From Bacteroidota bacterium (GTDB lineage: Bacteria > Bacteroidota > Bacteroidia > UKL13-3), in contig JAIXWD010000006.1 in NCBI GenBank assembly GCA_027482225.1, positions 124,001 to 188,000 of the forward strand: a stretch of DNA of 64,000 nucleotides, read 5' to 3'. Below, piece by piece: positions 1-64,000 of the stretch; positions within the stretch are counted from its first letter, which is position 1; each line of letters starts with the position of its first letter. The notes beneath the pieces are model-generated. The model ran no database searches. It was not told the DNA's origin and saw only the letters and a list, made by a program, of their open reading frames with translations. The translations under genes were made by a program, and so were the position numbers.

Positions 1-1073
1 TTATTATTACTGTATTGCGCTACCTTTCCTGTGCTTGTAGTGAGAATTTCTGCCAACGTAGTAGAACCTCCAAAGCCCGGGGTAAAATTACTTTCTGTAG
101 CATTGGTATACGTATCACTAAAAATGGACTTCACATCAGCTTGTGGGCGAGTAGGGGTTGGTGCATTTACTAAATCTCCTTTGCAATCTATAGTTAATTT
201 GCCTTTTGCCGCAACACCATTAACAGTAGCAGTAATATCTGTTATTCCAATTTCTAATACGGTTACCACGCCATTATCATCAACTTTTGCAATTTTAGGG
301 TTAGAACTTGTAAATGTAAAATAATATGATGAGGAAAGTACTTTTACATCTTGTCCAGTAACCAAATTAAACGTATTACTTACGCCTGTTATGTTAATGG
401 TTGAACCAATAAACGCCTTGACGGTGCTTGTTTTTCCATCAAAAATATTAGGAGATGGTGTACCTACATTACCTAGTTTTTCAAACTTTATTTCATCAAA
501 CCAAAGTGCATAACCTAAACCATTGGTGCCCTGAGTTCCCGCTGCAAACCAGAACATGCCTCTTTCATTTGTTAGTTTAGAGGGATCAGGAATTGGGATA
601 ATTATTTTAGTCCAATTGGTTCCTACATTCACATTTTGAATAGAAACCCTGTTTTTATCTCCAAGATAGTCGATTCCAAAACCCACATCGCCTAGTTTTA
701 CCCCAGTAGATGCCTTTACATAAAAAGTTAGCGCATCATAACCTGTAAGATTCCTCCCTGCACCATCAATTCTAAAAATCGCCCCCGCATAAGTACCTGT
801 TGGATCTGTATTATTGGGTACATCAATTCTTATGGAGGCATTACTTTCAAAACCTTCCTTTGTATCTACTGAAAATACATCCGGTTTTGCGTCTGCGAAC
901 GGAAAATAAAAATTTGAGCCTAAACCGATAAAGTTATCCGTAAAAATTGCAGCTGTTTTTGCAAAAGTGGGTAATACGGCATCATCAGATAACTTTCTTT
1001 CGCATCCCAATTGAAGAATTAAAGTGGCAGATACGATAAATATAATCTTAGTTCTTTTACCTAGAGTATTCAT
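1..1073 (-). CDS. Surface lipoprotein with glycan-binding-like and Ig-like (BIG2) domains, 3' end cut by window
   Basis: I translated this by hand from the ATG at 1073; 357 codons are open to the window edge and no stop is reached. The N-terminus is a lipoprotein signal: basic start, hydrophobic stretch, then QLGC with the probable lipidated Cys24. Residues of about 40-215 form a beta-rich domain resembling galactose-binding-like carbohydrate modules (YDALTFYVKAS, later ALWFDEIKFE). About 225-305 looks like a BIG2 Ig-like domain (SSNPKIAKVDDNGVVTV). After a Pro/Thr linker a second binding-like domain begins at IFSDTYTN, a start also seen in beta-glucan-type polysaccharide-utilisation proteins. 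The gene lies 32 bp downstream of the glycosidase on the same strand, so the two are probably one operon of a polysaccharide-utilisation locus. Family memberships come from memory of the motifs. The missing C-terminus could hold a GH16 or other catalytic domain. Confidence 0.75.
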   Translation of the reverse strand, partial: MNTLGKRTKIIFIVSATLILQLGCERKLSDDAVLPTFAKTAAIFTDNFIGLGSNFYFPFADAKPDVFSVDTKEGFESNASIRIDVPNNTDPTGTYAGAIFRIDGAGRNLTGYDALTFYVKASTGVKLGDVGFGIDYLGDKNRVSIQNVNVGTNWTKIIIPIPDPSKLTNERGMFWFAAGTQGTNGLGYALWFDEIKFEKLGNVGTPSPNIFDGKTSTVKAFIGSTINITGVSNTFNLVTGQDVKVLSSSYYFTFTSSNPKIAKVDDNGVVTVLEIGITDITATVNGVAAKGKLTIDCKGDLVNAPTPTRPQADVKSIFSDTYTNATESNFTPGFGGSTTLAEILTTSTGKVAQYSNN

Positions 1074-1105
1074 ATTTTCTCTTATTAATATGGTATAGAA
1101 TGTCG

Positions 1106-4100
1106 TTAGTTGTTAATATTTATTTGGATATAAGTGCGTATTTCCCATTCGTTGCCGTTCGGGAATCCAATCGCATTAGGGTTTGGTACGTATTGTCCTA
1201 AACTATTCATTGATAAGATAGGAGAGTACCTATTAGAGTATCTGTTTAACGTACGATAGGTTCCTCTTATACCAATTTTACTTCCTGGCATCATAAACCA
1301 ATCAGGTTTACTTACTTCAAATGACCAATCCCCAATTAGCTGAAGTGGGAATGTTTGGTTAAAATCTCTGTGGTAATCAAATGGTCCCCAATCATCAATT
1401 TTTGCAATCGTCATTAGTTTCATTTTACGGTATATAGTTCTAACGTCAATTCCATATCTTTTGATTGTCCTGGTATCACTGCCATTTGCTTGCCCATTAC
1501 CAAAATATACATTACTAATAAAACCCAATTCGGAATTCACTTTAGAAACTATCCTTGCATTAAATTCCCATAAGTCTTGAGCAGGTGCAGAGCCAGGAAA
1601 CACAAATGTGGTACGGCCATTCCCAAGTATACCAATAGCGGCATCTTGTAAAGTTGGAAGATGACGATATACAAATCCAGTACTCATTGCAAACTTGGCA
1701 TCTTCCATCCTATCATTATCCCACTCATACATCCAAGTTGCAGGTGTAGGATCATAGCTAAGTAAAATTTCACCAGCCATTGTTTCTCTATTTCCTCTTA
1801 CAGAAAAAGGATCGTCTAGGATATTTCTTGGTCGAGCAGGCGCTACAAAATTAGGCCCAATTGGACCCACTAACGGTTTCTGATATAAGAAATTAGGTGC
1901 AACTTGTAACTTACCTATGTTATAGGTAAATCCAGTAAGCGCATTATACATATTTCCGCTTCCTACATCCTTTAGTATCCAACCTGTAAAGGTTTTGGTT
2001 TGATCAACTCCTCCATTAGCTACCAACCCCATATAAGATGCAAGGCCATACCAATTTAATGGTCCAATAGAATAGGTAAGTTTTAATTTTCCTCCCAAAT
2101 TATCGGTACTTTTTATCTTATCTTCATACACTTCATTATTCTCAATCATTTGGAATGCTCTACCATTAAGTGGCTGTCCACCCCAAATTCCACCTAAATT
2201 AAATGAGAATTTTTCCATTTTCTTACCTAATACCAGAGTCAATCTTCTGGTTTTAGGAATTGGAACCGCAAAAGAGCTTTGCAGATTTGTTCGCTGAACA
2301 ATATCTTCATGGAAAATACTGGTAACATCTATACCTGCTAAGTTTTTGCTATATTTTAATAGTAATGCAGGGTTAGCACCCCACCATAATTCAGGACCAA
2401 AAGCAGCTTTTAAACCTTTGAATTTTTTCTTTCCTTCAATTTCAAAACCAAAAGGTGCATTACCGTTGTAAATGTCAATATTAGGACCATAGTTAGCTTC
2501 TGGATATAATGCAAAAAAATCACCCTCATATCCCCAATGGTAATGGCCTGTTCTGTAAAAACCCGTCAATTTGAAATCTCTTGCATCCCAACTGTAACTC
2601 GCTTTATACAATTGTAACCTATTGTTATCATTAATTTGTTGTGGGCCATTTGGTGTTGAAATGATTAAAGGCCTTCCTCTATTTTCATAAAATATCTCAT
2701 CAATTGGTTTTGTAGCCACATTTCCTAAAACATTGAACTGAACATTTGCCATCACATTAGGAGCAGGTCTTGCTGTTATTCCAATATTAAAAGACTCCAT
2801 GTTATCAAAACCTTGGGCACTTGGAAAGGTTGTTGGATTAGAAGAATTAGCAACTTTAGGGGTTGTAATAAGACTTCCACCAGTGTAGTAGGTATTAAAG
2901 TTAGCTTGTAAGTTACTTACATATAACTTACCCTTATCTTTAGACTCTAACATGGCCTTATCACCCCTAGCTTTTAGATTAAAGTCAGCTACAGAAACAG
3001 CATTGAATAAAGTATTTATAGAAGTAAGTGTCTCGTTGTATGGATTAATTTTGTGTATGTTTTGTAATGCATAATATGCTGCCCTAGGATACAGTTCGTA
3101 ATTTCCTCTTTCATTTGTTTGACCTTTAGCACAAATTCCAAACCATTCTTCATTCATGTTGTTTTCACCGCGCACAAAGTCATTCGTGTATCCACCATTA
3201 GACCAAGATGCAGTAACATCATGTTCATCTAAATTTAAGGTTTGCCCAGTTTTCCACCATCCATCACTGAATTGAAATGTGAAGCCTCCTATACTATTCT
3301 CATTTTTCCCGAGCCTTGCAGCATTTTCATATATTTCTTTCCAATTACTTAGCAACACCTTCGCTTGGTAATCTTGGTCTTCTTTATTAGATACGGTGTT
3401 GTATGCATCAGACCCAAATTCGGTGAGCAAAACAGGCATGTTAAGTTCCTTTTTAATTCGTCCGTATAAATCAGTAAATGTAATTCCCCTATAGCAATTT
3501 ATTCCGAGAATATCAACATCCTTACACTCTTTGGCAATGATTTCGGAAAACAATAAATCACCATTACAAATAGCTATCGGATGGTTTTGGTCTATCGCTT
3601 TTAACTCTTTCGCTGCATCATTAAAAAGGCTATACAAATGGTAAGCACCCTTCGTTGATTTTCTATCTGCGAATGGAACATTTTCTGTTTCCGCACCTCT
3701 CCAAAAAAGGCCATAGTTATTCTCGTTACCCAATAAAAATAATAAGATACCTGGGGTTCCTTTGTATTGCGTAACCATTTCTTTGGTTTCTTTCAATAAC
3801 TGCTCCCTAACAAGCGGATTAGCATAATCTGTGTTGGGTTCCCATTTTCCGTTTATAGTCAAACCATATCTACCAAAAGAGTGATTAAGCATGGTGTAAA
3901 TACCATAGTTTTCGTAGATATACTTTATCCATCTTGCCGGTACACCACTATATTGTCTGATAACATTTACCTTCATGTTCTTTAGCAGCGACATTTCATT
4001 GTCTAAAGCAGCTATAATCAAATCGTCCGATTGATTCCATAAACTATAATTGTAGTTTTTTCCAATTGGAAAATAATCCCAATTCATCCCATTGATGAAG

Positions 4101-4225
4101 GTCTCTTTTTCGTTTATTTTAAGTATATAACCATTACCTGATTGAACAACTTGCACTTTATCGTTTTGTGCAGATGCAAAAACAGGTAACAGGCATAAAA
4201 AATATCTAAGGATTTGTTTTTTCAT
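1106..4225 (-). CDS. Secreted glycosidase (clan GH-A-like TIM barrel) fused to a probable outer-membrane beta-barrel
   Basis: The 1039-residue protein starts with a Sec signal peptide (cleavage near FASA-QND, residue 19/20). Residues of about 35-385 look like a clan GH-A TIM barrel as in GH2/GH5 enzymes. The acid/base is probably Glu168 in LLGNENNYG, and the nucleophile probably Glu269 in LLTEFGSDAYN; their spacing of 101 residues fits a retaining enzyme. From about residue 475 to the end the sequence changes to amphipathic strands rich in Tyr, Trp, Phe and Gly, separated by Asn/Gly/Pro turns (FKLTGFYRTG, LNWYGLASYMG, WEIRTYIQININ). That pattern is typical of an outer-membrane barrel. Family members with this arrangement sit in Bacteroidota polysaccharide-utilisation loci, so beta-glucan is a reasonable substrate guess, but the sequence does not fix it. 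The last residue is Asn, not the usual Phe/Trp of a barrel protein. Confidence 0.8.
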   Translation of the reverse strand: MKKQILRYFLCLLPVFASAQNDKVQVVQSGNGYILKINEKETFINGMNWDYFPIGKNYNYSLWNQSDDLIIAALDNEMSLLKNMKVNVIRQYSGVPARWIKYIYENYGIYTMLNHSFGRYGLTINGKWEPNTDYANPLVREQLLKETKEMVTQYKGTPGILLFLLGNENNYGLFWRGAETENVPFADRKSTKGAYHLYSLFNDAAKELKAIDQNHPIAICNGDLLFSEIIAKECKDVDILGINCYRGITFTDLYGRIKKELNMPVLLTEFGSDAYNTVSNKEDQDYQAKVLLSNWKEIYENAARLGKNENSIGGFTFQFSDGWWKTGQTLNLDEHDVTASWSNGGYTNDFVRGENNMNEEWFGICAKGQTNERGNYELYPRAAYYALQNIHKINPYNETLTSINTLFNAVSVADFNLKARGDKAMLESKDKGKLYVSNLQANFNTYYTGGSLITTPKVANSSNPTTFPSAQGFDNMESFNIGITARPAPNVMANVQFNVLGNVATKPIDEIFYENRGRPLIISTPNGPQQINDNNRLQLYKASYSWDARDFKLTGFYRTGHYHWGYEGDFFALYPEANYGPNIDIYNGNAPFGFEIEGKKKFKGLKAAFGPELWWGANPALLLKYSKNLAGIDVTSIFHEDIVQRTNLQSSFAVPIPKTRRLTLVLGKKMEKFSFNLGGIWGGQPLNGRAFQMIENNEVYEDKIKSTDNLGGKLKLTYSIGPLNWYGLASYMGLVANGGVDQTKTFTGWILKDVGSGNMYNALTGFTYNIGKLQVAPNFLYQKPLVGPIGPNFVAPARPRNILDDPFSVRGNRETMAGEILLSYDPTPATWMYEWDNDRMEDAKFAMSTGFVYRHLPTLQDAAIGILGNGRTTFVFPGSAPAQDLWEFNARIVSKVNSELGFISNVYFGNGQANGSDTRTIKRYGIDVRTIYRKMKLMTIAKIDDWGPFDYHRDFNQTFPLQLIGDWSFEVSKPDWFMMPGSKIGIRGTYRTLNRYSNRYSPILSMNSLGQYVPNPNAIGFPNGNEWEIRTYIQININN

Positions 4226-4954
4226 TATGTATCAATTTTGTTATGAGCAAGTGTTAATCTTCAAATTAGCGAATCAAAACATTACCATTGATTTTAATTA
4301 TGGTTAAATTTACTATAACTAAGGTAATAAAAAAAAATCTTAGCAAAGAAGTTTTTTGTTTTGCTACAATACAAAGTTTTATAAGTTGTTTAAAAGCAGT
4401 ATAATAACATTGTTTTTTGATGAGCCGCCTTCCTGATTTGCGTTTTATTTCTTTTCATGTTTAGTGTTCCAAAGCCTCAATAAATGTAAATTATAGAGGT
4501 AGTTTACAATACTATCTAAGCAAGGTTACACAATTAAAATAGCAAATACATTTTTTTAGCGTTAAACATGTAATTGCCATAGAAAAGACTTATCAGTTGT
4601 GTAATTTTATTTTTTTGGCAACGGAGGCCACTATTGAAAAATAAATATCACCCATAATGGATTTTCTGATATTTTTTGTGAGAACATCTTGAAAAGAACA
4701 ACAAAGATTTATGGTTAACTAACTTTTGGATGGCACATTAATCCTTAATGAATCAATAATATTAAACAGTGACTAATCTATTTTGCCATAGATATAATGG
4801 AAGATATCATCAATTGAGATATTTTACGTTAAGATCAATTAATAGGATTATTAGTGGCTTTTCACTTTTTATTATGATACTTAAATGTTAATGATAAGAT
4901 GCGTTTGTTTTTTATCCATCTTATTGCAACCAATTTTTTGGGTGTATTATTTTA
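4226..4954. other. 729-bp intergenic region, no gene seen
   Basis: This AT-rich stretch lies between the glycosidase start and the stop of the TolC gene, both on the minus strand. I see no convincing ORF, RNA gene or strong terminator. It should hold the glycosidase promoter and the end of the efflux transcript. A spaced inverted repeat (TTACACAA near 4526 and TTGTGTAA near 4597) is the only visible structure and may be chance. Confidence 0.5.
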
Positions 4955-6286
4955 CTATAACTTCACTAGCTCACCTGTTAACCTCAATAATTCGGTTTCG
5001 TTTATTTGTGCTTCATATTGGGCGTTTAGTAATCGGATTTGGCTGTTTAGTAAGTTTAGTTGTGCATCGCGCAACTCAATACTGGTAATCACCCCAACTT
5101 TATATTGCTCGTTGGCTATATCTAAGTTTTCTTTCGCAACTTTTTCGTTCTCTTTTTCAAATGAAATTAACTGTATACTCAACAAATAATTGTTGTAGGC
5201 ATGTTGCACTTGGTTTTGTAAACGGGTTAAAGAGTCTTTATAAATTAACTCATTCGATTTTAAATATAAACGTGCATTTTGTAAACGTTGCTTTACATCA
5301 AAACCATTATATAAATTAATACTTAAACCTGCTCCGTAATGAAAACCATTATTTTGTGCCGATTGTAAAAATCCAGCTTCAGATTGTTGGCGATTATAGT
5401 TATAACCACTTCTTAGCTGTATGCTTGGCATACGTTCGGCTTCAATTTCTTTCACACTTAATAAACTAATTTGTTGATTTTTTTTCGTAATCATTAAGTT
5501 GGTGTTTTGTCCATTTATTTTATTAAGTAAATCATCCAATTTATATGTTTTAGGTTCGGGTATATTTTCTGATATCGTATAGCTCACATTCAAATCTCTA
5601 CCCAATAATTGGTTTAAATTGGTTAGTGTATTTTTGTAATTGTTTTCTTGACGCATTAATTCTGCTTTATCGGTATTTAAATCAACCTGCGCTTTTAACA
5701 TTTCTGTTTTAGCACTTTTACCTGCTTTATATTTTTCAGCAGCAAGTTCTAATCTTTTTTCGCTGATTTTAAATGCATCTCGGTTTGAAGCAAGCTGTTG
5801 TTTGGCCAACAATACATCATAATATGCTTTGGTAACACGCATAAAAATTTGCTCAATATTACTGCGCATTTTTAGCTCACCCACTTGTTGTAATTCTTCC
5901 AAGCGGTTTTTAGCAGCAAACATTTTAAAGCCATCAAAAATAGTCCAGCCTAATTCTATGTTTGCATTTAAGTTATTACTTTTGGCACCATCACGGTTGT
6001 TTTCTGCTCCACTTAAAAACTTTTGTCGGGTATCTATAACTTGGTTGTCTTGGTTAATTGTACCTGTTACTGTAGGTAACATCCCTGCAGCTCCTAGTCT
6101 ATTGTTATTGGAGTTAATTGCTGCATCATTTTTAGCTACTTGAATGGCATAGTTGTTTTCTAATGCCATTTTTAATGCTTCACTTAATGTAAGTACTTGC
6201 TGGGCCGAAATGTTGCTAATACTGAATATTAACGCAAGTAAAAAGTTCAAGTGTTTAATTTGTTTATATCTACTAATCAAATTCAT
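4955..6286 (-). CDS. TolC-family outer-membrane efflux protein
   Basis: The 443-residue protein has a signal peptide (cut near ISAQQ) followed by the TolC/OEP pattern: LSEALKMALENNYAI at the start of the first repeat, long alpha-helical coiled-coil segments, and a second repeat after about residue 220 (EKENEKVAKENLDIANEQYKVG). It would form the trimeric outer-membrane channel of the tripartite pump encoded immediately upstream. It is the last gene of the marR-adaptor-RND-tolC run, separated from the RND gene by 70 bp that contain a CACAG-type repeat. The family is clear. The exported substrate is not predictable. Confidence 0.9.
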   Translation of the reverse strand: MNLISRYKQIKHLNFLLALIFSISNISAQQVLTLSEALKMALENNYAIQVAKNDAAINSNNNRLGAAGMLPTVTGTINQDNQVIDTRQKFLSGAENNRDGAKSNNLNANIELGWTIFDGFKMFAAKNRLEELQQVGELKMRSNIEQIFMRVTKAYYDVLLAKQQLASNRDAFKISEKRLELAAEKYKAGKSAKTEMLKAQVDLNTDKAELMRQENNYKNTLTNLNQLLGRDLNVSYTISENIPEPKTYKLDDLLNKINGQNTNLMITKKNQQISLLSVKEIEAERMPSIQLRSGYNYNRQQSEAGFLQSAQNNGFHYGAGLSINLYNGFDVKQRLQNARLYLKSNELIYKDSLTRLQNQVQHAYNNYLLSIQLISFEKENEKVAKENLDIANEQYKVGVITSIELRDAQLNLLNSQIRLLNAQYEAQINETELLRLTGELVKL

Positions 6287-6310
6287 CTTATCTGTTTTTA
6301 TATTTTAAGG

Positions 6311-6339
6311 TTAACGCAGAGACGCAGAGTTCGCTGAGT
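6311..6339. repeat. Dispersed CACAG/CGCAGAG-type repeat copy
   Basis: Between the RND and TolC genes lies a segment reading AACGCAGAGACGCAGAG then TTCGCTGAG. It matches 22 of 26 positions of the unit at 57568-57593 by eye. Such CACAGAG/CGCAGAG strings recur between genes in Bacteroidota; their function is not known to me. Confidence 0.5.
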
Positions 6340-6356
6340 TGTTGTTACTTACTTTT

Positions 6357-9300
6357 TTAGTTTTCATCATTAGCTGCGTACATTTTTTCGCGGATGTTAC
6401 CAAGTGATAAAAAACTGTAAACAGCAGGGATAACATACAAGGTTAAAAATCCTGAGAAAACCAATCCACCAATAATTACAATACCCAACGATATGCGACT
6501 AGTAGCTGCATCTCCAAGCGCTAGCGCAATTGGTAGTGCACCTAATATAGTTGCTAAACTTGTCATTAAAATTGGGCGTAACCTTGAAACGGCAGCTTGT
6601 TGAACTGCTTCTATTTTACTTAAGCCTTCTTCTCGTTTTTTATTGGCAAATTCAACTATTAAAATCCCATTTTTAGTTACCAAACCAAGTAATACAATAA
6701 TTCCAATCTGACTAAAAATGTTCAAGGTTTGATCAAAATACCAAAGTGAAATTAAAGCCCCTGCCAATGCCATTGGAACAGTAAGCATAATGATAATTGG
6801 GTCAATAAAACTTTCGAATTGTGCCGCTAACACTAAATACACCAATATCAAAGCAAATAAAAACGCAAAAGTTGTATTTGATGAACTTTCAGAGAAGTCG
6901 CGTGATGGACCACTTAAATCTGTAGTAAATGATTCATCTAAAACTTTTTCTTTAATTGCATCCATTGCTTTTATTCCATCACCAATCGTTTTTCCTGGTG
7001 CTAACCCTGCAGTAACTGTAGCAGATTTATACCTATTATAATGGTATAATTGTGGTGGACTGCTTTGTTCAACAACATTAACAACGGCATCTAGTTGAAT
7101 TAATTCGCCTTTGTCATTCCTAACATATAACGATTTCAAATCCATTGGCTCATCACGATTTTCTCTGTTAACCTGTCCAATTACTTGGTATTGTTTTCCT
7201 TTCATGCTAAAGTAACCATAACGTATTCCACCGTAGGTAAGCTGTAATGTTTGTGCAATTTGTTGAACGCTAATTCCAACTGCTTTTGCCTTTTCTCTAT
7301 CAATTTCAATAACCAATTCGGGCCTATTAAATTTGAGGTTCACATCCATACCTTGGAAGGTGGGATTTTTATTTGCCTCATCCAAAAACTTAGGTAAAAA
7401 TTCTTGTAGTTTACTGAAATCTTGGTTTTGTAAAATATATTGTACCGGTAATCCAGCACGTGATCCTCCGCTACCATTTATGGTTTGATCTTGAATAACA
7501 AATGACCGAGCTTCTGTCATGCTGCCTACCGTTTTTTGGATAGATTGTGCAATTTGTTGTTGTGAGCGATTGCGCTCGTTAGGTTCTGTTAAAAATATAC
7601 GTGTAAAACCAGTATTTACCGCACCACTTCCAATAAAACCTGGCGCTACTACGGATAGTAAAACATGTTTCTCTGGTGTTGAATCAATAACCATTTGCGC
7701 AACCCTATCCATGTAGTTTTCCATGTATTCGTATGATGCTCCTTCAGGCGCAGTGGAAGCAATGCGCATGACACTTCTATCTTCTAATGGAGCTAATTCG
7801 GATTGTATAGTTGAACCAATTAAAAATATTACTCCAACAGATGCGATTACAATTACTATAGACCACCATCTTTTTTTCATGAACTTTCGTAAGGAGTTGT
7901 TGTAGACGTTATTTAAACCAACAAAAAATGGTTCAGTTAAAACGTAAAATTTAGAATGCTTATGGTTTTTACGCTGCAGTTTTACATTGAGCATGGGGGT
8001 TAATGATAGGGATACAAATGCCGATATTAAAACTGCTCCTGCAACTACAACACCAAATTCACGGAATAACCTTCCAACAAAACCATCTAAGAATATGATG
8101 GGTAAAAACACCACCGCTAAGGTGATTGAAGTGGAAAGTACAGCAAAGAAAATTTCGTTAGAGCCCTTAATGGCCGCTTCGCGTGGACTCATACCTTCTT
8201 CCATTTTTTTAAAAATGTTTTCAGTTACTACAATGCCATCATCAACCACCAAACCAGTAGCAAGTACAATTGCCAATAGGGTTAAAATATTAATGGAGAA
8301 TCCAAAAATGTACATGATAAAAAATGCACCAATTAATGAAACTGGAATATCAATTAATGGGCGGAATGCAATAAGCCAATCACGGAAAAACAGGTAGATG
8401 ATAAGTACCACCAATAAAAATGCAATCAATAATGTTTCGCCAACTTCGGTAATTGACTTGCGAATAAATTTGGTATTATCTAATGCAATATCCAATTTAA
8501 TATCATCAGGAACATCATTTTTAATTTGATCGTATCTGCGGTAAAATTCATCGGCAATATCAATGTAATTTGCACCTGGTTGAGGTACTAAAGCTAAGCC
8601 AATCATGGGTACTTTGCTTTCTTTCAGGATGGTTTGTTCGTTTTCTGCACCTAAAATGGCATAACCAATATCTCGTAGTCGAATGGTTTTATTGTTTACT
8701 GATTGAATGATGATGTTGTTAAATTCCTCTTCGGTAGAAAACCGCCCAACTGTTTTTACGGATAACTCCGTATTGTTCCCTTCAATTTTACCACCTGGCA
8801 ACTCTACATTTTCTCGTTCTAATGCCAATTTAACATCTAGTGGAGTTAATTTAAAAGATGACAGTTTTATTGGGTCGAGCCACAAACGCATGGCATAACG
8901 TTTTTGCCCCCAAATTTGTATTGTACTTACACCTGGTATGGTTTGCAATTTTTCCAATAAAACATTCTCGGCATAATCGTTTACTTCTAAATGCTTTTTG
9001 GTTGTGCTTTGCACAGTAAGTGTTAAAATCGCATCAGAGTTAGCATCCGCTTTTGCCACAACTGGTGGAGCATCAATATCCTGAGGCAATTGCCTTACTG
9101 CTTGTGAAACTTTATCACGCACATCATTCGTTGCTGCTTCTAAATCTTCACTTAAGCCAAACTCAACTGTAATTACACTACTACCTTGATTACTTGCCGA
9201 TGAAATGGAACGAATACCTGCTATGCCGTTTATAGCTTTTTCTAATGGCTCGGTAATTTGCGATTCGATAATATCCGGATTCGCACCCGTGTAATTGGTT

Positions 9301-9443
9301 CTTACTGTAATAACAGGTGGGTCAATAGAAGGGTACTCGCGTACACCCAAAAAATTAAATGCAATGGCTCCAAAAAGCAAAATGATAATTGACATTACTG
9401 TTGCTAATACAGGCCTATTTATACTTGTTGTACTTAAACTCAT
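6357..9443 (-). CDS. RND efflux transporter permease (HAE1/AcrB family)
   Basis: The 1028-residue length is normal for the HAE1 family. It begins MSLSTTSINRPVLATVMSII (TM1), followed by the conserved periplasmic start REYPSIDPPVITV. TM4 carries the proton-relay aspartate pair in ATGLVVDDGIVVTENI, with the GSNEIFFAVLSTSITL segment after it. The second half repeats the architecture and contains LVTKNGILIVEFAN and RLRPILMTSLATILGALP. It is a proton-driven inner-membrane pump for drugs, dyes or other amphiphiles, assembled with the adaptor (9534-10577) and TolC (4955-6286) proteins. The gap to the adaptor gene is 90 bp. The MarR gene heading the run suggests induction by a small molecule. Confidence 0.95.
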   Translation of the reverse strand: MSLSTTSINRPVLATVMSIIILLFGAIAFNFLGVREYPSIDPPVITVRTNYTGANPDIIESQITEPLEKAINGIAGIRSISSASNQGSSVITVEFGLSEDLEAATNDVRDKVSQAVRQLPQDIDAPPVVAKADANSDAILTLTVQSTTKKHLEVNDYAENVLLEKLQTIPGVSTIQIWGQKRYAMRLWLDPIKLSSFKLTPLDVKLALERENVELPGGKIEGNNTELSVKTVGRFSTEEEFNNIIIQSVNNKTIRLRDIGYAILGAENEQTILKESKVPMIGLALVPQPGANYIDIADEFYRRYDQIKNDVPDDIKLDIALDNTKFIRKSITEVGETLLIAFLLVVLIIYLFFRDWLIAFRPLIDIPVSLIGAFFIMYIFGFSINILTLLAIVLATGLVVDDGIVVTENIFKKMEEGMSPREAAIKGSNEIFFAVLSTSITLAVVFLPIIFLDGFVGRLFREFGVVVAGAVLISAFVSLSLTPMLNVKLQRKNHKHSKFYVLTEPFFVGLNNVYNNSLRKFMKKRWWSIVIVIASVGVIFLIGSTIQSELAPLEDRSVMRIASTAPEGASYEYMENYMDRVAQMVIDSTPEKHVLLSVVAPGFIGSGAVNTGFTRIFLTEPNERNRSQQQIAQSIQKTVGSMTEARSFVIQDQTINGSGGSRAGLPVQYILQNQDFSKLQEFLPKFLDEANKNPTFQGMDVNLKFNRPELVIEIDREKAKAVGISVQQIAQTLQLTYGGIRYGYFSMKGKQYQVIGQVNRENRDEPMDLKSLYVRNDKGELIQLDAVVNVVEQSSPPQLYHYNRYKSATVTAGLAPGKTIGDGIKAMDAIKEKVLDESFTTDLSGPSRDFSESSSNTTFAFLFALILVYLVLAAQFESFIDPIIIMLTVPMALAGALISLWYFDQTLNIFSQIGIIVLLGLVTKNGILIVEFANKKREEGLSKIEAVQQAAVSRLRPILMTSLATILGALPIALALGDAATSRISLGIVIIGGLVFSGFLTLYVIPAVYSFLSLGNIREKMYAANDEN

Positions 9444-9533
9444 TTTTTAATTTTTAGAGGTAAAGATTAGCTGTTAGTTTCTTCTGTTTTTGTAATTTTT
9501 ATTTGAGTTTATTCAGAAGAAGATTATTTATGA

Positions 9534-10577
9534 TTAACGCCTTATTTTAGCACCATTACGTAAATACATTACTCCCTCAACTACTACTTCATCTCCAGCT
9601 TTTAAGCCTTCCGTTACTTCAATTACATCATCTTTACGTACGCCTGTTTTTACTTTACGTTCTATAACACTATCGCCTTGTGCAACATATACTTTTTGTC
9701 CTTTTAAAATTGGTACAATAGCTTGAGTTGGTATCAAATAAGCATTTGTGTTTGTTGATGCAACTATTGATACTTTAGCAAAAGATCCTGGCAAAATTTC
9801 TTGTTTAGGATTAGCACAGATGGCACGCATAATTACGTTTCGTGTTACGTCATCAATTTTTGGTTCTATAGCATAAATTTTTGCCTGCAGTTGTTTTTTA
9901 CCTTCTGTAGTAAACAAGACGATACTTCCTTTTTGTATTGTGTTAGCATATTTTTCAGGCACAGAAAATTCTACTTTAATTTGATTAATATTTTGTAACG
10001 CAGCAATTCGAGTTGTTGGTGTTACATAACTGCCTTCACTAATGTTTCGTAATCCTATTACTCCATTAAATGGTGCCCTTATTTCTGTTTTTCTTATTTG
10101 TTCTTTTAATAAATCTATATCAGCATTTATACTGCTTAATTCAGTAGAGGCAATGTCATATAATTCATTACTTATTGCTCCCTTTTCTAATAAAGTTTTA
10201 TTTCGCTTTTCTGTGTCTTCTTTAAGTTTTTTTGTAGCCGTTGCTTTTTTAAGTTGAGCTTGTAAATCGCTGTCGTTTATTTTTAAAAGTAGTTCTCCCT
10301 TTTTTACTTGTGCACCTTCTGCGAAGTTAATTTTAACAATTCTTCCTTGCGTTTCTGGGTATAGCACCACTTCTTCATCTGCCATTATGTTTCCAGTTGT
10401 TTCTATTTTTCTTTCACTTGCCATTTGTTCAACCAATAATGTATTTACCTTAGTGGGTATGTTTTTTTTGCTTGCGTTAGGTGCTTGTACATTTTGATTC
10501 GGTTTTAGTTTAGGCCAAGCCAATAAGCCTAAAATAACCACTCCGAAAATTATGTAAATGATATCCTTCTTTTTCAT
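9534..10577 (-). CDS. RND efflux periplasmic adaptor (HlyD/MexH-like membrane fusion protein)
   Basis: The protein has 347 residues. An N-terminal membrane anchor (IIYIIFGVVILGLLAW) is followed by a lipoyl/biotinyl half-motif (GRIVKINFAEGAQVKKGELL), then a short helical hairpin. The second lipoyl half (EIRAPFNGVIGLRNISEGSYV) and beta-barrel and membrane-proximal domains ending in GLKAGDEVVVEG come next. It bridges the RND pump and the outer-membrane channel. It starts 2 bp after the marR stop, so the two are almost certainly co-transcribed and probably translationally coupled. There is no lipobox, so it is probably anchored by the N-terminal helix. Confidence 0.93.
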   Translation of the reverse strand: MKKKDIIYIIFGVVILGLLAWPKLKPNQNVQAPNASKKNIPTKVNTLLVEQMASERKIETTGNIMADEEVVLYPETQGRIVKINFAEGAQVKKGELLLKINDSDLQAQLKKATATKKLKEDTEKRNKTLLEKGAISNELYDIASTELSSINADIDLLKEQIRKTEIRAPFNGVIGLRNISEGSYVTPTTRIAALQNINQIKVEFSVPEKYANTIQKGSIVLFTTEGKKQLQAKIYAIEPKIDDVTRNVIMRAICANPKQEILPGSFAKVSIVASTNTNAYLIPTQAIVPILKGQKVYVAQGDSVIERKVKTGVRKDDVIEVTEGLKAGDEVVVEGVMYLRNGAKIRR

Positions 10578-10579
10578 AG

Positions 10580-11068
10580 CTATTTATTTTTTTGTACCGA
10601 TATGTTACTTGTTACATCGGATAAATTGTTATCCATCCTATTCATCAATTCTATAAATATTTTTTTTTCCTCAGCACTAAACCCGTTAAAAGCTAATCTG
10701 TTTAGTTGACTAAATGTGGTTTCAATTTTGGGTGCCAACTTGATGCCTTTTGAAGTTGCAGATATAAGGTATGCTCTTCTATCTTCATTATGTGGGTTCC
10801 TTTTTACAAGGTCTTTTTCTGTAAGGTAATCTATTATTCTAACCATAGTAGCCTTGTCTATTTGTAAACAGTTAGCCAAGCATTGTTGTGTTATTTCTTG
10901 ATGTTTACAAATCAATCCCAATACATAAAAATAGCGGTCTAAATCAGTATCACATAATTCTTGTTCTGCAGCATGATCATACTTTTTATACAGCATGTTA
11001 AACAGCAAACTCAATGGGCTCTCTTTCGACTCGAACGGATTTATCTTGTTTTTTTGAGTTGGTAACAT
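10580..11068 (-). CDS. MarR-family transcriptional regulator of the efflux operon
   Basis: This is a winged-helix MarR protein of 162 residues. The core includes LGLICKHQEITQQCLANCL and the recognition segment DKATMVRIIDYLTEKDLVKR, followed by the wing NPHNEDRRAYLISATSKG, all typical of the family. The ORF stays open to a TTG at 11110, but that codon lies inside a palindrome. The ATG at 11068 gives the normal MarR length and sits 4 nt after a TATGTTTG box, so I chose it. The inverted repeat at 11093-11115 is the expected operator. The regulator probably represses its own operon, and a ligand (possibly a pump substrate) would release it. Confidence 0.88.
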   Translation of the reverse strand: MLPTQKNKINPFESKESPLSLLFNMLYKKYDHAAEQELCDTDLDRYFYVLGLICKHQEITQQCLANCLQIDKATMVRIIDYLTEKDLVKRNPHNEDRRAYLISATSKGIKLAPKIETTFSQLNRLAFNGFSAEEKKIFIELMNRMDNNLSDVTSNISVQKNK

Positions 11069-11072
11069 TTTG

Positions 11073-11080
11073 CAAACATA
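11073..11080 (-). promoter_or_regulatory. -7 box of the marR-efflux operon
   Basis: The minus strand reads TATGTTTG, a full match to the Bacteroidota -7 consensus TAnnTTTG. Only 4 nt separate it from the ATG at 11068, implying a leaderless or nearly leaderless mRNA. No good -33 TTG is found at the usual distance. Confidence 0.45.
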
Positions 11081-11092
11081 ATTGAAAATGCA

Positions 11093-11115
11093 AATAGTTG
11101 ATAAAATCAACTATT
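11093..11115. promoter_or_regulatory. MarR-type operator: perfect 10-bp inverted repeat
   Basis: The arms AATAGTTGAT and ATCAACTATT are perfectly complementary and are separated by AAA, giving a 23-bp dyad. Size, symmetry and AT-rich centre match MarR-family sites. It lies 13 bp upstream of the marR -7 box, where a dimer would block RNA polymerase. It is also 98 bp upstream of mnmE, which reads the other way. Confidence 0.7.
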
Positions 11116-11189
11116 GTAATGATATGAGTTTTACATAAGTGGTTAACCAAATGGATTAATCCTAAGTATAAATCAACCGTTGTTTATAT

Positions 11190-11197
11190 TACATTTG
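11190..11197 (+). promoter_or_regulatory. -7 box of mnmE
   Basis: TACATTTG matches TAnnTTTG. It ends 15 nt before the mnmE ATG at 11213. No convincing -33 element is visible. Confidence 0.45.
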
Positions 11198-11212
11198 TGG
11201 CACTAAATAAAT

Positions 11213-12583
11213 ATGTCGTACTACATTAATCAAGATTTAAATGATACCATTTGTGCACTGGCTACAGCCGGTGGAGTAGGAGCAATAGGCGTAATACGCG
11301 TTAGTGGTGCAGAAGCAATTACATTAGTTGAGGCTATTTTTAAAGGAAAACGTTTAACCCAACAATCCACGCATACCGTTCATTTTGGTAAAATAGTTGA
11401 TGGTGATAAAGTGATTGATGAAGTACTAGCAACACTTTTTATTAATCCAAAATCATATACAGGCGAAAATACAATTGAGTTAAGTTGCCATGGCTCGCCA
11501 TATATACAACAACAAATTTTACAATTATTGGTAAGTAAAGGTTGCCGTTTAGCTAAACCGGGTGAGTTTACCTTGCGTGCTTTTTTAAACAAAAAACTCG
11601 ACTTATCACAGGCAGAAGCTGTGGCGGATTTAATAGCTAGTAACAGTGAAGAAAGTCACCGTACAGCCATGATGCAAATGCGTGGTGGCTTTAGTTACCA
11701 AATTGCTGATATGCGTGAGCGCCTCATTAATTTTGCCTCTTTGATTGAGTTGGAGTTAGACTTTGCCGAGGAAGATTTAGAATTTGCCAAGCGAGACGAT
11801 CTCATCACATTAGTTAGCAACATACAGCATCTTATACAAGAACTGTTGCACTCCTTTAAATATGGCAATGCCATTAAAAATGGCATACCAACTGTAATTG
11901 CAGGTAAACCCAATGCCGGAAAATCAACATTGTTAAATGCTTTGGTAAACGAAGAGCGTGCTATAGTTAGTGATATTGCTGGTACTACACGCGATACCAT
12001 TGAAGAAGCATTTGTGATTGATGGCATAACTTTTAGGTTAACAGATACGGCTGGAATACGTAGCAATTCGCAAGATAAAATTGAAGTAATAGGAATTGAG
12101 CGTACGTTTGATAAACTGCAAAAGGCCAGTATAATAATTTATGTGTACGATGCTGCAACAACTACAACAGAAGAATTAAGTAATGAGTTGGCACAGTTTG
12201 ATGCTATTCATGCAATTGTTATTCCTGTTGCCAATAAAATAGACTTAACCACCACACCACTTATACCCAATGCGCAAACCATTTCGCTTTCGGCTAAAGA
12301 CAAAACTGGCATTGAAGTTTTAAAACAAAGGTTAATAGAAACCGTGCGCAAAGACCAAGTTAAAAACGATGTTATTATTACCAACCTACGCCATTACGAA
12401 GCGCTGCAACATGCTAACGAATTTTTGCAATTGGTGCTTAATGGTATAGATATGCAAATTACAGGCGAGTTGTTGGCGTTTGATATTCGTAAAGCATTGT
12501 TTCATTTGGGTGAAATTACAGGCGATGTTACAACTGATGATTTATTGGCGAATATTTTTAGTAAGTTTTGTATCGGAAAGTAA
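11213..12583 (+). CDS. mnmE: tRNA modification GTPase MnmE
   Basis: With MnmG, MnmE installs the 5-carboxymethylaminomethyl group on wobble uridine 34 of certain tRNAs, using methylene-tetrahydrofolate. The 456-residue length is normal. The N-terminal folate-binding domain starts NDTICALATAGGVGAIGVIRVSG. The inserted G domain has the P-loop GKPNAGKST (about residues 234-242), TTRD, DTAG and NKID. The C-terminus ends in the conserved FCIGK with its catalytic-region Cys. The gene stands alone on the plus strand, diverging from the efflux operon; mnmG is not in the window. Confidence 0.97.
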   Translation: MSYYINQDLNDTICALATAGGVGAIGVIRVSGAEAITLVEAIFKGKRLTQQSTHTVHFGKIVDGDKVIDEVLATLFINPKSYTGENTIELSCHGSPYIQQQILQLLVSKGCRLAKPGEFTLRAFLNKKLDLSQAEAVADLIASNSEESHRTAMMQMRGGFSYQIADMRERLINFASLIELELDFAEEDLEFAKRDDLITLVSNIQHLIQELLHSFKYGNAIKNGIPTVIAGKPNAGKSTLLNALVNEERAIVSDIAGTTRDTIEEAFVIDGITFRLTDTAGIRSNSQDKIEVIGIERTFDKLQKASIIIYVYDAATTTTEELSNELAQFDAIHAIVIPVANKIDLTTTPLIPNAQTISLSAKDKTGIEVLKQRLIETVRKDQVKNDVIITNLRHYEALQHANEFLQLVLNGIDMQITGELLAFDIRKALFHLGEITGDVTTDDLLANIFSKFCIGK

Positions 12584-12614
12584 GTGCCATTAAAGAAACC
12601 ATTACCAAACCCAT

Positions 12615-12836
12615 ATGGATTATAAGTTAATGCTTAACACCCGTGTTCAAAATGTAGCATCAACAGAAATCCTATTAAGCTTTATTCCGTGGTTTGATGA
12701 TGGGGCAGTAACTGTTTTATTTATAGGCTTTTTAGACGGAGATTCTTATCCTGATTATATTATTGATAATGCTTCCAAGTATACTGGTGTTTCAAAATCA
12801 GGCGTTTTTTATTCCACAAAACCATCTAATTTATAA
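12615..12836 (+). pseudogene. Possible remnant of a secreted FG-GAP-like protein (C-terminal fragment)
   Basis: A 73-codon ORF 31 bp after mnmE reads LFIGFLDGDSYPDYIIDNAS near its end. This resembles the calcium-loop C-terminus (xDxDGDxxPDxII) of secreted FG-GAP-like proteins. After the TAA the same frame continues 17 more codons (GLPKPISQQVVGSIVKQ) to a TAG at about 12888, as if the stop were a mutation. There is no signal peptide or N-terminal domain, so the rest of a gene appears to be missing. It could also be a chance ORF or a small unknown gene. Confidence 0.35.
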
Positions 12837-13057
12837 GGTCTGCCCAAACCTATTTCGCAACAAGTTGTGGGTTCAATAGTCAAGCAATAGCATAATGGCG
12901 AATTTGGCTGTTAATATACAGAGGACTTTTAAAACGAGGAATCTCTGTAAGTAAAAGTACATCCTTTAAACTGCAAGTACAACCGAGTCATGAGTTTCAT
13001 TTTAAAAGAGCTTCAATTTAGGCATAAAAAAATACCTGATATTACTCCAAATTTTTG

Positions 13058-13065
13058 CACCTTTG
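13058..13065 (+). promoter_or_regulatory. -7 box of cvfB, fixes the start codon
   Basis: CACCTTTG is one mismatch from TAnnTTTG and lies 6 nt before the ATG at 13072. The longest reading frame would start at a TTG (13063) inside this box, so the ATG is the better start. Confidence 0.4.
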
Positions 13066-13071
13066 TTCAAT

Positions 13072-13902
13072 ATGTTAAAACCGGGATTTTATTACGAATT
13101 AACTATTTTAGAAAAAACTGCTGACGGATATTGGTTTGGAGAAACCAAAGAGCAAATGGCTTTTATGCCAAAGCAATATGCTGATAGTGGATTATTGGTT
13201 GGTGATAAGTTATCCGTTTTTTTATACCACGACTCAACTAATGTTTTATGTGCTACCAATAAAAAACCTAAAGGTAAGGTTGGCGATTTAGTAACACTTA
13301 AAGTTGTGGACATGAGTCCAGCAGGAGCATTTTTAGATTGGGGCTTACCCAAAGATTTACTTCTTCCTCGATCAATGCACGAAGATGATTTGCTTACTGG
13401 AGATTATTGCTTAGTTAAAATATTGTATGACGCACCAACAGGAAAAGTTATTGCAAAAGAAAAACTAAGTGATGAGTTAAACAACGAAGTATTAACAGTT
13501 AGAGAGAAAGAAATTGTACAATGTATTGTTTATAAAGATACGGAGTTGGGTTATCAGGTAATAGTAAACGAGAAACATTTAGGCTTGCTTCATTACAACG
13601 AAGTGTTTAAAGATTTGTTTGTAGGTGATGTTTTTACTGGTTTTGTGAAGAAGATAAAAGAGGAAAACAAATTAGATATTATGATTGGTAAGCCCGGTTA
13701 CCAGCGTGTAGAAGACGAAGGGGATGTTATTTTGCGTGAGTTACGCAAACACAATGGTTATTTACCCTATCACGATAAAAGCAGTACGGAAGATGTTTAT
13801 CGGGTGTTTGGTATGAGTAAAAAAACATTTAAAATGACTTTGGGTAATTTGTACCGCGAAAGAAAAATAAAGATTGAACCCGAAGGTATAAGGCTTGCGT
13901 AA
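13072..13902 (+). CDS. cvfB: CvfB-family S1 RNA-binding protein
   Basis: The 276-residue protein has tandem S1-like OB folds (KVGDLVTLKVVDMSPAGAFLDWG and the later LGYQVIVNEKHLGLLHYNEVFKDL) and a C-terminal winged helix (STEDVYRVFGMSKKTFKMTLGNLYRERKI). This is the order found in CvfB/YitL. CvfB proteins bind RNA and affect virulence-factor expression in Staphylococcus; the role in Bacteroidota is unclear. A DUF3820 gene follows 37 bp downstream on the same strand. Confidence 0.85.
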   Translation: MLKPGFYYELTILEKTADGYWFGETKEQMAFMPKQYADSGLLVGDKLSVFLYHDSTNVLCATNKKPKGKVGDLVTLKVVDMSPAGAFLDWGLPKDLLLPRSMHEDDLLTGDYCLVKILYDAPTGKVIAKEKLSDELNNEVLTVREKEIVQCIVYKDTELGYQVIVNEKHLGLLHYNEVFKDLFVGDVFTGFVKKIKEENKLDIMIGKPGYQRVEDEGDVILRELRKHNGYLPYHDKSSTEDVYRVFGMSKKTFKMTLGNLYRERKIKIEPEGIRLA

Positions 13903-13939
13903 TTTGTAATTTTCATTACATAACTTATTCTATTACCAC

Positions 13940-14170
13940 TTGCAACCAAACCCCGAAATATTAAAAAGTTTAGTATTAACAAAAATGCCTTTTGGTAAAC
14001 ACGCAGGTTGGTTAATATCCGATTTGCCTGTAAGTTATTTAGAATGGTTTGCTCGTAAAGGTTTTCCGCAAGGTAAGCTTGGAATGCAACTGCAAACCGT
14101 TTATGAAATTAAAATAAATGGCTTGGAAAATATCATTATCGATTTAAAAAAGTTAGTGAAAGCTAATTAA
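13940..14170 (+). CDS. DUF3820 family protein
   Basis: This 76-residue protein has the DUF3820 core MPFGKHAGWLISDLP, followed by YLEWFARKGFPQGKLG and a C-terminal YEIKINGLE segment. The function is unknown; relatives were annotated as quorum-sensing-regulated virulence factors. No ATG lies upstream of the conserved core. The family usually has about a dozen residues before MPFGK, which favours the TTG at 13940 over the internal ATG at 13985. Its last 8 bp overlap the convergent gene on the minus strand. Confidence 0.75.
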   Translation: MQPNPEILKSLVLTKMPFGKHAGWLISDLPVSYLEWFARKGFPQGKLGMQLQTVYEIKINGLENIIIDLKKLVKAN

Positions 14171-15554
14171 GTGGTTCAAAAAATATGTGTGTGAATTTCC
14201 ACCAATCTTCATCGTTTTTTAAGGTAACCATAAATCGGTGTTTTATTCTATGCTTACCTTTAATTGGGTTTTTAAATGCAACGTATCCTCGGGCTTTTAC
14301 ATTTTCTTTTAATTCATCAAATTTTAAAGTTTCGGTTTCATAACCTAAAACAATTTCAGGATTGTGGGTTAAGTGAAATCTATTCACTGCATTTTTAAAA
14401 TCAATAAAGGTCGCTTTTTCATCATTCAGCATAAAATTATCAGTTTCAAAATGCGGTTTAAGTGTATCTAAATCACCTTCTTCATCAAACATAATATTTA
14501 CTAGCATATTAATTGTTCCTGTAATTGCTATTTCGTGATTTGGATGAAATTCTTCGTAAATAAAATGATTAATGAAACCTGGTATTCGCATATCAGAAAT
14601 CATTTTTTCCATTAACTCATCAGTTAAAAATTGATATATTATTTGTGGTGAATATTCGCCAATAAAATCAACTATAATATTGTGCTTACCAAGTAGCTTT
14701 ACCACACGTTTTATTTCAGCGGCTAACTTAAGCTCTGTTATCGAGTTTGTAGGTTTAAACGTAGGTTTACCTAATAACTCAAATACTGTTGTTTCCTTAG
14801 CTGTTCTAATATGTTGTTCAAAAGCACTCATGTGCTTTAAAAACTCATTTTCTATAAACAATGGTAGCTTGTTCTTATCATCTTCCTCATTTAAACTAAT
14901 TGGTTTACCGAACTTTTGTTCCAAATCCATTTTAAGCATTTGGTTCTGCATATGTAACTCCTCCTCATTTGTTAAACCCAATTTGTTTAACTTACTTGGT
15001 TTTATTATTTCTTGTTCTTTACTAAGTTCAAAGGCTGGCAAATAGGGGTCGTTACCATGTATGTAATTGTTCCACCAAGATGATGGCGAAAAATAATTTT
15101 TGCCATAGCTAAATAGCATATTCAATACAACATTTTCTTCTACATCTAAATCAATATCTAGGTAGGTTTGTGTCATATCAAACCGATTACGTGCGTTTGC
15201 TATAATTTGATTTATGTGTGCTAGTGTGCTTCGGCTTTTGGTTGTTGATATTGCTTCAATATTTAAAGTAGCTTCTTTGAGTTGCGTGATAAGCGCATGA
15301 GGAAATGAAGAACGAGTTAATAAATTATTTAAACGAAGTGTGAATCTATTGAAAGTTTGTTTGATACTTTTACCTTCAGTAAAAACAGTAAGTAAACTTT
15401 TACTATGTATATAAGCCAAAAAGTATTTACCCTTGTATCCTGATGATATGAGCGTGACGTACCATTCGTTCAGGTTGTTTATTTGCAGCTCGGTATTTTT
15501 CTGCGGTTTAATTCTATTAGTGGTTAATACTTTTTTTGTGGCTCTAATAATCAT
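14163..15554 (-). CDS. Unknown protein, DUF6933-like N-terminus plus C-terminal alpha/beta region
   Basis: I do not recognise the 463-residue protein as a named gene. The first about 140 residues resemble DUF6933: an MIIRATKKV start, a W-containing LNEWYVTLISS segment, and TTKSRSTLAHINQI near the end. An Asp/Glu-rich segment and a charged helical stretch (about residues 190-260) follow. The C-terminal half (KLAAEIKRVVKLLGKHNII, IYEEFHPNHE, DWWKFTHIFFEPLN) has an NTF2-like look, but this is weak. There is no signal peptide or membrane segment, so the protein is probably cytoplasmic. It is monocistronic and convergent with the DUF3820 gene. Confidence 0.6.
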   Translation of the reverse strand: MIIRATKKVLTTNRIKPQKNTELQINNLNEWYVTLISSGYKGKYFLAYIHSKSLLTVFTEGKSIKQTFNRFTLRLNNLLTRSSFPHALITQLKEATLNIEAISTTKSRSTLAHINQIIANARNRFDMTQTYLDIDLDVEENVVLNMLFSYGKNYFSPSSWWNNYIHGNDPYLPAFELSKEQEIIKPSKLNKLGLTNEEELHMQNQMLKMDLEQKFGKPISLNEEDDKNKLPLFIENEFLKHMSAFEQHIRTAKETTVFELLGKPTFKPTNSITELKLAAEIKRVVKLLGKHNIIVDFIGEYSPQIIYQFLTDELMEKMISDMRIPGFINHFIYEEFHPNHEIAITGTINMLVNIMFDEEGDLDTLKPHFETDNFMLNDEKATFIDFKNAVNRFHLTHNPEIVLGYETETLKFDELKENVKARGYVAFKNPIKGKHRIKHRFMVTLKNDEDWWKFTHIFFEPLN

Positions 15555-15693
15555 ACATGTATTCTTGCTTCAATGGCAAAATAAACAATAATTGGTAAAT
15601 TGATTATATACTTTATGTACTGTTTCAATTTGCAGATGTATATGCAATCCACAATGTATGTGGTTTAGAAGTTCGCATTAATTCATGATTGAT

Positions 15694-16419
15694 TTATAAA
15701 CTCATCATCTCCTTAAATTTAATCGATTGCCTCCGGCTAACCTCTACTTTTGTTCCATCTTTTAAATAAATCAGAAAACCAGCATTAAAAAACGGCTCAA
15801 TTTTATCGATGTATTGTAGGTTAATAATTTGTTGTCTATTTGCTCTAAAGAATAAATTTTGACTTAGTCTTTCGTCTAGTGAATTTAGCGTTTTATGAAT
15901 GAGAGGTTGGTGTTTATCAAAATAAAGTTTAGCGTAATTACCCGCGCTTTCAATCAGCCTTATATCGGTAAGTTTAACAAACCAGCACTTATCGCCATCG
16001 CGAATAAAAACTTGGTCTTTGTCACTTAAATTTTTGTTGGATTTTGGTTGCTGATCCACCTCTAATATTTGCTTTTTTACCCTTGCAATCGCCTCTTTTA
16101 ATCTAGTTAGCTCAATAGGTTTAAGCAAGTAATCCATTGCGTTTACTTCAAATGCTTTTAAAGCGAATTCGTTGTATGCAGTTGTAAAAATTACAAAAGG
16201 TGTTTCTATTAATTCTTCTAGTAAATCAAAGCCGTTTTTTTCGGGCATTTCAATATCTAGAAACAACAGTTGCGGTTTGTGTTTTTCAACTAAATCTATT
16301 GCTTCATCTACATTGGCCGCTTCTCCAACCAATTCAATTTCTCCGGTTTCTATTAATAATTGCTTGAGACCTTCTCTTGCTAAACGTTCATCGTCAATAA
16401 TTATAGCTTTTATATTCAT
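15694..16419 (-). CDS. LytTR-family response regulator
   Basis: The 241-residue protein has an N-terminal receiver domain: acidic pocket DDE at 9-11, phospho-acceptor Asp55 in LLFLDIEMPEKNGF, and signalling Thr/Lys in FTTAYN and YLLKPI. A C-terminal LytTR DNA-binding domain follows (FIRDGDKCWFVKL, NLQYIDKIEPFFNAGF, VEVSRRQSIKFKEM). Its ATG overlaps the histidine kinase stop by 4 bp (ATGA), so the two are translationally coupled cognate partners. Its target genes cannot be read from the sequence. Confidence 0.95.
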   Translation of the reverse strand: MNIKAIIIDDERLAREGLKQLLIETGEIELVGEAANVDEAIDLVEKHKPQLLFLDIEMPEKNGFDLLEELIETPFVIFTTAYNEFALKAFEVNAMDYLLKPIELTRLKEAIARVKKQILEVDQQPKSNKNLSDKDQVFIRDGDKCWFVKLTDIRLIESAGNYAKLYFDKHQPLIHKTLNSLDERLSQNLFFRANRQQIINLQYIDKIEPFFNAGFLIYLKDGTKVEVSRRQSIKFKEMMSL

Positions 16420-17453
16420 AGTGGGATGGTAATATTGGTTTCAACGTGATTATGGTTTTTATTGCCAATAGTAATAATGGCTTTTTCATCATACAATATC
16501 TTTAATCTTTCTCGGGTATTGGCTATGCCTATACCTTCTTGGTTATGTATAGGCATATATTGTCCGCTATTAATAATAGAAATTTGTAATTGATTTTTTT
16601 CCATATAGGCCTTCAATAAAATTTCGCCACCATACTTCAAATTCGAGATGCCGTGTTTAACACAATTCTCAACCAAGGTTTGCAGCATCATAGGTGGCAC
16701 ATGGCAATCAAGCACATCATTGCTTATGTCTAATGTAAATTGTAGCCTTTCATCAAATCTAATTGCTTCAATTGCCAGATAATGTTTAACGGTTTCTAAC
16801 TCGTCTTTAAGGGCAATTGTTTTTTGCTTGCCTGTTTGTAAGCTACTTCTTAACAAAGAACTTAGTTGATAAATAGCATCTTTAGCTAGCTTTGGATTTG
16901 CATCAACCAAAGTGCGTATGCTGTTTAAACTATTAAATAAAAAGTGTGGATTGAGTTGGTTTTTTAAATTAGTATATGCGTTTTCTTTGGCAGCTGCCTC
17001 CAATTGATACTTCTCTTTTTCAATTAACAACGACCTTTCCCAGTATTGAAATAAATGGTAAGTTAAGGTCCATAACAATACAAATTTACTGAGGTTAAAA
17101 AAGTATCCCAATAAAAAGCCGAACGTAATATCTAGTTGCTGAAAAATAGGATATGTGTATCTATCAAGCGGAATATTAATTGCTGTTAATATACTTACCA
17201 TAACAAACACTGAAAAAATTACGCGTGGTATAATTTTGTACAACGGGTAATTAAGCCAACCTAGTTTTATAGCAAACAGCCTGTAAAAATGAGTTACTGT
17301 AATTCCAAGAATGAAATTAACTAATGCATTGATAAGCAGTGCCCCTTTAAAACCATCAATTCTAACATAGCTGCTAAGTTCCATGGCAATGAAAATAAAC
17401 CAACCACCTATTTGGCAAATCCAGTAAAGTTTATTTTTAGCTATAGATTTCAA
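16416..17453 (-). CDS. LytS-type sensor histidine kinase (His_kinase family)
   Basis: This 345-residue protein has four hydrophobic segments in the first about 130 residues, with no large periplasmic sensor. A linker coiled coil (EKEKYQLEAAAKENAYTNLK) and the His_kinase motif LNPHFLFNSLNSIR follow; the phospho-acceptor is His170. The ATPase part has MMLQTLVENCVKHGI (N box) and GIGIANTRERL (G box). It should sense a membrane or small-molecule cue and phosphorylate the adjacent LytTR regulator. Its start overlaps the small upstream ORF by 17 bp. Confidence 0.94.
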   Translation of the reverse strand: MKSIAKNKLYWICQIGGWFIFIAMELSSYVRIDGFKGALLINALVNFILGITVTHFYRLFAIKLGWLNYPLYKIIPRVIFSVFVMVSILTAINIPLDRYTYPIFQQLDITFGFLLGYFFNLSKFVLLWTLTYHLFQYWERSLLIEKEKYQLEAAAKENAYTNLKNQLNPHFLFNSLNSIRTLVDANPKLAKDAIYQLSSLLRSSLQTGKQKTIALKDELETVKHYLAIEAIRFDERLQFTLDISNDVLDCHVPPMMLQTLVENCVKHGISNLKYGGEILLKAYMEKNQLQISIINSGQYMPIHNQEGIGIANTRERLKILYDEKAIITIGNKNHNHVETNITIPL

Positions 17454-17637
17454 TGGTATTTTTTGGTGTTAGGGTGAAACTGCTTTGTATTGAAGAATAG
17501 GTGAGCATGTTTGTTTGCGCTAGACTTTTTTGTTGCAGTATTAACTCACTTTCTTGTTTAGTTTTATTCTGCTTTTTGCTGCAAACCATAGGGTAGGAGC
17601 CGCCAAAGCCTAGCAATAAAATAAAAATAGTTTTCAT
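17437..17637 (-). CDS. Small exported or membrane protein heading the LytS/LytR operon
   Basis: This 66-residue ORF starts MKTIFILLLGFGGSY, a short hydrophobic leader, and continues into a polar Lys/Gln/Ser/Thr-rich tail with one Cys (Cys19, in PMVCSKK). The ATG lies 20 nt downstream of a TAGCTTTG promoter box and the 3' end overlaps the kinase start by 17 bp. It is therefore positioned as the first cistron of the operon. No homologue is known to me. It may be a signal peptide-like accessory of the sensor, or only a leader ORF. Confidence 0.45.
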   Translation of the reverse strand: MKTIFILLLGFGGSYPMVCSKKQNKTKQESELILQQKSLAQTNMLTYSSIQSSFTLTPKNTIEIYS

Positions 17638-17657
17638 TGGTTATTAGTTAACTGGTT

Positions 17658-17665
17658 CAAAGCTA
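17658..17665 (-). promoter_or_regulatory. -7 box of the small ORF-LytS-LytR operon
   Basis: The minus strand reads TAGCTTTG, matching TAnnTTTG, 20 nt before the ATG at 17637. No clear -33 TTG is found. Confidence 0.4.
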
Positions 17666-17789
17666 ATAAAAAGAAGCTATTGCCTATTTAAAAGGTGTTT
17701 AGTGGCTAAAAAAGTTGTTGTGTGGTATAAAAGTTATTTGCTTGCACATCAATACGCATAAAATTTATAATCGGTTATTGATTAATATC

Positions 17790-17820
17790 TTGTAACATCA
17801 ATTTGTAACACGTAAACTTG
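17790..17820 (+). promoter_or_regulatory. Promoter of the first exopolysaccharide block
   Basis: TTG at 17790-17792 and TAAACTTG at 17813-17820 (one mismatch to TAnnTTTG) are 20 bp apart, the right spacing for a Bacteroidota -33/-7 promoter. The TTG at 17818, which would be the earliest start codon of the next gene, lies inside the -7 box. Confidence 0.5.
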
Positions 17821-17841
17821 CACCATAATACCTTTAAAATA

Positions 17842-19053
17842 ATGATTCCATTTTCTCCACCACACATTGATCAGAAAATTATCGATGAAGTATTAGATAC
17901 CCTTAAAAGTGGATGGATTACCACAGGTCCGAAAACAAAACGTTTCGAAAAAGAGTTAACTGCTTATTGTGGTAATTCCTCAACGCTCTGCTTAAACTCT
18001 GCAACAGCGGGTCTAGAAATTATGCTACGTTGGTTTGGTGTAGGTCCTGGTGATGAAGTAATTTTGCCAGCATATACCTACAGTGCCACAGCTAATGTGG
18101 TTATGCATTGTGGAGCCACACCGGTTTTTGTTGATGTAAAATCTGACTTTAATATCAATCCTGAAGAAGTAAAAAAAGCCATTACGGTAAGCACAAAAGT
18201 GATTATGCCTGTTGACTTTGGTGGCTATCCATGTGATTATGATGATCTAAATGCGTTGGTCAATGATGTTCAAGTTAAATCATTATTCTCTCCTAAAACC
18301 AATGAGCAAACTCAACTTGGTCGTATCTTGATTTTGAGTGATGCTGCCCATAGTTTTGGTGCCTGGTATAAAGGTAAACGTGCCGGAACGTTAACTGATG
18401 TTTCCGTGTTCAGTTTTCATGCTGTTAAAAATTTAACTACATCAGAAGGTGGCGCAATAGCCTTAAATTTGCCAGAGCCTTTTATTAATGAGGAGATATA
18501 TAAATATTTATGTATTAAAACCCTTCATGGGCAAAATAAAGATGCATTAGCTAAAACCATTCCGGGTAATTGGCGCTATGATATTGTTGAGGCAGGTTAT
18601 AAAATGAATATGACTGATATAACTGCCAGTATTGGTTTGGTGGGGCTGGCTAGGTATGATGAAGAGACGCTTCCTAAACGAAAAGCTATCTATGATGCAT
18701 ACACAAACGCATTAAGCAAAGAAAGGTGGGCTATTACACCTGAATATGAAACTAAAGACAAAACCTCTTCTTATCATGTATACGCTTTACGTGTAAAAGA
18801 TGCTACTGAAGCGCAACGAGATGCAATTATTGCCAAAATATTTGAGAAGCAGGTAAGTGTAAATGTCCATTTTATTCCCGTACCTCAGATGAGTTATTAT
18901 ATTGCTCAAGGGTATGATATTAATAATTATCCTCAAACAATTGCTCAATATGAAAATGAAATTTCTTTGCCAGTTTGGGTTGATTTAACACAAGAACAGA
19001 TTAATAAAGTTTTAGAAAGTGTAATTTCGTCTGTTCGTGAGGTGATGGGTTAA
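17842..19053 (+). CDS. DegT/DnrJ/EryC1/StrS family PLP aminotransferase
   Basis: The 403-residue protein begins MIPFSPPHIDQKIIDEV and has the family signatures LNSATAGLEIML, LPAYTYSATANVV and DAAHSFGAWYKGKRAG. The PLP lysine is Lys196 in FSFHAVKNLTTSEGG. It should transfer an amino group to a keto sugar nucleotide, most likely a 4-keto-6-deoxy UDP-sugar made by the dehydratase two genes downstream. The ATG at 17842 was chosen because the longer TTG start is within a promoter box. It heads a three-gene polysaccharide operon; the gap to the next gene is 66 bp. Confidence 0.92.
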   Translation: MIPFSPPHIDQKIIDEVLDTLKSGWITTGPKTKRFEKELTAYCGNSSTLCLNSATAGLEIMLRWFGVGPGDEVILPAYTYSATANVVMHCGATPVFVDVKSDFNINPEEVKKAITVSTKVIMPVDFGGYPCDYDDLNALVNDVQVKSLFSPKTNEQTQLGRILILSDAAHSFGAWYKGKRAGTLTDVSVFSFHAVKNLTTSEGGAIALNLPEPFINEEIYKYLCIKTLHGQNKDALAKTIPGNWRYDIVEAGYKMNMTDITASIGLVGLARYDEETLPKRKAIYDAYTNALSKERWAITPEYETKDKTSSYHVYALRVKDATEAQRDAIIAKIFEKQVSVNVHFIPVPQMSYYIAQGYDINNYPQTIAQYENEISLPVWVDLTQEQINKVLESVISSVREVMG

Positions 19054-19119
19054 ATATTACAAATTCATACAAACCAATTCAAACCCAATTTAAATTTGCT
19101 TTAAAAATAACGATAGCCA

Positions 19120-19710
19120 GTGTTTAAAAGACTCTTCGATATCATTTTTAGTACTTTGGGTATTATTATTCTAAGTCCTATTTTTTTGTTGCTTTGGTTT
19201 ACCATAAAAATTGAAAGCCACGGACCTGCACTTTTTATGCAAACACGTGTTGGTAAAAACAACAAAGATTTTAAACTAATAAAATTCAGAAGCATGTATC
19301 TTAATTCGGAATCGTTTGGCCAATTAACAGTTGGTATGCGCGATCCTCGAATAACAAATGTAGGATACATCTTACGCAAGTATAAACTTGACGAGCTACC
19401 ACAATTACTAAATGTACTTAAGGGCGAAATGAGTTTAGTAGGCCCAAGACCAGAAGTACGGAAGTACGTAAACATGTACACCCATGAACAAATGAAGGTT
19501 TTAGAGGTAAGTCCTGGTATTACTGATTATGCTTCTATTCAATTTATAAATGAAAACCAGTTATTAGCTAACACTGAAAATCCTGATGAATTTTACATCA
19601 ACAATATTATGCCTAAAAAACTGGAAATGAACTTGCAATACATAAAAAGCAACAATCCGTTCAAAGACATTAGTTTAATTCTTAAAACCATATTTAGAAT
19701 CATTTTTTAG
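19120..19710 (+). CDS. Initiating sugar transferase (undecaprenyl-phosphate glycosyl-1-phosphate transferase, PglC-type)
   Basis: The 196-residue protein has one N-terminal membrane helix ([20 protein letters not shown]) and the bacterial sugar transferase core: [31 protein letters not shown] and SLVGPRPE. It is the short monotopic PglC-like form, without the extra transmembrane domains of WbaP. It should place the first sugar-phosphate on undecaprenyl phosphate at the inner membrane. The GTG at 19120 gives the normal MFKRLFDI start. It lies between the aminotransferase and the dehydratase, which probably supply a diamino-sugar substrate. Confidence 0.93.
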
Positions 19711-19782
19711 CCCAAATATTTTAGTATTTTAAATTTAAGCTATATATTGCATCGTTAAACCATTCCCCCAATACAATATATA

Positions 19783-21738
19783 ATGAGTTTTTTGAAGAGA
19801 ATATTTCCCGCAACAAATAGTATTCCCCGTTGGGTTATATTCTTCCTTGATTTGTCAATTTGCGCTTTCTCTTTTGTTGCAGCAACTTTATTACGGTTCA
19901 ATTTTTTTATAGACGATAAGTTTAGTTATGAGTATTTAAGGCCCTTACCTCTTGTTCTGGGGTTTCGGGTTTTACTAATGGTATATTTCCGAGTTTATGC
20001 AGGTATCATTCGTCATACCAGCATTCAAGATGCATTGCGTGTTTTTTACACGGTATCAATAAGCTCTATTCTGTTGGTTATAGCCAACATCTCTTACACC
20101 AAACTAAATGGTAACGGCAGTGTTTTTATACCTATTTCAATTTTAATAATAGATTACATTGGTACCGTTTTATTAATGAGTGCATTTAGGCTTGGCGTAA
20201 AGGTTTTGTACATACACATTACTAAGCCAGATGCTGCTAACCAACGTTGTATTGCCATATTTGGAGCAGGTGAAGCAGGTATAATAGCAAAACGTAAAAT
20301 TGAACAGCATGTTGGAGGTGAACTTCGTGTAGTGGCATTTTTTGATGATAATTCACGAAGAAATGGACAGTATATTGACGGAATAACCGTTTATAATCCT
20401 TATAAAGATTTCGATACAATTGTTCAGCGTTTAGACATACAAGAAATTATTATTAGTGATTACAGTATCAGTAAATCCCGTAAGCAGGAATTGATTGAGG
20501 CCTGTCTTGCTTACAATATTTCCGTTAGAAATGTGCCACCTATTGAAAAATGGATTAATGGAGAGTTAAGTTACAATCAGATTAAGAATGTAAAAATTGA
20601 GGATTTAATTGAGCGTGATACCATAGTTTTAGACAAAGGGGCTATTGCCGAGCAAGTAAAAAACAAAGTTGTAATTGTTACTGGTGCAGCTGGTTCAATA
20701 GGTAGTGAAATTGTTCGTCAATTATTACAATTTGGGCCTAAACTCCTGGTTTTGGTTGATAAAAGTGAAGTAGGACTTTACGAATTAGATAATAATTTGA
20801 ACGAAATAATTGCCCCCCACAATCTTAAACAAGTGAAGTTAATGTTGGGTGATATTTGTTGTAAAGACCGAATGGAGAAAATATTCAATACCTTTAAACC
20901 AGATATTGTTTATCATGCTGCTGCATACAAACACGTGCCTCTTATGGAAGAAAATGCTGGAGAGGCAGTTCGCACTAATGTACACGGAACAAGAACCATT
21001 GCGGATTTATCCGTAAAGTACGATGTTAAAAAGTTTGTCATGGTATCTACCGATAAGGCAGTTAATCCAACAAATGTGATGGGTGCATCTAAACGTATTG
21101 CTGAAATTTATGTGCAATCATTGAATAATTTTTTAATAGAAACAGGATCTTCCAATACTCGTTTTATTACAACACGTTTCGGGAATGTTTTAGGGAGCAG
21201 TGGATCTGTTATACCAAAATTTAGGAAGCAAATTGAAGAAGGTGGACCAGTAACCGTTACGCATCCTGATATTACACGCTACTTTATGACAATACCAGAG
21301 GCTTGTCAACTGGTGCTTGAAGCGGGTAACATGGGTAAGGGTGGTGAGATTTATATTTTTGATATGGGTAAGTCGGTTAAAATAATTGACCTTGCTCGTA
21401 AAATGATCAAACTTTCAGGATTAATCATTGGTCAAGACATTCAAATCGTATTTACAGGTTTACGTCCTGGTGAAAAGATTAAAGAAGAACTTTTGGCCGA
21501 TCAAGAGAATACCTTACCAACCTATCATCCTAAAATAATGGTAGGACGGGTTCGTACCTACGATTTTTTGCAAGCAGCTAAAGAAATAGATGATTTACTC
21601 GAATCATACATACATCAAAATGATGAATTAGTAGTAAGTAAGATGAAATTAATTGTACCTGAGTTTGTGAGTCAAAATTCTAGGTTTGAATCGCTTGATG
21701 TTTTGAGTAGCGGTGACAAATTTTTACAACCCAAATAA
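19783..21738 (+). CDS. FlaA1/WbpM/CapD-type UDP-sugar 4,6-dehydratase
   Basis: The 651-residue length is typical of the membrane-bound form. Four transmembrane helices occupy about residues 15-150. A first Rossmann domain follows (AIFGAGEAGIIAKRKI), then the SDR domain with VIVTGAAGSIGSEIVRQL and YHAAAYKHVPLME. In the catalytic segment STDKAVNPTNVMGASKR the usual Tyr is Met, as known for WbpM/PglF. It should convert UDP-GlcNAc to the 4-keto-6-deoxy intermediate used by the aminotransferase upstream. A Rho-independent terminator follows 35 bp after the stop and ends the operon. Confidence 0.93.
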   Translation: MSFLKRIFPATNSIPRWVIFFLDLSICAFSFVAATLLRFNFFIDDKFSYEYLRPLPLVLGFRVLLMVYFRVYAGIIRHTSIQDALRVFYTVSISSILLVIANISYTKLNGNGSVFIPISILIIDYIGTVLLMSAFRLGVKVLYIHITKPDAANQRCIAIFGAGEAGIIAKRKIEQHVGGELRVVAFFDDNSRRNGQYIDGITVYNPYKDFDTIVQRLDIQEIIISDYSISKSRKQELIEACLAYNISVRNVPPIEKWINGELSYNQIKNVKIEDLIERDTIVLDKGAIAEQVKNKVVIVTGAAGSIGSEIVRQLLQFGPKLLVLVDKSEVGLYELDNNLNEIIAPHNLKQVKLMLGDICCKDRMEKIFNTFKPDIVYHAAAYKHVPLMEENAGEAVRTNVHGTRTIADLSVKYDVKKFVMVSTDKAVNPTNVMGASKRIAEIYVQSLNNFLIETGSSNTRFITTRFGNVLGSSGSVIPKFRKQIEEGGPVTVTHPDITRYFMTIPEACQLVLEAGNMGKGGEIYIFDMGKSVKIIDLARKMIKLSGLIIGQDIQIVFTGLRPGEKIKEELLADQENTLPTYHPKIMVGRVRTYDFLQAAKEIDDLLESYIHQNDELVVSKMKLIVPEFVSQNSRFESLDVLSSGDKFLQPK

Positions 21739-21773
21739 AAAATTACACTTTTTTTTAAAAGTATAAAATCTTG

Positions 21774-21805
21774 AAAAAGCCGTTGATATTCAGTGGCTTT
21801 TTTTT
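21774..21805 (+). terminator. Rho-independent terminator of the polysaccharide operon
   Basis: AAAAAGCC at 21774-21781 pairs with GGCTTTTT at 21795-21802 and runs into a T tract. Confidence 0.75.
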
Positions 21806-21898
21806 GTTTTAGAATCTCAAAAAGGCAATATTACCCTCTTTAGAAATACTCTAAATTAGTTTTTTTTTAAAAGCCCGATTATTTTAAAATAATGTGAA

Positions 21899-21906
21899 TA
21901 TATTTG
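21899..21906 (+). promoter_or_regulatory. -7 box of the act operon
   Basis: TATATTTG, followed by CGACC, is a full TAnnTTTG match. It predicts a transcript start near 21912 and a leader of about 74 nt. No -33 TTG is seen. Confidence 0.5.
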
Positions 21907-21909
21907 CGA

Positions 21910-21922
21910 CCACTTCTAGTGG
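21910..21922 (+). other. Hairpin at the predicted 5' end of the act mRNA
   Basis: CCACT and AGTGG pair perfectly around a TCT loop, starting 4 nt after the -7 box. The hairpin would lie at or next to the mRNA 5' end, or the dyad could be a protein-binding site. Confidence 0.35.
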
Positions 21923-21985
21923 CATAATACGTGTAAACCATTGTATTCACTAGTAATTTAAACCTTGAACAATCAGATTGTTACG

Positions 21986-23263
21986 ATGAGATTTTTAAGA
22001 ATTACCACATTATTTGCACTCCTCGCTTCAAGTGCTTCGTTTGTAAAAGCAGATGTAGCTGAAGGGGAAAAACTATTTAATGCTAACTGTACATCGTGTC
22101 ATGCGTTGAACGAAAAAGTAGTTGGCCCAGCTCTAAAAGGCATTAACGAGAAGTATGACGAGGCTTGGCTCATTAAGTGGATCAAGAATTCCCAGGCTCT
22201 TGTTAAATCCGGAGACGAAAAAGCAGTGAAAGTTTACAATGAGAACAACCAATCGGTTATGACTTCGTTTGAAAATCTTTCAGATGCTCAAATTAAATCA
22301 ATTTTGGAGTACATTAAAACACCTCCTGTAGCTCAAGCATCAGTTGCTCCTACAAACAGTGCGGATGTTGCAAGCACAGAAGCTATTACTCCAACTAAAG
22401 ATTCATTTTACAACAACACAACATTTATAGCGCTATCTATCATGGCGTTAATTTTGTTTTTAATAGTTTTTGTGCTTTATCGCATTAAGAAAACTGTTCA
22501 AGGCATATACGATGCGAAATTTCCTGAGCAAGCAGCTCTTGAACTTGAGCCAGTTGTTGATGTAAGAACTACTTGGAAATATAAATTATTTACAAAGCAT
22601 CCAGTTGTTGGAACTATTTTAGTAATTCTAGGATTTACTGTAGCACTTGGAATTTATGGTTTTAACTATGGACAAACTGAAGTTGGTGTTCAGCAAGGTT
22701 ACGCGCCTGCCCAACCAATTAACTACAGCCACGAGCTACATGCAGGTAAATACAAAATTAATTGTTTGTACTGCCATACTGGTGCAGATAAAAGCAAACA
22801 AGCTACCATTCCATCGGCAAGTACCTGTATGAACTGCCACATGCATGTTACAGCAAGTGCGAAGTATGATGGTCAGGTATCTCCAGAAATTGCAAAAATT
22901 TACGATGCAGTGGGATGGGATGCTGAGAAAAAAGCATACGATCCTACAAAGCAACAAAAACCAATCAAATGGGTACGTATCCACAATTTGCCTGATTTGG
23001 CATACTTTAATCACGCACAACACGTAAAAGCAGGTAAAGTAGAGTGCCAAAGTTGTCACGGTGCTATTGAAACCATGAAAGTGGTATACCAACAAAGTTC
23101 ATTACAAATGGGCTGGTGTATCAATTGCCATCGCGAAGCAAAAGTGGATGTTAAAAATAATGATTACTACGAGAAATTGCACGAAGACCTAAAAGCACAA
23201 GGTAAATCGTATGCAACCGTAAGTAATATTGGTGGTTTAGAGTGCGGTAAATGCCACTACTAG
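21986..23263 (+). CDS. actA: Alternative complex III subunit ActA, multiheme cytochrome c
   Basis: ActA is the heme subunit of the quinol-oxidising alternative complex III. The 425-residue protein has a signal peptide (cut near VKA-DVA). A monoheme cytochrome domain follows (CTSCH, Cys35), then two transmembrane helices (about 148-168 and 209-229) and a periplasmic pentaheme domain with CxxCH at Cys260, 281, 354, 378 and 420. That makes six heme sites in all. The ATG at 21986 was chosen; the frame extends to a TTG at 21965, but the ATG gives a clean signal peptide. It is the first gene of actABCDEF. Confidence 0.93.
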   Translation: MRFLRITTLFALLASSASFVKADVAEGEKLFNANCTSCHALNEKVVGPALKGINEKYDEAWLIKWIKNSQALVKSGDEKAVKVYNENNQSVMTSFENLSDAQIKSILEYIKTPPVAQASVAPTNSADVASTEAITPTKDSFYNNTTFIALSIMALILFLIVFVLYRIKKTVQGIYDAKFPEQAALELEPVVDVRTTWKYKLFTKHPVVGTILVILGFTVALGIYGFNYGQTEVGVQQGYAPAQPINYSHELHAGKYKINCLYCHTGADKSKQATIPSASTCMNCHMHVTASAKYDGQVSPEIAKIYDAVGWDAEKKAYDPTKQQKPIKWVRIHNLPDLAYFNHAQHVKAGKVECQSCHGAIETMKVVYQQSSLQMGWCINCHREAKVDVKNNDYYEKLHEDLKAQGKSYATVSNIGGLECGKCHY

Positions 23264-23323
23264 TTTAAAATTTCAAATTAAGCAATTTGAAATTAATCAT
23301 TATCACTTAGAAAAAATTCATCC

Positions 23324-26300
23324 ATGGAAAATAAAAATAAATACTGGAAAGGTTTAGAGGAACTAAATAACGACCCTAAATTTCTTCAAAATAAAAGAAA
23401 TGAATTTGCAGAAGGTATCCCGTTAGAGGAAGTACTAACCGAAAAAGACGGTGAGTTAACCTCAAACAGACGTGACTTCTTGAAGTACTTCGGTTTCGGT
23501 ATATCAGCTGTTGCATTAGCTGCTTGTAACAAAGCTCCTATCAAAAATGCAATTCCATACATTGTTAAGCCTGAGAATATCACTCCGGGTATTCCTAATT
23601 GGTACGCATCAACTAACCCTGCAACAGGTGTTAGCGTGTTGGTAAAAACTCGTGAAGGTCGTCCGGTAAAAATTGAAGGTAACCCTGAGTCTCCTTTATT
23701 TAAAGGAGGTGTTGGTGCTTTTGATCACGCTTCTGTATTAGAATTATACGATAACGAGCGTTTACAAGGTCCTAAAGCTGAAGGCAACGAAGTTGATTGG
23801 AACACATTAGATGGTAAAATCACAAAAGGATTAGCAGCCGCAAAAGGTATTCGCATTATTTCGGGTGCTGTTAATAGTCCTTCAACGAAAAAAGCTATTG
23901 CCGAATTTTCAGTTAAATATCCGCAAACCAAGCACATTGTATATGAACCAGTATCATATAGCGCTATTATAGAAGCAAATGGTCAATCTTTTGGTAAGGC
24001 TGTTATTCCAGGATACCAATTTGATAAAGCAAAAACCATTGTAAGTTTTGGTGCCGATTTTTTAGGAACTTGGATATCTCCAGTAGAATTCACCAAACAG
24101 TGGGTTAAAAACCGTAAAGTTGGCACAACTAATAACGGTGCTAAAACCATGAGCCGTCATTATCAGTTTGAATCTAATCTTTCATTAACTGGTTCGAACG
24201 CTGACGTTCGTGTTCCATTAAAACCAAGTGCAACCAGTGTTGCTTTAATTAGTTTGTATAATAAGATAGCTTCTTTGGCTGGTGCAGCAAAATTATCATC
24301 ACCTGGTGATGTTGAATTTGCGGTGAATATGATTGAAAATTCAGCTAAAGAACTTTGGGCTAACCGTGGTGCCTCTATTGTAGTTTGCGGTACAAATAAT
24401 GTTGCTGATCAATTAATAGTTAATGCCATTAATAGTGTTTTAGGCAATATTGGCACAACTGTAGATTTAGATAATTACAGTAACCAAACAGGTGGTAACG
24501 ATGCTGCATTTGAAACGTTTGTAAATGAGTTAAACAGTGGTGCTGCAGATGTAGTTATATTCTTCAACTCAAATCCGGCATACAATTATTATGCTGCTGA
24601 TAAATTAATATCAGGTATTAAGAAAGCTACCGTTTCAATAAGTACAAATAGTGTTGCAGATGAAACTACAGCATTATGTAAATTCCATGCACCTGATAAT
24701 CATTTCTTGGAATCATGGGGTGACGTTGAAACGCGTGTAGGTTTTATTGGTTTAATGCAACCAACTATTTCTCCAGTATTCAATACCCGTCAAGCATCTG
24801 AAAGTTTTTTACGTTGGTCAGGCAACTTTACTGATTACTATACTTTTGTTAAAAATAATTGGACTGCTGCACTAGGTGGCGAAGCAGGTTGGAACAAAGC
24901 GTTGCATGATGGTTTTACTTCATCAATGAAAACCCCAGTTGCTTATACAACTAGTGTACTACCTCAAGATGCTGTTAATACCGCATACAAAGCATACACT
25001 TCAAATAAAGATAAAGTAGAATTAAGCTTATACACTAAAGTAGGTTTGGGTGATGGTCGTTATGCAAACAATCCTTGGTTGCAAGAAATGCCTGATCCAG
25101 TATCAAAAGTATGCTGGGATAACTATGCAGCTATTGGTAAAGTAACTGCTGATAAGCTAAACTTAAAAGACGGTGATGTAATTACCATAAAAACTAAAAC
25201 AGGGGTTATTGAAAAAATTCCTGTGTTGGTTCAACCGGGTCAAGCTCGTGATACGATTTCAATAGCCCTAGGTTATGGTCGTACAGCAGGTGGTCGTGTA
25301 GGAGCTAATGTTGGAAAAAATGCTTATACAGCAGTTAGTTTCAATGGTAAAACATTTGTATACACTGCTGCTGATGTTTCTGTTGAAAAAACAGGTAATG
25401 GATACGAATTACCACAAACACAAACTCATCATACTATAGAAGGTCGTGATATTATTCGTGAAGCTTCATTAGGCGAATTTGTTAAAGATCCTAAAGCAGG
25501 CAATCATAAACATGCACATATTATTACATTATGGGATGAGCATGATAGCAAAGGTCACCGTTGGGCAATGGCAGTAGACTTAAACTCATGTACCGGTTGC
25601 GGTTCATGTGTGGTAAGTTGTAATGCAGAAAACAACGTTCCTGTAGTTGGTCGTCAAGAAATATTAAACAGCCGCGAAATGCACTGGATGCGTATTGATC
25701 GCTACTACAGCTTTAAAGATGAAAAAGGCAATAAATTAACCCGCGAAGCCGGTTTAGCTAGTAACATGTTAAAAGGTAAAGACGAGGGATTAATTAATGA
25801 CGAGACTGATTTTGAAAACGTACGCGTAGCATTCCAACCATTAATGTGTCAACACTGCGGTCATGCTCCATGCGAAACTGTTTGTCCGGTATTAGCAACT
25901 GTACATAGCACTGAAGGTTTAAACCATATGGCTTACAATCGTTGTGTTGGTACACGTTATTGCGCAAACAACTGCCCATACAAAGTAAGACGTTTCAACT
26001 GGTTTAAATACCGTGAAAACGATCAGTTTGATTTCTATATGAACAATGATTTAGGTCGTATGGTTATCAATCCTGATGTTACAGTTCGTTCTCGTGGTGT
26101 GATGGAAAAATGTTCATTCTGTATCCAACGTATACAGGCAGGTAAATTACAAGCAAAATTAGAAAACCGTAAAGTTAAAGACGGTGATGTTAAAACAGCT
26201 TGTCAACAATCTTGCCCTGCAGATGCAATTATATTTGGTGATGTAAACGATAAAAACAGTGAAATCGCTAAGTTATTTAACAACGAGCGTAGCTATGTAT

Positions 26301-26476
26301 TGTTAGAAGAGTACAACGTACAACCTTCTGTATCATACATGACAAAAATCCGAAATGTAGACGAAGAGTTAGCTGGTGGACACACTACTCACTCAACAAC
26401 TGCTCCGGGTCATGCAGGACACGAAGAAACTAAACATGATACAGCTGCTCATGCTAATGCAGAACACGCTCATTAA
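23324..26476 (+). CDS. actB: Alternative complex III subunit ActB, TAT-variant molybdopterin-like/ferredoxin fusion
   Basis: The 1050-residue protein is the fused ActB1-ActB2 form. A TAT-variant signal (NRRDFLKYFGFGISAVALAAC) ends in a lipobox, so the Cys is probably lipidated. The middle is a molybdopterin-oxidoreductase-like fold that in this family carries no Mo cofactor. The C-terminal third is ferredoxin-like, with four Cys clusters: CTGCGSCVVSC (from Cys756), CQHCGHAPCETVC, CVGTRYCANNC and CSFC...CQQSC. These normally hold three [4Fe-4S] and one [3Fe-4S]. A His-rich tail ends the protein. It is the electron-transfer arm of the complex in the periplasm. Confidence 0.95.
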   Translation: MENKNKYWKGLEELNNDPKFLQNKRNEFAEGIPLEEVLTEKDGELTSNRRDFLKYFGFGISAVALAACNKAPIKNAIPYIVKPENITPGIPNWYASTNPATGVSVLVKTREGRPVKIEGNPESPLFKGGVGAFDHASVLELYDNERLQGPKAEGNEVDWNTLDGKITKGLAAAKGIRIISGAVNSPSTKKAIAEFSVKYPQTKHIVYEPVSYSAIIEANGQSFGKAVIPGYQFDKAKTIVSFGADFLGTWISPVEFTKQWVKNRKVGTTNNGAKTMSRHYQFESNLSLTGSNADVRVPLKPSATSVALISLYNKIASLAGAAKLSSPGDVEFAVNMIENSAKELWANRGASIVVCGTNNVADQLIVNAINSVLGNIGTTVDLDNYSNQTGGNDAAFETFVNELNSGAADVVIFFNSNPAYNYYAADKLISGIKKATVSISTNSVADETTALCKFHAPDNHFLESWGDVETRVGFIGLMQPTISPVFNTRQASESFLRWSGNFTDYYTFVKNNWTAALGGEAGWNKALHDGFTSSMKTPVAYTTSVLPQDAVNTAYKAYTSNKDKVELSLYTKVGLGDGRYANNPWLQEMPDPVSKVCWDNYAAIGKVTADKLNLKDGDVITIKTKTGVIEKIPVLVQPGQARDTISIALGYGRTAGGRVGANVGKNAYTAVSFNGKTFVYTAADVSVEKTGNGYELPQTQTHHTIEGRDIIREASLGEFVKDPKAGNHKHAHIITLWDEHDSKGHRWAMAVDLNSCTGCGSCVVSCNAENNVPVVGRQEILNSREMHWMRIDRYYSFKDEKGNKLTREAGLASNMLKGKDEGLINDETDFENVRVAFQPLMCQHCGHAPCETVCPVLATVHSTEGLNHMAYNRCVGTRYCANNCPYKVRRFNWFKYRENDQFDFYMNNDLGRMVINPDVTVRSRGVMEKCSFCIQRIQAGKLQAKLENRKVKDGDVKTACQQSCPADAIIFGDVNDKNSEIAKLFNNERSYVLLEEYNVQPSVSYMTKIRNVDEELAGGHTTHSTTAPGHAGHEETKHDTAAHANAEHAH

Positions 26477-26507
26477 TTAAATTTCTGGTAATTAAAAAAC
26501 ATAACAC

Positions 26508-27908
26508 ATGTCATACGAATCACCAATAAGAGAACCATTAGTAAACGGTGGCAAAACATACGCGGATGTAACGCGTGATATTTTGCGCCCAATGGAAAAC
26601 AAAGCATCAAAAGGATGGTGGATAGGTTTCACCGTATCAGCTATTGTGCTTGGTATTTGGATCGCTGCAAGTACTTATACCTTTTTAACGGGTTTAGGTG
26701 TTTGGGGCTTAAATAAAACTGTAGGTTGGGCATTTGATATCACCAACTTCGTATTCTGGGTGGGTATTGGTCACGCGGGTACGTTAATCTCAGCTGTATT
26801 ATTATTATTCCGTCAAAAATGGCGTATGTCTATCAACCGTTCGGCTGAGGCAATGACCATCTTTGCTGTATTGTGTGCGGCTTCATTTATTCTATCCCAT
26901 ATGGGTCGCCCGTGGGTAGCATATTGGCCAATCCCGCTTCCAAATGCATTTGGTACGTTATGGGTTAATTTTAACTCTCCTTTAGTTTGGGATGTGTTCG
27001 CGATTTCAACCTATTTCTCCGTATCATTGGTATTCTGGTATATTGGTTTAATACCAGATATTGCAACAACTCGAGATAGAGCTATAGGTTTCCGCAAAAC
27101 TATATATAACTTTTTGTCTATGGGTTGGAACGGTTCAACCCGCACATGGCACCGTTATGAGATGATTTCGTTGATATTAGCAGGTATTTCTACTCCTTTG
27201 GTATTCTCAGTTCACTCTATTGTATCTATGGACTTTGCAACATCATTGGTTCCGGGATGGCATACTACAATCTTCCCTCCATATTTTGTGGCTGGAGCAA
27301 TTTTTTCTGGTTTCGGTATGGTACTAACCTTATTGGTTATTGGTCGTGTTGTATTAAAACAAGAAGAGTACATTACTATGGGCCACTTAGATGCAATGTG
27401 CCGAGTAGTAATGTTAACAGGTACTATGGTAGGTTTAGCATACATTACCGAGTTTTTCGTTGCTGCATACTCAGGTGTTGAATACGAACAGTATGCTTTT
27501 ATCAACCGTGCTAGCGGTCCATACTGGTGGAGCTACTGGATTATGATGGGTTGTAACTTAATTGCACCTCAAGTATTCTGGACTAAATGGGCACGTTCTA
27601 CACCTTGGTTTATCTTCGTAATGTCAATCATCGTAAATATAGGTATGTGGTTCGAGCGTTTCGTAATCATCGTTACTTCATTACATAGAGATTTCCTTCC
27701 ATCGAGCTGGACAATGTATACGCCTACATTAACTGAGTTTATGATTTTATTCGGTTCATTCGGACTATTTTTTACATTGTACTTCTTATTTATTCGCTAT
27801 TTACCTACCATCAATATGGCAGAGGTGAAATCGATTATACCAACCCACTCGCATGACGACCACGGTTCTCATGCACATGCAGAGAAAGGAGAAACTGTAC
27901 ATGGATAA
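26508..27908 (+). CDS. actC: Alternative complex III subunit ActC, NrfD/PsrC-like quinol-binding membrane protein
   Basis: This 466-residue integral membrane protein has about ten transmembrane helices and is NrfD-like (FWVGIGHAGTLISAVLLL, ILSHMGRPW, FSVHSIVSMDFATSLVPGWH). It should bind menaquinol next to the Fe-S chain of ActB. The C-terminal tail is His/Asp-rich (HSHDDHGSHAHAEK). Its stop overlaps the actD start by 8 bp. The gap to actB is 31 bp. Confidence 0.95.
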   Translation: MSYESPIREPLVNGGKTYADVTRDILRPMENKASKGWWIGFTVSAIVLGIWIAASTYTFLTGLGVWGLNKTVGWAFDITNFVFWVGIGHAGTLISAVLLLFRQKWRMSINRSAEAMTIFAVLCAASFILSHMGRPWVAYWPIPLPNAFGTLWVNFNSPLVWDVFAISTYFSVSLVFWYIGLIPDIATTRDRAIGFRKTIYNFLSMGWNGSTRTWHRYEMISLILAGISTPLVFSVHSIVSMDFATSLVPGWHTTIFPPYFVAGAIFSGFGMVLTLLVIGRVVLKQEEYITMGHLDAMCRVVMLTGTMVGLAYITEFFVAAYSGVEYEQYAFINRASGPYWWSYWIMMGCNLIAPQVFWTKWARSTPWFIFVMSIIVNIGMWFERFVIIVTSLHRDFLPSSWTMYTPTLTEFMILFGSFGLFFTLYFLFIRYLPTINMAEVKSIIPTHSHDDHGSHAHAEKGETVHG

Positions 27909-28428
27909 TAAAATTATGCTATTAGGGGTATATGATAACCCGGATGCAACTTTAAATGTAACTAAAAGTTTAAAAGAAAAAGGTTACGATGTATACGATG
28001 TATACACTCCGTTTGCCATTCACAATTTAGATCGTGTTTTAGGTGTTAAGCGTTCTCGCTTATCTACTGCAGCATTCTGTTTTGCTATGACAGGTTTAGT
28101 TTCAGCAATTTCTTTGCAATCGTTTACTTCATATTTTGATTGGCCTATGTTAATTGGTGGTAAGCCATTTTTACATATTCCAACTTACATTCCAATTACT
28201 TTCGAATTATCAATTTTGTTTACAGCATTTGGTATGGTGGGTAGTTTCTTTGTTGTAAATAAAATGTTTTGGGGACGTAATACTGATATCATTGATTTAC
28301 GCGTTACTGATGATCGTTTTGTAATTGCTGTAAATGTTCACGATGGCAAAACCGATGTGAATGAATTATCAAACATTTTTAAAAAAGGTGGCGCTTTAGA
28401 AGTTAGAGAAAGGATTAACGAACTATGA
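27901..28428 (+). CDS. actD: Alternative complex III subunit ActD (DUF3341)
   Basis: The protein has 175 residues from the ATG at 27901; a longer in-frame start at 27853 would lie deep inside actC and is unlikely. It has a soluble N-terminal part (IMLLGVYDNPDATLNVTKSLKEKG, with YDVYDVYTPF) and two transmembrane helices, as usual for DUF3341/ActD. It holds the complex together on the cytoplasmic side and has no cofactor. It overlaps actC by 8 bp and actE by 4 bp, so translational coupling is likely. Confidence 0.92.
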   Translation: MDNKIMLLGVYDNPDATLNVTKSLKEKGYDVYDVYTPFAIHNLDRVLGVKRSRLSTAAFCFAMTGLVSAISLQSFTSYFDWPMLIGGKPFLHIPTYIPITFELSILFTAFGMVGSFFVVNKMFWGRNTDIIDLRVTDDRFVIAVNVHDGKTDVNELSNIFKKGGALEVRERINEL

Positions 28429-29027
28429 GAAAGTCGATATACACGTTACTAGCTGTTGCCGCATCAACTGTAATTATGGTAGGATGCAGTGCTGGTGGCG
28501 ATAACCCGGGTATTGAATATGCCCCTAATATGTATGTGTCATTTGCTTACGAGCCAATGTCTCAGTTAGCTGCTGAAGAAGGTTCTTCAAATGGTAACAA
28601 TACAATTAATCCTTATGGTATGAATATGCGTTTACCGGTAAAAGGTACGATCGCTCGTGGTCAGTTAGACTACGCTACTTATAATTTACCAAAAAGCAAC
28701 GAATCATACGAAGCTGCAAGTGCTTGGAAAAATCCATTACAAAGTAGCGAGTATAACTTAGCAGAAGGTAAACGATTATATAATATTAACTGTACTCCTT
28801 GTCATGGCGAAGATGGCCTTGGAAAAGGTACTATCGTTGCTGATGGTAAATATCCTCAAGTGCCTGCATACAGTGATAGGCTTCCAACAATCAACCCTGG
28901 TAAAGCTTTCTATAGCATTACACATGGTAAAAACTTGATGGGTGCTTATGGTTCGGTTCTTACTCCGAAACAACGCTGGCAAGTAATTCATTATATCTAC
29001 AATTTAAGCGGTGTTACTGCTAACTAA
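28425..29027 (+). CDS. actE: Alternative complex III subunit ActE, monoheme cytochrome c lipoprotein
   Basis: The 200-residue protein has a lipoprotein signal ending MVGC (Cys21), an extended linker, and one class-I cytochrome c domain with CTPCHGEDGLGKG and a distal Met probably in NLMGAYG. It probably passes electrons from ActA to the next carrier or the oxidase. Its ATG overlaps the actD stop (ATGA). Confidence 0.94.
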   Translation: MRKSIYTLLAVAASTVIMVGCSAGGDNPGIEYAPNMYVSFAYEPMSQLAAEEGSSNGNNTINPYGMNMRLPVKGTIARGQLDYATYNLPKSNESYEAASAWKNPLQSSEYNLAEGKRLYNINCTPCHGEDGLGKGTIVADGKYPQVPAYSDRLPTINPGKAFYSITHGKNLMGAYGSVLTPKQRWQVIHYIYNLSGVTAN

Positions 29028-29054
29028 TAACTAAAATATAATACTCTACACACA

Positions 29055-30377
29055 ATGGGACATACTACTGCCATTCAATTAAGAGAAGAAAAATTTGTAT
29101 ACACTGATAAAGCAAAACGCTTATCGTATATACTTATGGGCTTGGGATTGTTATTAGCACTTATAGGTTTTTTTACCTACCATCCAAGCATTGAAGGATT
29201 AAGCGAAGAACAATTACACCACCTACCTGCTAAGCGTTTACTAGGAAGTTTGTTGTTTAATGGTTACTTCTTTTTCCTTATTTCAACTTTAGCAATCATT
29301 TTTATCGTAATTAGTCAATTGGCCAACGCAGGTTGGTACGTAGCAGTACGTAGGGTTTTTGAGGCAATGAGTGAGTTTATGCCAATAGGCGCAATTACTT
29401 TATTTGTTGTTGTGTTTTTGAGCCTTTATGCTTTCCACGGAGGTATATACCACTGGGCGCATGATGGTGTAATGGAATCAGATCCATTATTAGCTAAAAA
29501 AACATGGTACTTAAATAAACCTTTCTTCTTAATTCGTTTAGCGACCTTTACAGGTTTCTGGGTTTTCTGTGCAAGTATGATTAGAAAGTTCTCTCGTCAA
29601 GAAGATCAATTATCTACCGGTTTAACTGACACTACTTTCTTTGATAAATCATACAACTTGTCGGCTTTATTCATGATTGTGTTCGGATTTACCTTTAGTA
29701 TGTTTGCTTGGGATATTACCATGAGTGTTGATGCACACTGGTACTCAACGATCTTTACTATTTACAATTTTGCAACAGGTTGGGCTAGTGCTATGACAGT
29801 TGCTTACTTAATTACTTGGTACTTGCGTAAAAATGGTTATATGCAAGGTATTGTAACTGATGAGCACATGCACGATTTAGGTAAATGGGTATTTGCAATT
29901 TCTATGTTCTGGACTTACATGTGGACTGCCCAATTCTTGTTAATTTGGTATGCAAACATTCCTGAAGAGGTTGCTTATTACGCACCTCGTATGTATGGTT
30001 CATATAGTTTCAGTTTCTACTTTAATCTTGTGTTAAATTTCGTTATTCCTTTCTTTATGTTTATGAAAAGAGGAGCAAAACGTAATCCTAAAATCGGTGC
30101 TATTGTAGGTGCTTGCATCTTAATTGGTCACTGGAATGATGTATACTTAATGGTTATGCCAGGTGCAATGAATTTAGCTACTGCAGTCACTGATCATAAC
30201 CCAGTTGGAATCATAGAAGTTCCATCACAAGGTGTAGGTTTAATGGAAATTGGTTTCTTAAGTTTATTTGCAGGCTTATTCTTGTTTATCGTTATGAAAG
30301 GTTTAACAAAAGCAAACTTATACCCAACCAAACATCCTTATATTTTAGAAAGTGTACAACACGATACTGGTGTTTAA
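29055..30377 (+). CDS. actF: Alternative complex III subunit ActF, second NrfD-like membrane subunit
   Basis: The 440-residue protein has about ten transmembrane helices and is the paralogous partner of ActC in the membrane core (FHGGIYHWAH, AWDITMSVDAHWYSTIFTIYNFATGWA). It is the last act gene. A strong terminator follows 19 bp after the stop, so the operon ends here. No cytochrome oxidase genes follow, although they often do in Bacteroidota. Confidence 0.94.
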   Translation: MGHTTAIQLREEKFVYTDKAKRLSYILMGLGLLLALIGFFTYHPSIEGLSEEQLHHLPAKRLLGSLLFNGYFFFLISTLAIIFIVISQLANAGWYVAVRRVFEAMSEFMPIGAITLFVVVFLSLYAFHGGIYHWAHDGVMESDPLLAKKTWYLNKPFFLIRLATFTGFWVFCASMIRKFSRQEDQLSTGLTDTTFFDKSYNLSALFMIVFGFTFSMFAWDITMSVDAHWYSTIFTIYNFATGWASAMTVAYLITWYLRKNGYMQGIVTDEHMHDLGKWVFAISMFWTYMWTAQFLLIWYANIPEEVAYYAPRMYGSYSFSFYFNLVLNFVIPFFMFMKRGAKRNPKIGAIVGACILIGHWNDVYLMVMPGAMNLATAVTDHNPVGIIEVPSQGVGLMEIGFLSLFAGLFLFIVMKGLTKANLYPTKHPYILESVQHDTGV

Positions 30378-30396
30378 TTAAAACACCTGATAACAG

Positions 30397-30432
30397 AAAA
30401 GCCTCGGTTCATTGCGAATCGAGGCTTTTTTT
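30397..30432. terminator. Terminator shared by act operon and folB
   Basis: AAAAGCCTCG at 30397-30406 pairs with CGAGGCTTTT at 30420-30429, followed by more T. It lies between convergent genes and may act in both directions. Confidence 0.8.
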
Positions 30433-30449
30433 ATTTGTGGTTTGATGTG

Positions 30450-30797
30450 TTATTTTTTGTAGTTGGCAGTAACTCTTGCCGAACCTTTCATGCTCGGAAT
30501 AGGTGGGGCGCATTTGGTAATTTTTACTTCAATTACCTTGGCGTTACTAAAAGTTACTTTTAAATCGTTTAATATTAGCCTCGCTACTTCTTCAATAAAA
30601 TCTTTTGGTGTCTGCATATGTTGGTTTACTATTCGGTATATGTCTTCGTAGTTTACCACATCATTAAGTTGTAAATAATTGGTTTCATCTGCTGAATCAA
30701 TCAATACATCAACAATATACTCACCGCCTTTTTCGCGTTCAAAATCATACAAACCGTGGTAAGCGTAAAACTTTAAATGGTTTAATTCTACAATCAT
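30450..30797 (-). CDS. folB: Dihydroneopterin aldolase
   Basis: FolB cleaves 7,8-dihydroneopterin to 6-hydroxymethyl-dihydropterin in folate synthesis. The 115-residue length is normal. Motifs are FYAYHGLYDFEREKGGEY near the N-terminus, NYEDIYRIV, and the C-terminal KVIEVKITKCAPPIP. The frame is open to a TTG at 30815, but the ATG at 30797 gives the usual MIVELNHLKFYAYHG start. It stands alone, convergent with actF. Confidence 0.92.
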   Translation of the reverse strand: MIVELNHLKFYAYHGLYDFEREKGGEYIVDVLIDSADETNYLQLNDVVNYEDIYRIVNQHMQTPKDFIEEVARLILNDLKVTFSNAKVIEVKITKCAPPIPSMKGSARVTANYKK

Positions 30798-30877
30798 GCT
30801 AAAAATTTTACGCAATTAACTATTTAAAACTGACACAAAATAGCCACTTTAAGTGTTTTAAATGAACAATTAAACAT

Positions 30878-30885
30878 TAAATTCG
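30878..30885 (+). promoter_or_regulatory. Variant -7 box of the glutaryl-CoA dehydrogenase gene
   Basis: TAAATTCG, followed by CAACC, resembles the TAnnTTTG box with C at position 7. It lies 22 nt before the ATG. Confidence 0.3.
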
Positions 30886-30907
30886 CAACCTATTCATCAT
30901 TAAAAAT

Positions 30908-32137
30908 ATGAGCACAGAAAAAGCCGTATCAACAGCCGAATTTCATAAGGCAAACAAACCTGATTTATACACCCATCCTGATTATTATTTGATGGATGAA
31001 TTACTTACCGAAGAGCATAAATTAGTGCGCAGCATGGTTCGCGATTATGTTAAAAAAGAATTGTCGCCAATTATTGAGGATATGGCTCAACAAGCTAAGT
31101 TTAATTACGACATGGTTAAACAATTGGGCGATTTAGGTTGCTTTGGTCCTCAATTACCTGTTGAATATGGTTGTGGTGGCATGGACTACATTACTTATGG
31201 CATCATGATGCAGGAATTGGAGCGTTGTGATTCAGGTGTTCGTTCAACAGCATCAGTTCAAGGTTCATTGGTTATGTATCCTATTTATAAATTTGGTAGC
31301 GAAGAACAAAAACATAAGTATTTACCTAAATTGGCTAAAGGCGAATGGTTAGGCTGTTTTGGTTTGACAGAACCAAATCACGGTTCTGATCCAGGTGGAA
31401 TGACCACTAATTTCAAGGATGCCGGTGATGGTAAACATGTTATACTTAACGGTGCAAAAATGTGGATTTCTAATTCACCTTATGCTGATGTGGCTGTAGT
31501 TTGGGCTAAAAACGAACAAGGTAAAATAAAAGGCATAATTGTGGAACGTGGTATGGCTGGCTTTAGCACACCTGAAACACATAATAAATGGAGTTTACGT
31601 GCAAGCGCAACTGGAGAGTTGGTGTTCAATGATGTAAAAGTTCCAATAGAAAATATTTTGCCAGGTGTTGAAGGTTTAAAAGGTCCATTGACTTGCTTAA
31701 ACAGTGCTCGTTATGGTATTGCTTGGGGTGCTATTGGTTCTGCTATGGATTGTTACGATACGGCATTACGCTACAGTAAAGAGCGTATACAATTTGGAAA
31801 ACCGATTGCCGGATTCCAATTACAACAAAAGAAACTAGCCGAAATGATAACTGAAATTACCAAAGCACAATTACTAACTTGGCGCTTAGGTGTATTGATG
31901 AATGAAGGTAGGGCAACTCCTGCACAAATTAGTTTGGCTAAACGTAACAATGTGGATTTAGCGCTAAACGTAGCCCGCAATGCACGCCAAATCTTAGGTG
32001 GTATGGGTATTACAGGTGAGTACCCAATTATGCGCCACATGATGAATTTAGAATCTGTAGTTACTTACGAAGGAACTCATGATATTCATTTGCTTATTAC
32101 AGGTTTGGATATTACGGGTGAAAATGCTTTTGCATAA
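30908..32137 (+). CDS. Glutaryl-CoA dehydrogenase-like acyl-CoA dehydrogenase
   Basis: The 409-residue protein has the acyl-CoA dehydrogenase fold. Helical N-terminal domain, then GCFGLTEPNHGSDPGGM and WISNSPYADVAVVWAK (FAD-contact strands), then ARYGIAWGAIGSAMDCYDTALRYSKERIQFGKPI. The catalytic base is Glu388 in VVTYEGTHDIHLL. The YEGTHDIH and SARYGIAWGA variants are typical of glutaryl-CoA dehydrogenase, which oxidises and decarboxylates glutaryl-CoA in lysine and tryptophan breakdown. Substrate assignment is by resemblance. It is monocistronic, with a hairpin terminator after it. Confidence 0.85.
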   Translation: MSTEKAVSTAEFHKANKPDLYTHPDYYLMDELLTEEHKLVRSMVRDYVKKELSPIIEDMAQQAKFNYDMVKQLGDLGCFGPQLPVEYGCGGMDYITYGIMMQELERCDSGVRSTASVQGSLVMYPIYKFGSEEQKHKYLPKLAKGEWLGCFGLTEPNHGSDPGGMTTNFKDAGDGKHVILNGAKMWISNSPYADVAVVWAKNEQGKIKGIIVERGMAGFSTPETHNKWSLRASATGELVFNDVKVPIENILPGVEGLKGPLTCLNSARYGIAWGAIGSAMDCYDTALRYSKERIQFGKPIAGFQLQQKKLAEMITEITKAQLLTWRLGVLMNEGRATPAQISLAKRNNVDLALNVARNARQILGGMGITGEYPIMRHMMNLESVVTYEGTHDIHLLITGLDITGENAFA

Positions 32138-32162
32138 AAAATAATTATAATAATTTTGATCA

Positions 32163-32191
32163 ATAAAGACGCATCAATAGTGCGTCTTTAT
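32163..32191 (+). terminator. Hairpin terminator after the acyl-CoA dehydrogenase gene
   Basis: ATAAAGACGCA and TGCGTCTTTAT form a perfect 11-bp stem around TCAATAG. The T tract after it is short, so efficiency is uncertain. Confidence 0.6.
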
Positions 32192-32214
32192 GTGTGTAAT
32201 ATAGGATATCAATT

Positions 32215-33621
32215 ATGTATCAAATAAAATTTGGAACAGATGGATGGCGAGGCATTATTGCTGCCGAGTTTAATGTAGATAATGTAAAACGTGTTGCACA
32301 AGGAACTGCTGCATACATTAAACAAAATCATGCCGATAATTTAAGTATTGTATTAGGCCATGATTGTCGTTTTGCTGGCGAATTATTTGCAGAAACTGTA
32401 GCACAAATTATGTGTGCCAATGGCATAAAAATTAAATTGGCTAAAGGTTTTGTTTCCACTCCAATGATTAGTTTAGGTGCCGTAAAACATGGCGCTGCGT
32501 TGGGTGTAATTATTACTGCAAGTCATAACCCACCTGCATACAGTGGCTATAAACTTAAAGCACATTATGGCGGACCAAGCAGTCCGGCTGTGATTGATGC
32601 TGTAGAAGCGGCCATACCAAATAATTTGGTTGAAACAGCTTTAACTCCAATGGAAGAGTTGGTGAAATCAGGTATGGTTACTTATGTTGATTTAGAAACC
32701 TTGTATATTGATGAAGTAAAAGTAAGTTTTGATTTAGCTGCGATTAAAAACAGCGGAATGAAATTTGGATACGATGCCATGTATGGTGCCGGACAAAATG
32801 TAATGAAAGCATTGTTTCCTGAAGCGTTTTTGTTGCATTGCGATTATAATCCAAGTTTTTACGGGCAAGCTCCTGAGCCTATCCATAAAAACTTAGCAGA
32901 GTTTAGTGCAGCACTTAAACAACGTGGCGATATTGATTGTGGTTTAGTTACTGATGGTGATGCCGATCGTATTGGCTTGTATAATAAAAAAGGTGAGTTT
33001 GTTGATTCGCATCACATTATCCTTTTATTGGTGCATTACTTGCACAAATACAAAGGCATGAGTGGTAAAGTTATTACTACTTTCTCGGCTACCTCAAAAA
33101 TTACAGCATTGGCAAAGGCTTATGGTTTAGATATTGAAATCACCAAAATTGGCTTTAAATACATTTGCGAAAAAATGGTTACCGAAAACGTATTGGTAGG
33201 TGGCGAAGAAAGCGGAGGTATTGCCATTAAAGGATTTATTCCTGAGCGCGATGGTATTTGGATTGGTTTAACCCTTTGGGAGTTTATGGCCAAAACAGGT
33301 AAGAGCTTGGATGATTTAATTAAAGAATTGTACGAGGTAGTAGGCAGTTTTGCTATGGGCCGTATTGATTTACACATTACCGAAGAAATTAAACAAAACG
33401 TATTGGCTAATTGCAAAGCAGGCAAGTATACTACCTTCGGAAATTACACCATTGAAAAAGTAGAAGACTTAGATGGATTTAAATTTCATTTAGGCAATGG
33501 TGAATGGGTGATGATAAGAGCTAGCGGAACAGAACCTGTGTTACGTGTATATAGCGAATCGTCTTTGCAAGATAAAGCCGAAGCGATTTTACAAGCTTGT
33601 AAAAATACCATTTTAGCTTAA
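32215..33621 (+). CDS. Phosphohexomutase (phosphoglucomutase/phosphomannomutase family)
   Basis: The 468-residue protein shows the alpha-D-phosphohexomutase signatures in order: FGTDGWRGIIA, the phosphoserine loop TASHNPPAYSGYK (Ser103), the metal loop DGDADR (247-252), the sugar loop GGEESGG, and RASGTEPVLRVYSES for phosphate binding. It interconverts hexose 1- and 6-phosphates and so feeds nucleotide-sugar synthesis. Which hexose (glucose, mannose or glucosamine) cannot be told here. A strong terminator follows. Confidence 0.9.
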   Translation: MYQIKFGTDGWRGIIAAEFNVDNVKRVAQGTAAYIKQNHADNLSIVLGHDCRFAGELFAETVAQIMCANGIKIKLAKGFVSTPMISLGAVKHGAALGVIITASHNPPAYSGYKLKAHYGGPSSPAVIDAVEAAIPNNLVETALTPMEELVKSGMVTYVDLETLYIDEVKVSFDLAAIKNSGMKFGYDAMYGAGQNVMKALFPEAFLLHCDYNPSFYGQAPEPIHKNLAEFSAALKQRGDIDCGLVTDGDADRIGLYNKKGEFVDSHHIILLLVHYLHKYKGMSGKVITTFSATSKITALAKAYGLDIEITKIGFKYICEKMVTENVLVGGEESGGIAIKGFIPERDGIWIGLTLWEFMAKTGKSLDDLIKELYEVVGSFAMGRIDLHITEEIKQNVLANCKAGKYTTFGNYTIEKVEDLDGFKFHLGNGEWVMIRASGTEPVLRVYSESSLQDKAEAILQACKNTILA

Positions 33622-33635
33622 GGCTGATAACATAC

Positions 33636-33674
33636 AAAAAGCCATCTCGAACAAAGCTTCGGGATGGCTTTTTA
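33636..33674 (+). terminator. Rho-independent terminator after the phosphohexomutase gene
   Basis: AAAAAGCCATC at 33636-33646 pairs with GATGGCTTTTT at 33663-33673 and ends in T. The inner part (TCGA/TTCG) extends the pairing. Confidence 0.8.
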
Positions 33675-33687
33675 ATTTAAAATAAAA

Positions 33688-34629
33688 ATGCCTTTAAAAA
33701 ACGAGTTACATCCGCGCAACGCGCATGGCGATAGGTATGATTTTACAGCATTAACACATGCATGCCCTGAATTAAAACCCATGATAGCTGTAAATAAGTA
33801 TGGTGATGAATCTATTGATTTCAGTAATCCCAAAGCAGTAAAGTTATTAAACAAAGCGCTACTAAAATTCTTTTATAAAATAGATGATTGGGATATTCCC
33901 AGTGGGTATTTATGTCCGCCAATACCGGGCCGTGCCGATTATGTGCATTACATAGCTGATTTAATTGCTAAATACAACCAAGGGGTTATTCCGCGCGGTA
34001 AAAAAATTCTTGGGGTTGATATTGGTGTTGGTGCAAATTGTATTTATCCTATCTTAGGTCATCAATTATTTGGCTGGAGTTTTATAGGAACGGATATCGA
34101 TGATAAGGCAATAGATAATGCTGAAAAAATAATTTACAACAATGAAGTCTTAAAAGGAACTGTTACATTATTAAAACAAATGCGCACCAATAGTTTGTTA
34201 AAAGGTGTAATTGGCAATGATGTACTGTTTGATTTTACCATTTGTAATCCACCATTTCATGCCACTGCTGAAGAAGCTAAACAAGCAAGTATACGTAAAG
34301 TAAGCAATCTAAAAGGTAAACGAATAAAATCGCCCATACTTAATTTTGGCGGACATCAAACAGAGCTTTGGTGCGATGGAGGTGAAGAAGGTTTTATTAA
34401 CAAATTAGCGCTGGAAAGTGTAAGCTATGCACAACAATGTTTTTGGTTTACCTCATTGGTATCAAAACAAACCACTGTGCCTATAATTACAAAATTATTA
34501 ACCCAACTTAAAGCTACCGAAATTAAGGTGATAGAAATGGCACAAGGCCAAAAAATAAGTCGATTTATTGCTTGGACATTTTTAACGCCAACCCAACAAA
34601 AAGATTGGATGGATAAGCGTTGGAAGTAG
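33688..34629 (+). CDS. rlmF: 23S rRNA (adenine-1618-N6)-methyltransferase
   Basis: RlmF methylates A1618 of 23S rRNA with S-adenosylmethionine. The 313-residue length is normal. It starts LKNELHPRNAHGDRYDF, a family hallmark, then IPSGYLCPPIPGRADY, the SAM loop ILGVDIGVGANCIYP and the catalytic NPPF (Asn187-Phe190). NFGGHQTELWCDGGEEGFI follows. It starts 13 bp after the upstream terminator. Confidence 0.95.
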   Translation: MPLKNELHPRNAHGDRYDFTALTHACPELKPMIAVNKYGDESIDFSNPKAVKLLNKALLKFFYKIDDWDIPSGYLCPPIPGRADYVHYIADLIAKYNQGVIPRGKKILGVDIGVGANCIYPILGHQLFGWSFIGTDIDDKAIDNAEKIIYNNEVLKGTVTLLKQMRTNSLLKGVIGNDVLFDFTICNPPFHATAEEAKQASIRKVSNLKGKRIKSPILNFGGHQTELWCDGGEEGFINKLALESVSYAQQCFWFTSLVSKQTTVPIITKLLTQLKATEIKVIEMAQGQKISRFIAWTFLTPTQQKDWMDKRWK

Positions 34630-34653
34630 GGCGCTCATTTCGGGTTATTCTAC

Positions 34654-34661
34654 TATCTTCG
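34654..34661 (+). promoter_or_regulatory. Variant -7 box before the radical SAM gene
   Basis: TATCTTCG lies 8 nt before the ATG at 34670, a TAnnTTTG-like box with C at position 7. The distance suggests a nearly leaderless mRNA. Confidence 0.3.
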
Positions 34662-34669
34662 CAACTTCA

Positions 34670-36337
34670 ATGAAAACGCTTTTAACCACACTTAACGCCA
34701 AATATATACACCTTAATTTAGCAATTAGGTTGTTGTACGAATTAAATCATCAGCAACATGAAGGTTTAAATTGGCATGAGTTTACCATTAAAGAAAAACC
34801 CGAAGATATTGCCGATAAGTGTAAGGATTATGATGTAGTGGCGTTTAGTTGTTATATCTGGAATATTACACAAACATTAGCTGTGGCGAGGGTATTAAAA
34901 GCTATCAACCCAAATATAAAAATACTTTTAGGCGGACCAGAAGTAAGTTATGATTACCAAGATTTAATTAAGTTAGACGAAGTTGATTATATTATTGTTG
35001 GTGAGGGTGAAATACCATTTGCTGAATTTTTAAACAACTATCCTAACATTAAAGGCATACCAAATTTGGTATATAAGTTAGATGGAAAGATGGAATTTTT
35101 TCCTCAACAAGTTACCTTCGATTTATTGAATTATGTAGGTATCAATCCATACAAAAACGACCCACCCGAAGAATTATATAACAAAGTTTGTTACATAGAA
35201 ACTTCTCGTGGTTGCCCATATAAATGCGAGTTTTGTTTAGCGAGTTTAGATAACAAAGTTCGTTATTTACCTATTGAGGATATTAAATGTAACTTGGAGT
35301 ATTTAATCGAACATGGCCGTACGATTAAGTTTTTAGATAGAACGTTTAATGTAAAAAAAGATTTTACTATTGATATTTTCAAATTCATTTTAGCACGCAG
35401 AAAACCGGGACAGGTTTTTCAGTTTGAAATTACAGCAGATATAGTTCATCCTGATATTGTAAAGTTTATTCAGGAAGAAGTTCCTGAGGGTGTATTCCGA
35501 TTTGAAATTGGTATTCAAACCGTAAACCAAAAGGCTAATTTACAAGTAAGTCGTAAGCAAAATTTTGATAAAACCATTACAGTAATTAAGCAATTGGATA
35601 ACAAAATAGAAATGCACCTTGATTTAATTGTGGGCTTACCTTTAGATGAGTGGGCAGATATTAAATACAGTATTGAAGAGGTCTTTAAACTAAATCCACC
35701 CGAATTACAACTTGGATTTTTGAAGTTTTTAAAAGGTACACCCATGCGTTTAAAGCATGAGCAACATGGATATATTTTTGACCCAATGCCACCTTACCAA
35801 ATAATTGAAAGCAACTATTTAAGTAAAGAAGAGTTGTACAAAATAACTTTATTGGAAGAAGCCTTAGAGGTTTATTGGAATAAAAAAAGAGCTACAAATA
35901 CACTGAAATATGCTGCTCATAAGTATGGCATTTTTGAGTTTTTATTAAATGTTGGAACTTACTTTAATGCGCATTATAATTTCCATAAACATGCTTTGTA
36001 TGATGCTTATGATGTATTGTTTGAAGTAATAAAATTACATTACCAAACAGATGAAGTTTTGATGCAATTGGTGGCTTTAGATTATTATTTACATCATAAA
36101 CTCAAACCCAAAACCATGTATATGGAAGAGGTGAGTCGTGAGGAAAAAACAAGTGTAATTAATGAGTTAGCATTAAATCATCACAAGTATAGGTTTATGA
36201 TATTTTCGTTTACGTTTGATGTAGAAACTTGGATAAAGCAAGGTGAAATCATTAACCAAAACTATACTGCCATTATACAATACAATGGCGAAACCAAAGC
36301 TCAGTTAGTTTCAAGTAAAATTGCCCAACACCAATAA
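34670..36337 (+). CDS. B12-binding-domain radical SAM protein (DUF4080-type)
   Basis: The 555-residue protein has an N-terminal B12-binding-like domain (about 1-140, [11 protein letters not shown]), the radical SAM cluster motif CPYKCEFC (Cys182, 186, 189), a TIM-barrel core ([12 protein letters not shown]) and a DUF4080-like C-terminal region. It should generate a 5'-deoxyadenosyl radical; the substrate is unknown. The His of the usual cobalamin DxHxxG loop is not obvious, so cobalamin binding is uncertain. The rluF-like gene begins 4 bp after the stop, so the two are co-transcribed. Confidence 0.88.
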
Positions 36338-36341
36338 CATC

Positions 36342-37265
36342 ATGCAAAAACAAGGCGGAACACGCTTAAATAAATTTATCAGTGAAAGTGGTTTGTGCAG
36401 TAGGCGCGAAGCAGATCGATTCATTGAGAATGGGAATGTAACTATTAACGGACGAAAAGCACAAATTGGCGACCAAGTGTATGCAGGCGATAAGGTTACC
36501 GTTAATGGAAATAAATTGGAGCCTAAAAAAGATGATAAGCTTGTTTTTATTGCACTAAATAAACCTGTAGGTGTAACAAGTACTACTGAAATTGGTGTAG
36601 CTGATAACATCGTAAGGTTTGTTAACCACCCGGAGCGTATTTTCCCTATTGGTAGGTTAGATAAAGATTCGCAAGGATTGATATTTTTAACCAACGATGG
36701 TGATGTGGTAAATAAAATTTTGCGAGCTGGAAATAAACATGAGAAAGAATATATAGTTACGGTTAATAAACCTTTAACCGAAGAAGTATTAAATGGAATG
36801 GCAAACGGAGTTCCAATGTTGGGTGTGGTTACTAAAAAATGTAAGGTTGTACAAGAGGGGCCAACTGTTTTTAGGGTTACTTTAATACAAGGTTTAAACC
36901 GCCAAATACGCAGGATGTGCGAGCACTTTGGCTATGAGGTGAAAAAACTAGAGCGTGTGCGCATCATGAACATCAGTTTAGGTAAATTACCATTAGGCGA
37001 TTGGAGAGATTTATCTACAAATGAGTTAGATATTATTTATGGTATGATTGAAGATTCGAGTGATGTAGATGATAGAAAACCAAAACCTAAGTCGTTTAAG
37101 CTAAAGCCATCAGGTAGTTCTAATTCGCAACAAAGTAAATCTAATGAAAGACCAAAGGCTGGACATAATCAGGACATGCGTAAAAATAAAGGCGGTAAAA
37201 GTAATTCGCCTAAAAAAGGAGGTTTTAAACCTAAATCAAACCACACACGTAAAAGAGGAAGGTAG
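36342..37265 (+). CDS. RluF-like 23S rRNA pseudouridine synthase
   Basis: The 307-residue protein has an N-terminal S4 RNA-binding domain ([21 protein letters not shown]) and the RsuA/RluF catalytic core, with Asp107 in [16 protein letters not shown] and [20 protein letters not shown]. This is the RluB/E/F branch, probably acting near position 2604 of 23S rRNA. The C-terminus (after about residue 245) is a basic Ser/Lys/Asn-rich tail, common in Bacteroidota versions. The ATG at 36342 was preferred to a TTG at 36321, which overlaps the preceding gene. Confidence 0.88.
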
Positions 37266-37314
37266 TTAGCTATACAATGTATATCTTGTGCATTCAAATT
37301 AATACATTTAAACC

Positions 37315-38244
37315 ATGTCTATTTTAATTATTATTTTAATTATTGCTTTAATTTTATATTTAAGCATTGTTACTGTTCAACAAGGTACAGTATCTGTATT
37401 AACCATGTTTGGTAAATACCGCAGGATCTTATATCCTGGTTTAAATTTCAGAATTCCTTTTTTAGAAGTTATTTTCAAGAAAATTTCCGTACAAAATCGT
37501 TCCATTGAGTTAGATTTTCAGGCCATCACGCAAGATCAAGCTAATGTATATTTTAAGGCCATGTTATTGTATAGTGTGGTGGATAACAAAGAGGAAACGC
37601 TAAAAAATGTGGCGTTTAAATTTGTGAATGAGCGTGATTTTATGACGGCATTGATACGTACCATTGAGGGCGGTATTCGCGGATTTGTTGCAACTAAAAA
37701 GCAAGCAGAAATTCTATCGTTACGTAAAGAAATTGTAGAGTATGTAAAAGAGGGAATTGATACGGTGGTTGAAACATGGGGTTTTCATTTATTAGACTTA
37801 CAGTTAAACGATATTACGTTTGATGATGCCATAACTAAAAGTATGGCGCAGGTTGTAGCATCAAGCAATTTAAAAGCTGCTGCTGAAAATGAAGGGCAGG
37901 CCTTATTAATTACCAAAACAAAAGCCGCAGAAGCAGATGGTAATGCAATAAAAATTGCCGCAGAAGCAGAGCGTATTGCAGCACAACTGCGTGGTCAAGG
38001 TGTGGCACTGTTCCGCAAGGAAGTTGCAAAGGGTATGAGTGAAGCGGCCAACGAAATGAAGGTTGCCGATTTAGACGCCTCATTCCTTTTATTTAGTATG
38101 TGGACAGAATCGATTAAACACTTTGCAGAAAATGGTAAAGGCAATGTGATATTTTTAGATGGCAGTTCTGAAGGTATGGACAGAACCATGAAACAAATGA
38201 TGGCCATGAATAGGTTAGATGATAATGATCAGTTGGTAAAATAA
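37315..38244 (+). CDS. SPFH/Band 7 domain membrane protein
   Basis: The 309-residue protein has one N-terminal transmembrane helix (LIIILIIALILYLSIVTV) followed by a Band 7 domain (VQQGTVSVLTMFGKYRRILYPGLNFRIPF, DFQAITQDQANVYFKAMLLYSVVD). An Ala/Glu-rich coiled coil follows (AAENEGQALLITKTKAAEADGNAIKIAAEAERIAAQ). Such proteins oligomerise at membrane microdomains and often regulate membrane proteases. No NfeD or protease gene is adjacent. A terminator follows. Confidence 0.88.
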   Translation: MSILIIILIIALILYLSIVTVQQGTVSVLTMFGKYRRILYPGLNFRIPFLEVIFKKISVQNRSIELDFQAITQDQANVYFKAMLLYSVVDNKEETLKNVAFKFVNERDFMTALIRTIEGGIRGFVATKKQAEILSLRKEIVEYVKEGIDTVVETWGFHLLDLQLNDITFDDAITKSMAQVVASSNLKAAAENEGQALLITKTKAAEADGNAIKIAAEAERIAAQLRGQGVALFRKEVAKGMSEAANEMKVADLDASFLLFSMWTESIKHFAENGKGNVIFLDGSSEGMDRTMKQMMAMNRLDDNDQLVK

Positions 38245-38268
38245 AATCGTATTTTTAGATGTTATTTT

Positions 38269-38303
38269 AATCCCAATTACTTTATTGTAGTTGGGATTTT
38301 TTT
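38269..38303 (+). terminator. Terminator after the SPFH gene
   Basis: AATCCCAATTAC pairs with GTAGTTGGGATT (one G-U pair) around TTTATT and is followed by a T run. Confidence 0.75.
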
Positions 38304-38645
38304 GATTAAAAGTTGTTTTATTAACTTGTTTGTAATATGCAAATCATAAGACTTATAGATGTTGTGTTTATCAGCAATTACATTAATAAAAATACAAGTA
38401 TGGTACATGTGGCCGATTAACAATAGAAAGCTGGGGCAAAGCATGTAGGTATTGATTATAATCAGTAACTAAGGAATGCGTATTAAATGTCTTCTGGTCA
38501 TGTAAAATTCGTTGGGAGCAGAAAATGTCCTCAATAATTGAAATGTTATTCAGTGTCGGTTTTATTTATACATAAATCGATTTAAAAACCATTGCCCTTT
38601 TTGTTCGTTTTACACATTTTTAAGATAAAAGGTTAATTCAAATTC
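38304..38645. other. Intergenic region between two convergent terminators
   Basis: About 340 bp of AT-rich sequence. I see no ORF of note, RNA gene or repeat. Confidence 0.5.
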
Positions 38646-38680
38646 AAAAAATAGGCTGCCCAATTTGAGCAGCCTATTTA
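38646..38680 (-). terminator. Terminator of the giant beta-helix gene
   Basis: AAATAGGCTGC (38649-38659) pairs perfectly with GCAGCCTATTT (38669-38679). On the minus strand the stem is followed by a T run, so it terminates the gene ending at 38701. Confidence 0.8.
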
Positions 38681-38700
38681 AGTTTTATTATTATGGTAGA

Positions 38701-41700
38701 TTATTCTTTAATCAACTTAGTTACCATTTCACTGCCACCAGCATCTACTTTAACAAAGTATATGCCAGGAGCCAAATGTTGTAATGAATCTACGCTAATC
38801 ATGTTATCACCTTTTACAACTTCACGTGCTATTTCTGCAACTGTTTTGCCGTATAGGTCAACAATAGTGATAATCGCCTTAGCATCCATATCAGCAGTTA
38901 CTTGAATACTTACGTTTGTATTAAATGGATTAGGGTAAACATTTACAGCTGGTTTTGTTCTTTCTTCGAAAGATACAGCCACAATAGGAGAGTACTCAAA
39001 CTTACCGTCAGCATCAACAATGCGTAAGCGGTAATAAACAGTTTTACCCATTGCAACTCTGCTAATATTTACATCAGTAAATTGATAGCTATTGCTAATA
39101 GAAGAGTTACCTGTGGCCCTAACCGAACCTGCAATTTCAAATCTATTACGGTCCATAGAACGCTCAATCACAAATTGAGAAGCATTGCGTTCACTTGCCG
39201 TAATCCAATTTAATTGTGCATGAGTATTTGCCTTAACTGCACGTAAGTTGGTTAACTTCACAGGAAGTGGGGTACCAATATCGCTTGTTCCTGTGAATGA
39301 TGTTGCTTCAAATAAATTGTTCATACCAAAAACATTAGCAACAGTATCAATAAAACTCATGGTACTATTGTTAAACCACCAGCTATAAAGGCCTGAAGTC
39401 ATTCTGTTCGCAAACTTAATATCTGTTTCAGTAGGCACTTTTCCCATTTGAAATGGCTTGTATTTCAAACGTAGGTCATAGGTAAATCCTACACCACCAG
39501 TTTGATTTAATGTCCAAAACGCATCCATCAAATGTGCTGCAGTATCAATCATTGCGTTACTGTTCGGGCTAGTTGCTCTGTTGCTAATTAAAGTGCCAGG
39601 AGCAAATCTGAAATTGATACTTGTAGGTAGCGTGCCACTATAGCCCCAAATAATAGAACCAAGCGTATCTCCGAAGCTCACAAAATGTTGAGTATTACCA
39701 TACCCAATTGTTCCAGTTGTTGTTGCTGGAGTTGGAAGCACACTAGGAGTAAATTCGTAGGCTCCAATATCTGGTGCACCAGTTTCTACAGCAATACTTC
39801 TATTGTTGTTATTTATGTCTTTATTAAGGTCATAAACTTGTATTCCACGTCCATTTAATACCCAACTGTTTGCATTTGAAGCAAGTGGTGTTAAATTAGA
39901 TGCTGAAGTAAATGTTGGATCAGCCTGTAATGAATTTAGATCACTTGCCCCAAGAATTGCGCCTTTCGCATTTGTAAAGTTAGCTGGCGTATATGATATT
40001 CCATTCAAGAATAACAAAGTACTACCTGTTGTGTTATATACGTTATGGTCTAACTGTTGAATTGCATTTAATCCACTAGCATTAATAATACTTATTGCTG
40101 GGGATGAGCCTGCTTTTATAGCGTTGTTCATAAAGTACATTTGGGTAGCGCCAACTATGCTGCCACCTGCAGTTGAACCTCCGAAAGTTATAGCACCCAT
40201 AGTTGTTGATGTGCCAGTAGTTAGTGTATTTATACTGTTATTGAAAACGCGCATGTCCGAGCAACTTATAAGGTATAAAGGTGAAGCTGTTCCACCGTTA
40301 ACCATTATTGCATTACCATAAATTTTACTGCTTCCAACTTCCCCATATTGAGCATGCCCACTAATATAGAAACCATAATTAGATGGTTGGAATAACTTGT
40401 TGTATGCTATTTCACTATTGGTTGATAAACCTGAAATAAAAACGCCATAGAATGAAGCTGCATTTGGTGTAATTTCATTGTAACGTATTTTTTGATCGGC
40501 ACGGCTGGTTAAATAAAGTCCATAATAATATGGATTGGTTATTACATTCGAATCGATTTGGCAACGTTGAGAATAGTTATTAATGATATTTTGCCCACCT
40601 AAGAATACCGCCATACTTCCATTTAATAGGTTGTTATTCGCAATATTAATGTCTGTTGCATTTGTTCCTGATGCACCAAAAATTAATGCATTTGCATCAC
40701 TTGTTGTGGTTACATTCATACCTTCAACATTGTTGTTACGAATACGAATATTTGCAGAATTAATAGATCCTGCTAAGCCTAACTGAAATACACGACCATT
40801 TGTAGCATTTGTATTTCTAATGGTCATGTGTTCGAAGTTTACGAACTGTGTACCATTAAATGTAACCACATAGTTATTAGCAGCACTTGTTGGCCCAAAG
40901 CTTAATATAACATTATTGCGGTTAAGTGTTGTAGAGCGGAAAGTGATTCTGTTTAGTGTACTAACTCCTGGTATAATTCCAAAAGTTAACTGTTCGTTAT
41001 ATGTACCATTAGATACATCAAAGGTAACAGCACCAAGCGCACCACCACATTGAAGTGCGTTAATAGCATTATTGAAATTTGTAAAATTTCTTGGTCCTAC
41101 ACCTGAAGGATTAATGGTGTATACACCACTCATTCCTTGACAAATATTGAGGTTAAATGTATCATTTAACATGTTAGCATCAACACTTGTATTAGGTGAT
41201 GAAGTATAGGCTCTCATTAAAATACTACCTCCTGTGTAGTTAAACTGCTGGCTTGAAGCGCTTGTTCCTGAGGTGGCATTAAAAGTTACAGTATCTGTGC
41301 CATTAGGTAAAATTGAACCAGTGTATAATTGACTATGCGAAGTTGCACCTGAAACATAAGTAACATTAATAGAGGTTATGTTTGCAATACCATGGTTTCT
41401 AATAACAACCCTAACATCAGTTAAACCCGTGTCAACTGGTGCCTTAGGTAAAGCGAAAGAAATTACCCCTCCGTCATTTGCTGGTGGACTAAATTCACTC
41501 ACCCCAACATCTGGTGTTGTTGCACTGCGGGTATTTCCATCAATATCTGCTACAACCCAGGTATTTGGTTTACCTATATTGTTAAATGGTATAGTGGTTA
41601 ACCGAAGGTTATTAATACTAGTAAAACTTGGGTTTAAAAATATTGAGTTAGAGTCGTTTCCAATAGTAGGTAAGGTTTGCCAATTTGCAAACGTTTGTGT

Positions 41701-44700
41701 TATTTGGTTATTCGAGCGATATGGGTAGGTTCCTAATCCATAATAAACATTATTATTTATGGTCCAATTTAAACCAATTTGTGTGATTGGGAATAGTGCA
41801 CCTCCATCACCTATCCATGCACAATATCCTGCATTAGGGTTGTTAAAAACATTATTAATGACATCAACAGTATTATATAATGAAGCGTTATTACTAAACA
41901 AGTAGAACGTAGTAGCTGTTGAACTTCCAGAAGTAATATTTACAGCATTGTGGGCAAAAACTAATTGTGATGGGTAACCCATAAGTATACCGTATGCTGT
42001 ATTCGCTGCAGTGCCAATTTGAATCATGTTGTTTGAAATTACAGATTTATTTGTAAGCGAACCTTGAGGATAAATAGTATAAATTGCATAACCACCATTT
42101 TGTCCTGAGAATTCGTTTGCATTAATTACCATACCTTCTCCACTATAACTTATGTATAAGCCATAGCTAAAAGTTGGATTTTGTTTACCCCCTCCAATTA
42201 TTCTGTTACGTTCAAATAAACTTCTTTCAATACCGTTGAAATATGAAAAGAAGTAGTTTTGGTCAAAAAAGTATGAGTTCCTTATTCTATTTCCTGTTGA
42301 TCTAGTTGTATTAGGTGCCATCATTATTAATCCGTAGTATCCGCCAATAAATGAAGAACTATCTATAGATAATGCATTGGCATTTATAAATGTTGATGAT
42401 GTAGGGATGGTTGGTAAAGAGCTTACTTCAAATACATTTATTAGTGAAGAGATAGTATTAGATGTAACTATAAATACACATTTATTAAAAGATAAACTAT
42501 CAGCGCTATTACCAGATAATCCATTGATTTGAACAGCCACCGCAACTGTTGAGCCGGTATTAATAATTTTGAAGTTACTAAAAGAGATGTTATCAGAACC
42601 AGTTATTGAAATTGTAGACCTATCGTTTGGGGTTGATCCTGCATAAGTTATAATTGTATTTGATGAATCAGCACCAATAAAACTTAAACGATTACCTGAT
42701 CCTAAGCCTGAAATATTTGAGAAGCTTAGTTTTTCATTGTAAGTACCAGCTGATACATTCACGGTTACGTTTCCTGCAATACCGCAAGTTTGTATTAATT
42801 GCACAACTGCACCAATTGTTTGGAAATTACCATTGCCATTAGGTAAAGCAGGGTTTACTGTAAAATTACCACTTAATGGCGTGCAAAAAGTTTGTTGTAC
42901 AGTATCGTTAAAACGTAAAATATCTGTTGTTGAGTTGGGTGATGAACTCCAAGCCTTAAGTGTAAATAAGCCTGAATTTGCAAAGTTAAAAGTTCCCAAT
43001 GCGGCAGAAATAGTATCGTTGGTAATTAAATTCCCCGACCAACTTGCACTTGTTTGATTAACCCCATTTACCTGCCAATCAATATTGGCTGAGGACAATG
43101 TAGCGGTACCAAAGTTTTTAATTACTGCATTAACATTCTGAACCCCTAAATTTAAAGGCATTGTGGGTGATGAAAACCCAATTAAACCTGCATCATTAGG
43201 AGAAACATCAAATTTGTAAACACCAGGATCTGGCAATGAATCATGCGGTACGCCCATGATATCGGTAGGTACTATTGAGCGTATATCAGACCCAATGTTA
43301 TTTAAACTATCTGCCCCTGGTGTAAATGGAGCTGGTGTAAATGCTGTTCTAAAATTAGGATTAGCAAATACACTAAACGAATCAAGAGGATTTACCGTGT
43401 TCGCACTTCTCCATGCTGCAAGGTCTGTTCTATTTGTTGTATAGTAACCAACAAAGTTATTGGTACTACCTGTTGGGGTACCATAATGTAATCCATTATT
43501 TCTGTAGTCGTAGGTATTACCTGTTGCACCTATATACATTAAGTATTTACTACCGCTACCACCTCTGTTTACGTGGAAAATATTGTTACGAACCCTTTGG
43601 TATGTTACACTGCTTGTTGTAAAAAATGCATAGGTTGCAGAAGTTGTGGTTGCTTGTGGATAGTCAATACTAATGGTGTTGTGGTATAGTTGACTCTCAT
43701 TAACAATTTGCTGATAAATTCCATAAATGGTTCCACCACCTTTGATATCGGCAATTAAATTATTTCTAATAACAACTGGCCTATTGGTACCTTGTGCAAT
43801 TAATAAGTACATACCATAAAAAATATTGGTAGTTGATTGTAACATTTCAAATGGTTTGGTAATCTTATTGCCATCAAATGTATCTCCAGATAAATATACA
43901 AAGTTTATTCCGTAGAAAGTTGTTGGTGATGATTTGGTTGGACGTGAAATCTCATTATTTTTTATCATACTACCAGTAACACCATATGCATAAATACCAT
44001 ATAAAGTAAAGTCTCTAATGATGTTGTCTCTAATTACATATCCATTATTTGTACCATCTGTATTGTTTGCACAAGCAGATATACCGTAATATGGACCTCC
44101 GCTAGCATTACCTATTATGGTGTTACCTATAAAACGATTAAAAAAACTGGTATTTGATGCTATTCCAGTTGGGTTACTTAAACTGGATGTAACGGCAATA
44201 CCAGCTGAAAGTGAGCCTCCAGTTACTGATGATATATCAATGTTACAACCTAAAATACTGACATAATCAGCACCAGTTGCAATTAAATAACCAACACCAT
44301 TACTTACATTAAGCGATTTTACATGTAGTTGATTAAATGTAACATAGTCGGTTCCAATTACGTTGATGATACCAATTAAACCAGGATTGGTGTTATTAAA
44401 CTCAACACGGTTTCCGTTACCATTAAAGGTAATGGTATTTGTGGCACTTGCTCCTGGAATCGTTGCAAGAAATACCTGATTAACATATGGTCCTGAATTG
44501 GCAACAACATTAAAAGTTACTGCACCACCAATGCCTCCCATACTAATATAATCAGCAAGTCCACTTAACGAGGTAAAATTACTTGCACTTGCAGCTGCAC
44601 CTTGATTAACTGTATATACACCTCCAGGCAGTAAACAAGCCGTAGTTCTGCTCATGCTATTGTTGGTTGTATTAGATTCAGTGGTGTTATTTGGATTACT

Positions 44701-46500
44701 GATTGTATAAGCAATATTGTAAACTGTGCCAACTTGAGCATTTATAGTTCCAAGTGTAATGTTATTTGATATTGTACCTCCTGCTAATGATCCTGTAAAA
44801 TTAACCGGTGTTTGTGCAACTCCATTCACTGTCCAATTGATTGTTGCAGATGTAATGATTGCAGTCCCTGCATTACGTATAGTAGCAGTAATGTTTTGGA
44901 TACCTGCAGCATAAGGAGCTACTGGTACATTTAAACTGTTGTTCGCAACATCTAATGAAATAGGAGAAGCTTCATAAGCACCAATATCTATTGGCGATGT
45001 TCGGTTCATACCATTAACATCTTTGGTTATGTGTGGCATGGCAACACCATTACCATTAAACCACCCATCTTGAGGTGCAAAATTGCGTGTAAGCGGATTA
45101 ATAAAGTTGGGATTAAAGTCAGAACTTGTATTATCTGCCGTACCCATATAAGCACTGTATTGACTGTAAGTATTATAATCTATGCCATTTATATTGGCCA
45201 TTTTGTAGCTTGATGCCAAGCCGAAATAAGAGTTTTTACCAAGGTCGGTTCCAGAGTTAAATGTACCTGATATAAATATAGAGTAAAATAAACCAACAGT
45301 GCTGGTTCTTGCATTGTAGAAAATATTATTTTTAAGTTCGTAAGCACTTGATGCACTTGGACTAAAACTTGAATAGAATCCATAGGTTGGAGATGAGCTA
45401 GTTACGGTGTTATTATGAAAAGCAACTGTATTATTTCTGATTCTGAAATTAAAGGCTGTTAAAAAGTAAAAACCATAGTGCGATCCTGTACCTGTGTTAA
45501 AATTAAATAAATTATTATCTATTACGTTGGGCTGCGCTGTAGTACCACTATAATTTATCCCATATACGCCAAAACATTGGTTAGTTGAAGTTGGACTTCC
45601 TGCGAATAAATCTGTTACAATGTTATTACGAATCGTATCTTGGCGACCAGAACTACTACCCAAGTAAAATGCATAGGTTGTGGTAAAAGATGTTTTGGTA
45701 GTTCTCCTTATGGTGTTACCATCAAAAGCTGTTGAATTACCATTGTTCCAATAAATACCATACATGAAAAAATCTTGTATGATATTATTATAAAATTTAT
45801 TGGCAGATATAATTGTTGATGTGGTAGCAGGAGAACCAATTATACCATAATACATACCTGCTCCTATTGGGTTACCGCGTACAATATTATTACTGATAAT
45901 ATTACGGTAACCGTTAGTCCCAATAGTAGTTAATGTTGTTAAGCTATTACTCCAAACAATACCAGCCGAATTATCAGCTGTGGAACTGGTAACAGAACTT
46001 ATATCAATATTACAACTATCAATAATGTTATCATCAGATCCTGTGAAAAAGTGAATACCCCATCCAAAGTTTGTACTGGTTGTTCTAATGGTAAGGTTTT
46101 TTAAACGATAAAAATCACCATTATTAAACCTAACTATAGCCATATCTGCATTTGATGTTGGGGCAAATTGAATGGCATTTCCATTACCATTTATTGTAAT
46201 GGTATTGGTAGCCGATGCACCTGTAATATTAGGAAATACCACTTGGCCAGTATATGGACCAGAGTTGGCTACAACATCAACAATTAGGGGGCCACTTACT
46301 CCAAATGGTGCACTATTAGCTGGACCGGCATCACTTCTTGTATTAGCACTTGTAAGATAGGTAATAAGGGAATTAAAATTTTGGAAGTTGGTTGCCGATG
46401 CAGTTTGATTGGCATCAATAGTTAACGTTCCTGTTACTTGTGCTGCTCTCGTCTGAGCCAAAATGGCCATACAGAGAATCATCAGTAATAGTTTTCTCAT
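38701..46500 (-). CDS. Giant secreted protein: four beta-helix modules, CARDB-like linkers, T9SS type A sorting domain
   Basis: The 2599-residue protein has a Sec signal (MRKLLLMILCMAILAQTRA). It is then built from four right-handed beta-helix modules starting near residues 20, 628, 1212 and 1792. Each opens with an ExYTVN/NFTVNP-like strand and a repeated pattern (SATNFQNFNSLITYL; SASNFTSLSGLADYI; NGNFQTIGAVVQLI; NFTNFNNAINAL). CARDB-like Ig domains separate them near 515, 1100 and 1671 (ITATIRNAGTAIITSA, VNAVIKNFGTATLSSA, VRVVIRNHGIANITSI). A fibronectin-III-like region (about 2410-2505) precedes the C-terminal type A sorting domain with NVYPNPFNTNV at about 2518. It is exported by T9SS and anchored or released. 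Adhesion or glycan cleavage is possible; no catalytic site is recognised. Confidence 0.9.
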   Translation of the reverse strand: MRKLLLMILCMAILAQTRAAQVTGTLTIDANQTASATNFQNFNSLITYLTSANTRSDAGPANSAPFGVSGPLIVDVVANSGPYTGQVVFPNITGASATNTITINGNGNAIQFAPTSNADMAIVRFNNGDFYRLKNLTIRTTSTNFGWGIHFFTGSDDNIIDSCNIDISSVTSSTADNSAGIVWSNSLTTLTTIGTNGYRNIISNNIVRGNPIGAGMYYGIIGSPATTSTIISANKFYNNIIQDFFMYGIYWNNGNSTAFDGNTIRRTTKTSFTTTYAFYLGSSSGRQDTIRNNIVTDLFAGSPTSTNQCFGVYGINYSGTTAQPNVIDNNLFNFNTGTGSHYGFYFLTAFNFRIRNNTVAFHNNTVTSSSPTYGFYSSFSPSASSAYELKNNIFYNARTSTVGLFYSIFISGTFNSGTDLGKNSYFGLASSYKMANINGIDYNTYSQYSAYMGTADNTSSDFNPNFINPLTRNFAPQDGWFNGNGVAMPHITKDVNGMNRTSPIDIGAYEASPISLDVANNSLNVPVAPYAAGIQNITATIRNAGTAIITSATINWTVNGVAQTPVNFTGSLAGGTISNNITLGTINAQVGTVYNIAYTISNPNNTTESNTTNNSMSRTTACLLPGGVYTVNQGAAASASNFTSLSGLADYISMGGIGGAVTFNVVANSGPYVNQVFLATIPGASATNTITFNGNGNRVEFNNTNPGLIGIINVIGTDYVTFNQLHVKSLNVSNGVGYLIATGADYVSILGCNIDISSVTGGSLSAGIAVTSSLSNPTGIASNTSFFNRFIGNTIIGNASGGPYYGISACANNTDGTNNGYVIRDNIIRDFTLYGIYAYGVTGSMIKNNEISRPTKSSPTTFYGINFVYLSGDTFDGNKITKPFEMLQSTTNIFYGMYLLIAQGTNRPVVIRNNLIADIKGGGTIYGIYQQIVNESQLYHNTISIDYPQATTTSATYAFFTTSSVTYQRVRNNIFHVNRGGSGSKYLMYIGATGNTYDYRNNGLHYGTPTGSTNNFVGYYTTNRTDLAAWRSANTVNPLDSFSVFANPNFRTAFTPAPFTPGADSLNNIGSDIRSIVPTDIMGVPHDSLPDPGVYKFDVSPNDAGLIGFSSPTMPLNLGVQNVNAVIKNFGTATLSSANIDWQVNGVNQTSASWSGNLITNDTISAALGTFNFANSGLFTLKAWSSSPNSTTDILRFNDTVQQTFCTPLSGNFTVNPALPNGNGNFQTIGAVVQLIQTCGIAGNVTVNVSAGTYNEKLSFSNISGLGSGNRLSFIGADSSNTIITYAGSTPNDRSTISITGSDNISFSNFKIINTGSTVAVAVQINGLSGNSADSLSFNKCVFIVTSNTISSLINVFEVSSLPTIPTSSTFINANALSIDSSSFIGGYYGLIMMAPNTTRSTGNRIRNSYFFDQNYFFSYFNGIERSLFERNRIIGGGKQNPTFSYGLYISYSGEGMVINANEFSGQNGGYAIYTIYPQGSLTNKSVISNNMIQIGTAANTAYGILMGYPSQLVFAHNAVNITSGSSTATTFYLFSNNASLYNTVDVINNVFNNPNAGYCAWIGDGGALFPITQIGLNWTINNNVYYGLGTYPYRSNNQITQTFANWQTLPTIGNDSNSIFLNPSFTSINNLRLTTIPFNNIGKPNTWVVADIDGNTRSATTPDVGVSEFSPPANDGGVISFALPKAPVDTGLTDVRVVIRNHGIANITSINVTYVSGATSHSQLYTGSILPNGTDTVTFNATSGTSASSQQFNYTGGSILMRAYTSSPNTSVDANMLNDTFNLNICQGMSGVYTINPSGVGPRNFTNFNNAINALQCGGALGAVTFDVSNGTYNEQLTFGIIPGVSTLNRITFRSTTLNRNNVILSFGPTSAANNYVVTFNGTQFVNFEHMTIRNTNATNGRVFQLGLAGSINSANIRIRNNNVEGMNVTTTSDANALIFGASGTNATDINIANNNLLNGSMAVFLGGQNIINNYSQRCQIDSNVITNPYYYGLYLTSRADQKIRYNEITPNAASFYGVFISGLSTNSEIAYNKLFQPSNYGFYISGHAQYGEVGSSKIYGNAIMVNGGTASPLYLISCSDMRVFNNSINTLTTGTSTTMGAITFGGSTAGGSIVGATQMYFMNNAIKAGSSPAISIINASGLNAIQQLDHNVYNTTGSTLLFLNGISYTPANFTNAKGAILGASDLNSLQADPTFTSASNLTPLASNANSWVLNGRGIQVYDLNKDINNNNRSIAVETGAPDIGAYEFTPSVLPTPATTTGTIGYGNTQHFVSFGDTLGSIIWGYSGTLPTSINFRFAPGTLISNRATSPNSNAMIDTAAHLMDAFWTLNQTGGVGFTYDLRLKYKPFQMGKVPTETDIKFANRMTSGLYSWWFNNSTMSFIDTVANVFGMNNLFEATSFTGTSDIGTPLPVKLTNLRAVKANTHAQLNWITASERNASQFVIERSMDRNRFEIAGSVRATGNSSISNSYQFTDVNISRVAMGKTVYYRLRIVDADGKFEYSPIVAVSFEERTKPAVNVYPNPFNTNVSIQVTADMDAKAIITIVDLYGKTVAEIAREVVKGDNMISVDSLQHLAPGIYFVKVDAGGSEMVTKLIKE

Positions 46501-46526
46501 AGTGTATTTGAATTAAGTTTGTTAAT

Positions 46527-46534
46527 CGAATATA
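46527..46534 (-). promoter_or_regulatory. Putative promoter of the giant beta-helix gene
   Basis: The minus strand has TATATTCG (variant -7 box). A TTG lies at 46553-46551, 16 bp upstream, slightly short of the usual spacing. The start codon is 26 nt downstream. Confidence 0.35.
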
Positions 46535-46690
46535 TAAAATATTTTAATAACAAGCATTAATAAATACTAAAAGAAATAATTGTTGGTAGTATTGATTATC
46601 TTAAACCAACTTGTTGTTACCTATTAAGAATCTTATCAAAAAATAGGTTTGGTTAAAAAGTGCAACTATTTTAAATTTATTTAAATGGAT

Positions 46691-46939
46691 TTAAACTATA
46701 GCTGTAACTCTGGTAATCTGTGGTATGGCAGATTTTAAACCATTTTCAATACCTGCTTTCATGGTCATGCTGCTCATGCTGCAACTACTACAGTTACCCA
46801 ATAAGCGTAATTGTACTTCCATTTCATCTGTAATATCAACCAATTCAACATCCCCACCATCGGCTTGTAAAAATGGGCGCATACTATTTAATGCAATCTC
46901 AATTTTTTGCTCTAATTCGGTTCTGTTTAAAGTTTCCAT
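46691..46939 (-). CDS. NifU C-terminal-domain (Nfu) Fe-S scaffold protein
   Basis: The 82-residue protein is a stand-alone Nfu domain: RPFLQADGGDVELVDI and the cluster-binding GNCSSCSMSSMTMKAGIE (Cys50 and Cys53). It assembles or carries a [4Fe-4S] cluster as a dimer. It begins 3 bp after the mrp stop, forming a two-gene Fe-S unit. Confidence 0.92.
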   Translation of the reverse strand: METLNRTELEQKIEIALNSMRPFLQADGGDVELVDITDEMEVQLRLLGNCSSCSMSSMTMKAGIENGLKSAIPQITRVTAIV

Positions 46940-46942
46940 TCG

Positions 46943-48031
46943 TTAGTTGGTGCTATTATTTTGTTGTGTATTTTCTCGGTTGTTATTAATGGCTAATTGT
47001 TGGGCTACACGTTGTGCTACTTGCAAAAATAAGGACTTTGCCGGATTTAAGTCATCTAACACTGCCGGCATACCTTTATCTGCGCCTTCTCTTATGCCAG
47101 CCACTAATGGTATTTGTCCTAGTAAATTGGTATCAAATTGTTTGGCTATTTTGTCGCCTCCACCTTCTCCAAAAATATAATATTTATTAAGTGGTAATTC
47201 TTTTGGGGTGAACCAACTCATGTTTTCAACTACACCTAAAAAAGGAATTTTAGTTGGTAACATATCAAACATAGCTGCAGCTTTTATAGCATCGGCCACC
47301 GCTACATCTTGAGGTGTTGTTACCAATACAACGCCTGTTACTGGAATAATTTGCCCCATGGTTAAATGGATATCTCCTGTTCCAGGTGGCATATCCAGAA
47401 CTAAGTAATCTAAATCACCCCAAACGGTTTCATTTATAAACTGACGCAGTGCACTGCTTACCATCGGTCCACGCCAAACTACCGCTTGGTTTGGTTCAAT
47501 CATAAAACCAATGCTCATTAATTTTATTCCATGTCTTTCAACAGGAATCATATAGTTTTTCCCATCCACCACTTGCATTTCTGGTGTTTCATGTATGCCA
47601 AACATAATGGGCATACTTGGACCATAAATATCAGCATCAAGTAAACCTACTTTTGCCCCTAGTTCGCTTAATGCCAATGCTAAATTGCTTGATACCGTGC
47701 TTTTTCCTACACCTCCCTTGCCACTAACCACTGCAATAATATTTTTAACACCTGGTAAAACAAGTTTGTCTAATCTTGCTGTTAGCACATTGGCTTCAAA
47801 AATTACTTTTACTACAGCTTCTTCTGAAACATATTTTTTAATGGCTTCAATACAATCTTTTTCAATAACATCTTTCATTGGGCAAGCAGGTGTAGTTAGC
47901 ATTACTTTAAAAGTAATGTCGTTGCTGTTTACCTCAATATCTTTTATCATATTAAGCGTTACCAAATCCTTTTTTAAATCAGGTTCTTGAACGGTTGATA
48001 GTGCTTTTAAGACTTGTTCCTGCTTAGTCAT
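46943..48031 (-). CDS. Mrp/ApbC/NBP35-family P-loop ATPase (Fe-S carrier)
   Basis: The 362-residue protein has an N-terminal MIP18/DUF59 domain (EPDLKKDLVTLNMIKDI, CPMKDVIEKDC) and the deviant Walker A SGKGGVGKS (103-111). LDADIYGPSMP and LDMPPGTGDIHLT follow. Other Mrp proteins have a CxxC here for cluster bridging; in its place is ENMSWFTPKELPLNKYYIFG, without cysteines. I recall the same loss in other Bacteroidota Mrp proteins. The adjacent Nfu protein could supply the cluster. It is needed for Fe-S enzyme maturation. Confidence 0.92.
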   Translation of the reverse strand: MTKQEQVLKALSTVQEPDLKKDLVTLNMIKDIEVNSNDITFKVMLTTPACPMKDVIEKDCIEAIKKYVSEEAVVKVIFEANVLTARLDKLVLPGVKNIIAVVSGKGGVGKSTVSSNLALALSELGAKVGLLDADIYGPSMPIMFGIHETPEMQVVDGKNYMIPVERHGIKLMSIGFMIEPNQAVVWRGPMVSSALRQFINETVWGDLDYLVLDMPPGTGDIHLTMGQIIPVTGVVLVTTPQDVAVADAIKAAAMFDMLPTKIPFLGVVENMSWFTPKELPLNKYYIFGEGGGDKIAKQFDTNLLGQIPLVAGIREGADKGMPAVLDDLNPAKSLFLQVAQRVAQQLAINNNRENTQQNNSTN

Positions 48032-48185
48032 TGTTTATCTAGCAAATGAAATTGCAATTTAGCGTTTCATTTTGGTATTGATTGAATAAAATTTAGTTTA
48101 TTAATTTGTTAGTTAATTTATAATTATTTGTTATAACCTAATTCTGTCAGTTTTAAATTGATAAAAATACTCATGCAGTTTTGGG

Positions 48186-48193
48186 TAATTTTG
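48186..48193 (+). promoter_or_regulatory. -7 box of the DUF4403 gene
   Basis: TAATTTTG matches TAnnTTTG and is only 4 nt from the ATG at 48198, implying a leaderless mRNA. Confidence 0.4.
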
Positions 48194-48197
48194 TGCC

Positions 48198-49625
48198 ATG
48201 AAGTTACAACCTCGGTTTTTATTAATTGTTGCGCTGTTATTTTTTGTATTGGCTTGTAATACAACACATATTAAACCTCCTATACCATCAAACTTAAATT
48301 ATATAGAGCCATCCAAGCCAACTTCTTGTGTTACTTTACCAATTGTACTTGATCTAAATGCAATATCAAAAGATTTAAATGCGCTATATCTTGAAAAGTA
48401 TTATACCGATGATTCATATGAAAATAATAGTAATGATAATTTGAAAGTAATTGTTCTTAGAAGTGCCCCATTACATTTAAGTTCAATTGGTAATCATGTT
48501 TTTGTAACTGCACCCATGCGCATTGAGGGTAGTTATCGCATTAATAAAAAAGTATTGGGAATGAATGTTACCTATGACCAAGGATTTAAATTTAATTTAA
48601 CAGTTGATGTGCAAACTTTACCAGTTTTTGATAAAAATTGGAACCTGAAGCTGAATAGCAAAAGCAACATACGTTGGGAAGATTTGCCCAATTTTGAAGT
48701 GGCCGGATTACAAGTTGATTTCCCTAAAATGTTTGGTAAAATAATACAAGGTCAGGTTGATAAAATTACAACTCAGTTAGATCAAGAATTAACCAATTCT
48801 GTTGACTTAAGAAAAGTAGTTCATGATGGTTGGAAGCAAGCTATACAACCTATTCGTATTGATGCGGCAACAAATAGTTGGCTTATAATAAGGCCTAAGC
48901 AAGTTTTTTATACGCAATTAGAAGGGTATGATTCTTTGGCTAAATTCAATTTGGGGTTATATTCAGTTATAGAAATTGTGAGTGGTTATCAACCCTTAGC
49001 AGATACAATATCTGCACTTCCCAATTTGTATCAAACCAATAAGTTGGATGATAAAATAAACTTGATGCTAAATGTTCAAATCAGTTTCGACCAAATTAAT
49101 CAAACCATACAGCAACAATTAATTGGTAAAAGCATAAAACTCGAATCTAAAGAATATAACCTTGATATTTTGGATGCCAAAGTTTTTGGAAATACAGATA
49201 AAATTTTAATAGGGGTGAACGTAACAGGTAAGGTAAAAAGGGGAGTACTAGCCAAGAAAATTAAAGGCATAGTTTACTTTGAAGGAACACCAGTTTACAA
49301 TATTCAAAAACAAACCATCAGTGTTAAAAATTTCGATTTAAATATTCAAACCAAAGATATTTTGCTTAAATCAGCTTCTTGGCTCGCTAATTCCAAATTA
49401 TTTAAAAATAGTATTGAAAGTAAACTCGAATTTTCTATTGCCAAAGAGTTACAAGATGCAATTAAAATTGTTAACGAAGCGGTTAATAAACAATATGGAA
49501 AAAAACTACAATTTAATGGTGTTATTAATCAGATAACCCCAACCGATATATATGTTACACCTAATGCAGTGAGGGTAAACATTAAAGCGTTAGGAAAAAT
49601 AGGATTGAAATTAAATGGGTTTTAA
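48198..49625 (+). CDS. DUF4403 family lipoprotein
   Basis: The 475-residue protein has a lipoprotein signal (LLFFVLAC, Cys20). The body matches the DUF4403 pattern: SCVTLPIVLDLNAISKDLNALY early, then VLRSAPLHLSSIGNHVFVTAPM, NLKLNSKSNIRWEDLP, and near the end KNFDLNIQTKDILLKSASWLAN. The family is made of beta-rich lipid-binding-like tubes of unknown function in the envelope. It is monocistronic, between mrp (divergent) and the acyl-CoA dehydrogenase (convergent). Confidence 0.8.
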   Translation: MKLQPRFLLIVALLFFVLACNTTHIKPPIPSNLNYIEPSKPTSCVTLPIVLDLNAISKDLNALYLEKYYTDDSYENNSNDNLKVIVLRSAPLHLSSIGNHVFVTAPMRIEGSYRINKKVLGMNVTYDQGFKFNLTVDVQTLPVFDKNWNLKLNSKSNIRWEDLPNFEVAGLQVDFPKMFGKIIQGQVDKITTQLDQELTNSVDLRKVVHDGWKQAIQPIRIDAATNSWLIIRPKQVFYTQLEGYDSLAKFNLGLYSVIEIVSGYQPLADTISALPNLYQTNKLDDKINLMLNVQISFDQINQTIQQQLIGKSIKLESKEYNLDILDAKVFGNTDKILIGVNVTGKVKRGVLAKKIKGIVYFEGTPVYNIQKQTISVKNFDLNIQTKDILLKSASWLANSKLFKNSIESKLEFSIAKELQDAIKIVNEAVNKQYGKKLQFNGVINQITPTDIYVTPNAVRVNIKALGKIGLKLNGF

Positions 49626-49786
49626 AGTAGCAACCCTGTTTCACCAATTCTGGCCTTTATTTTTTTGTTACTAAATGATATACTGAAGGCAGCCCTTAAG
49701 TTTGCTTTTAATTATAATGCACATTGCTATGCTGCCATTTTATTTAGGTTGTTTTTTTTTGTTTAATGGTAGAAATTTAAAAACAA

Positions 49787-49820
49787 AAACGTCCACTCCA
49801 AAACCTTGAAGTGAACGTTT
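49787..49820 (-). terminator. Terminator of the short-chain acyl-CoA dehydrogenase gene
   Basis: AAACGTTCACT pairs with AGTGGACGTTT on the minus strand (one G-U), then TTGTTTTT. It lies 19 bp past the stop. Confidence 0.75.
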
Positions 49821-49838
49821 ATTTTATTTGTAATTTGA

Positions 49839-50978
49839 TTATTTTAAAATTTCGCGGCTAATAACTATTCGTTGTACCTCACTCGTACCCTCGTATATCT
49901 GAGTTATTTTAGCATCACGCATTAAACGCTCTACATGGTATTCTTTTACAAAACCATAACCACCATGAATTTGAACGGCTTCAGTTGTAACCCACATAGC
50001 AACTTCACTAGCAAAAACTTTTGCCATACTTCCTGCCATGTTATAGTCCAAACCATTATCTTTTAGCCAAGCAGCTTTCATAACCAATAAACGCGCAGCT
50101 TCAATTTGTGTAGCCATATCAGCCAATTTAAATTGAATTGCTTGGTGATGCATAATCTCTTTGCCAAATGCTTTGCGTTGTTTTGAATATGCTAATGCTA
50201 ACTCATAGGCGCCACTTGCAATACCCAATGCTTGAGCGGCAATACCTATACGTCCACCTGTTAATGTTTTCATTGCAAATTTAAACCCGAATCCGTCTTC
50301 ACCTATGCGGTTTTCTTTAGGGACTTTTACATCTTGAAACATGATAGAGTGAGTATCACTTCCGCGTATACCCATTTTATCTTCTTTTTTACCTACAGTA
50401 ACACCTGGTGTGTTTTTTTCTACTATAAAGGCGTTGATGCCTTTGTGTTTTTTCTCAACGTCTGTTTGAGCAATTACCAAATAATAAGTAGCTGTATTTC
50501 CATTGGTAATCCAATTCTTAGTACCATTTAATAAGTAATGATCTCCCATGTCAATAGCTGTGGTACTTTGACTTGTTGCATCACTACCTGCTTCAGGCTC
50601 ACTTAGTAAAAATGCGCCATGGCATTTACCACTAGCCATAGGTACTAAGTATTTTTGTTTCTGTTCTTCGTTACCGAAGTTTTCTAAACCCCAGCAAACT
50701 AAAGAGTTATTAACCGAAACAACAACTGAGGCTGATGCATCAATTTTAGATAATTCTTCCATAGCCAATACATAAGAAACTGTATCCATTCCAGAGCCTC
50801 CGTATTTAGGATCAACCATCATTCCTAAAAAGCCTAGTTCGCCTAGTTTTTTAATCTGCTCTGTAGGGAATTCTTGTTTATTATCACGCTCAATAACTTC
50901 AGGTAATAATTCGGTCTGTGCAAAGTCACGTGCAGCTTGTTGTACTGATAAATGTTCTTCGGTTAATTCAAAGTTCAT
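49839..50978 (-). CDS. Short-chain acyl-CoA dehydrogenase (butyryl-CoA dehydrogenase-like)
   Basis: The 379-residue length is typical. It has LGFLGMMVDPKYGGSGMD, AFLLSEPEAGSDATS (FAD contact), NWITNGNTATYYLVIAQT, RIGIAAQALGIASGAYELA, and the catalytic Glu363 in AKITQIYEGTSEVQRI. QIHGGYGFVKEYHVERLMRDA is the flavin-proximal C-terminal signature. It carries out the first beta-oxidation step and passes electrons to ETF. No other beta-oxidation gene is next to it. Confidence 0.93.
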   Translation of the reverse strand: MNFELTEEHLSVQQAARDFAQTELLPEVIERDNKQEFPTEQIKKLGELGFLGMMVDPKYGGSGMDTVSYVLAMEELSKIDASASVVVSVNNSLVCWGLENFGNEEQKQKYLVPMASGKCHGAFLLSEPEAGSDATSQSTTAIDMGDHYLLNGTKNWITNGNTATYYLVIAQTDVEKKHKGINAFIVEKNTPGVTVGKKEDKMGIRGSDTHSIMFQDVKVPKENRIGEDGFGFKFAMKTLTGGRIGIAAQALGIASGAYELALAYSKQRKAFGKEIMHHQAIQFKLADMATQIEAARLLVMKAAWLKDNGLDYNMAGSMAKVFASEVAMWVTTEAVQIHGGYGFVKEYHVERLMRDAKITQIYEGTSEVQRIVISREILK

Positions 50979-51001
50979 AACTTGTTGTTTTAAAAGTGTG
51001 G

Positions 51002-51009
51002 CGAAAATA
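51002..51009 (-). promoter_or_regulatory. Variant -7 box of the acyl-CoA dehydrogenase gene
   Basis: The minus strand has TATTTTCG, followed by CCAC, 23 nt before the ATG at 50978. Confidence 0.3.
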
Positions 51010-51320
51010 CTCCTTCGTAACTACAATATCAAAATAGTATTTAAATTTTGGATTGATTTTAACTAAATCCTGCATCAAAGATTATGAATTGAATAAGTGT
51101 ATGTTATTAAATTCTCATGTTTGGGCCTAATAACAAACACAGCATTAAATCTAAGCCAGATAGATGGTAAAAACCAACAAAATCCAATTCTTTGTTCTGA
51201 TACGTTACTGTTCTTAATACTTTTTTAAATTAATTTTATCTTTAATATTAAGAAACACCTTAATGCGTATAGTTGTTTTAACAACTTTTATCATAAAGTG
51301 GCTTATCATGTTACAAAGTA

Positions 51321-51328
51321 TATCTTTG
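51321..51328 (+). promoter_or_regulatory. -7 box of the trans-sulfuration gene
   Basis: TATCTTTG, followed by CC, is a full TAnnTTTG match, 21 nt before the ATG at 51350. No -33 TTG is evident. Confidence 0.5.
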
Positions 51329-51349
51329 CCTTAGCAATTAAAATTTAAG

Positions 51350-52507
51350 ATGAAAGGAACCGAAAAATTAGGATTTGGCACCAGAGCTATACATGCCGGA
51401 CAAGAGCCTGATCCAACTACTGGTGCTGTAATGACACCAATATACCAAACAAGTACATTTTGGCAAGAAAGTCCCGGTAAACATAAAGGCTATGCATATG
51501 CACGTGGTAAAAACCCAACACGCACAGCGTTGGAAAATTGTTTAGCAGCCCTAGAAAATGCAAATCATGGCTTATGTTTTAGTAGTGGAATGGGTGCTAC
51601 CGATGCAGTAGTAAAACTCCTACGACCAGGTGATGAAGTAATAACAGGAAACGATTTATATGGCGGAACCTATCGCATGTTTACCAAGGTGTTTGCTAAT
51701 TTTGGTATCAAATTTCATTTTATTGATTTATATGATGCAAACAATATAAATAACTACATCAACGACAATACCAAGCTTATTTGGGTTGAAACACCAACTA
51801 ACCCTACCATGCAAATTGTTGATATTACGGCTTGCGCTGCGATTTCCAAAAAACATAATTTGATGCTTGCTGTTGATAATACTTTTGCCTCTCCATACTT
51901 ACAAAATCCATTAGATTTAGGTGCAGATATTGTTATGCACAGTGTTACTAAATACCTTGGCGGACACAGTGATGTTGTGATGGGCGCATTAATCACAAAT
52001 GATGATAAAATTCATGAGCAATTGGCATTTATACACAACAGTTGTGGTGCTACACCAGGTCCTCAAGATGCGTTTTTGGTATTACGCGGTTTAAAAACAT
52101 TGCATTTGCGTATGAAAGCGCATTGTGAAAATGGTCGTGAAATCGCACATTTTTTGCGTAATCATCCTAAAATTGAAAAAGTATATTGGCCAGGTTTTAC
52201 TGATCATCCAAACCATGAGATTGCTAAAAAGCAAATGCGTGATTTTGGTGGTATGATTTCCATTGTGCTTAAAGATGCAGACTTACAGGAAACGTTTCGT
52301 ATTGCATCTAATTTCAAGGTATTTACATTGGCAGAAAGTTTAGGTGGAGTTGAGAGTCTAATTAATCATCCTGCAACAATGACGCACGCGAGTATTCCAA
52401 AAGAAGAACGTGAAAAGGCTGGTGTTGTTGATAGCTTATTACGCTTAAGTGTAGGCGTTGAAGATTTAACTGATTTGATGGATGATTTGAAACGAGCGCT
52501 TAGTTAA
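51350..52507 (+). CDS. Cystathionine gamma-synthase/beta- or gamma-lyase (trans-sulfuration PLP enzyme)
   Basis: The 385-residue protein has the Cys/Met metabolism PLP signatures: GFGTRAIHAGQEPDPTTGAV, YAYARGKNPTR, CFSSGMGATDAVVKLL, and the PLP lysine Lys201 in SVTKYLGGHSDVVMGA. The C-terminus has ESLGGVESLINHPATMTHAS and LLRLSVGVEDLTDL. Gamma-synthase and gamma-lyase activities cannot be separated by eye. It serves methionine or cysteine synthesis. It is monocistronic, with a terminator after it. Confidence 0.9.
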   Translation: MKGTEKLGFGTRAIHAGQEPDPTTGAVMTPIYQTSTFWQESPGKHKGYAYARGKNPTRTALENCLAALENANHGLCFSSGMGATDAVVKLLRPGDEVITGNDLYGGTYRMFTKVFANFGIKFHFIDLYDANNINNYINDNTKLIWVETPTNPTMQIVDITACAAISKKHNLMLAVDNTFASPYLQNPLDLGADIVMHSVTKYLGGHSDVVMGALITNDDKIHEQLAFIHNSCGATPGPQDAFLVLRGLKTLHLRMKAHCENGREIAHFLRNHPKIEKVYWPGFTDHPNHEIAKKQMRDFGGMISIVLKDADLQETFRIASNFKVFTLAESLGGVESLINHPATMTHASIPKEEREKAGVVDSLLRLSVGVEDLTDLMDDLKRALS

Positions 52508-52530
52508 TATCATCATTTAAATTAGAAAAG

Positions 52531-52566
52531 AAGGCTACTGGGTATAAAATACTGGTAGCCTTTTTG
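52531..52566 (+). terminator. Terminator after the trans-sulfuration gene
   Basis: AAGGCTAC at 52531 pairs with GTAGCCTT at 52555-52562. An inner GGTAT/ATACT stem and T5 tail complete it. Confidence 0.75.
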
Positions 52567-52719
52567 CATTTTAGGTATTCATATTTTATTCGGACCAATA
52601 CACCTTTATTATTTGAGGGTTTAAATCATTTGATGATTGGTAATGTATTATATTTAACATAAATAATTTAAACAATACCATGCTAATTTATAAAATTAAA
52701 AGAGTAGGTTTTACTTTAT

Positions 52720-52756
52720 AAAAAAGGCTGTTACGGATTAACGAAACAGCCTTTTG
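52720..52756 (-). terminator. Terminator of typA
   Basis: AAAAGGCTGTT pairs with AACAGCCTTTT, 22 bp past the typA stop. On the minus strand it runs into T6. Confidence 0.8.
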
Positions 52757-52777
52757 TTGTAATAAATTATAATTTGT

Positions 52778-54589
52778 TTAACTACTTTGAGATGAGTTTT
52801 TAAAGCGTTTACGCTCATTTTCTTCTAAGTGTATTTTTCGTAAACGTAAAGATTGAGGCGTGATTTCAACATACTCATCACCTTGGATATATTCCATACA
52901 TTCTTCTAAACTCATGTTAATTTTAGGTGCAATACGAGTTTTATCATCCGAACCTGAAGCACGCATGTTGGTTAATTTTTTCTCTTTGGTGATGTTTACC
53001 ACTAAGTCGTCTTGGCGGTTGTTTTCGCCAATAATCTGGCCCATATATATTTGGTCTCCTGCTTCAACAAAGAAATTACCTCTGTCTTGCAATTTATCAA
53101 TTGAATAAGCAATGGCAGTACCTTGTTCACCACTAATCATTACACCAGCCAAACGGCTAGGGATAGAACCTTTCCATGGTTCAAAAGCTTTGAAACGATG
53201 TGCCATAATAGCCTCACCTGCAGTAGCCGTTAATATGTTGTTACGTAATCCAATTATACCTCTTGATGGAATTTCAAATTCTAAGTGAATTAAATCGCCT
53301 TTAGGCTCCATTACCAACATATCGCCTTTACGTTGACTTACCAATTCAATCACTTTTCCAGATGATGTTTCAGGTACATCAACCGTAAGGATTTCTATTG
53401 GTTCACATTTAACGCCATCAATTTCTTTTACAATTACCTGTGGCTGGCCAATTTGAAGTTCATAACCTTCACGCCTCATGGTTTCAATTAAAACCGATAA
53501 ATGAAGAATACCACGTCCATAAACTAAATATGAATCTGCAGCACCTGTTTCTTCAACGCGTAGTGCTAAGTTTTTTTCTAGTTCTTTAAATAAACGATCG
53601 CGTAAATGGCGAGAGGTTACAAACTTACCTTCTTTGCCAAAAAACGGAGAGTTATTGATGCAGAACAACATGTTCATGGTTGGCTCATCAATATTAATTG
53701 GAGTTAAACCTTCAGGGTTTTCAAAATCAGCAACAGTATCGCCAATTTCAAAACCTTCAATACCCATAAGGGCGCATATATCGCCACCATGAGCTTCTTC
53801 TACTTTCATTTTACCCAAGCCTTCAAATGTGTATAGTTCTTTTACGCGAGATTTTTGGATTGAACCATCGCGCTTAACTAAACTTATGGGTTGGTTTACT
53901 TTGATGTTGCCACGTAAGATACGACCAATGGCAATACGACCAGTAAATGATGAATAATCTAATGAAGTAATTTGCATCTGCAGATTTCCTTCTTCTACAT
54001 GTGGAGCAGGAATTTCTGTAAGAATATCATCTAATAATGAAGTGAAATCTGTTGTTGGATTTTTCCAATCGCGTCCCATCCAACCTTGCTTTGAACTGCC
54101 ATAAATGGTATGGAAGTTTAACTGTTCTTCAGTTGCATCAAGGTTAAAGAATAAATCAAAAACTTGGTCATGGATTTCATCCGGACGACAGTTTGGTTTA
54201 TCTACTTTATTAATTACTACAATAGGTTTTTTACCTAAGCTTAATGCTTTTTGTAATACAAAACGTGTTTGAGGCATAGGGCCTTCAAAGGCATCAACCA
54301 ATAATAATACACCATCAGCCATGTTCAATACACGCTCCACTTCACCACCAAAATCCGCGTGACCAGGAGTGTCAATAATGTTGATTTTTGTTCCTTTGTA
54401 ATTTACTGAGATATTTTTTGCAAGAATGGTAATTCCACGCTCGCGCTCTAAATCATTGTTATCAAGAATTAAATCACCGGTTTGCTGGTTCTCACGAAAA
54501 ATTTGTGTTTGATGAATGATTTTGTCAACCAGTGTAGTTTTACCGTGGTCAACGTGGGCAATAATTGCTATGTTTCTGATATTCTGCAT
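52778..54589 (-). CDS. typA: Ribosome-associated GTPase TypA/BipA
   Basis: The 603-residue length is normal. G motifs are AHVDHGKTTL, RERGITILAKN, DTPGHADFGGEVER and NKVDK. The EF-G-like domains and the TypA C-terminal domain follow (EMRASGSDDKTR-like KLTNMRASGSDDKTRIAP and EYVEITPQSLRLRK). It binds 70S ribosomes and helps large-subunit assembly and stress adaptation. The ATG at 54589 gives the usual MQNIRNIAIIAHVDHG; a GTG at 54595 adds only two residues. Confidence 0.96.
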   Translation of the reverse strand: MQNIRNIAIIAHVDHGKTTLVDKIIHQTQIFRENQQTGDLILDNNDLERERGITILAKNISVNYKGTKINIIDTPGHADFGGEVERVLNMADGVLLLVDAFEGPMPQTRFVLQKALSLGKKPIVVINKVDKPNCRPDEIHDQVFDLFFNLDATEEQLNFHTIYGSSKQGWMGRDWKNPTTDFTSLLDDILTEIPAPHVEEGNLQMQITSLDYSSFTGRIAIGRILRGNIKVNQPISLVKRDGSIQKSRVKELYTFEGLGKMKVEEAHGGDICALMGIEGFEIGDTVADFENPEGLTPINIDEPTMNMLFCINNSPFFGKEGKFVTSRHLRDRLFKELEKNLALRVEETGAADSYLVYGRGILHLSVLIETMRREGYELQIGQPQVIVKEIDGVKCEPIEILTVDVPETSSGKVIELVSQRKGDMLVMEPKGDLIHLEFEIPSRGIIGLRNNILTATAGEAIMAHRFKAFEPWKGSIPSRLAGVMISGEQGTAIAYSIDKLQDRGNFFVEAGDQIYMGQIIGENNRQDDLVVNITKEKKLTNMRASGSDDKTRIAPKINMSLEECMEYIQGDEYVEITPQSLRLRKIHLEENERKRFKNSSQSS

Positions 54590-54608
54590 GTGCACTTTTA
54601 AATGGGTG

Positions 54609-54616
54609 CAAAAGTA
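54609..54616 (-). promoter_or_regulatory. -7 box of typA
   Basis: The minus strand has TACTTTTG, followed by CACCC, a full TAnnTTTG match 19 nt before the ATG at 54589. Confidence 0.5.
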
Positions 54617-54696
54617 GATAAATAAAATGTATTATCTGCAACTTAACAGTTACTTAAAACTAAAATAATGTATAAGCTCAACGTGGGCGCGAGTTG

Positions 54697-56115
54697 CTAA
54701 TGATTGGATTCTTGCGTATTATTACTGTCGATGCCTTGTTTTTGTAAAATTTGCTGTACTTTCTTACCATAAAAAGCCAAATACCCAAAACACAAAACGG
54801 CTATCCAATAGCTTTGGTGAATACCAATTGATGGTAAATCTGCCAAATAGCCTTGTAATGGTGGAATTATAGCGCCACCAAAAATCATCATAATTAAAAA
54901 GGCAGAACCTTGGCCGGTAAATTTTCCTAGACCGGAAATCGCTAAACTGAAAATACAAGGCCACAGAACTGAACAAGCTAATCCTCCACTGATAAAAGCA
55001 TACATAGCAGTTTGTCCAGTAGTGAAAATACCAATCAGCATGGCCATCAATCCTAATAAACTAAATAATATAAGTGATAAAGCTTGTTTCTCGGACGATA
55101 ACCAATTGATGATAATCATTGCTAAAATTGGAAGAGCATAAATATACATGTTACTGATGTCGTTTCCGTTTAGTTTATTTACCAATAGGATTAAACCGAA
55201 TGCCAAAAACGGAACCACAACACTTAAAACTTGTTTCGTAAATTTTTGTAAGCCAAATGCACTAACAGCTCCAGTCCATCTACCAATCATTAAACTTCCC
55301 CAATATAAAGAGATAAATGGAGCCAGCTGAGATTCGTTGTAACCACCAAATTCGGGTAGTTTTAACAAGGCACCCATGTTACTTTGTATAGATACCTCAA
55401 CTCCTACATATACAAATATGGCCAACATCCCTAGGGTAAGTTGTGGGAATTTTAACGCTCCAAATTCTTGTTCTTTCGATTCACCCTCAATAGGTGTGTG
55501 TTCAGTTCCAGTAATATAGAAAAATATCATCATCACAGTAAACATTGCTGCCACAATTAAATATAATTGATTTATCGAAGTGATTGATGCTGAACCATCG
55601 CCTGATAGTTGGCCGAATAATAGATAACTAACAATAATGGGTCCAAGTGTTGTTCCTAATGAATTAATTCCACCTGCAAGGTTTAATCGGTGAGCGCCAG
55701 TTTCTGGAGTGCCTAAACTTACAGCATAAGGTTGTGCTGATGTTTGCTGTAAACTAAATCCTAAAGCAACAATAAAAAATGAAGTTAAAATAAAACCAAA
55801 CGAACCAGCATTAACTGAAGGTATTATAGCGAGTGCCCCAATTGTTGAGATAAACAAGCCAAGAATTATTCCTTTTTTATATCCTATTCGGTTTAATAAG
55901 TCGTTGCCATTTATACGTGAGTAAATAAATAATAGTAATGATCCAATAAAGTAACCACCGTAAAAAGTTAAATCTACTAACTGACTTTGAAATTGAGTTA
56001 AGCTGAAATGTTTTTTGCAGAACGGAATAAATATACCATTAGATGCGGCTATAAATCCCCAGAAAAAAAATACGGTTATTAAAGTATACAGTTGGCTTTG
56101 TTTTGATTTACTCAT
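54697..56115 (-). CDS. Sugar MFS transporter (FucP/glucose-galactose type)
   Basis: The 472-residue protein has about twelve transmembrane helices. FucP-family features are FFFWGFIAASNGIFIPF (TM1), LTQFQSQLVDLTFYGGYFIGSL, and TSAQPYAVSLGTPETGAHRLNLAGGINSLGTTLGP. The second half has YVGVEVSIQSNMGALL. It is a proton-sugar symporter of the inner membrane; the sugar may be fucose, glucose, galactose or GlcNAc. The ATG at 56115 was chosen because the frame upstream is rich in Tyr/Phe and starts in a repeat region. Confidence 0.9.
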   Translation of the reverse strand: MSKSKQSQLYTLITVFFFWGFIAASNGIFIPFCKKHFSLTQFQSQLVDLTFYGGYFIGSLLLFIYSRINGNDLLNRIGYKKGIILGLFISTIGALAIIPSVNAGSFGFILTSFFIVALGFSLQQTSAQPYAVSLGTPETGAHRLNLAGGINSLGTTLGPIIVSYLLFGQLSGDGSASITSINQLYLIVAAMFTVMMIFFYITGTEHTPIEGESKEQEFGALKFPQLTLGMLAIFVYVGVEVSIQSNMGALLKLPEFGGYNESQLAPFISLYWGSLMIGRWTGAVSAFGLQKFTKQVLSVVVPFLAFGLILLVNKLNGNDISNMYIYALPILAMIIINWLSSEKQALSLILFSLLGLMAMLIGIFTTGQTAMYAFISGGLACSVLWPCIFSLAISGLGKFTGQGSAFLIMMIFGGAIIPPLQGYLADLPSIGIHQSYWIAVLCFGYLAFYGKKVQQILQKQGIDSNNTQESNH

Positions 56116-56120
56116 GAGGT

Positions 56121-56128
56121 CGAATATA
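56121..56128 (-). promoter_or_regulatory. Variant -7 box of the sugar transporter
   Basis: The minus strand has TATATTCG, followed by ACCTC and the ATG, a 5-nt gap. This again suggests a leaderless mRNA. Confidence 0.35.
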
Positions 56129-56233
56129 TAAAAAAAGTAATAACTTGTTTGAGTCGAATAAATTCGAAACACTTTCGACTCTTGATTACCTTACTCATTA
56201 TTTTTTCGAAACCACCACCCCGGCTTTCAGCCA

Positions 56234-56252
56234 CCCCTCCTGCAAGGAGGGG
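56234..56252. repeat. GC-rich palindromic repeat, 8-bp stem
   Basis: CCCCTCCT and AGGAGGGG pair around GCA. It is GC-rich inside an otherwise AT-rich intergenic region. Similar palindromes are dispersed in Bacteroidota genomes, from memory. Confidence 0.5.
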
Positions 56253-56325
56253 AGCGCGTCCACACTAAAATTTAACCTAATAAATAAAGTATTGTTTAGT
56301 CCAAAAACTATCGATGGTAAGTGCT

Positions 56326-56344
56326 GCTCCCCTCTTGGGGGAGC
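56326..56344. repeat. GC-rich palindromic repeat, 7-bp stem
   Basis: GCTCCCC and GGGGAGC pair around TCTTG. It is a second GC-rich hairpin about 90 bp from the first and may be the other end of one element. Confidence 0.5.
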
Positions 56345-56460
56345 TGTTGTGTGTTGGTCTTGCTTGGCCACGAATGAGGGGTATTTATTTTCTTGAATGA
56401 GTTTTCATTTTAACGACTCCGACTCATCGACTTTGGTGGTGACCATAGCCTCAGTATTTG

Positions 56461-56476
56461 CCCCGAGTACTCGGGG
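56461..56476. repeat. 16-bp perfect palindrome
   Basis: CCCCGAGTACTCGGGG is self-complementary with no loop, and is followed by TATCGAG. Confidence 0.5.
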
Positions 56477-56626
56477 TATCGAGATGTGGTTCATTGAAGT
56501 AAAATGTGGTTTTGGGAAATACTTATACGGGGTTGAAATTTATTTCACACATCTAAACTTACTATTTATATGTCAGAAAATGCTATTTATTGCATTGATA
56601 TATCGAAGGAGGATAAGAGGTGGATG

Positions 56627-57346
56627 TTAACTCTCCCTTACCAAATTCAATACCTCTTCATAATACTCCCAAAGTTTTGGGTTGATAATGAAGTTTTCGG
56701 GATGAAAAAGTACCGCTATATCTCGTTTTTGAGATTTTGCTTCTTGTAAAGTTTGTTTGAATTGATCGAACACCAAATTAGGTGATTCGAAGAAAAAAAT
56801 ATTATCAAAAAGTATGGTAGGAACAGCAGATACGTTTGTGGTATTTTGAATTTGCTGAGGAAGCGTAATTGCTCTTGAAGTTCCTTTACTGAAATCAATT
56901 TTTATGCCTGCATGTTGTAATTCCTGGTAAAGTGTATCGGGGTTAAAATTTAAGTAATGACTTCTATGGTATTTAATCTGTTTATCTAAAATATTCGATA
57001 ATCGATTACACTGTTCAAGAATAGGAGCGGAAGATACACTGTGTAATCCTATTTCTACTTCAGCAGTTTTGAGCAAAGTTAATGCAGATGTGTATGTAGA
57101 AGATGTTGTATGGTAACGTAATCCCTTTCTGAAAAATGTATGCTGATTACTTGCACCAATTAGCCAAATTGAATCAGAATGATGGTTTTGGTTAAATTGA
57201 AGAAGGCGTTCTATACCTTGTAAAAATAATTTGGGGTTGAATAGGAGTGAAGGCTGAATCCATTTTTTACCATGGGTAACAGTTTTAATAACCGAGTATG
57301 GATGCATCGGATTAAGCCAGTCTATATCGTGGGTGATGTATATCAA
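56627..57346 (-). CDS. Polysaccharide deacetylase-like protein (NodB-type fold)
   Basis: This 239-residue protein starts IYITHDIDWLNPMHPYS, where HDID is the Asp-Asp metal/catalytic motif of divergent polysaccharide deacetylases. VEIGLHSVSSAP and YHRSHYLNF carry the metal-binding His residues, and VLFHPENF is the C-terminal His motif. It may deacetylate a surface polysaccharide or act on a lipid-linked sugar. The only start codon before the conserved motif is a TTG at 57346. It is separated from the rest of the cluster by the repeat array. Confidence 0.72.
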   Translation of the reverse strand: MIYITHDIDWLNPMHPYSVIKTVTHGKKWIQPSLLFNPKLFLQGIERLLQFNQNHHSDSIWLIGASNQHTFFRKGLRYHTTSSTYTSALTLLKTAEVEIGLHSVSSAPILEQCNRLSNILDKQIKYHRSHYLNFNPDTLYQELQHAGIKIDFSKGTSRAITLPQQIQNTTNVSAVPTILFDNIFFFESPNLVFDQFKQTLQEAKSQKRDIAVLFHPENFIINPKLWEYYEEVLNLVRES

Positions 57347-57727
57347 AAGGATAAAAAAGTTAGAATTAACTCAAAGGTAGGAAATAATACTAGAAGTAAG
57401 AAGTTGGAAGGTGAAGAGTTGAACTTCGGAGTATCAGCCACTTCGAGTAATTACTGCAATGATTATGCGTTGGGGTAATTGTATAGAGAATGGCGGTTGT
57501 TTAAGTTTAACCACAGGGGCACAGAGACACAGAGGTGGGGAAAGCCTCCGGCACGACTAGTAATGAAACGCAGAGTCGCAGAGGTCACAGAGGAAATGTC
57601 TTCGACATTTTTGTCTTCACCACAGGGGCACAGATACACAAAGGTTGGGGATGCCTTTGGCATGGGAGGTTAACCACAGCGACTAAATAGAAAAAAATCA
57701 TCACCTGGTTAACCAAACAATCAATAA
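57347..57727. other. 381-bp intergenic region dominated by the repeat array
   Basis: Both flanking genes read on the minus strand. Apart from the repeat array at 57509-57675 I see no gene. ORFs on both strands here are products of the repeats. Confidence 0.5.
57509..57675. repeat. Tandem CACAG-type repeats, each followed by a small hairpin
   Basis: Three units spaced about 52-57 bp apart have an arm of CACAG/GCAGAG strings and then a short stem-loop. Hairpins are GCC-TCC-GGC (57544-57552), AAATGTC-TTC-GACATTT (57594-57610) and ATGCC-TTT-GGCAT (57651-57663). Stems differ while pairing is kept, and loops are all three pyrimidines. A fourth partial arm (AACCACAGCGAC) lies at 57672. The whole segment is much more GC-rich than its surroundings. 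Confidence 0.6.
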
Positions 57728-58750
57728 CTATGCTTTCAACTGATAAATACGTTCAATAATATCTACTACTTTCAAGCCTTCTAATGCGTTGGTGGTAATG
57801 GCACTTCTTCCTTTTAATACATTCACTACATTTTCTATAATATAATGATGATTGGCTGCGCTGCCTTTATATGGTCCATAATCGTTGGGCGGGTTTGTAG
57901 GCCGTAATTCAGGCATGGTATAATCTTTAATGTGGCAATATTCAACCTTGTCCATGTATTGACCACCTACTTTAATGGTACCATTTTCACTAATAATGGT
58001 CATACTGCTTTCCAAGTTTTTATCCCAAACGGAAGTAGAATAATTTAAAGAACCCATGCCTCCGTTTAAAAATTTAAACGTAACAAAACCAGAGTCTTCA
58101 AAGTCGGTTAAATGCTCATGATTAAAGTCTGCAAAATTTGCTTTTATATCGGTAATATCACCAAATACCCAATACATTAAATCAATAAAATGACTAAACT
58201 GCGTATATAAAGTTCCACCATCCAAATCCTTTTTGCCATGCCATCCTTCTTTTTTATAGTAACGGTCATCACGGTTCCAATAACAGTTAACCTGAACCAT
58301 AAACGTTTTACCTAATAAGCCTGAGGTAACCATTTCTTTTAACCACTCGCTTGGTGGCGAGTACCTGTTTTGCATTACACAAAACACATGTTTAGAATGG
58401 TGCAGGGCTTTGTAAATAACCTCTTCACAGGCTTGCTTAGATAGTCCCATTGGTTTTTCTATCACCACATGCATGCCTGCAGTTAAACAATGTTTTGCTT
58501 GGTCAGCATGTAAACCATTAGGCGTGGCAATATTTACAACATCAGCTTTTAATCCTGATTCTAAAAAACTTTCTACACTATCAAAAAAAGGAACACCCGG
58601 ATATAGGTTGTTTAATTCTGTTTGTTTGTTGGTATCTGTATCTATTAAAGCTACAAGTTGTGCTTCTGGGTTGCGTTTTACCATTTCCGCATGGCGTTTA
58701 CCAATATGACCGCAACCGGCAACTACAAATTTTATAGGTGATGGACTCAT
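57728..58750 (-). CDS. Gfo/Idh/MocA-family NAD-dependent sugar oxidoreductase (WlbA-like)
   Basis: The 340-residue protein has a Rossmann start (VVAGCGHIGKRHAEMV), the family EKP motif (VVIEKPMGLSKQACEEV) and a C-terminal substrate domain with GGTLYTQFSHFIDLMYWVFG. WlbA/WbpB relatives oxidise the 3-position of UDP-GlcNAcA, and the polysaccharide setting fits this. The partner aminotransferase and acetyltransferase would be needed; an acetyltransferase is the next gene upstream (9-bp gap). The exact sugar is inferred. Confidence 0.85.
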   Translation of the reverse strand: MSPSPIKFVVAGCGHIGKRHAEMVKRNPEAQLVALIDTDTNKQTELNNLYPGVPFFDSVESFLESGLKADVVNIATPNGLHADQAKHCLTAGMHVVIEKPMGLSKQACEEVIYKALHHSKHVFCVMQNRYSPPSEWLKEMVTSGLLGKTFMVQVNCYWNRDDRYYKKEGWHGKKDLDGGTLYTQFSHFIDLMYWVFGDITDIKANFADFNHEHLTDFEDSGFVTFKFLNGGMGSLNYSTSVWDKNLESSMTIISENGTIKVGGQYMDKVEYCHIKDYTMPELRPTNPPNDYGPYKGSAANHHYIIENVVNVLKGRSAITTNALEGLKVVDIIERIYQLKA

Positions 58751-58759
58751 TTTTTTGTT

Positions 58760-59401
58760 TTAGATTAAATCTTTGGTCATAATGAAAGAGGTTTCATTTT
58801 CATCAATTATTTTATAACCATTTTTAGTATACGATTTTATAGCGTTTTGATTTTGTTTGCGTACAGATAAGGATAATCTTTTAGCATTCATTTCATTGGC
58901 TTTTTCCTCAAATTCTTGCTGCAATAAAGTACCTAATCCTTTTTGTTGCAAATTAGGTATTACGCCAATTACAACAAGGCCTGCAGTTAATGGTAAATTT
59001 TTTGGTTTTGGGCTTGTAAAAGCCATTGGCTGCTCTTTGAGCAAACCAACTTTTCGTAAAATGTTTTTAAATATAAAATGATACTTATTACGCACTTCAG
59101 GATGTAGTATAAGCCAAGGTTTACGTGCAAATGATCCTGCTGCTTGGTTAAATCCAAATTGGGTCATACCACTTCCCGAACCATAAGCATCTGATCCATC
59201 CATTATAAAACCACCACAATACCCAGTAACGATGCCATTTTCTTCTACATAAAACAAAAACTTATTAGGTGCGCTTAAATACCATTTTAACATCGAGGCC
59301 ACCACTTTTTCGCCAAGCAAAGACGTTACTGATTTTGGAAATGCAGCAATGTGGCACTTAGCTATTTTATTTAAGTCTTCTGATGTTGCGTATTGAATCA
59401 T
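58760..59401 (-). CDS. GNAT-family N-acetyltransferase
   Basis: This 213-residue protein has the GNAT fold: IQYATSEDLNKIAKCHIAAFP at the start, acetyl-CoA loop VIPNLQQKGLGTLLQQEFEEKA, and the terminal LSVRKQNQNAIKSYTKNGYKII. It probably acetylates an amino-sugar intermediate. The ATG at 59401 overlaps the stop of the glycosyltransferase by 4 bp (ATGA); the longer TTG start at 59422 is not supported. Confidence 0.85.
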   Translation of the reverse strand: MIQYATSEDLNKIAKCHIAAFPKSVTSLLGEKVVASMLKWYLSAPNKFLFYVEENGIVTGYCGGFIMDGSDAYGSGSGMTQFGFNQAAGSFARKPWLILHPEVRNKYHFIFKNILRKVGLLKEQPMAFTSPKPKNLPLTAGLVVIGVIPNLQQKGLGTLLQQEFEEKANEMNAKRLSLSVRKQNQNAIKSYTKNGYKIIDENETSFIMTKDLI

Positions 59402-60618
59402 AATTGTGTTATTCTGGTCCAAAATTGTACTGCTAGTTTTCTTCTATTAAAATGTGCTGCAACATATTGATGACCATTCTTACCTAATGTTTCACATAGT
59501 TCAGCGCTTTGATATAGTTGTTTTATTTTATCAACTAGTGAATTTGCATTTTCTGGTTCAAAATGTAAGGCACATTTCCCTTCTTCAACAAACAAATTTT
59601 TGGCCTCTCCATCAACACCAAGCAATACTGGCTTGCTAAAATACAGTGGTTCAAATATTTTAGATGGAATAGCACCTAAGAATAATTCGTTTTTTCTTAA
59701 TGGTGTAACATAACAATTACAAGCATCAATTACATCAGTCATCTCATTTCTTGGTACACTATTTATAAATATAATGTTAGTTAACTTTTTTTCTTTAGCT
59801 AAGTATATCAATTCGTATTTAACTGGGCCATCACCTACCATCATGAAAATAATATTCTTATCTGATTTAATTTGATTTGCCGCTTCTATTATTATTTCTA
59901 ATCCTTGAGCATGACCAATAATACCAGCATATGCAATTATAAATACATTCTCCGGAATGTGATGTTTAAGTCTGAATGCTCTACCATTTCCAATTTTACT
60001 AAATTGCTTGGTATCTATTCCATTTCTTATTAAGTGTGTAGGAATATCAGGAAAGCGTTGGTTAATATTAGAAATAATTCCTTGAGTTTGCCCACTAATC
60101 AGATTCGATTTTTTATAAATCAAAGCTTCTAATCGATACGATATACCTAATAAAAATTTATTATTAATGATGTTTAGTTTCTCAGCACTTTCTGGCCACA
60201 AATCACTTACATTAAAAACAAGTTTACTTCCTTTGAATAGTTTTAATAGTAATGCCGATATGCCAAGGAATAGGGGAGGCGACTCGCAAATAATTACGTC
60301 ATGTTTTTCAACTTTAATTAGTCCAATAAATAATGAAGTAAATACAAACGAAAAGTAATTAAGTAATCTAGAAATTACACCTTTACTTTTACTTACATAT
60401 ATCCAACTGCGGTGTATCGTAATTGGACCATCTTTTTCCTTAAAATACCACTTGCCTTTGTATCCCTCGTAAATTTCTGTTTTTGGGTAATTAGGCATTG
60501 CCGTAAGTATATTCACTTCTGCTCCAAATTCAGATAAATAGTTAGCTAAGGAGTGAAGTCTATTTTGAGGCGCACCAGTTTCAGGTGGAAAATATTGTGT
60601 TAGAAATAAAACCTTCAA
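59398..60618 (-). CDS. WbuB-like glycosyltransferase (GT4)
   Basis: The 406-residue protein starts KVLFLTQYFPPETGAPQNRL, typical of WbuB, followed by the GT-B two-domain fold. FIIAYAGIIGHAQGLEIIIEAA begins the second Rossmann domain and EGKCALHFEPENANSLVDKI is the nucleotide-sugar binding EX7E-like region. WbuB transfers an N-acetylfucosamine or similar amino sugar in O-antigen synthesis. The start is a TTG 5 bp after the wecB stop. No ATG is available before the conserved N-terminus. Confidence 0.88.
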   Translation of the reverse strand: MKVLFLTQYFPPETGAPQNRLHSLANYLSEFGAEVNILTAMPNYPKTEIYEGYKGKWYFKEKDGPITIHRSWIYVSKSKGVISRLLNYFSFVFTSLFIGLIKVEKHDVIICESPPLFLGISALLLKLFKGSKLVFNVSDLWPESAEKLNIINNKFLLGISYRLEALIYKKSNLISGQTQGIISNINQRFPDIPTHLIRNGIDTKQFSKIGNGRAFRLKHHIPENVFIIAYAGIIGHAQGLEIIIEAANQIKSDKNIIFMMVGDGPVKYELIYLAKEKKLTNIIFINSVPRNEMTDVIDACNCYVTPLRKNELFLGAIPSKIFEPLYFSKPVLLGVDGEAKNLFVEEGKCALHFEPENANSLVDKIKQLYQSAELCETLGKNGHQYVAAHFNRRKLAVQFWTRITQL

Positions 60619-60623
60619 GTTGT

Positions 60624-61715
60624 TTATTTTAATGAACTTTTATTTTCCAATAATGCGATACAAATATTTTGGCTCGCATTTCCATTTCCATATAAATTTA
60701 TTTTTATAGGGAATGAAGCTGTTAGAGCTTTTTTTGCCAACTGAATTATTTTTTCAGTATTTGTACCTCCAATTGAATTATAACCGTTTTCAATTAGCTC
60801 CACCCATTCTGTTTGTTCTCTTGTTGTTACACAAAACTTATTAAAAAAGTAAGCCTCTTTTTGAAGTCCACCGCTATCTGTAATTACCAAAGAACAGTTT
60901 TTGAGCAACACAATCATGTCGAAATAACCCAAGGGTTCGACTATTGTGAAATTAGCTTTTAATTCGTGCTGCTGTAATAGTTTTTTGGTTCTTGGATGCA
61001 ATGGTACAACCACAGGATTAATCTCGTGAAGTAAATTTAATGCATCAATTATCCCTTTTAAATTTATCGGATTATCGGTGTTTTCTGCTCTATGAATTGT
61101 TGAAAGAATATAAGATTTACCAATTAGATTAAGTTGTTTTAAGATTGTTGATTTTTTTGATGCCTTTTCTCCATAGAATATTGCAGCGTCTTCCATTACA
61201 TCCCCTGTTTTAATTATTTGACAAGGCAAGTTTTTATAACCTTCATTTTTCAAATTATTAACTGCAGTATCTGTTGGGCAAAACAACCAATCACTAATCC
61301 TATCAGTTAAAATACGATTTATTTCTTCTGGCATTTTCATGTTAAAGCTGCGTAATCCAGCTTCAACATGTGCCACTTTAATATCTAGTTTTTTAGCAGC
61401 TAAAGCCCCTGCAATTGTACTGTTAGTATCACCATAAACTAATACTAAATCTGGCTTTTCTTGAAGCATTACCACTTCTAATTTTTCCATCATTTGGCCT
61501 GTCATAGCACCGTGTGAAAGGCCATTGATATTAAGGTTGTAATGTGGCTTGGGAATTTCCATCTCTTCAAAAAAGATATCGCTCATGTTTGCATCAAAAT
61601 GTTGCCCAGTGTGTACTATAATTTCATTAAGTTGTGTATGTTTTTTTATTTCTCTAGATAGTGCTGCCGCCTTAATAAATTGTGGACGGGCTCCAATTAT
61701 GGTTAAGATTTTCAT
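60624..61715 (-). CDS. wecB: UDP-N-acetylglucosamine 2-epimerase (non-hydrolysing)
   Basis: WecB converts UDP-GlcNAc to UDP-ManNAc for surface polymers. The 363-residue length is normal. Motifs in order are IGARPQFIKAAAL, IVHTGQHFDANMSD, VYGDTNSTIAGALAA, HVEAGLRSFNMKMPEEINR, LSTIHRAENTDN and VITDSGGLQKEAYFFNKFCV. It starts 2 bp after the ligase stop and is in the same tightly packed operon. Confidence 0.94.
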   Translation of the reverse strand: MKILTIIGARPQFIKAAALSREIKKHTQLNEIIVHTGQHFDANMSDIFFEEMEIPKPHYNLNINGLSHGAMTGQMMEKLEVVMLQEKPDLVLVYGDTNSTIAGALAAKKLDIKVAHVEAGLRSFNMKMPEEINRILTDRISDWLFCPTDTAVNNLKNEGYKNLPCQIIKTGDVMEDAAIFYGEKASKKSTILKQLNLIGKSYILSTIHRAENTDNPINLKGIIDALNLLHEINPVVVPLHPRTKKLLQQHELKANFTIVEPLGYFDMIVLLKNCSLVITDSGGLQKEAYFFNKFCVTTREQTEWVELIENGYNSIGGTNTEKIIQLAKKALTASFPIKINLYGNGNASQNICIALLENKSSLK

Positions 61716-61717
61716 TG

Positions 61718-63166
61718 TTATTTCACATGGGATATTACTGCTTGGAACTTGCCGTTATTGTTTCGTGGAATTGACTCTACTTTATTTATATTCAGCTCGA
61801 TTTTTCCAAGTTGAGATTTCATTCTTTGTCCAATTAAATCAATTTCTTCTAATGATAATTGCTTACTTGTAACTAGCTTAATTTCGAATTGACTAAAAGT
61901 ATGTTGTATAATTTGACCTTCTATAATTTTAGGAATATTAATAAATATACCGTGGAATCTTACCATTTGTCTACCATCTTGACCAACAACTGTATCTTCT
62001 ACTCTTCCTATTATTTCATCAATAATTGGCATGTTTCTTTTACATTCACAAGATTGTATTAGACTTAACCTTGCCATGTCACCAATTCGATATCTAATTA
62101 GAGGTTGATCATAGTTTAAAAATCCTGTACAAACCATTTCGCCTATTTCCCCTAAATCTGCATTAGTACCATCTTCTTTAATTAACTCGATGTGACCAAC
62201 ATCTTCACTAATGTGTAGTTTCCCATATTCACACTCGCTTATTAAACCACATGCTTCAACTCCGCTATAACTATCATAGGTTTTACATCCATAAACACGT
62301 TTAAATGTATTACGCATTTCCTCAGTTAGCTTTTCGCTACTTGTAATTACTGCTTTTAATTTTGGCGCTTTAAAGTTGTTATCCTCAATAAATCGTGCTA
62401 AAAAATAATTACTCATGGCATAGCCTGTCATGTAGTCTAATTCATATTTATTCATCGCTTCTATATAGTTAGAAGTATTTGCGGAATTTATATGATAAGC
62501 GGAAAAGTAGACCTGCTTTTCAAAATAATTATATCTATAAAATGGACCTTTACTTTCTCCTTCTAATACCACTCTTCTACCTCCAATTGTGCCTCTTGAG
62601 TTTTTTATTGATAGCCCCGCCCAATTTCTAATACGTGCTTCAAAGGCGGCACTCCATCTCTGATGCATGGCTGATGAAAATAGGATTTTGGTTGGAGTTC
62701 CTGTACTTCCACTACTTGAATAAAACTCACCACCTTTCTCTTTTTTAAATGATAAAAGTGTTTTTTCTCCAAGTTCTCTTAAAGTTGATTTTTCTAAAAA
62801 TGGAACCTCCTTTAATGTTTTTAAATCAATTTTATTAACATCAATATTGTTTTTTTTGAATAAAACCTTGTAATAGGGCACCTCCTTTTGTGCATGATTT
62901 AACAGTTTTTTTAGTTCTGAATTTTGATATTTTATCCAATCGTTTCTAGTAAAGTATTCTCTATTTATATATTGTTTATACTCATTTTTAAAAATACCTC
63001 CAAATCTTCTTTTTTTCCATTTATATCCATAAATACTTATACCTATATTTTGAATAAAGATAGGAGCATATTTATAAATTAAATTTGATAGCAGACCTGC
63101 CAAATTATTATAGGTGATTTTGTGTCCAAATATAATACATAAAATATTGTAGTACGAGTGACTCAT
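61718..63166 (-). CDS. CapK/PaaK-like adenylate-forming protein
   Basis: The protein has up to 482 residues from the ATG at 63166. It has the family N-terminus YGYKWKKRRFGGIF, the AMP-binding loop YSSSGSTGTPTKILFS, and YDSYSGVEACGLISECEYGKLH. YRIGDMARL and EDTVVGQDGRQMVRFHG follow. CapK-type members occur in capsule clusters, where their reaction is not established; it may activate or transfer an acyl or amino-acid group to the sugar. The 63166 start would overlap the upstream gene by 59 bp. A TTG at about 63103, just past its stop, is an alternative that keeps the whole family domain. Confidence 0.82.
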   Translation of the reverse strand: MSHSYYNILCIIFGHKITYNNLAGLLSNLIYKYAPIFIQNIGISIYGYKWKKRRFGGIFKNEYKQYINREYFTRNDWIKYQNSELKKLLNHAQKEVPYYKVLFKKNNIDVNKIDLKTLKEVPFLEKSTLRELGEKTLLSFKKEKGGEFYSSSGSTGTPTKILFSSAMHQRWSAAFEARIRNWAGLSIKNSRGTIGGRRVVLEGESKGPFYRYNYFEKQVYFSAYHINSANTSNYIEAMNKYELDYMTGYAMSNYFLARFIEDNNFKAPKLKAVITSSEKLTEEMRNTFKRVYGCKTYDSYSGVEACGLISECEYGKLHISEDVGHIELIKEDGTNADLGEIGEMVCTGFLNYDQPLIRYRIGDMARLSLIQSCECKRNMPIIDEIIGRVEDTVVGQDGRQMVRFHGIFINIPKIIEGQIIQHTFSQFEIKLVTSKQLSLEEIDLIGQRMKSQLGKIELNINKVESIPRNNNGKFQAVISHVK

Positions 63167-64000
63167 AATGGCTGCTCTCGCCATTATTTATAATTGCGAT
63201 GGCTGGTTTTAAATCCACCTTATCTAATATCTCGTGGTTAAACTTATGTGAATTCACAAAGCTGTTCCACAACTCACTCAAGTTTTCATTTTCTTTTATT
63301 TGTTTTATCCATGGAACCGACAAACCAATTTTTCTGAAACTAGTAATGTTTTCCGGTAAATGATGTTTCATTGTTTCAAATAAAATCTTTTTACCTTTTT
63401 TTCCTGCAGTAATCCAATTTGTATTTAGTGTGCCTATGCCCTCTATAATTCTATAGTCCTGAAATGGTTCTCTACACTCTATTCCTGCTGCCATGGTTGC
63501 GCTGTCATTTCGCTCGTTTAATGATTGCAAATAGGTATGTTGATCATAATATAATAACTGTTTTGTTGGGTTATTTGGAAATACCAACCTTGCTTCCTGC
63601 ATAATCCTTGATCTATAATCATTTGATATCCCCAAATAATTTATACCCAAATCATCAAAATCACTCTCGAAATAATTTGAGGCATTACACATTATCTTTT
63701 GATTTAATCCTCCTATTTTAAGGTATCGTTCTAATTTTTTTAATCTGTTACTTTTATATTTTTCAGGCGTAAGTTTTAATATATAATACATCTGATTTCT
63801 GAATTTAATATATCTAAATGTTTTATACCGAACATATCCTCCCATAATTTCATCTGCACCTTCTCCGCTTAAAAGTACTTTAACATGTTTTTTGGCATAT
63901 CTTGAAATTGCAAGAATTTGCGGATCGTTCATGTGTACTAAGGGCTCATCAAGGTGATGTATCGATTGAATAAGTGTATGGTATAGATCGTTGCCTTCTA
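63108..64000 (-). CDS. AsnB-type asparagine synthase/amidotransferase, 5' end cut by window
   Basis: The C-terminal 296 or so codons are visible, reading in frame from the window edge (EGNDLYHTLIQSIHHLDEPLVHMNDPQI) to the stop at 63108. KVLLSGEGADEIMGGY is the ATP-pyrophosphatase substrate loop, and NERNDSATMAAGIECREPFQDYRII is the conserved synthetase segment. The Gln-amidotransferase half lies outside the window. In polysaccharide clusters such proteins amidate a uronic acid (WbpS-like). That is more likely here than free asparagine synthesis. Confidence 0.85.
   Translation of the reverse strand, partial: EGNDLYHTLIQSIHHLDEPLVHMNDPQILAISRYAKKHVKVLLSGEGADEIMGGYVRYKTFRYIKFRNQMYYILKLTPEKYKSNRLKKLERYLKIGGLNQKIMCNASNYFESDFDDLGINYLGISNDYRSRIMQEARLVFPNNPTKQLLYYDQHTYLQSLNERNDSATMAAGIECREPFQDYRIIEGIGTLNTNWITAGKKGKKILFETMKHHLPENITSFRKIGLSVPWIKQIKENENLSELWNSFVNSHKFNHEILDKVDLKPAIAIINNGESSHYESLVLQYFMYYIWTQNHL

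Follow-up and report, generated by a model that had tools for sequence, protein, structure and literature searches.

The window analysed here, a 64,000-nucleotide stretch of a contig from a Bacteroidota bacterium, carries near its left edge an open reading frame of 1039 codons that begins with ATG, contains no internal stops and encodes a secreted glycosidase joined, in the same chain, to a predicted outer-membrane beta-barrel. The gene heads a tight operon that runs out of the window leftward. The features discussed below are these:

1..1073, minus strand: next gene of the operon, coding for a 469-aa Big_2 lipoprotein of the glycan-binding type and extending past the left window edge
1106..4225, minus strand: whole gene, GH158-like glucanase/outer-membrane barrel fusion, 1039 aa (open reading frame and alignment)
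1115..2926, minus strand: predicted 24-stranded plug-less outer-membrane barrel, residues 434-1037 (AlphaFold2, fold matches, strand statistics)
2453..2554, minus strand: highly conserved, aromatic-rich long loop (HYHWGYEGDFF..YPEANYG), residues 558-591, mean conservation 0.94, predicted to be extracellular or in-folded
2942..3028, minus strand: linking helix between enzyme and barrel, residues 400-428 (AlphaFold2 models)
3041..4168, minus strand: catalytic domain, a clan GH-A (beta/alpha)8 barrel nearest GH158, residues 20-395 (sequence and fold search)
3419..3421, minus strand: Glu269, predicted nucleophile, in an EFG motif ending a core strand (265-270); invariant, by analogy with BuGH158 E220 (PMC7157763)
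3722..3724, minus strand: Glu168, predicted acid/base, in a G-N-E-N motif after a core strand (160-165); invariant, by analogy with BuGH158 N136/E137 (PMC7157763)
4169..4225, minus strand: predicted Sec signal peptide of signal peptidase I type, residues 1-19 (read from the sequence)

Elsewhere in the window, the genes upstream of the fusion on the same strand (4955-11110, minus) are look-alikes of an outer-membrane efflux protein, an RND transporter, a membrane-fusion protein and a MarR-type regulator; they look like an ordinary efflux operon, with a Pfam basis for the outer-membrane efflux protein gene only. At 23324-26476 (plus), within a gene row, a protein of 1050 aa that matches 4Fe-4S and, weakly, molybdopterin-binding domains looks like a member of an alternative complex III operon, and at 38701-46500 (minus) lies a giant secreted surface protein of 2599 aa that has CARDB and a type IX sorting tail, together with a weak match to a beta-helix.

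Relatives of the fusion were taken as the best 80 of 573 candidate stretches that passed a scan of genome contigs, and most of these best 80 cover the whole length of the query, with 60-88% identity. Across 77 aligned rows, N167, E168 and E269 never vary, and the mean column identity is 68% for the whole protein and 67% for the barrel half. Conservation over the full length at this level, together with the invariant glutamates, rules out a chance open reading frame and shows that neither the frame nor the fusion is a sequencing artefact: this is a real, conserved single-chain fusion protein. Its Sec-type signal peptide (MKKQILRYFLCLLPVFASA followed by Q; cleavage context ...VFASA/Q) agrees with the earlier note, which had called the glycosidase secreted. 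A lipobox scan of the family found none in the 77 aligned sequences, a Pfam scan of the fusion protein found no type IX sorting domain and an NCBIfam scan gave no match; upstream of the gene, no match to the Bacteroidete -33/-7 promoter was found.

The catalytic half lies nearest to the GH158 endo-beta-1,3-glucanases. A search of PDB sequences gave the GH158 enzyme 9oro as top match (phmmer E 2.8e-4), and a profile search against 9oro gave E 2.7e-4, which is significant but distant. Foldseek likewise placed GH158 first for the catalytic half (E 3.9e-14), followed by BuGH158 (6pal), and VIA-align gave a Z of 25.6 against GH158, with other clan GH-A families (GH2, GH5, GH157, GH35) so close behind in Z that the fold by itself cannot fix the family. 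The clan GH-A fold and the N-E and E catalytic residues (N167, E168, E269) are nevertheless all present, and the retaining-type TIM barrel with Glu168 and Glu269 that had been read from the letters alone is thereby borne out. In the models, a barrel occupies the position of the C-terminal Ig-like domain of BuGH158, which is absent; as that domain may not define GH158, we call the catalytic half GH158-like only, and do not regard it as a true GH2.

The C-terminal half was modelled with AlphaFold2. In the full-length model (pLDDT 75.6, pTM 0.58), helices at about 400-427 are followed by 24 long strands between residues 434 and 1037, and a barrel-only model is better (pLDDT 79.9, pTM 0.76); both models rest on shallow alignments of 77 sequences (mean column identity 67-68%), and some loops fall below pLDDT 50. 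Every PDB match that Foldseek listed for the barrel-only model is an outer-membrane barrel (MOMP, TonB-dependent receptors, OprC, OccAB3, AlgE, ScrY and OmpF), and VIA-align returned AlgE, OprD/Occ porins, MOMP and the 24-stranded ushers PapC and FimD, the nearest folds at Z 12-15 and the ushers aligning across nearly the whole model (about 350-370 residues within 35-645). With each solved barrel taken singly, the TM-scores are low, about 0.2-0.45, so this is a barrel of its own kind and no copy of a solved one. The two strand faces differ in hydrophobicity by 2.72, a value that none of 10,000 shuffles reached (shuffled strands give 1.44 +/- 0.22), and the strands of the TIM half have no such alternation of lipophilic and polar faces. 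From the strand number, the full-span usher matches and the strand-face statistics, we infer that the barrel is closed. A TonB plug was found neither by Pfam in the protein nor as a plug region in either model, and the barrel half has no match in Pfam, NCBIfam or PDB sequences. The predicted barrel has the features of a porin: amphipathic strands, an even number of them, and short turns along one side.

These results uphold the proposal that the long run of amphipathic beta strands forms an outer-membrane barrel; the soluble beta-sandwich array or missing barrel named in advance as refuting it is not what structure prediction gave, and searching the halves separately led to GH158 for one and, for the other, to no sequence family and listed fold matches that are all outer-membrane barrels. 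One boundary had to be moved, as the first strand begins at about residue 434 and not at 470, after a helix (400-428). Taken together, there is little doubt about the fusion and its barrel.

In outer-membrane barrels, the short turns face the periplasm. Here the connections between strands 1-2, 3-4 and so on average 23 residues, against 5 for those between 2-3, 4-5 and so on (Mann-Whitney p 3e-4), and nearly all of the length variation in the family sits in the long set; exceptions to the pattern are the short-side connection 16-17, with 21 residues, and three long-side connections of only 7-11. Given an even strand count, long odd-numbered connections and short turns facing the periplasm, both barrel ends and the attached enzyme would be periplasmic, a placement that strand parity and loop length make likely. 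Several long-side loops (558-591, 613-619, 733-758 and 947-957) are extremely conserved and rich in aromatics, which would fit a lid or a constriction that binds sugar; if such loops did not fold inward, a wide pore with no plug would leak.

After the fusion gene, the operon on this contig (C17) continues with the Big_2 lipoprotein, GH16, GH149, GH17, GH30 and MFS_2, and a NUDIX/NrtR-AraR-type regulator gene stands at its far end in the opposite direction; this order is largely kept across the best 80 loci and in more distant ones. The GH149 matches the beta-1,3-oligosaccharide phosphorylase structure 6hq6 (E 0) and the GH17 the solved GH17 6fcg (E 4e-172), while the GH16 matches many laminarinases and the GH30 glucosylceramidase-type GH30. 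Operon and fold together strongly indicate laminarin, a beta-1,3-glucan, as the substrate, and a role of the fusion protein in beta-1,3-glucan use is very probable. In Bacteroidota, an acidic export signal after the lipoprotein cysteine marks surface lipoproteins. Net acidity at this position is +1.8 for the glycan-binding protein and +0.8 for the GH16, against -0.6 each for GH17 and GH30, so that cutting would start outside the cell and end in the periplasm. Beside the NUDIX regulator, left of the window, a 604-aa frame (L111:1-1813, minus) is related to the glycan-binding lipoprotein and has a C-terminal stretch like a type IX sorting tail (PNPANNNF...); it is perhaps a secreted glucan-binding partner. 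A gene of about 940 aa that often lies upstream of the fusion in Flavobacterium was considered as a SusC and rejected, the one tested being a propeller/Y_Y_Y/LuxR-type regulator, which 41 open frames in the best 80 loci resemble.

The fusion occurs in 29 of 296 sampled genomes, about 10% of those sampled in the phylum. It is spread across Bacteroidota, and records under the labels Ignavibacteriota, Balneolota and Acidobacteriota gave matches as well; one full-length copy (L101) lies on a contig labelled Thermoanaerobaculia (Acidobacteriota), through either horizontal transfer or mis-binning. At another locus (L120; G298:C53:1-6000, 1271-4176), the gene is shortened and split into two frames and is followed by a 279-aa frame resembling an IS110-type transposase. 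Single-sequence and profile searches of the 296 genomes for the barrel without the enzyme found only the fusion, its fragments and one remnant. The enzyme without the barrel does occur: most barrel-less relatives are lipoproteins (G186, G167, G305), which suggests that the enzyme can also work lipid-anchored, and in G167 the gene directly follows SusC, SusD and GH16. In G182, the frame stops just past an intact catalytic domain and is followed by a remnant of the barrel, covering part of its first ~93 positions, which identifies this case as a barrel loss; with its signal-peptidase-I-type signal retained, the gene would yield a soluble enzyme in the periplasm. Barrel-less forms fall among fusion forms in the catalytic-domain tree, with three state changes to which the tree gives no direction.

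SusC and SusD are conspicuously rare in this setting. With SusC and SusD probes, a pair was seen near 1 of the best 80 loci (L102) and near 1 of 11 further fusion loci (L140), a total of 2 of about 90; this counts the visible cases, as only 47 of the 80 have 10 kb on both sides. Both exceptions belong to the same Flavobacteriaceae-rich clade of the catalytic-domain tree, and a SusCD pair beside the fusion is perhaps a transitional arrangement. In the host genome (99.9% complete, 2.7 Mb), neither a SusD (PF07980, PF14322) nor a SusC over the TIGR04056 cut-off was found, though 21 TonB-plug proteins are present. SusD is absent from 6 of the 29 fusion genomes in the 296-genome sample and present elsewhere in the other 23, so that as a rule only the locus lacks it, and in some cases the whole genome. 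The locus thus lacks the adjacent susC/susD pair by which SusCD-type polysaccharide utilization loci are defined, and the contrast that the earlier note drew with a lipoprotein-anchored glycosidase beside SusC/SusD holds.

On balance, we favour a two-domain outer-membrane protein for the uptake of laminarin. Surface lipoproteins (the GH16 and the glycan-binding protein) would release glucan fragments, and the 24-stranded plug-less barrel would provide their passage across the outer membrane. The GH158-like retaining endo-beta-1,3-glucanase, hanging by its helix on the periplasmic side, would cut the incoming chains, and periplasmic GH17 and GH30, the MFS importer and a cytoplasmic GH149 phosphorylase would process the products further. 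The fusion would in this way take the role usual for SusC/SusD plus a lipoprotein-anchored glucanase. That the barrel serves as a pore for uptake is moderately probable: no plug is visible and the operon has no other outer-membrane channel, which suggests an open pore coupled to the enzyme, and coupling of cleavage to uptake is plausible. The stronger claim of a distinct uptake architecture, with import pore and first periplasmic depolymerase in one polypeptide and without SusD or TonB plug, we put forward tentatively, at slightly less than an even chance.

Several other readings can be envisioned. The barrel might place the glucanase outside the cell in the manner of an autotransporter, as an anchor and not an import channel. 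The enzyme is indeed N-terminal to the barrel, as are the passengers of type V secretion, lipoprotein forms of it exist in relatives, and the GH158 enzymes of gut Bacteroides are predicted to be at the cell surface (PMC7157763). Set against this are both barrel ends on the short-turn side, the barrel-less G182 form, which with only a signal-peptidase-I-type signal would be periplasmic, and the missing type IX sorting domain. Known type Va and Vd autotransporter barrels have 12 and 16 strands, whereas 24 are predicted here. Surface display is accordingly unlikely; of the porin-like anchor with uptake or display proposed earlier, the barrel as replacement for a lipoprotein anchor is supported, and display is the part that has lost ground.

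Somewhat less likely still is that the barrel, closed by in-folded loops, merely tethers a periplasmic enzyme while a separate TonB-dependent transporter imports the glucan. One of the host's TonB-plug proteins could be that importer, the long loops, being so strongly conserved, could close off the lumen, and SusCD does stand beside the fusion at L102 and L140; yet it is near almost none of the roughly 90 loci, a lipid anchor such as relatives use would be a far cheaper tether than ~600 residues, and the barrel is conserved like the protein as a whole. An ordinary GH2 glycosidase with a soluble C-terminal beta region is very improbable and largely refuted. Its starting point is the sole Pfam match of the full protein, a weak Glyco_hydro_2_C (residues 74-277), which at 15.6 bits is below the gathering cut-off of 21 and is accompanied by no other GH2 domain, such as the N-terminal beta domains, in the Pfam scan; GH158 is nearest in both sequence and fold, and the alternating-face strands and listed PDB matches of the C-terminal half speak for a membrane barrel.

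The preferred reading, a laminarin-uptake protein, bears on a wider question. Few algal polysaccharides are as abundant as laminarin, and SusC/SusD is usually credited with taking it up in Bacteroidota. The SusC/SusD laminarin loci of Formosa, Polaribacter and Gramella (PMC6246565, PMC6298971) contain much the same enzymes (GH16/GH17/GH30/GH149/MFS), whereas here SusCD is rare and the fusion heads the operon. Kuhaudomlarp et al. described GH149 clusters with GH16/GH17/GH30 and without susCD, as here (PMC5827456); in the parts of that paper available to us, the outer-membrane component is unnamed and no obvious outer-membrane step is given, and the fusion is a direct, testable candidate for it. 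A Muricauda laminarin locus runs LuxR, GH2, GH16, GH149, GH17, GH30_1, MFS, and its "GH2 beta-glycosidase", with no membrane barrel mentioned in the portion consulted (PMC13188888), is probably the same protein as the fusion, by locus order and not by sequence. This "GH2" is the only apparent counterpart in the literature searched, which gave no description of a glycosidase-barrel fusion and had most subscription papers and all preprints outside its scope.

With the solved GH158 enzymes (BuGH158, 6pal; GH158(Pro), 9oro), its best sequence and fold match, the catalytic half shares the clan GH-A fold, the N-E acid/base, the second Glu as nucleophile and the laminarin setting, at only about 15-21% identity over the structural alignment. 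Its barrel is nearest in fold to AlgE, OprD/Occ porins, Wzi and the PapC/FimD ushers (Z 12-15), to none of which sequence similarity was found. To our knowledge, none of these carries a glycosidase. If the one-polypeptide uptake architecture is real, it would explain beta-1,3-glucan uptake in many Bacteroidota with SusCD-less laminarin clusters, and an enzyme-pore chimera would join the known types of outer-membrane protein.

Follow-up and report, generated by a model that had tools for sequence, protein, structure and literature searches.

A conserved palindrome at the promoter of a Bacteroidota marR-RND efflux operon is a probable site of MarR autorepression

Introduction

Which regulator, and which gene, does a perfect palindrome serve when it lies between a drug-efflux operon and a divergent tRNA-modification gene? 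This question is raised by a locus of a Bacteroidota bacterium (assembly GCA_027482225.1) in which a dyad separates an RND efflux operon, headed by a marR gene, from mnmE. We examined the dyad in its own genome, in related marR loci of the family and the class, and in relation to the predicted promoters on both of its sides, and compared the arrangement with MarR-family systems described in other bacteria.

Results

On the minus strand of the window (the whole 64-kb stretch of DNA that was analysed), a MarR-family repressor of 162 aa is encoded by marR at 10580-11068 (Pfam MarR_2 (PF12802), 7.5e-11, 42.5 bits against a cut-off of 27). Three efflux genes are adjacent to marR and co-directional with it: hlyD, encoding an RND periplasmic adaptor (9534-10577; TIGR01730, 7e-78), lies 2 nt beyond the marR stop and is followed by an acrB-type RND permease gene (6357-9443; PF00873, 7e-288) and a tolC-type outer-membrane channel gene (OEP/TolC; 4955-6286; PF02321, 5.4e-59). 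On the plus strand, the divergent neighbour is mnmE, which encodes a tRNA-modification GTPase (11213-12583; TIGR00450, 3.4e-117). In addition, a 463-aa protein encoded at 14163-15554 has an N-terminal DUF6933 domain (residues 2-158) followed by approximately 300 residues without a Pfam match.

The dyad, designated operator site 1, occupies 11093-11115 and consists of AATAGTTGAT-AAA-ATCAACTATT, with 10-bp perfect arms and a 3-bp spacer; within it lies a 19-bp conserved core, TAGTTGA-N5-TCAACTA (11095-11113). When the sequence was re-read, the sequence-only reading proved exact in placing a dyad with such arms upstream of a marR-headed RND operon. The mechanical list of open reading frames begins marR at TTG 11110, within the dyad. 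The true start is likely ATG 11068 (codon at 11066-11068, minus strand), because a predicted -7 box lies between the two starts and close relatives retain the homologous ATG; with this start, the dyad would therefore be upstream of marR and not inside the gene.

Allowing up to three mismatches, the dyad occurs once in the window, and a match was found in 2 of 100 shuffles (mean 0.02). These 64 kb contain three distinct examples of a perfect dyad with 10 bp or more per arm and a spacer of 0-8, so the one at 11093-11115 is, taken alone, unusual and not unique; the other two lie at 23269-23294 and 32163-32191. In the whole genome of 2.72 Mb, the core AGTTGATNNNATCAACT has a single exact occurrence, and the searches that tolerated mismatches gave no excess over reversed controls: 29 places per strand against 32 for AGTTGATNNNATCAACT with up to two mismatches, 183 against 401 for TAGTT-N9-AACTA with up to one, and 4 places against 12 for the composite promoter-operator module with up to three. 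Seven other near-matches were checked in context, a check that excluded, for example, the one-mismatch places on C18 and C24; five of the seven fall within open frames 80 codons or longer, and for the remaining two (L003 and L137) no frame was reported by a script that skips frames running off the stretch. A genome-wide regulon, considered as a candidate, was rejected, as the core has no second exact copy and the mismatch searches fell below their reversed controls. From these near-matches, checked in part, the regulon looks local.

The family-level search recovered the MarR protein at E ≤1e-10 in 22 of 64 genomes, and an order-level search returned the same tally, again with 64 genomes. All 22 family loci carry hlyD downstream of marR, and 21 carry acrB; the locus L015 ends shortly past hlyD. 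The pattern TAGTT-N9-AACTA scores 10/10 upstream of marR in every one of them (22/22), and the exact TAGTTGA-N5-TCAACTA is present in 13, the inner bases varying in the rest (for example, TAGTTTAC...GTAAACTA in L011). The sequence-only reading had named as evidence against an operator that close relatives might retain the marR-efflux arrangement yet lack the dyad; this was looked for and not seen, with the core retained in 22 of 22 family loci.

The class-level search covered 395 genomes, 85 of which had a MarR match at E ≤1e-10, at 90 places in total. Five of these places belong to the family itself; of the other 85, 66 loci (26 + 40) were scored first and the 19 weakest or unlisted were scored later. 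The first set thus comprised 88 loci (22 + 66), and the operon count was restricted to the 75 with hlyD downstream, excluding 13 without a downstream hlyD match in the stretch. A site scoring at least 9/10 was found in 60 of these 75 operon loci, as compared with a mean of 1.61 in dinucleotide shuffles, and a site scoring 10/10 in 47, as compared with 0.07. The pattern had been derived from the family loci, so the 53 operon loci of other families are independent of its derivation; here, at least 9/10 was reached in 38 and 10/10 in 25. It had been suggested that the same dyad be sought upstream of related marR genes, and the presence of its core in 22/22 family loci and 38/53 of the first operon loci from other families supports the operator reading. 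All 15 of the 75 operon loci that score below 9 lie outside the family (15/53). Among the later, weaker places, 18 of 19 gave a tblastn match (L161 gave none, and for L146 the scan took in a longer region), with a site of at least 9 in 5 of 11 operon loci and in 7 of 18 overall; pooling both sets gives 65 of 86 operon loci. Counted over the whole first set, sites of at least 9 are present at 67 of 88 loci (7 without an hlyD match), representing 18 of the 22 families sampled and 28 of 35 genera.

The recognition helix of MarR varies with the presence of this site. Val76 occurs at 64 of the 67 loci with the site versus 7 of the 21 without it. Where TAGTT-N9-AACTA is missing, a different recognition helix is commoner (for example, RDKVSTMRMVDYL), and several of these loci carry sites such as GTTACATTTGTAAC; some low-scoring loci look like members of a different operator class. 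In this comparison, made without a tree, the sequences can be read as operator and helix changing together. As for covariation between inner bases and the recognition helix, loci with G at column 5 tend to have Ala following DK (15/20), a pattern that is suggestive and confounded by ancestry. Nine marR loci from other families (L099, L106, L109, L110, L121, L149, L153, L155 and L157) appear to have a different operator, resembling GGTTNCATTTGNAACC or GTTACATTTGTAAC; their recognition helix differs where inspected, and this may represent a specificity switch.

These observations bear on the idea that the operon is controlled at the dyad by some other regulator, MarR-type or unrelated, and not by the encoded MarR. 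The genome does contain three further MarR_2-like matches, one of them below the family cut-off. However, the site accompanies this type of marR across 18 families, and the loci without it more often differ in their recognition helix, as self-recognition predicts; control by another regulator is thus very unlikely, and the encoded MarR is the favoured binding partner of the dyad.

The position of the dyad relative to the predicted promoter supports its reading as an operator. In Bacteroidota, the -7 element is described as TAnnTTTG (PMC6847099; PMC9723704), and a predicted marR -7 box that corresponds to this consensus, TATGTTTG, lies at 11073-11080 on the minus strand, 19 nt from the start of the AACTA of site 1. 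A third, degenerate half-site, TCAATTA, is found on the same strand at 11079-11085, in direct orientation with the right arm and 16 nt downstream of it on the marR strand. This arrangement recurs in the relatives. Counted from the first base of the site AACTA, TAnnTTTG begins at exactly +19 in 41 of the 67 sites, and no other offset between 0 and 59 accounts for more than 3. An extra AACTA is found at exactly +16 in 45 of 67, and no other offset between 8 and 44 accounts for more than 1. The promoter geometry is fixed in about two thirds of the sites, the AACTA of the third half-site overlapping the -7 box and merging with it. In the dyad spacer, columns 9-11 read TTG in 22 of 67 sites and the mirror CAA in 3, which suggests that the -33 element is located in the spacer in part of the loci. 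In the present genome these columns read TTA, the third half-site is TCAATTA, and the marR -7 box carries G at a position where this base is reported to be all but absent from F. johnsoniae promoters (PMC6847099). Thus, the palindromic site overlaps the predicted promoter and is kept together with the regulator gene, and the placement of a repressor site on a predicted core promoter supports autorepression by occlusion of RNA polymerase.

Single loci such as L012 and L016 gave rise to the idea of a complete second dimer site 16 bp downstream. This candidate was rejected as a general feature: palindromy at a shift of 16 amounts to 2.67 of 7 pairs, within the 1.15-3.52 of 7 pairs observed across shifts 4-33. 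Since a second dimer site at +16 lacks support, the third half-site might in part belong to the promoter. The same may hold for part of its signal because the mnmE promoters of L046-L048 read AACTAT ahead of TTTTG; in a small control on the 64-kb window, AAC preceded TAnnTTTG at none of 8 boxes, with the marR box itself counted.

The distance from the -7 box to the transcription start is given as 4-5 nt (PMC6847099). As 4 nt separate the predicted -7 box from ATG 11068, the marR mRNA is predicted to be leaderless and to begin at this ATG, with its first nucleotide at 11068 or 11067. Of the 41 loci whose box at +19 is perfect, 10 show the same 4-nt spacing to an in-frame ATG. Within the genus, the spacing is found at 6 of 8 loci, provided that the second ATG is used for L007 (ATGATG); the exceptions are L011, which has no such ATG, and L022, in which the spacing is 7 nt. 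Leaderless mRNAs are reported to make up 5.5% in F. psychrophilum (PMC9723704), and a leaderless marR start is therefore uncommon and not new.

Perfect arms can also pair in RNA, and the dyad might accordingly be regarded as a hairpin or terminator. Its position argues against this, since it lies upstream of the predicted start on the marR strand and would not be transcribed from that promoter. Moreover, the dyad is A+T-rich, and the relatives vary its inner bases and keep the 5-bp outer arms at one spacing, as protein sites do. We consider a role in RNA extremely improbable and retain the reading as an operator.

The remaining question is whether the dyad also acts on mnmE. The start codons of marR and mnmE are divergent and 144 bp apart, and the sequence-only reading had raised the possibility that the dyad also influences mnmE. 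On this view, a MarR bound at the dyad would lower or raise mnmE transcription and so couple drug sensing to tRNA modification. The comparison did not sustain this part of the reading: the site tracks marR, not mnmE, and it lies clear of the predicted mnmE promoter, whose -7 box (TACATTTG, 11190-11197, plus strand) is approximately 75 bp from the dyad edge and would place the mnmE transcription start near 11202-11203. Within the 1.5 kb or less covered on either side, just 5 of the 22 family loci have mnmE next to marR (L005-L009); in L018 the two genes are about 1.4 kb apart. Among the best 30 of 62 places with mnmE, the site is present in all 4 upstream regions that adjoin marR and, at 9/10 or better, in none of the 26 without an adjacent marR.

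What favours a shared operator is an 11-nt block in the mnmE promoter, ATAAATCAACC (11168-11178, plus strand), which contains an ATCAAC half-site and does not vary among the 5 species in which marR and mnmE are divergent. In the 110 nt upstream of mnmE at the 26 loci without an adjacent marR, the best match to this block has 2 mismatches, and ATCAAC was found on neither strand (0/26). However, the half-site stands alone. The idea that the mnmE promoter carries a full MarR site was discarded, as inspection by eye showed no GTTGA-like inverted partner at 5-bp spacing in any of the 5 species, and the block may be mere core promoter common to close species. The mnmE link therefore appears weak, and a shared operator is in our judgement very unlikely.

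Discussion

The dyad at 11093-11115 is, with high probability, the main operator of the MarR encoded downstream of it, at which marR and the efflux pump would be repressed until a ligand intervenes. The proposal that it is a MarR operator that probably mediates autorepression is well supported by comparison, namely by the conservation within and beyond the family, by the promoter geometry and by the likeness to MexR PII discussed below. From these comparisons we infer the following course of binding, repression and induction. A MarR dimer would bind TAGTTGA-N5-TCAACTA over the -33 region of the predicted marR-hlyD-acrB(-tolC) promoter, and the extra half-site would extend the site into the -7 box. 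The bound MarR would then block RNA polymerase and thereby repress its own gene together with the pump, and a drug or a metabolite may act as the ligand that releases it.

The closest parallel in site architecture is MexR of Pseudomonas aeruginosa (mexR-mexAB-oprM; sites PI and PII), which is likewise a MarR-family repressor of an RND pump and has GTTGA inverted repeats over its promoter, with a 5-bp spacer in PII. The PII duplex of P. aeruginosa is given as ...TTAGTTGACCTTATCAACC... (PMC9892617), and this core is nearly identical to the family sites; the models of the same authors are consistent with a palindromic GTTGA to which each monomer binds, in two consecutive major grooves (PMC9892617). 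The corresponding inverted repeat, GTTGA-N5-TCAAC, is present here at 11095-11113. There are also differences. Each of the two MexR sites comprises a GTTGA pair, whereas the present locus has one full dyad and one extra half-site; unlike in the MexR system, marR here is the first gene of the operon, and the promoter belongs to the Bacteroidota -33/-7 type. In a comparison of MarR relatives made among solved structures, MexR is not the closest relative, its entries 3mex (approximately 8e-4) and 1lnw (E 8.4e-4) standing in rows 45 and 46 of 47 PDB sequences. Because other MarR structures are closer to the protein in sequence than MexR is, the shared site would reflect a common MarR-family recognition mode or convergence and is not evidence of MexR orthology.

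Other MarR-family systems share the logic of self-repression and differ in the site. MepR of Staphylococcus aureus, which controls a MATE pump, is likewise a self-repressing efflux regulator of this family. The mepR and mepA promoters are described as carrying GTTAG motifs (PMC3617543), and the MepR half-site thus differs from that found here. In the marRAB system of Mycobacterium smegmatis, the MarR protein Ms6508 binds one palindrome at its own promoter, with 10-bp arms and a 1-bp spacer, and its authors report having found no other genomic target (PMC4143341); this system differs from the present one in its ABC transporters and in its motif.

The recurrence of the promoter geometry leads us to put forward, tentatively, a broader possibility: TAGTT-N9-AACTA-N11-AACTAnnTTTG may be a single module that drives most Bacteroidia marR-RND operons of this MarR type. 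The site would be built into a sigma-A promoter, with the -33 element in the dyad spacer and the -7 element fused to the third half-site, and would be held by the dimer together with a half-site contact. Some lineages would have a leaderless marR, and the half-site block of mnmE might weakly co-regulate that gene in 5 species.

In the literature searched, by title and abstract and with most subscription journals outside its scope, no description of a Bacteroidota operator of this kind was found. A link to tRNA modification would matter if true; beyond the lone half-site block in the mnmE promoter, this comparison does not support it.

In summary, the site is real and widely conserved, and it is very probably there that the drug-pump repressor shuts off its own operon. 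The locus represents the usual type of MarR autorepressor module, and much of the class shares its neat promoter architecture. As the biology follows the standard scheme of MarR autorepression, the result is of use as annotation and adds no new principle. It provides many Bacteroidota efflux operons, a large group, with an operator that can be tested, and it predicts the promoter bases that would set basal pump expression.
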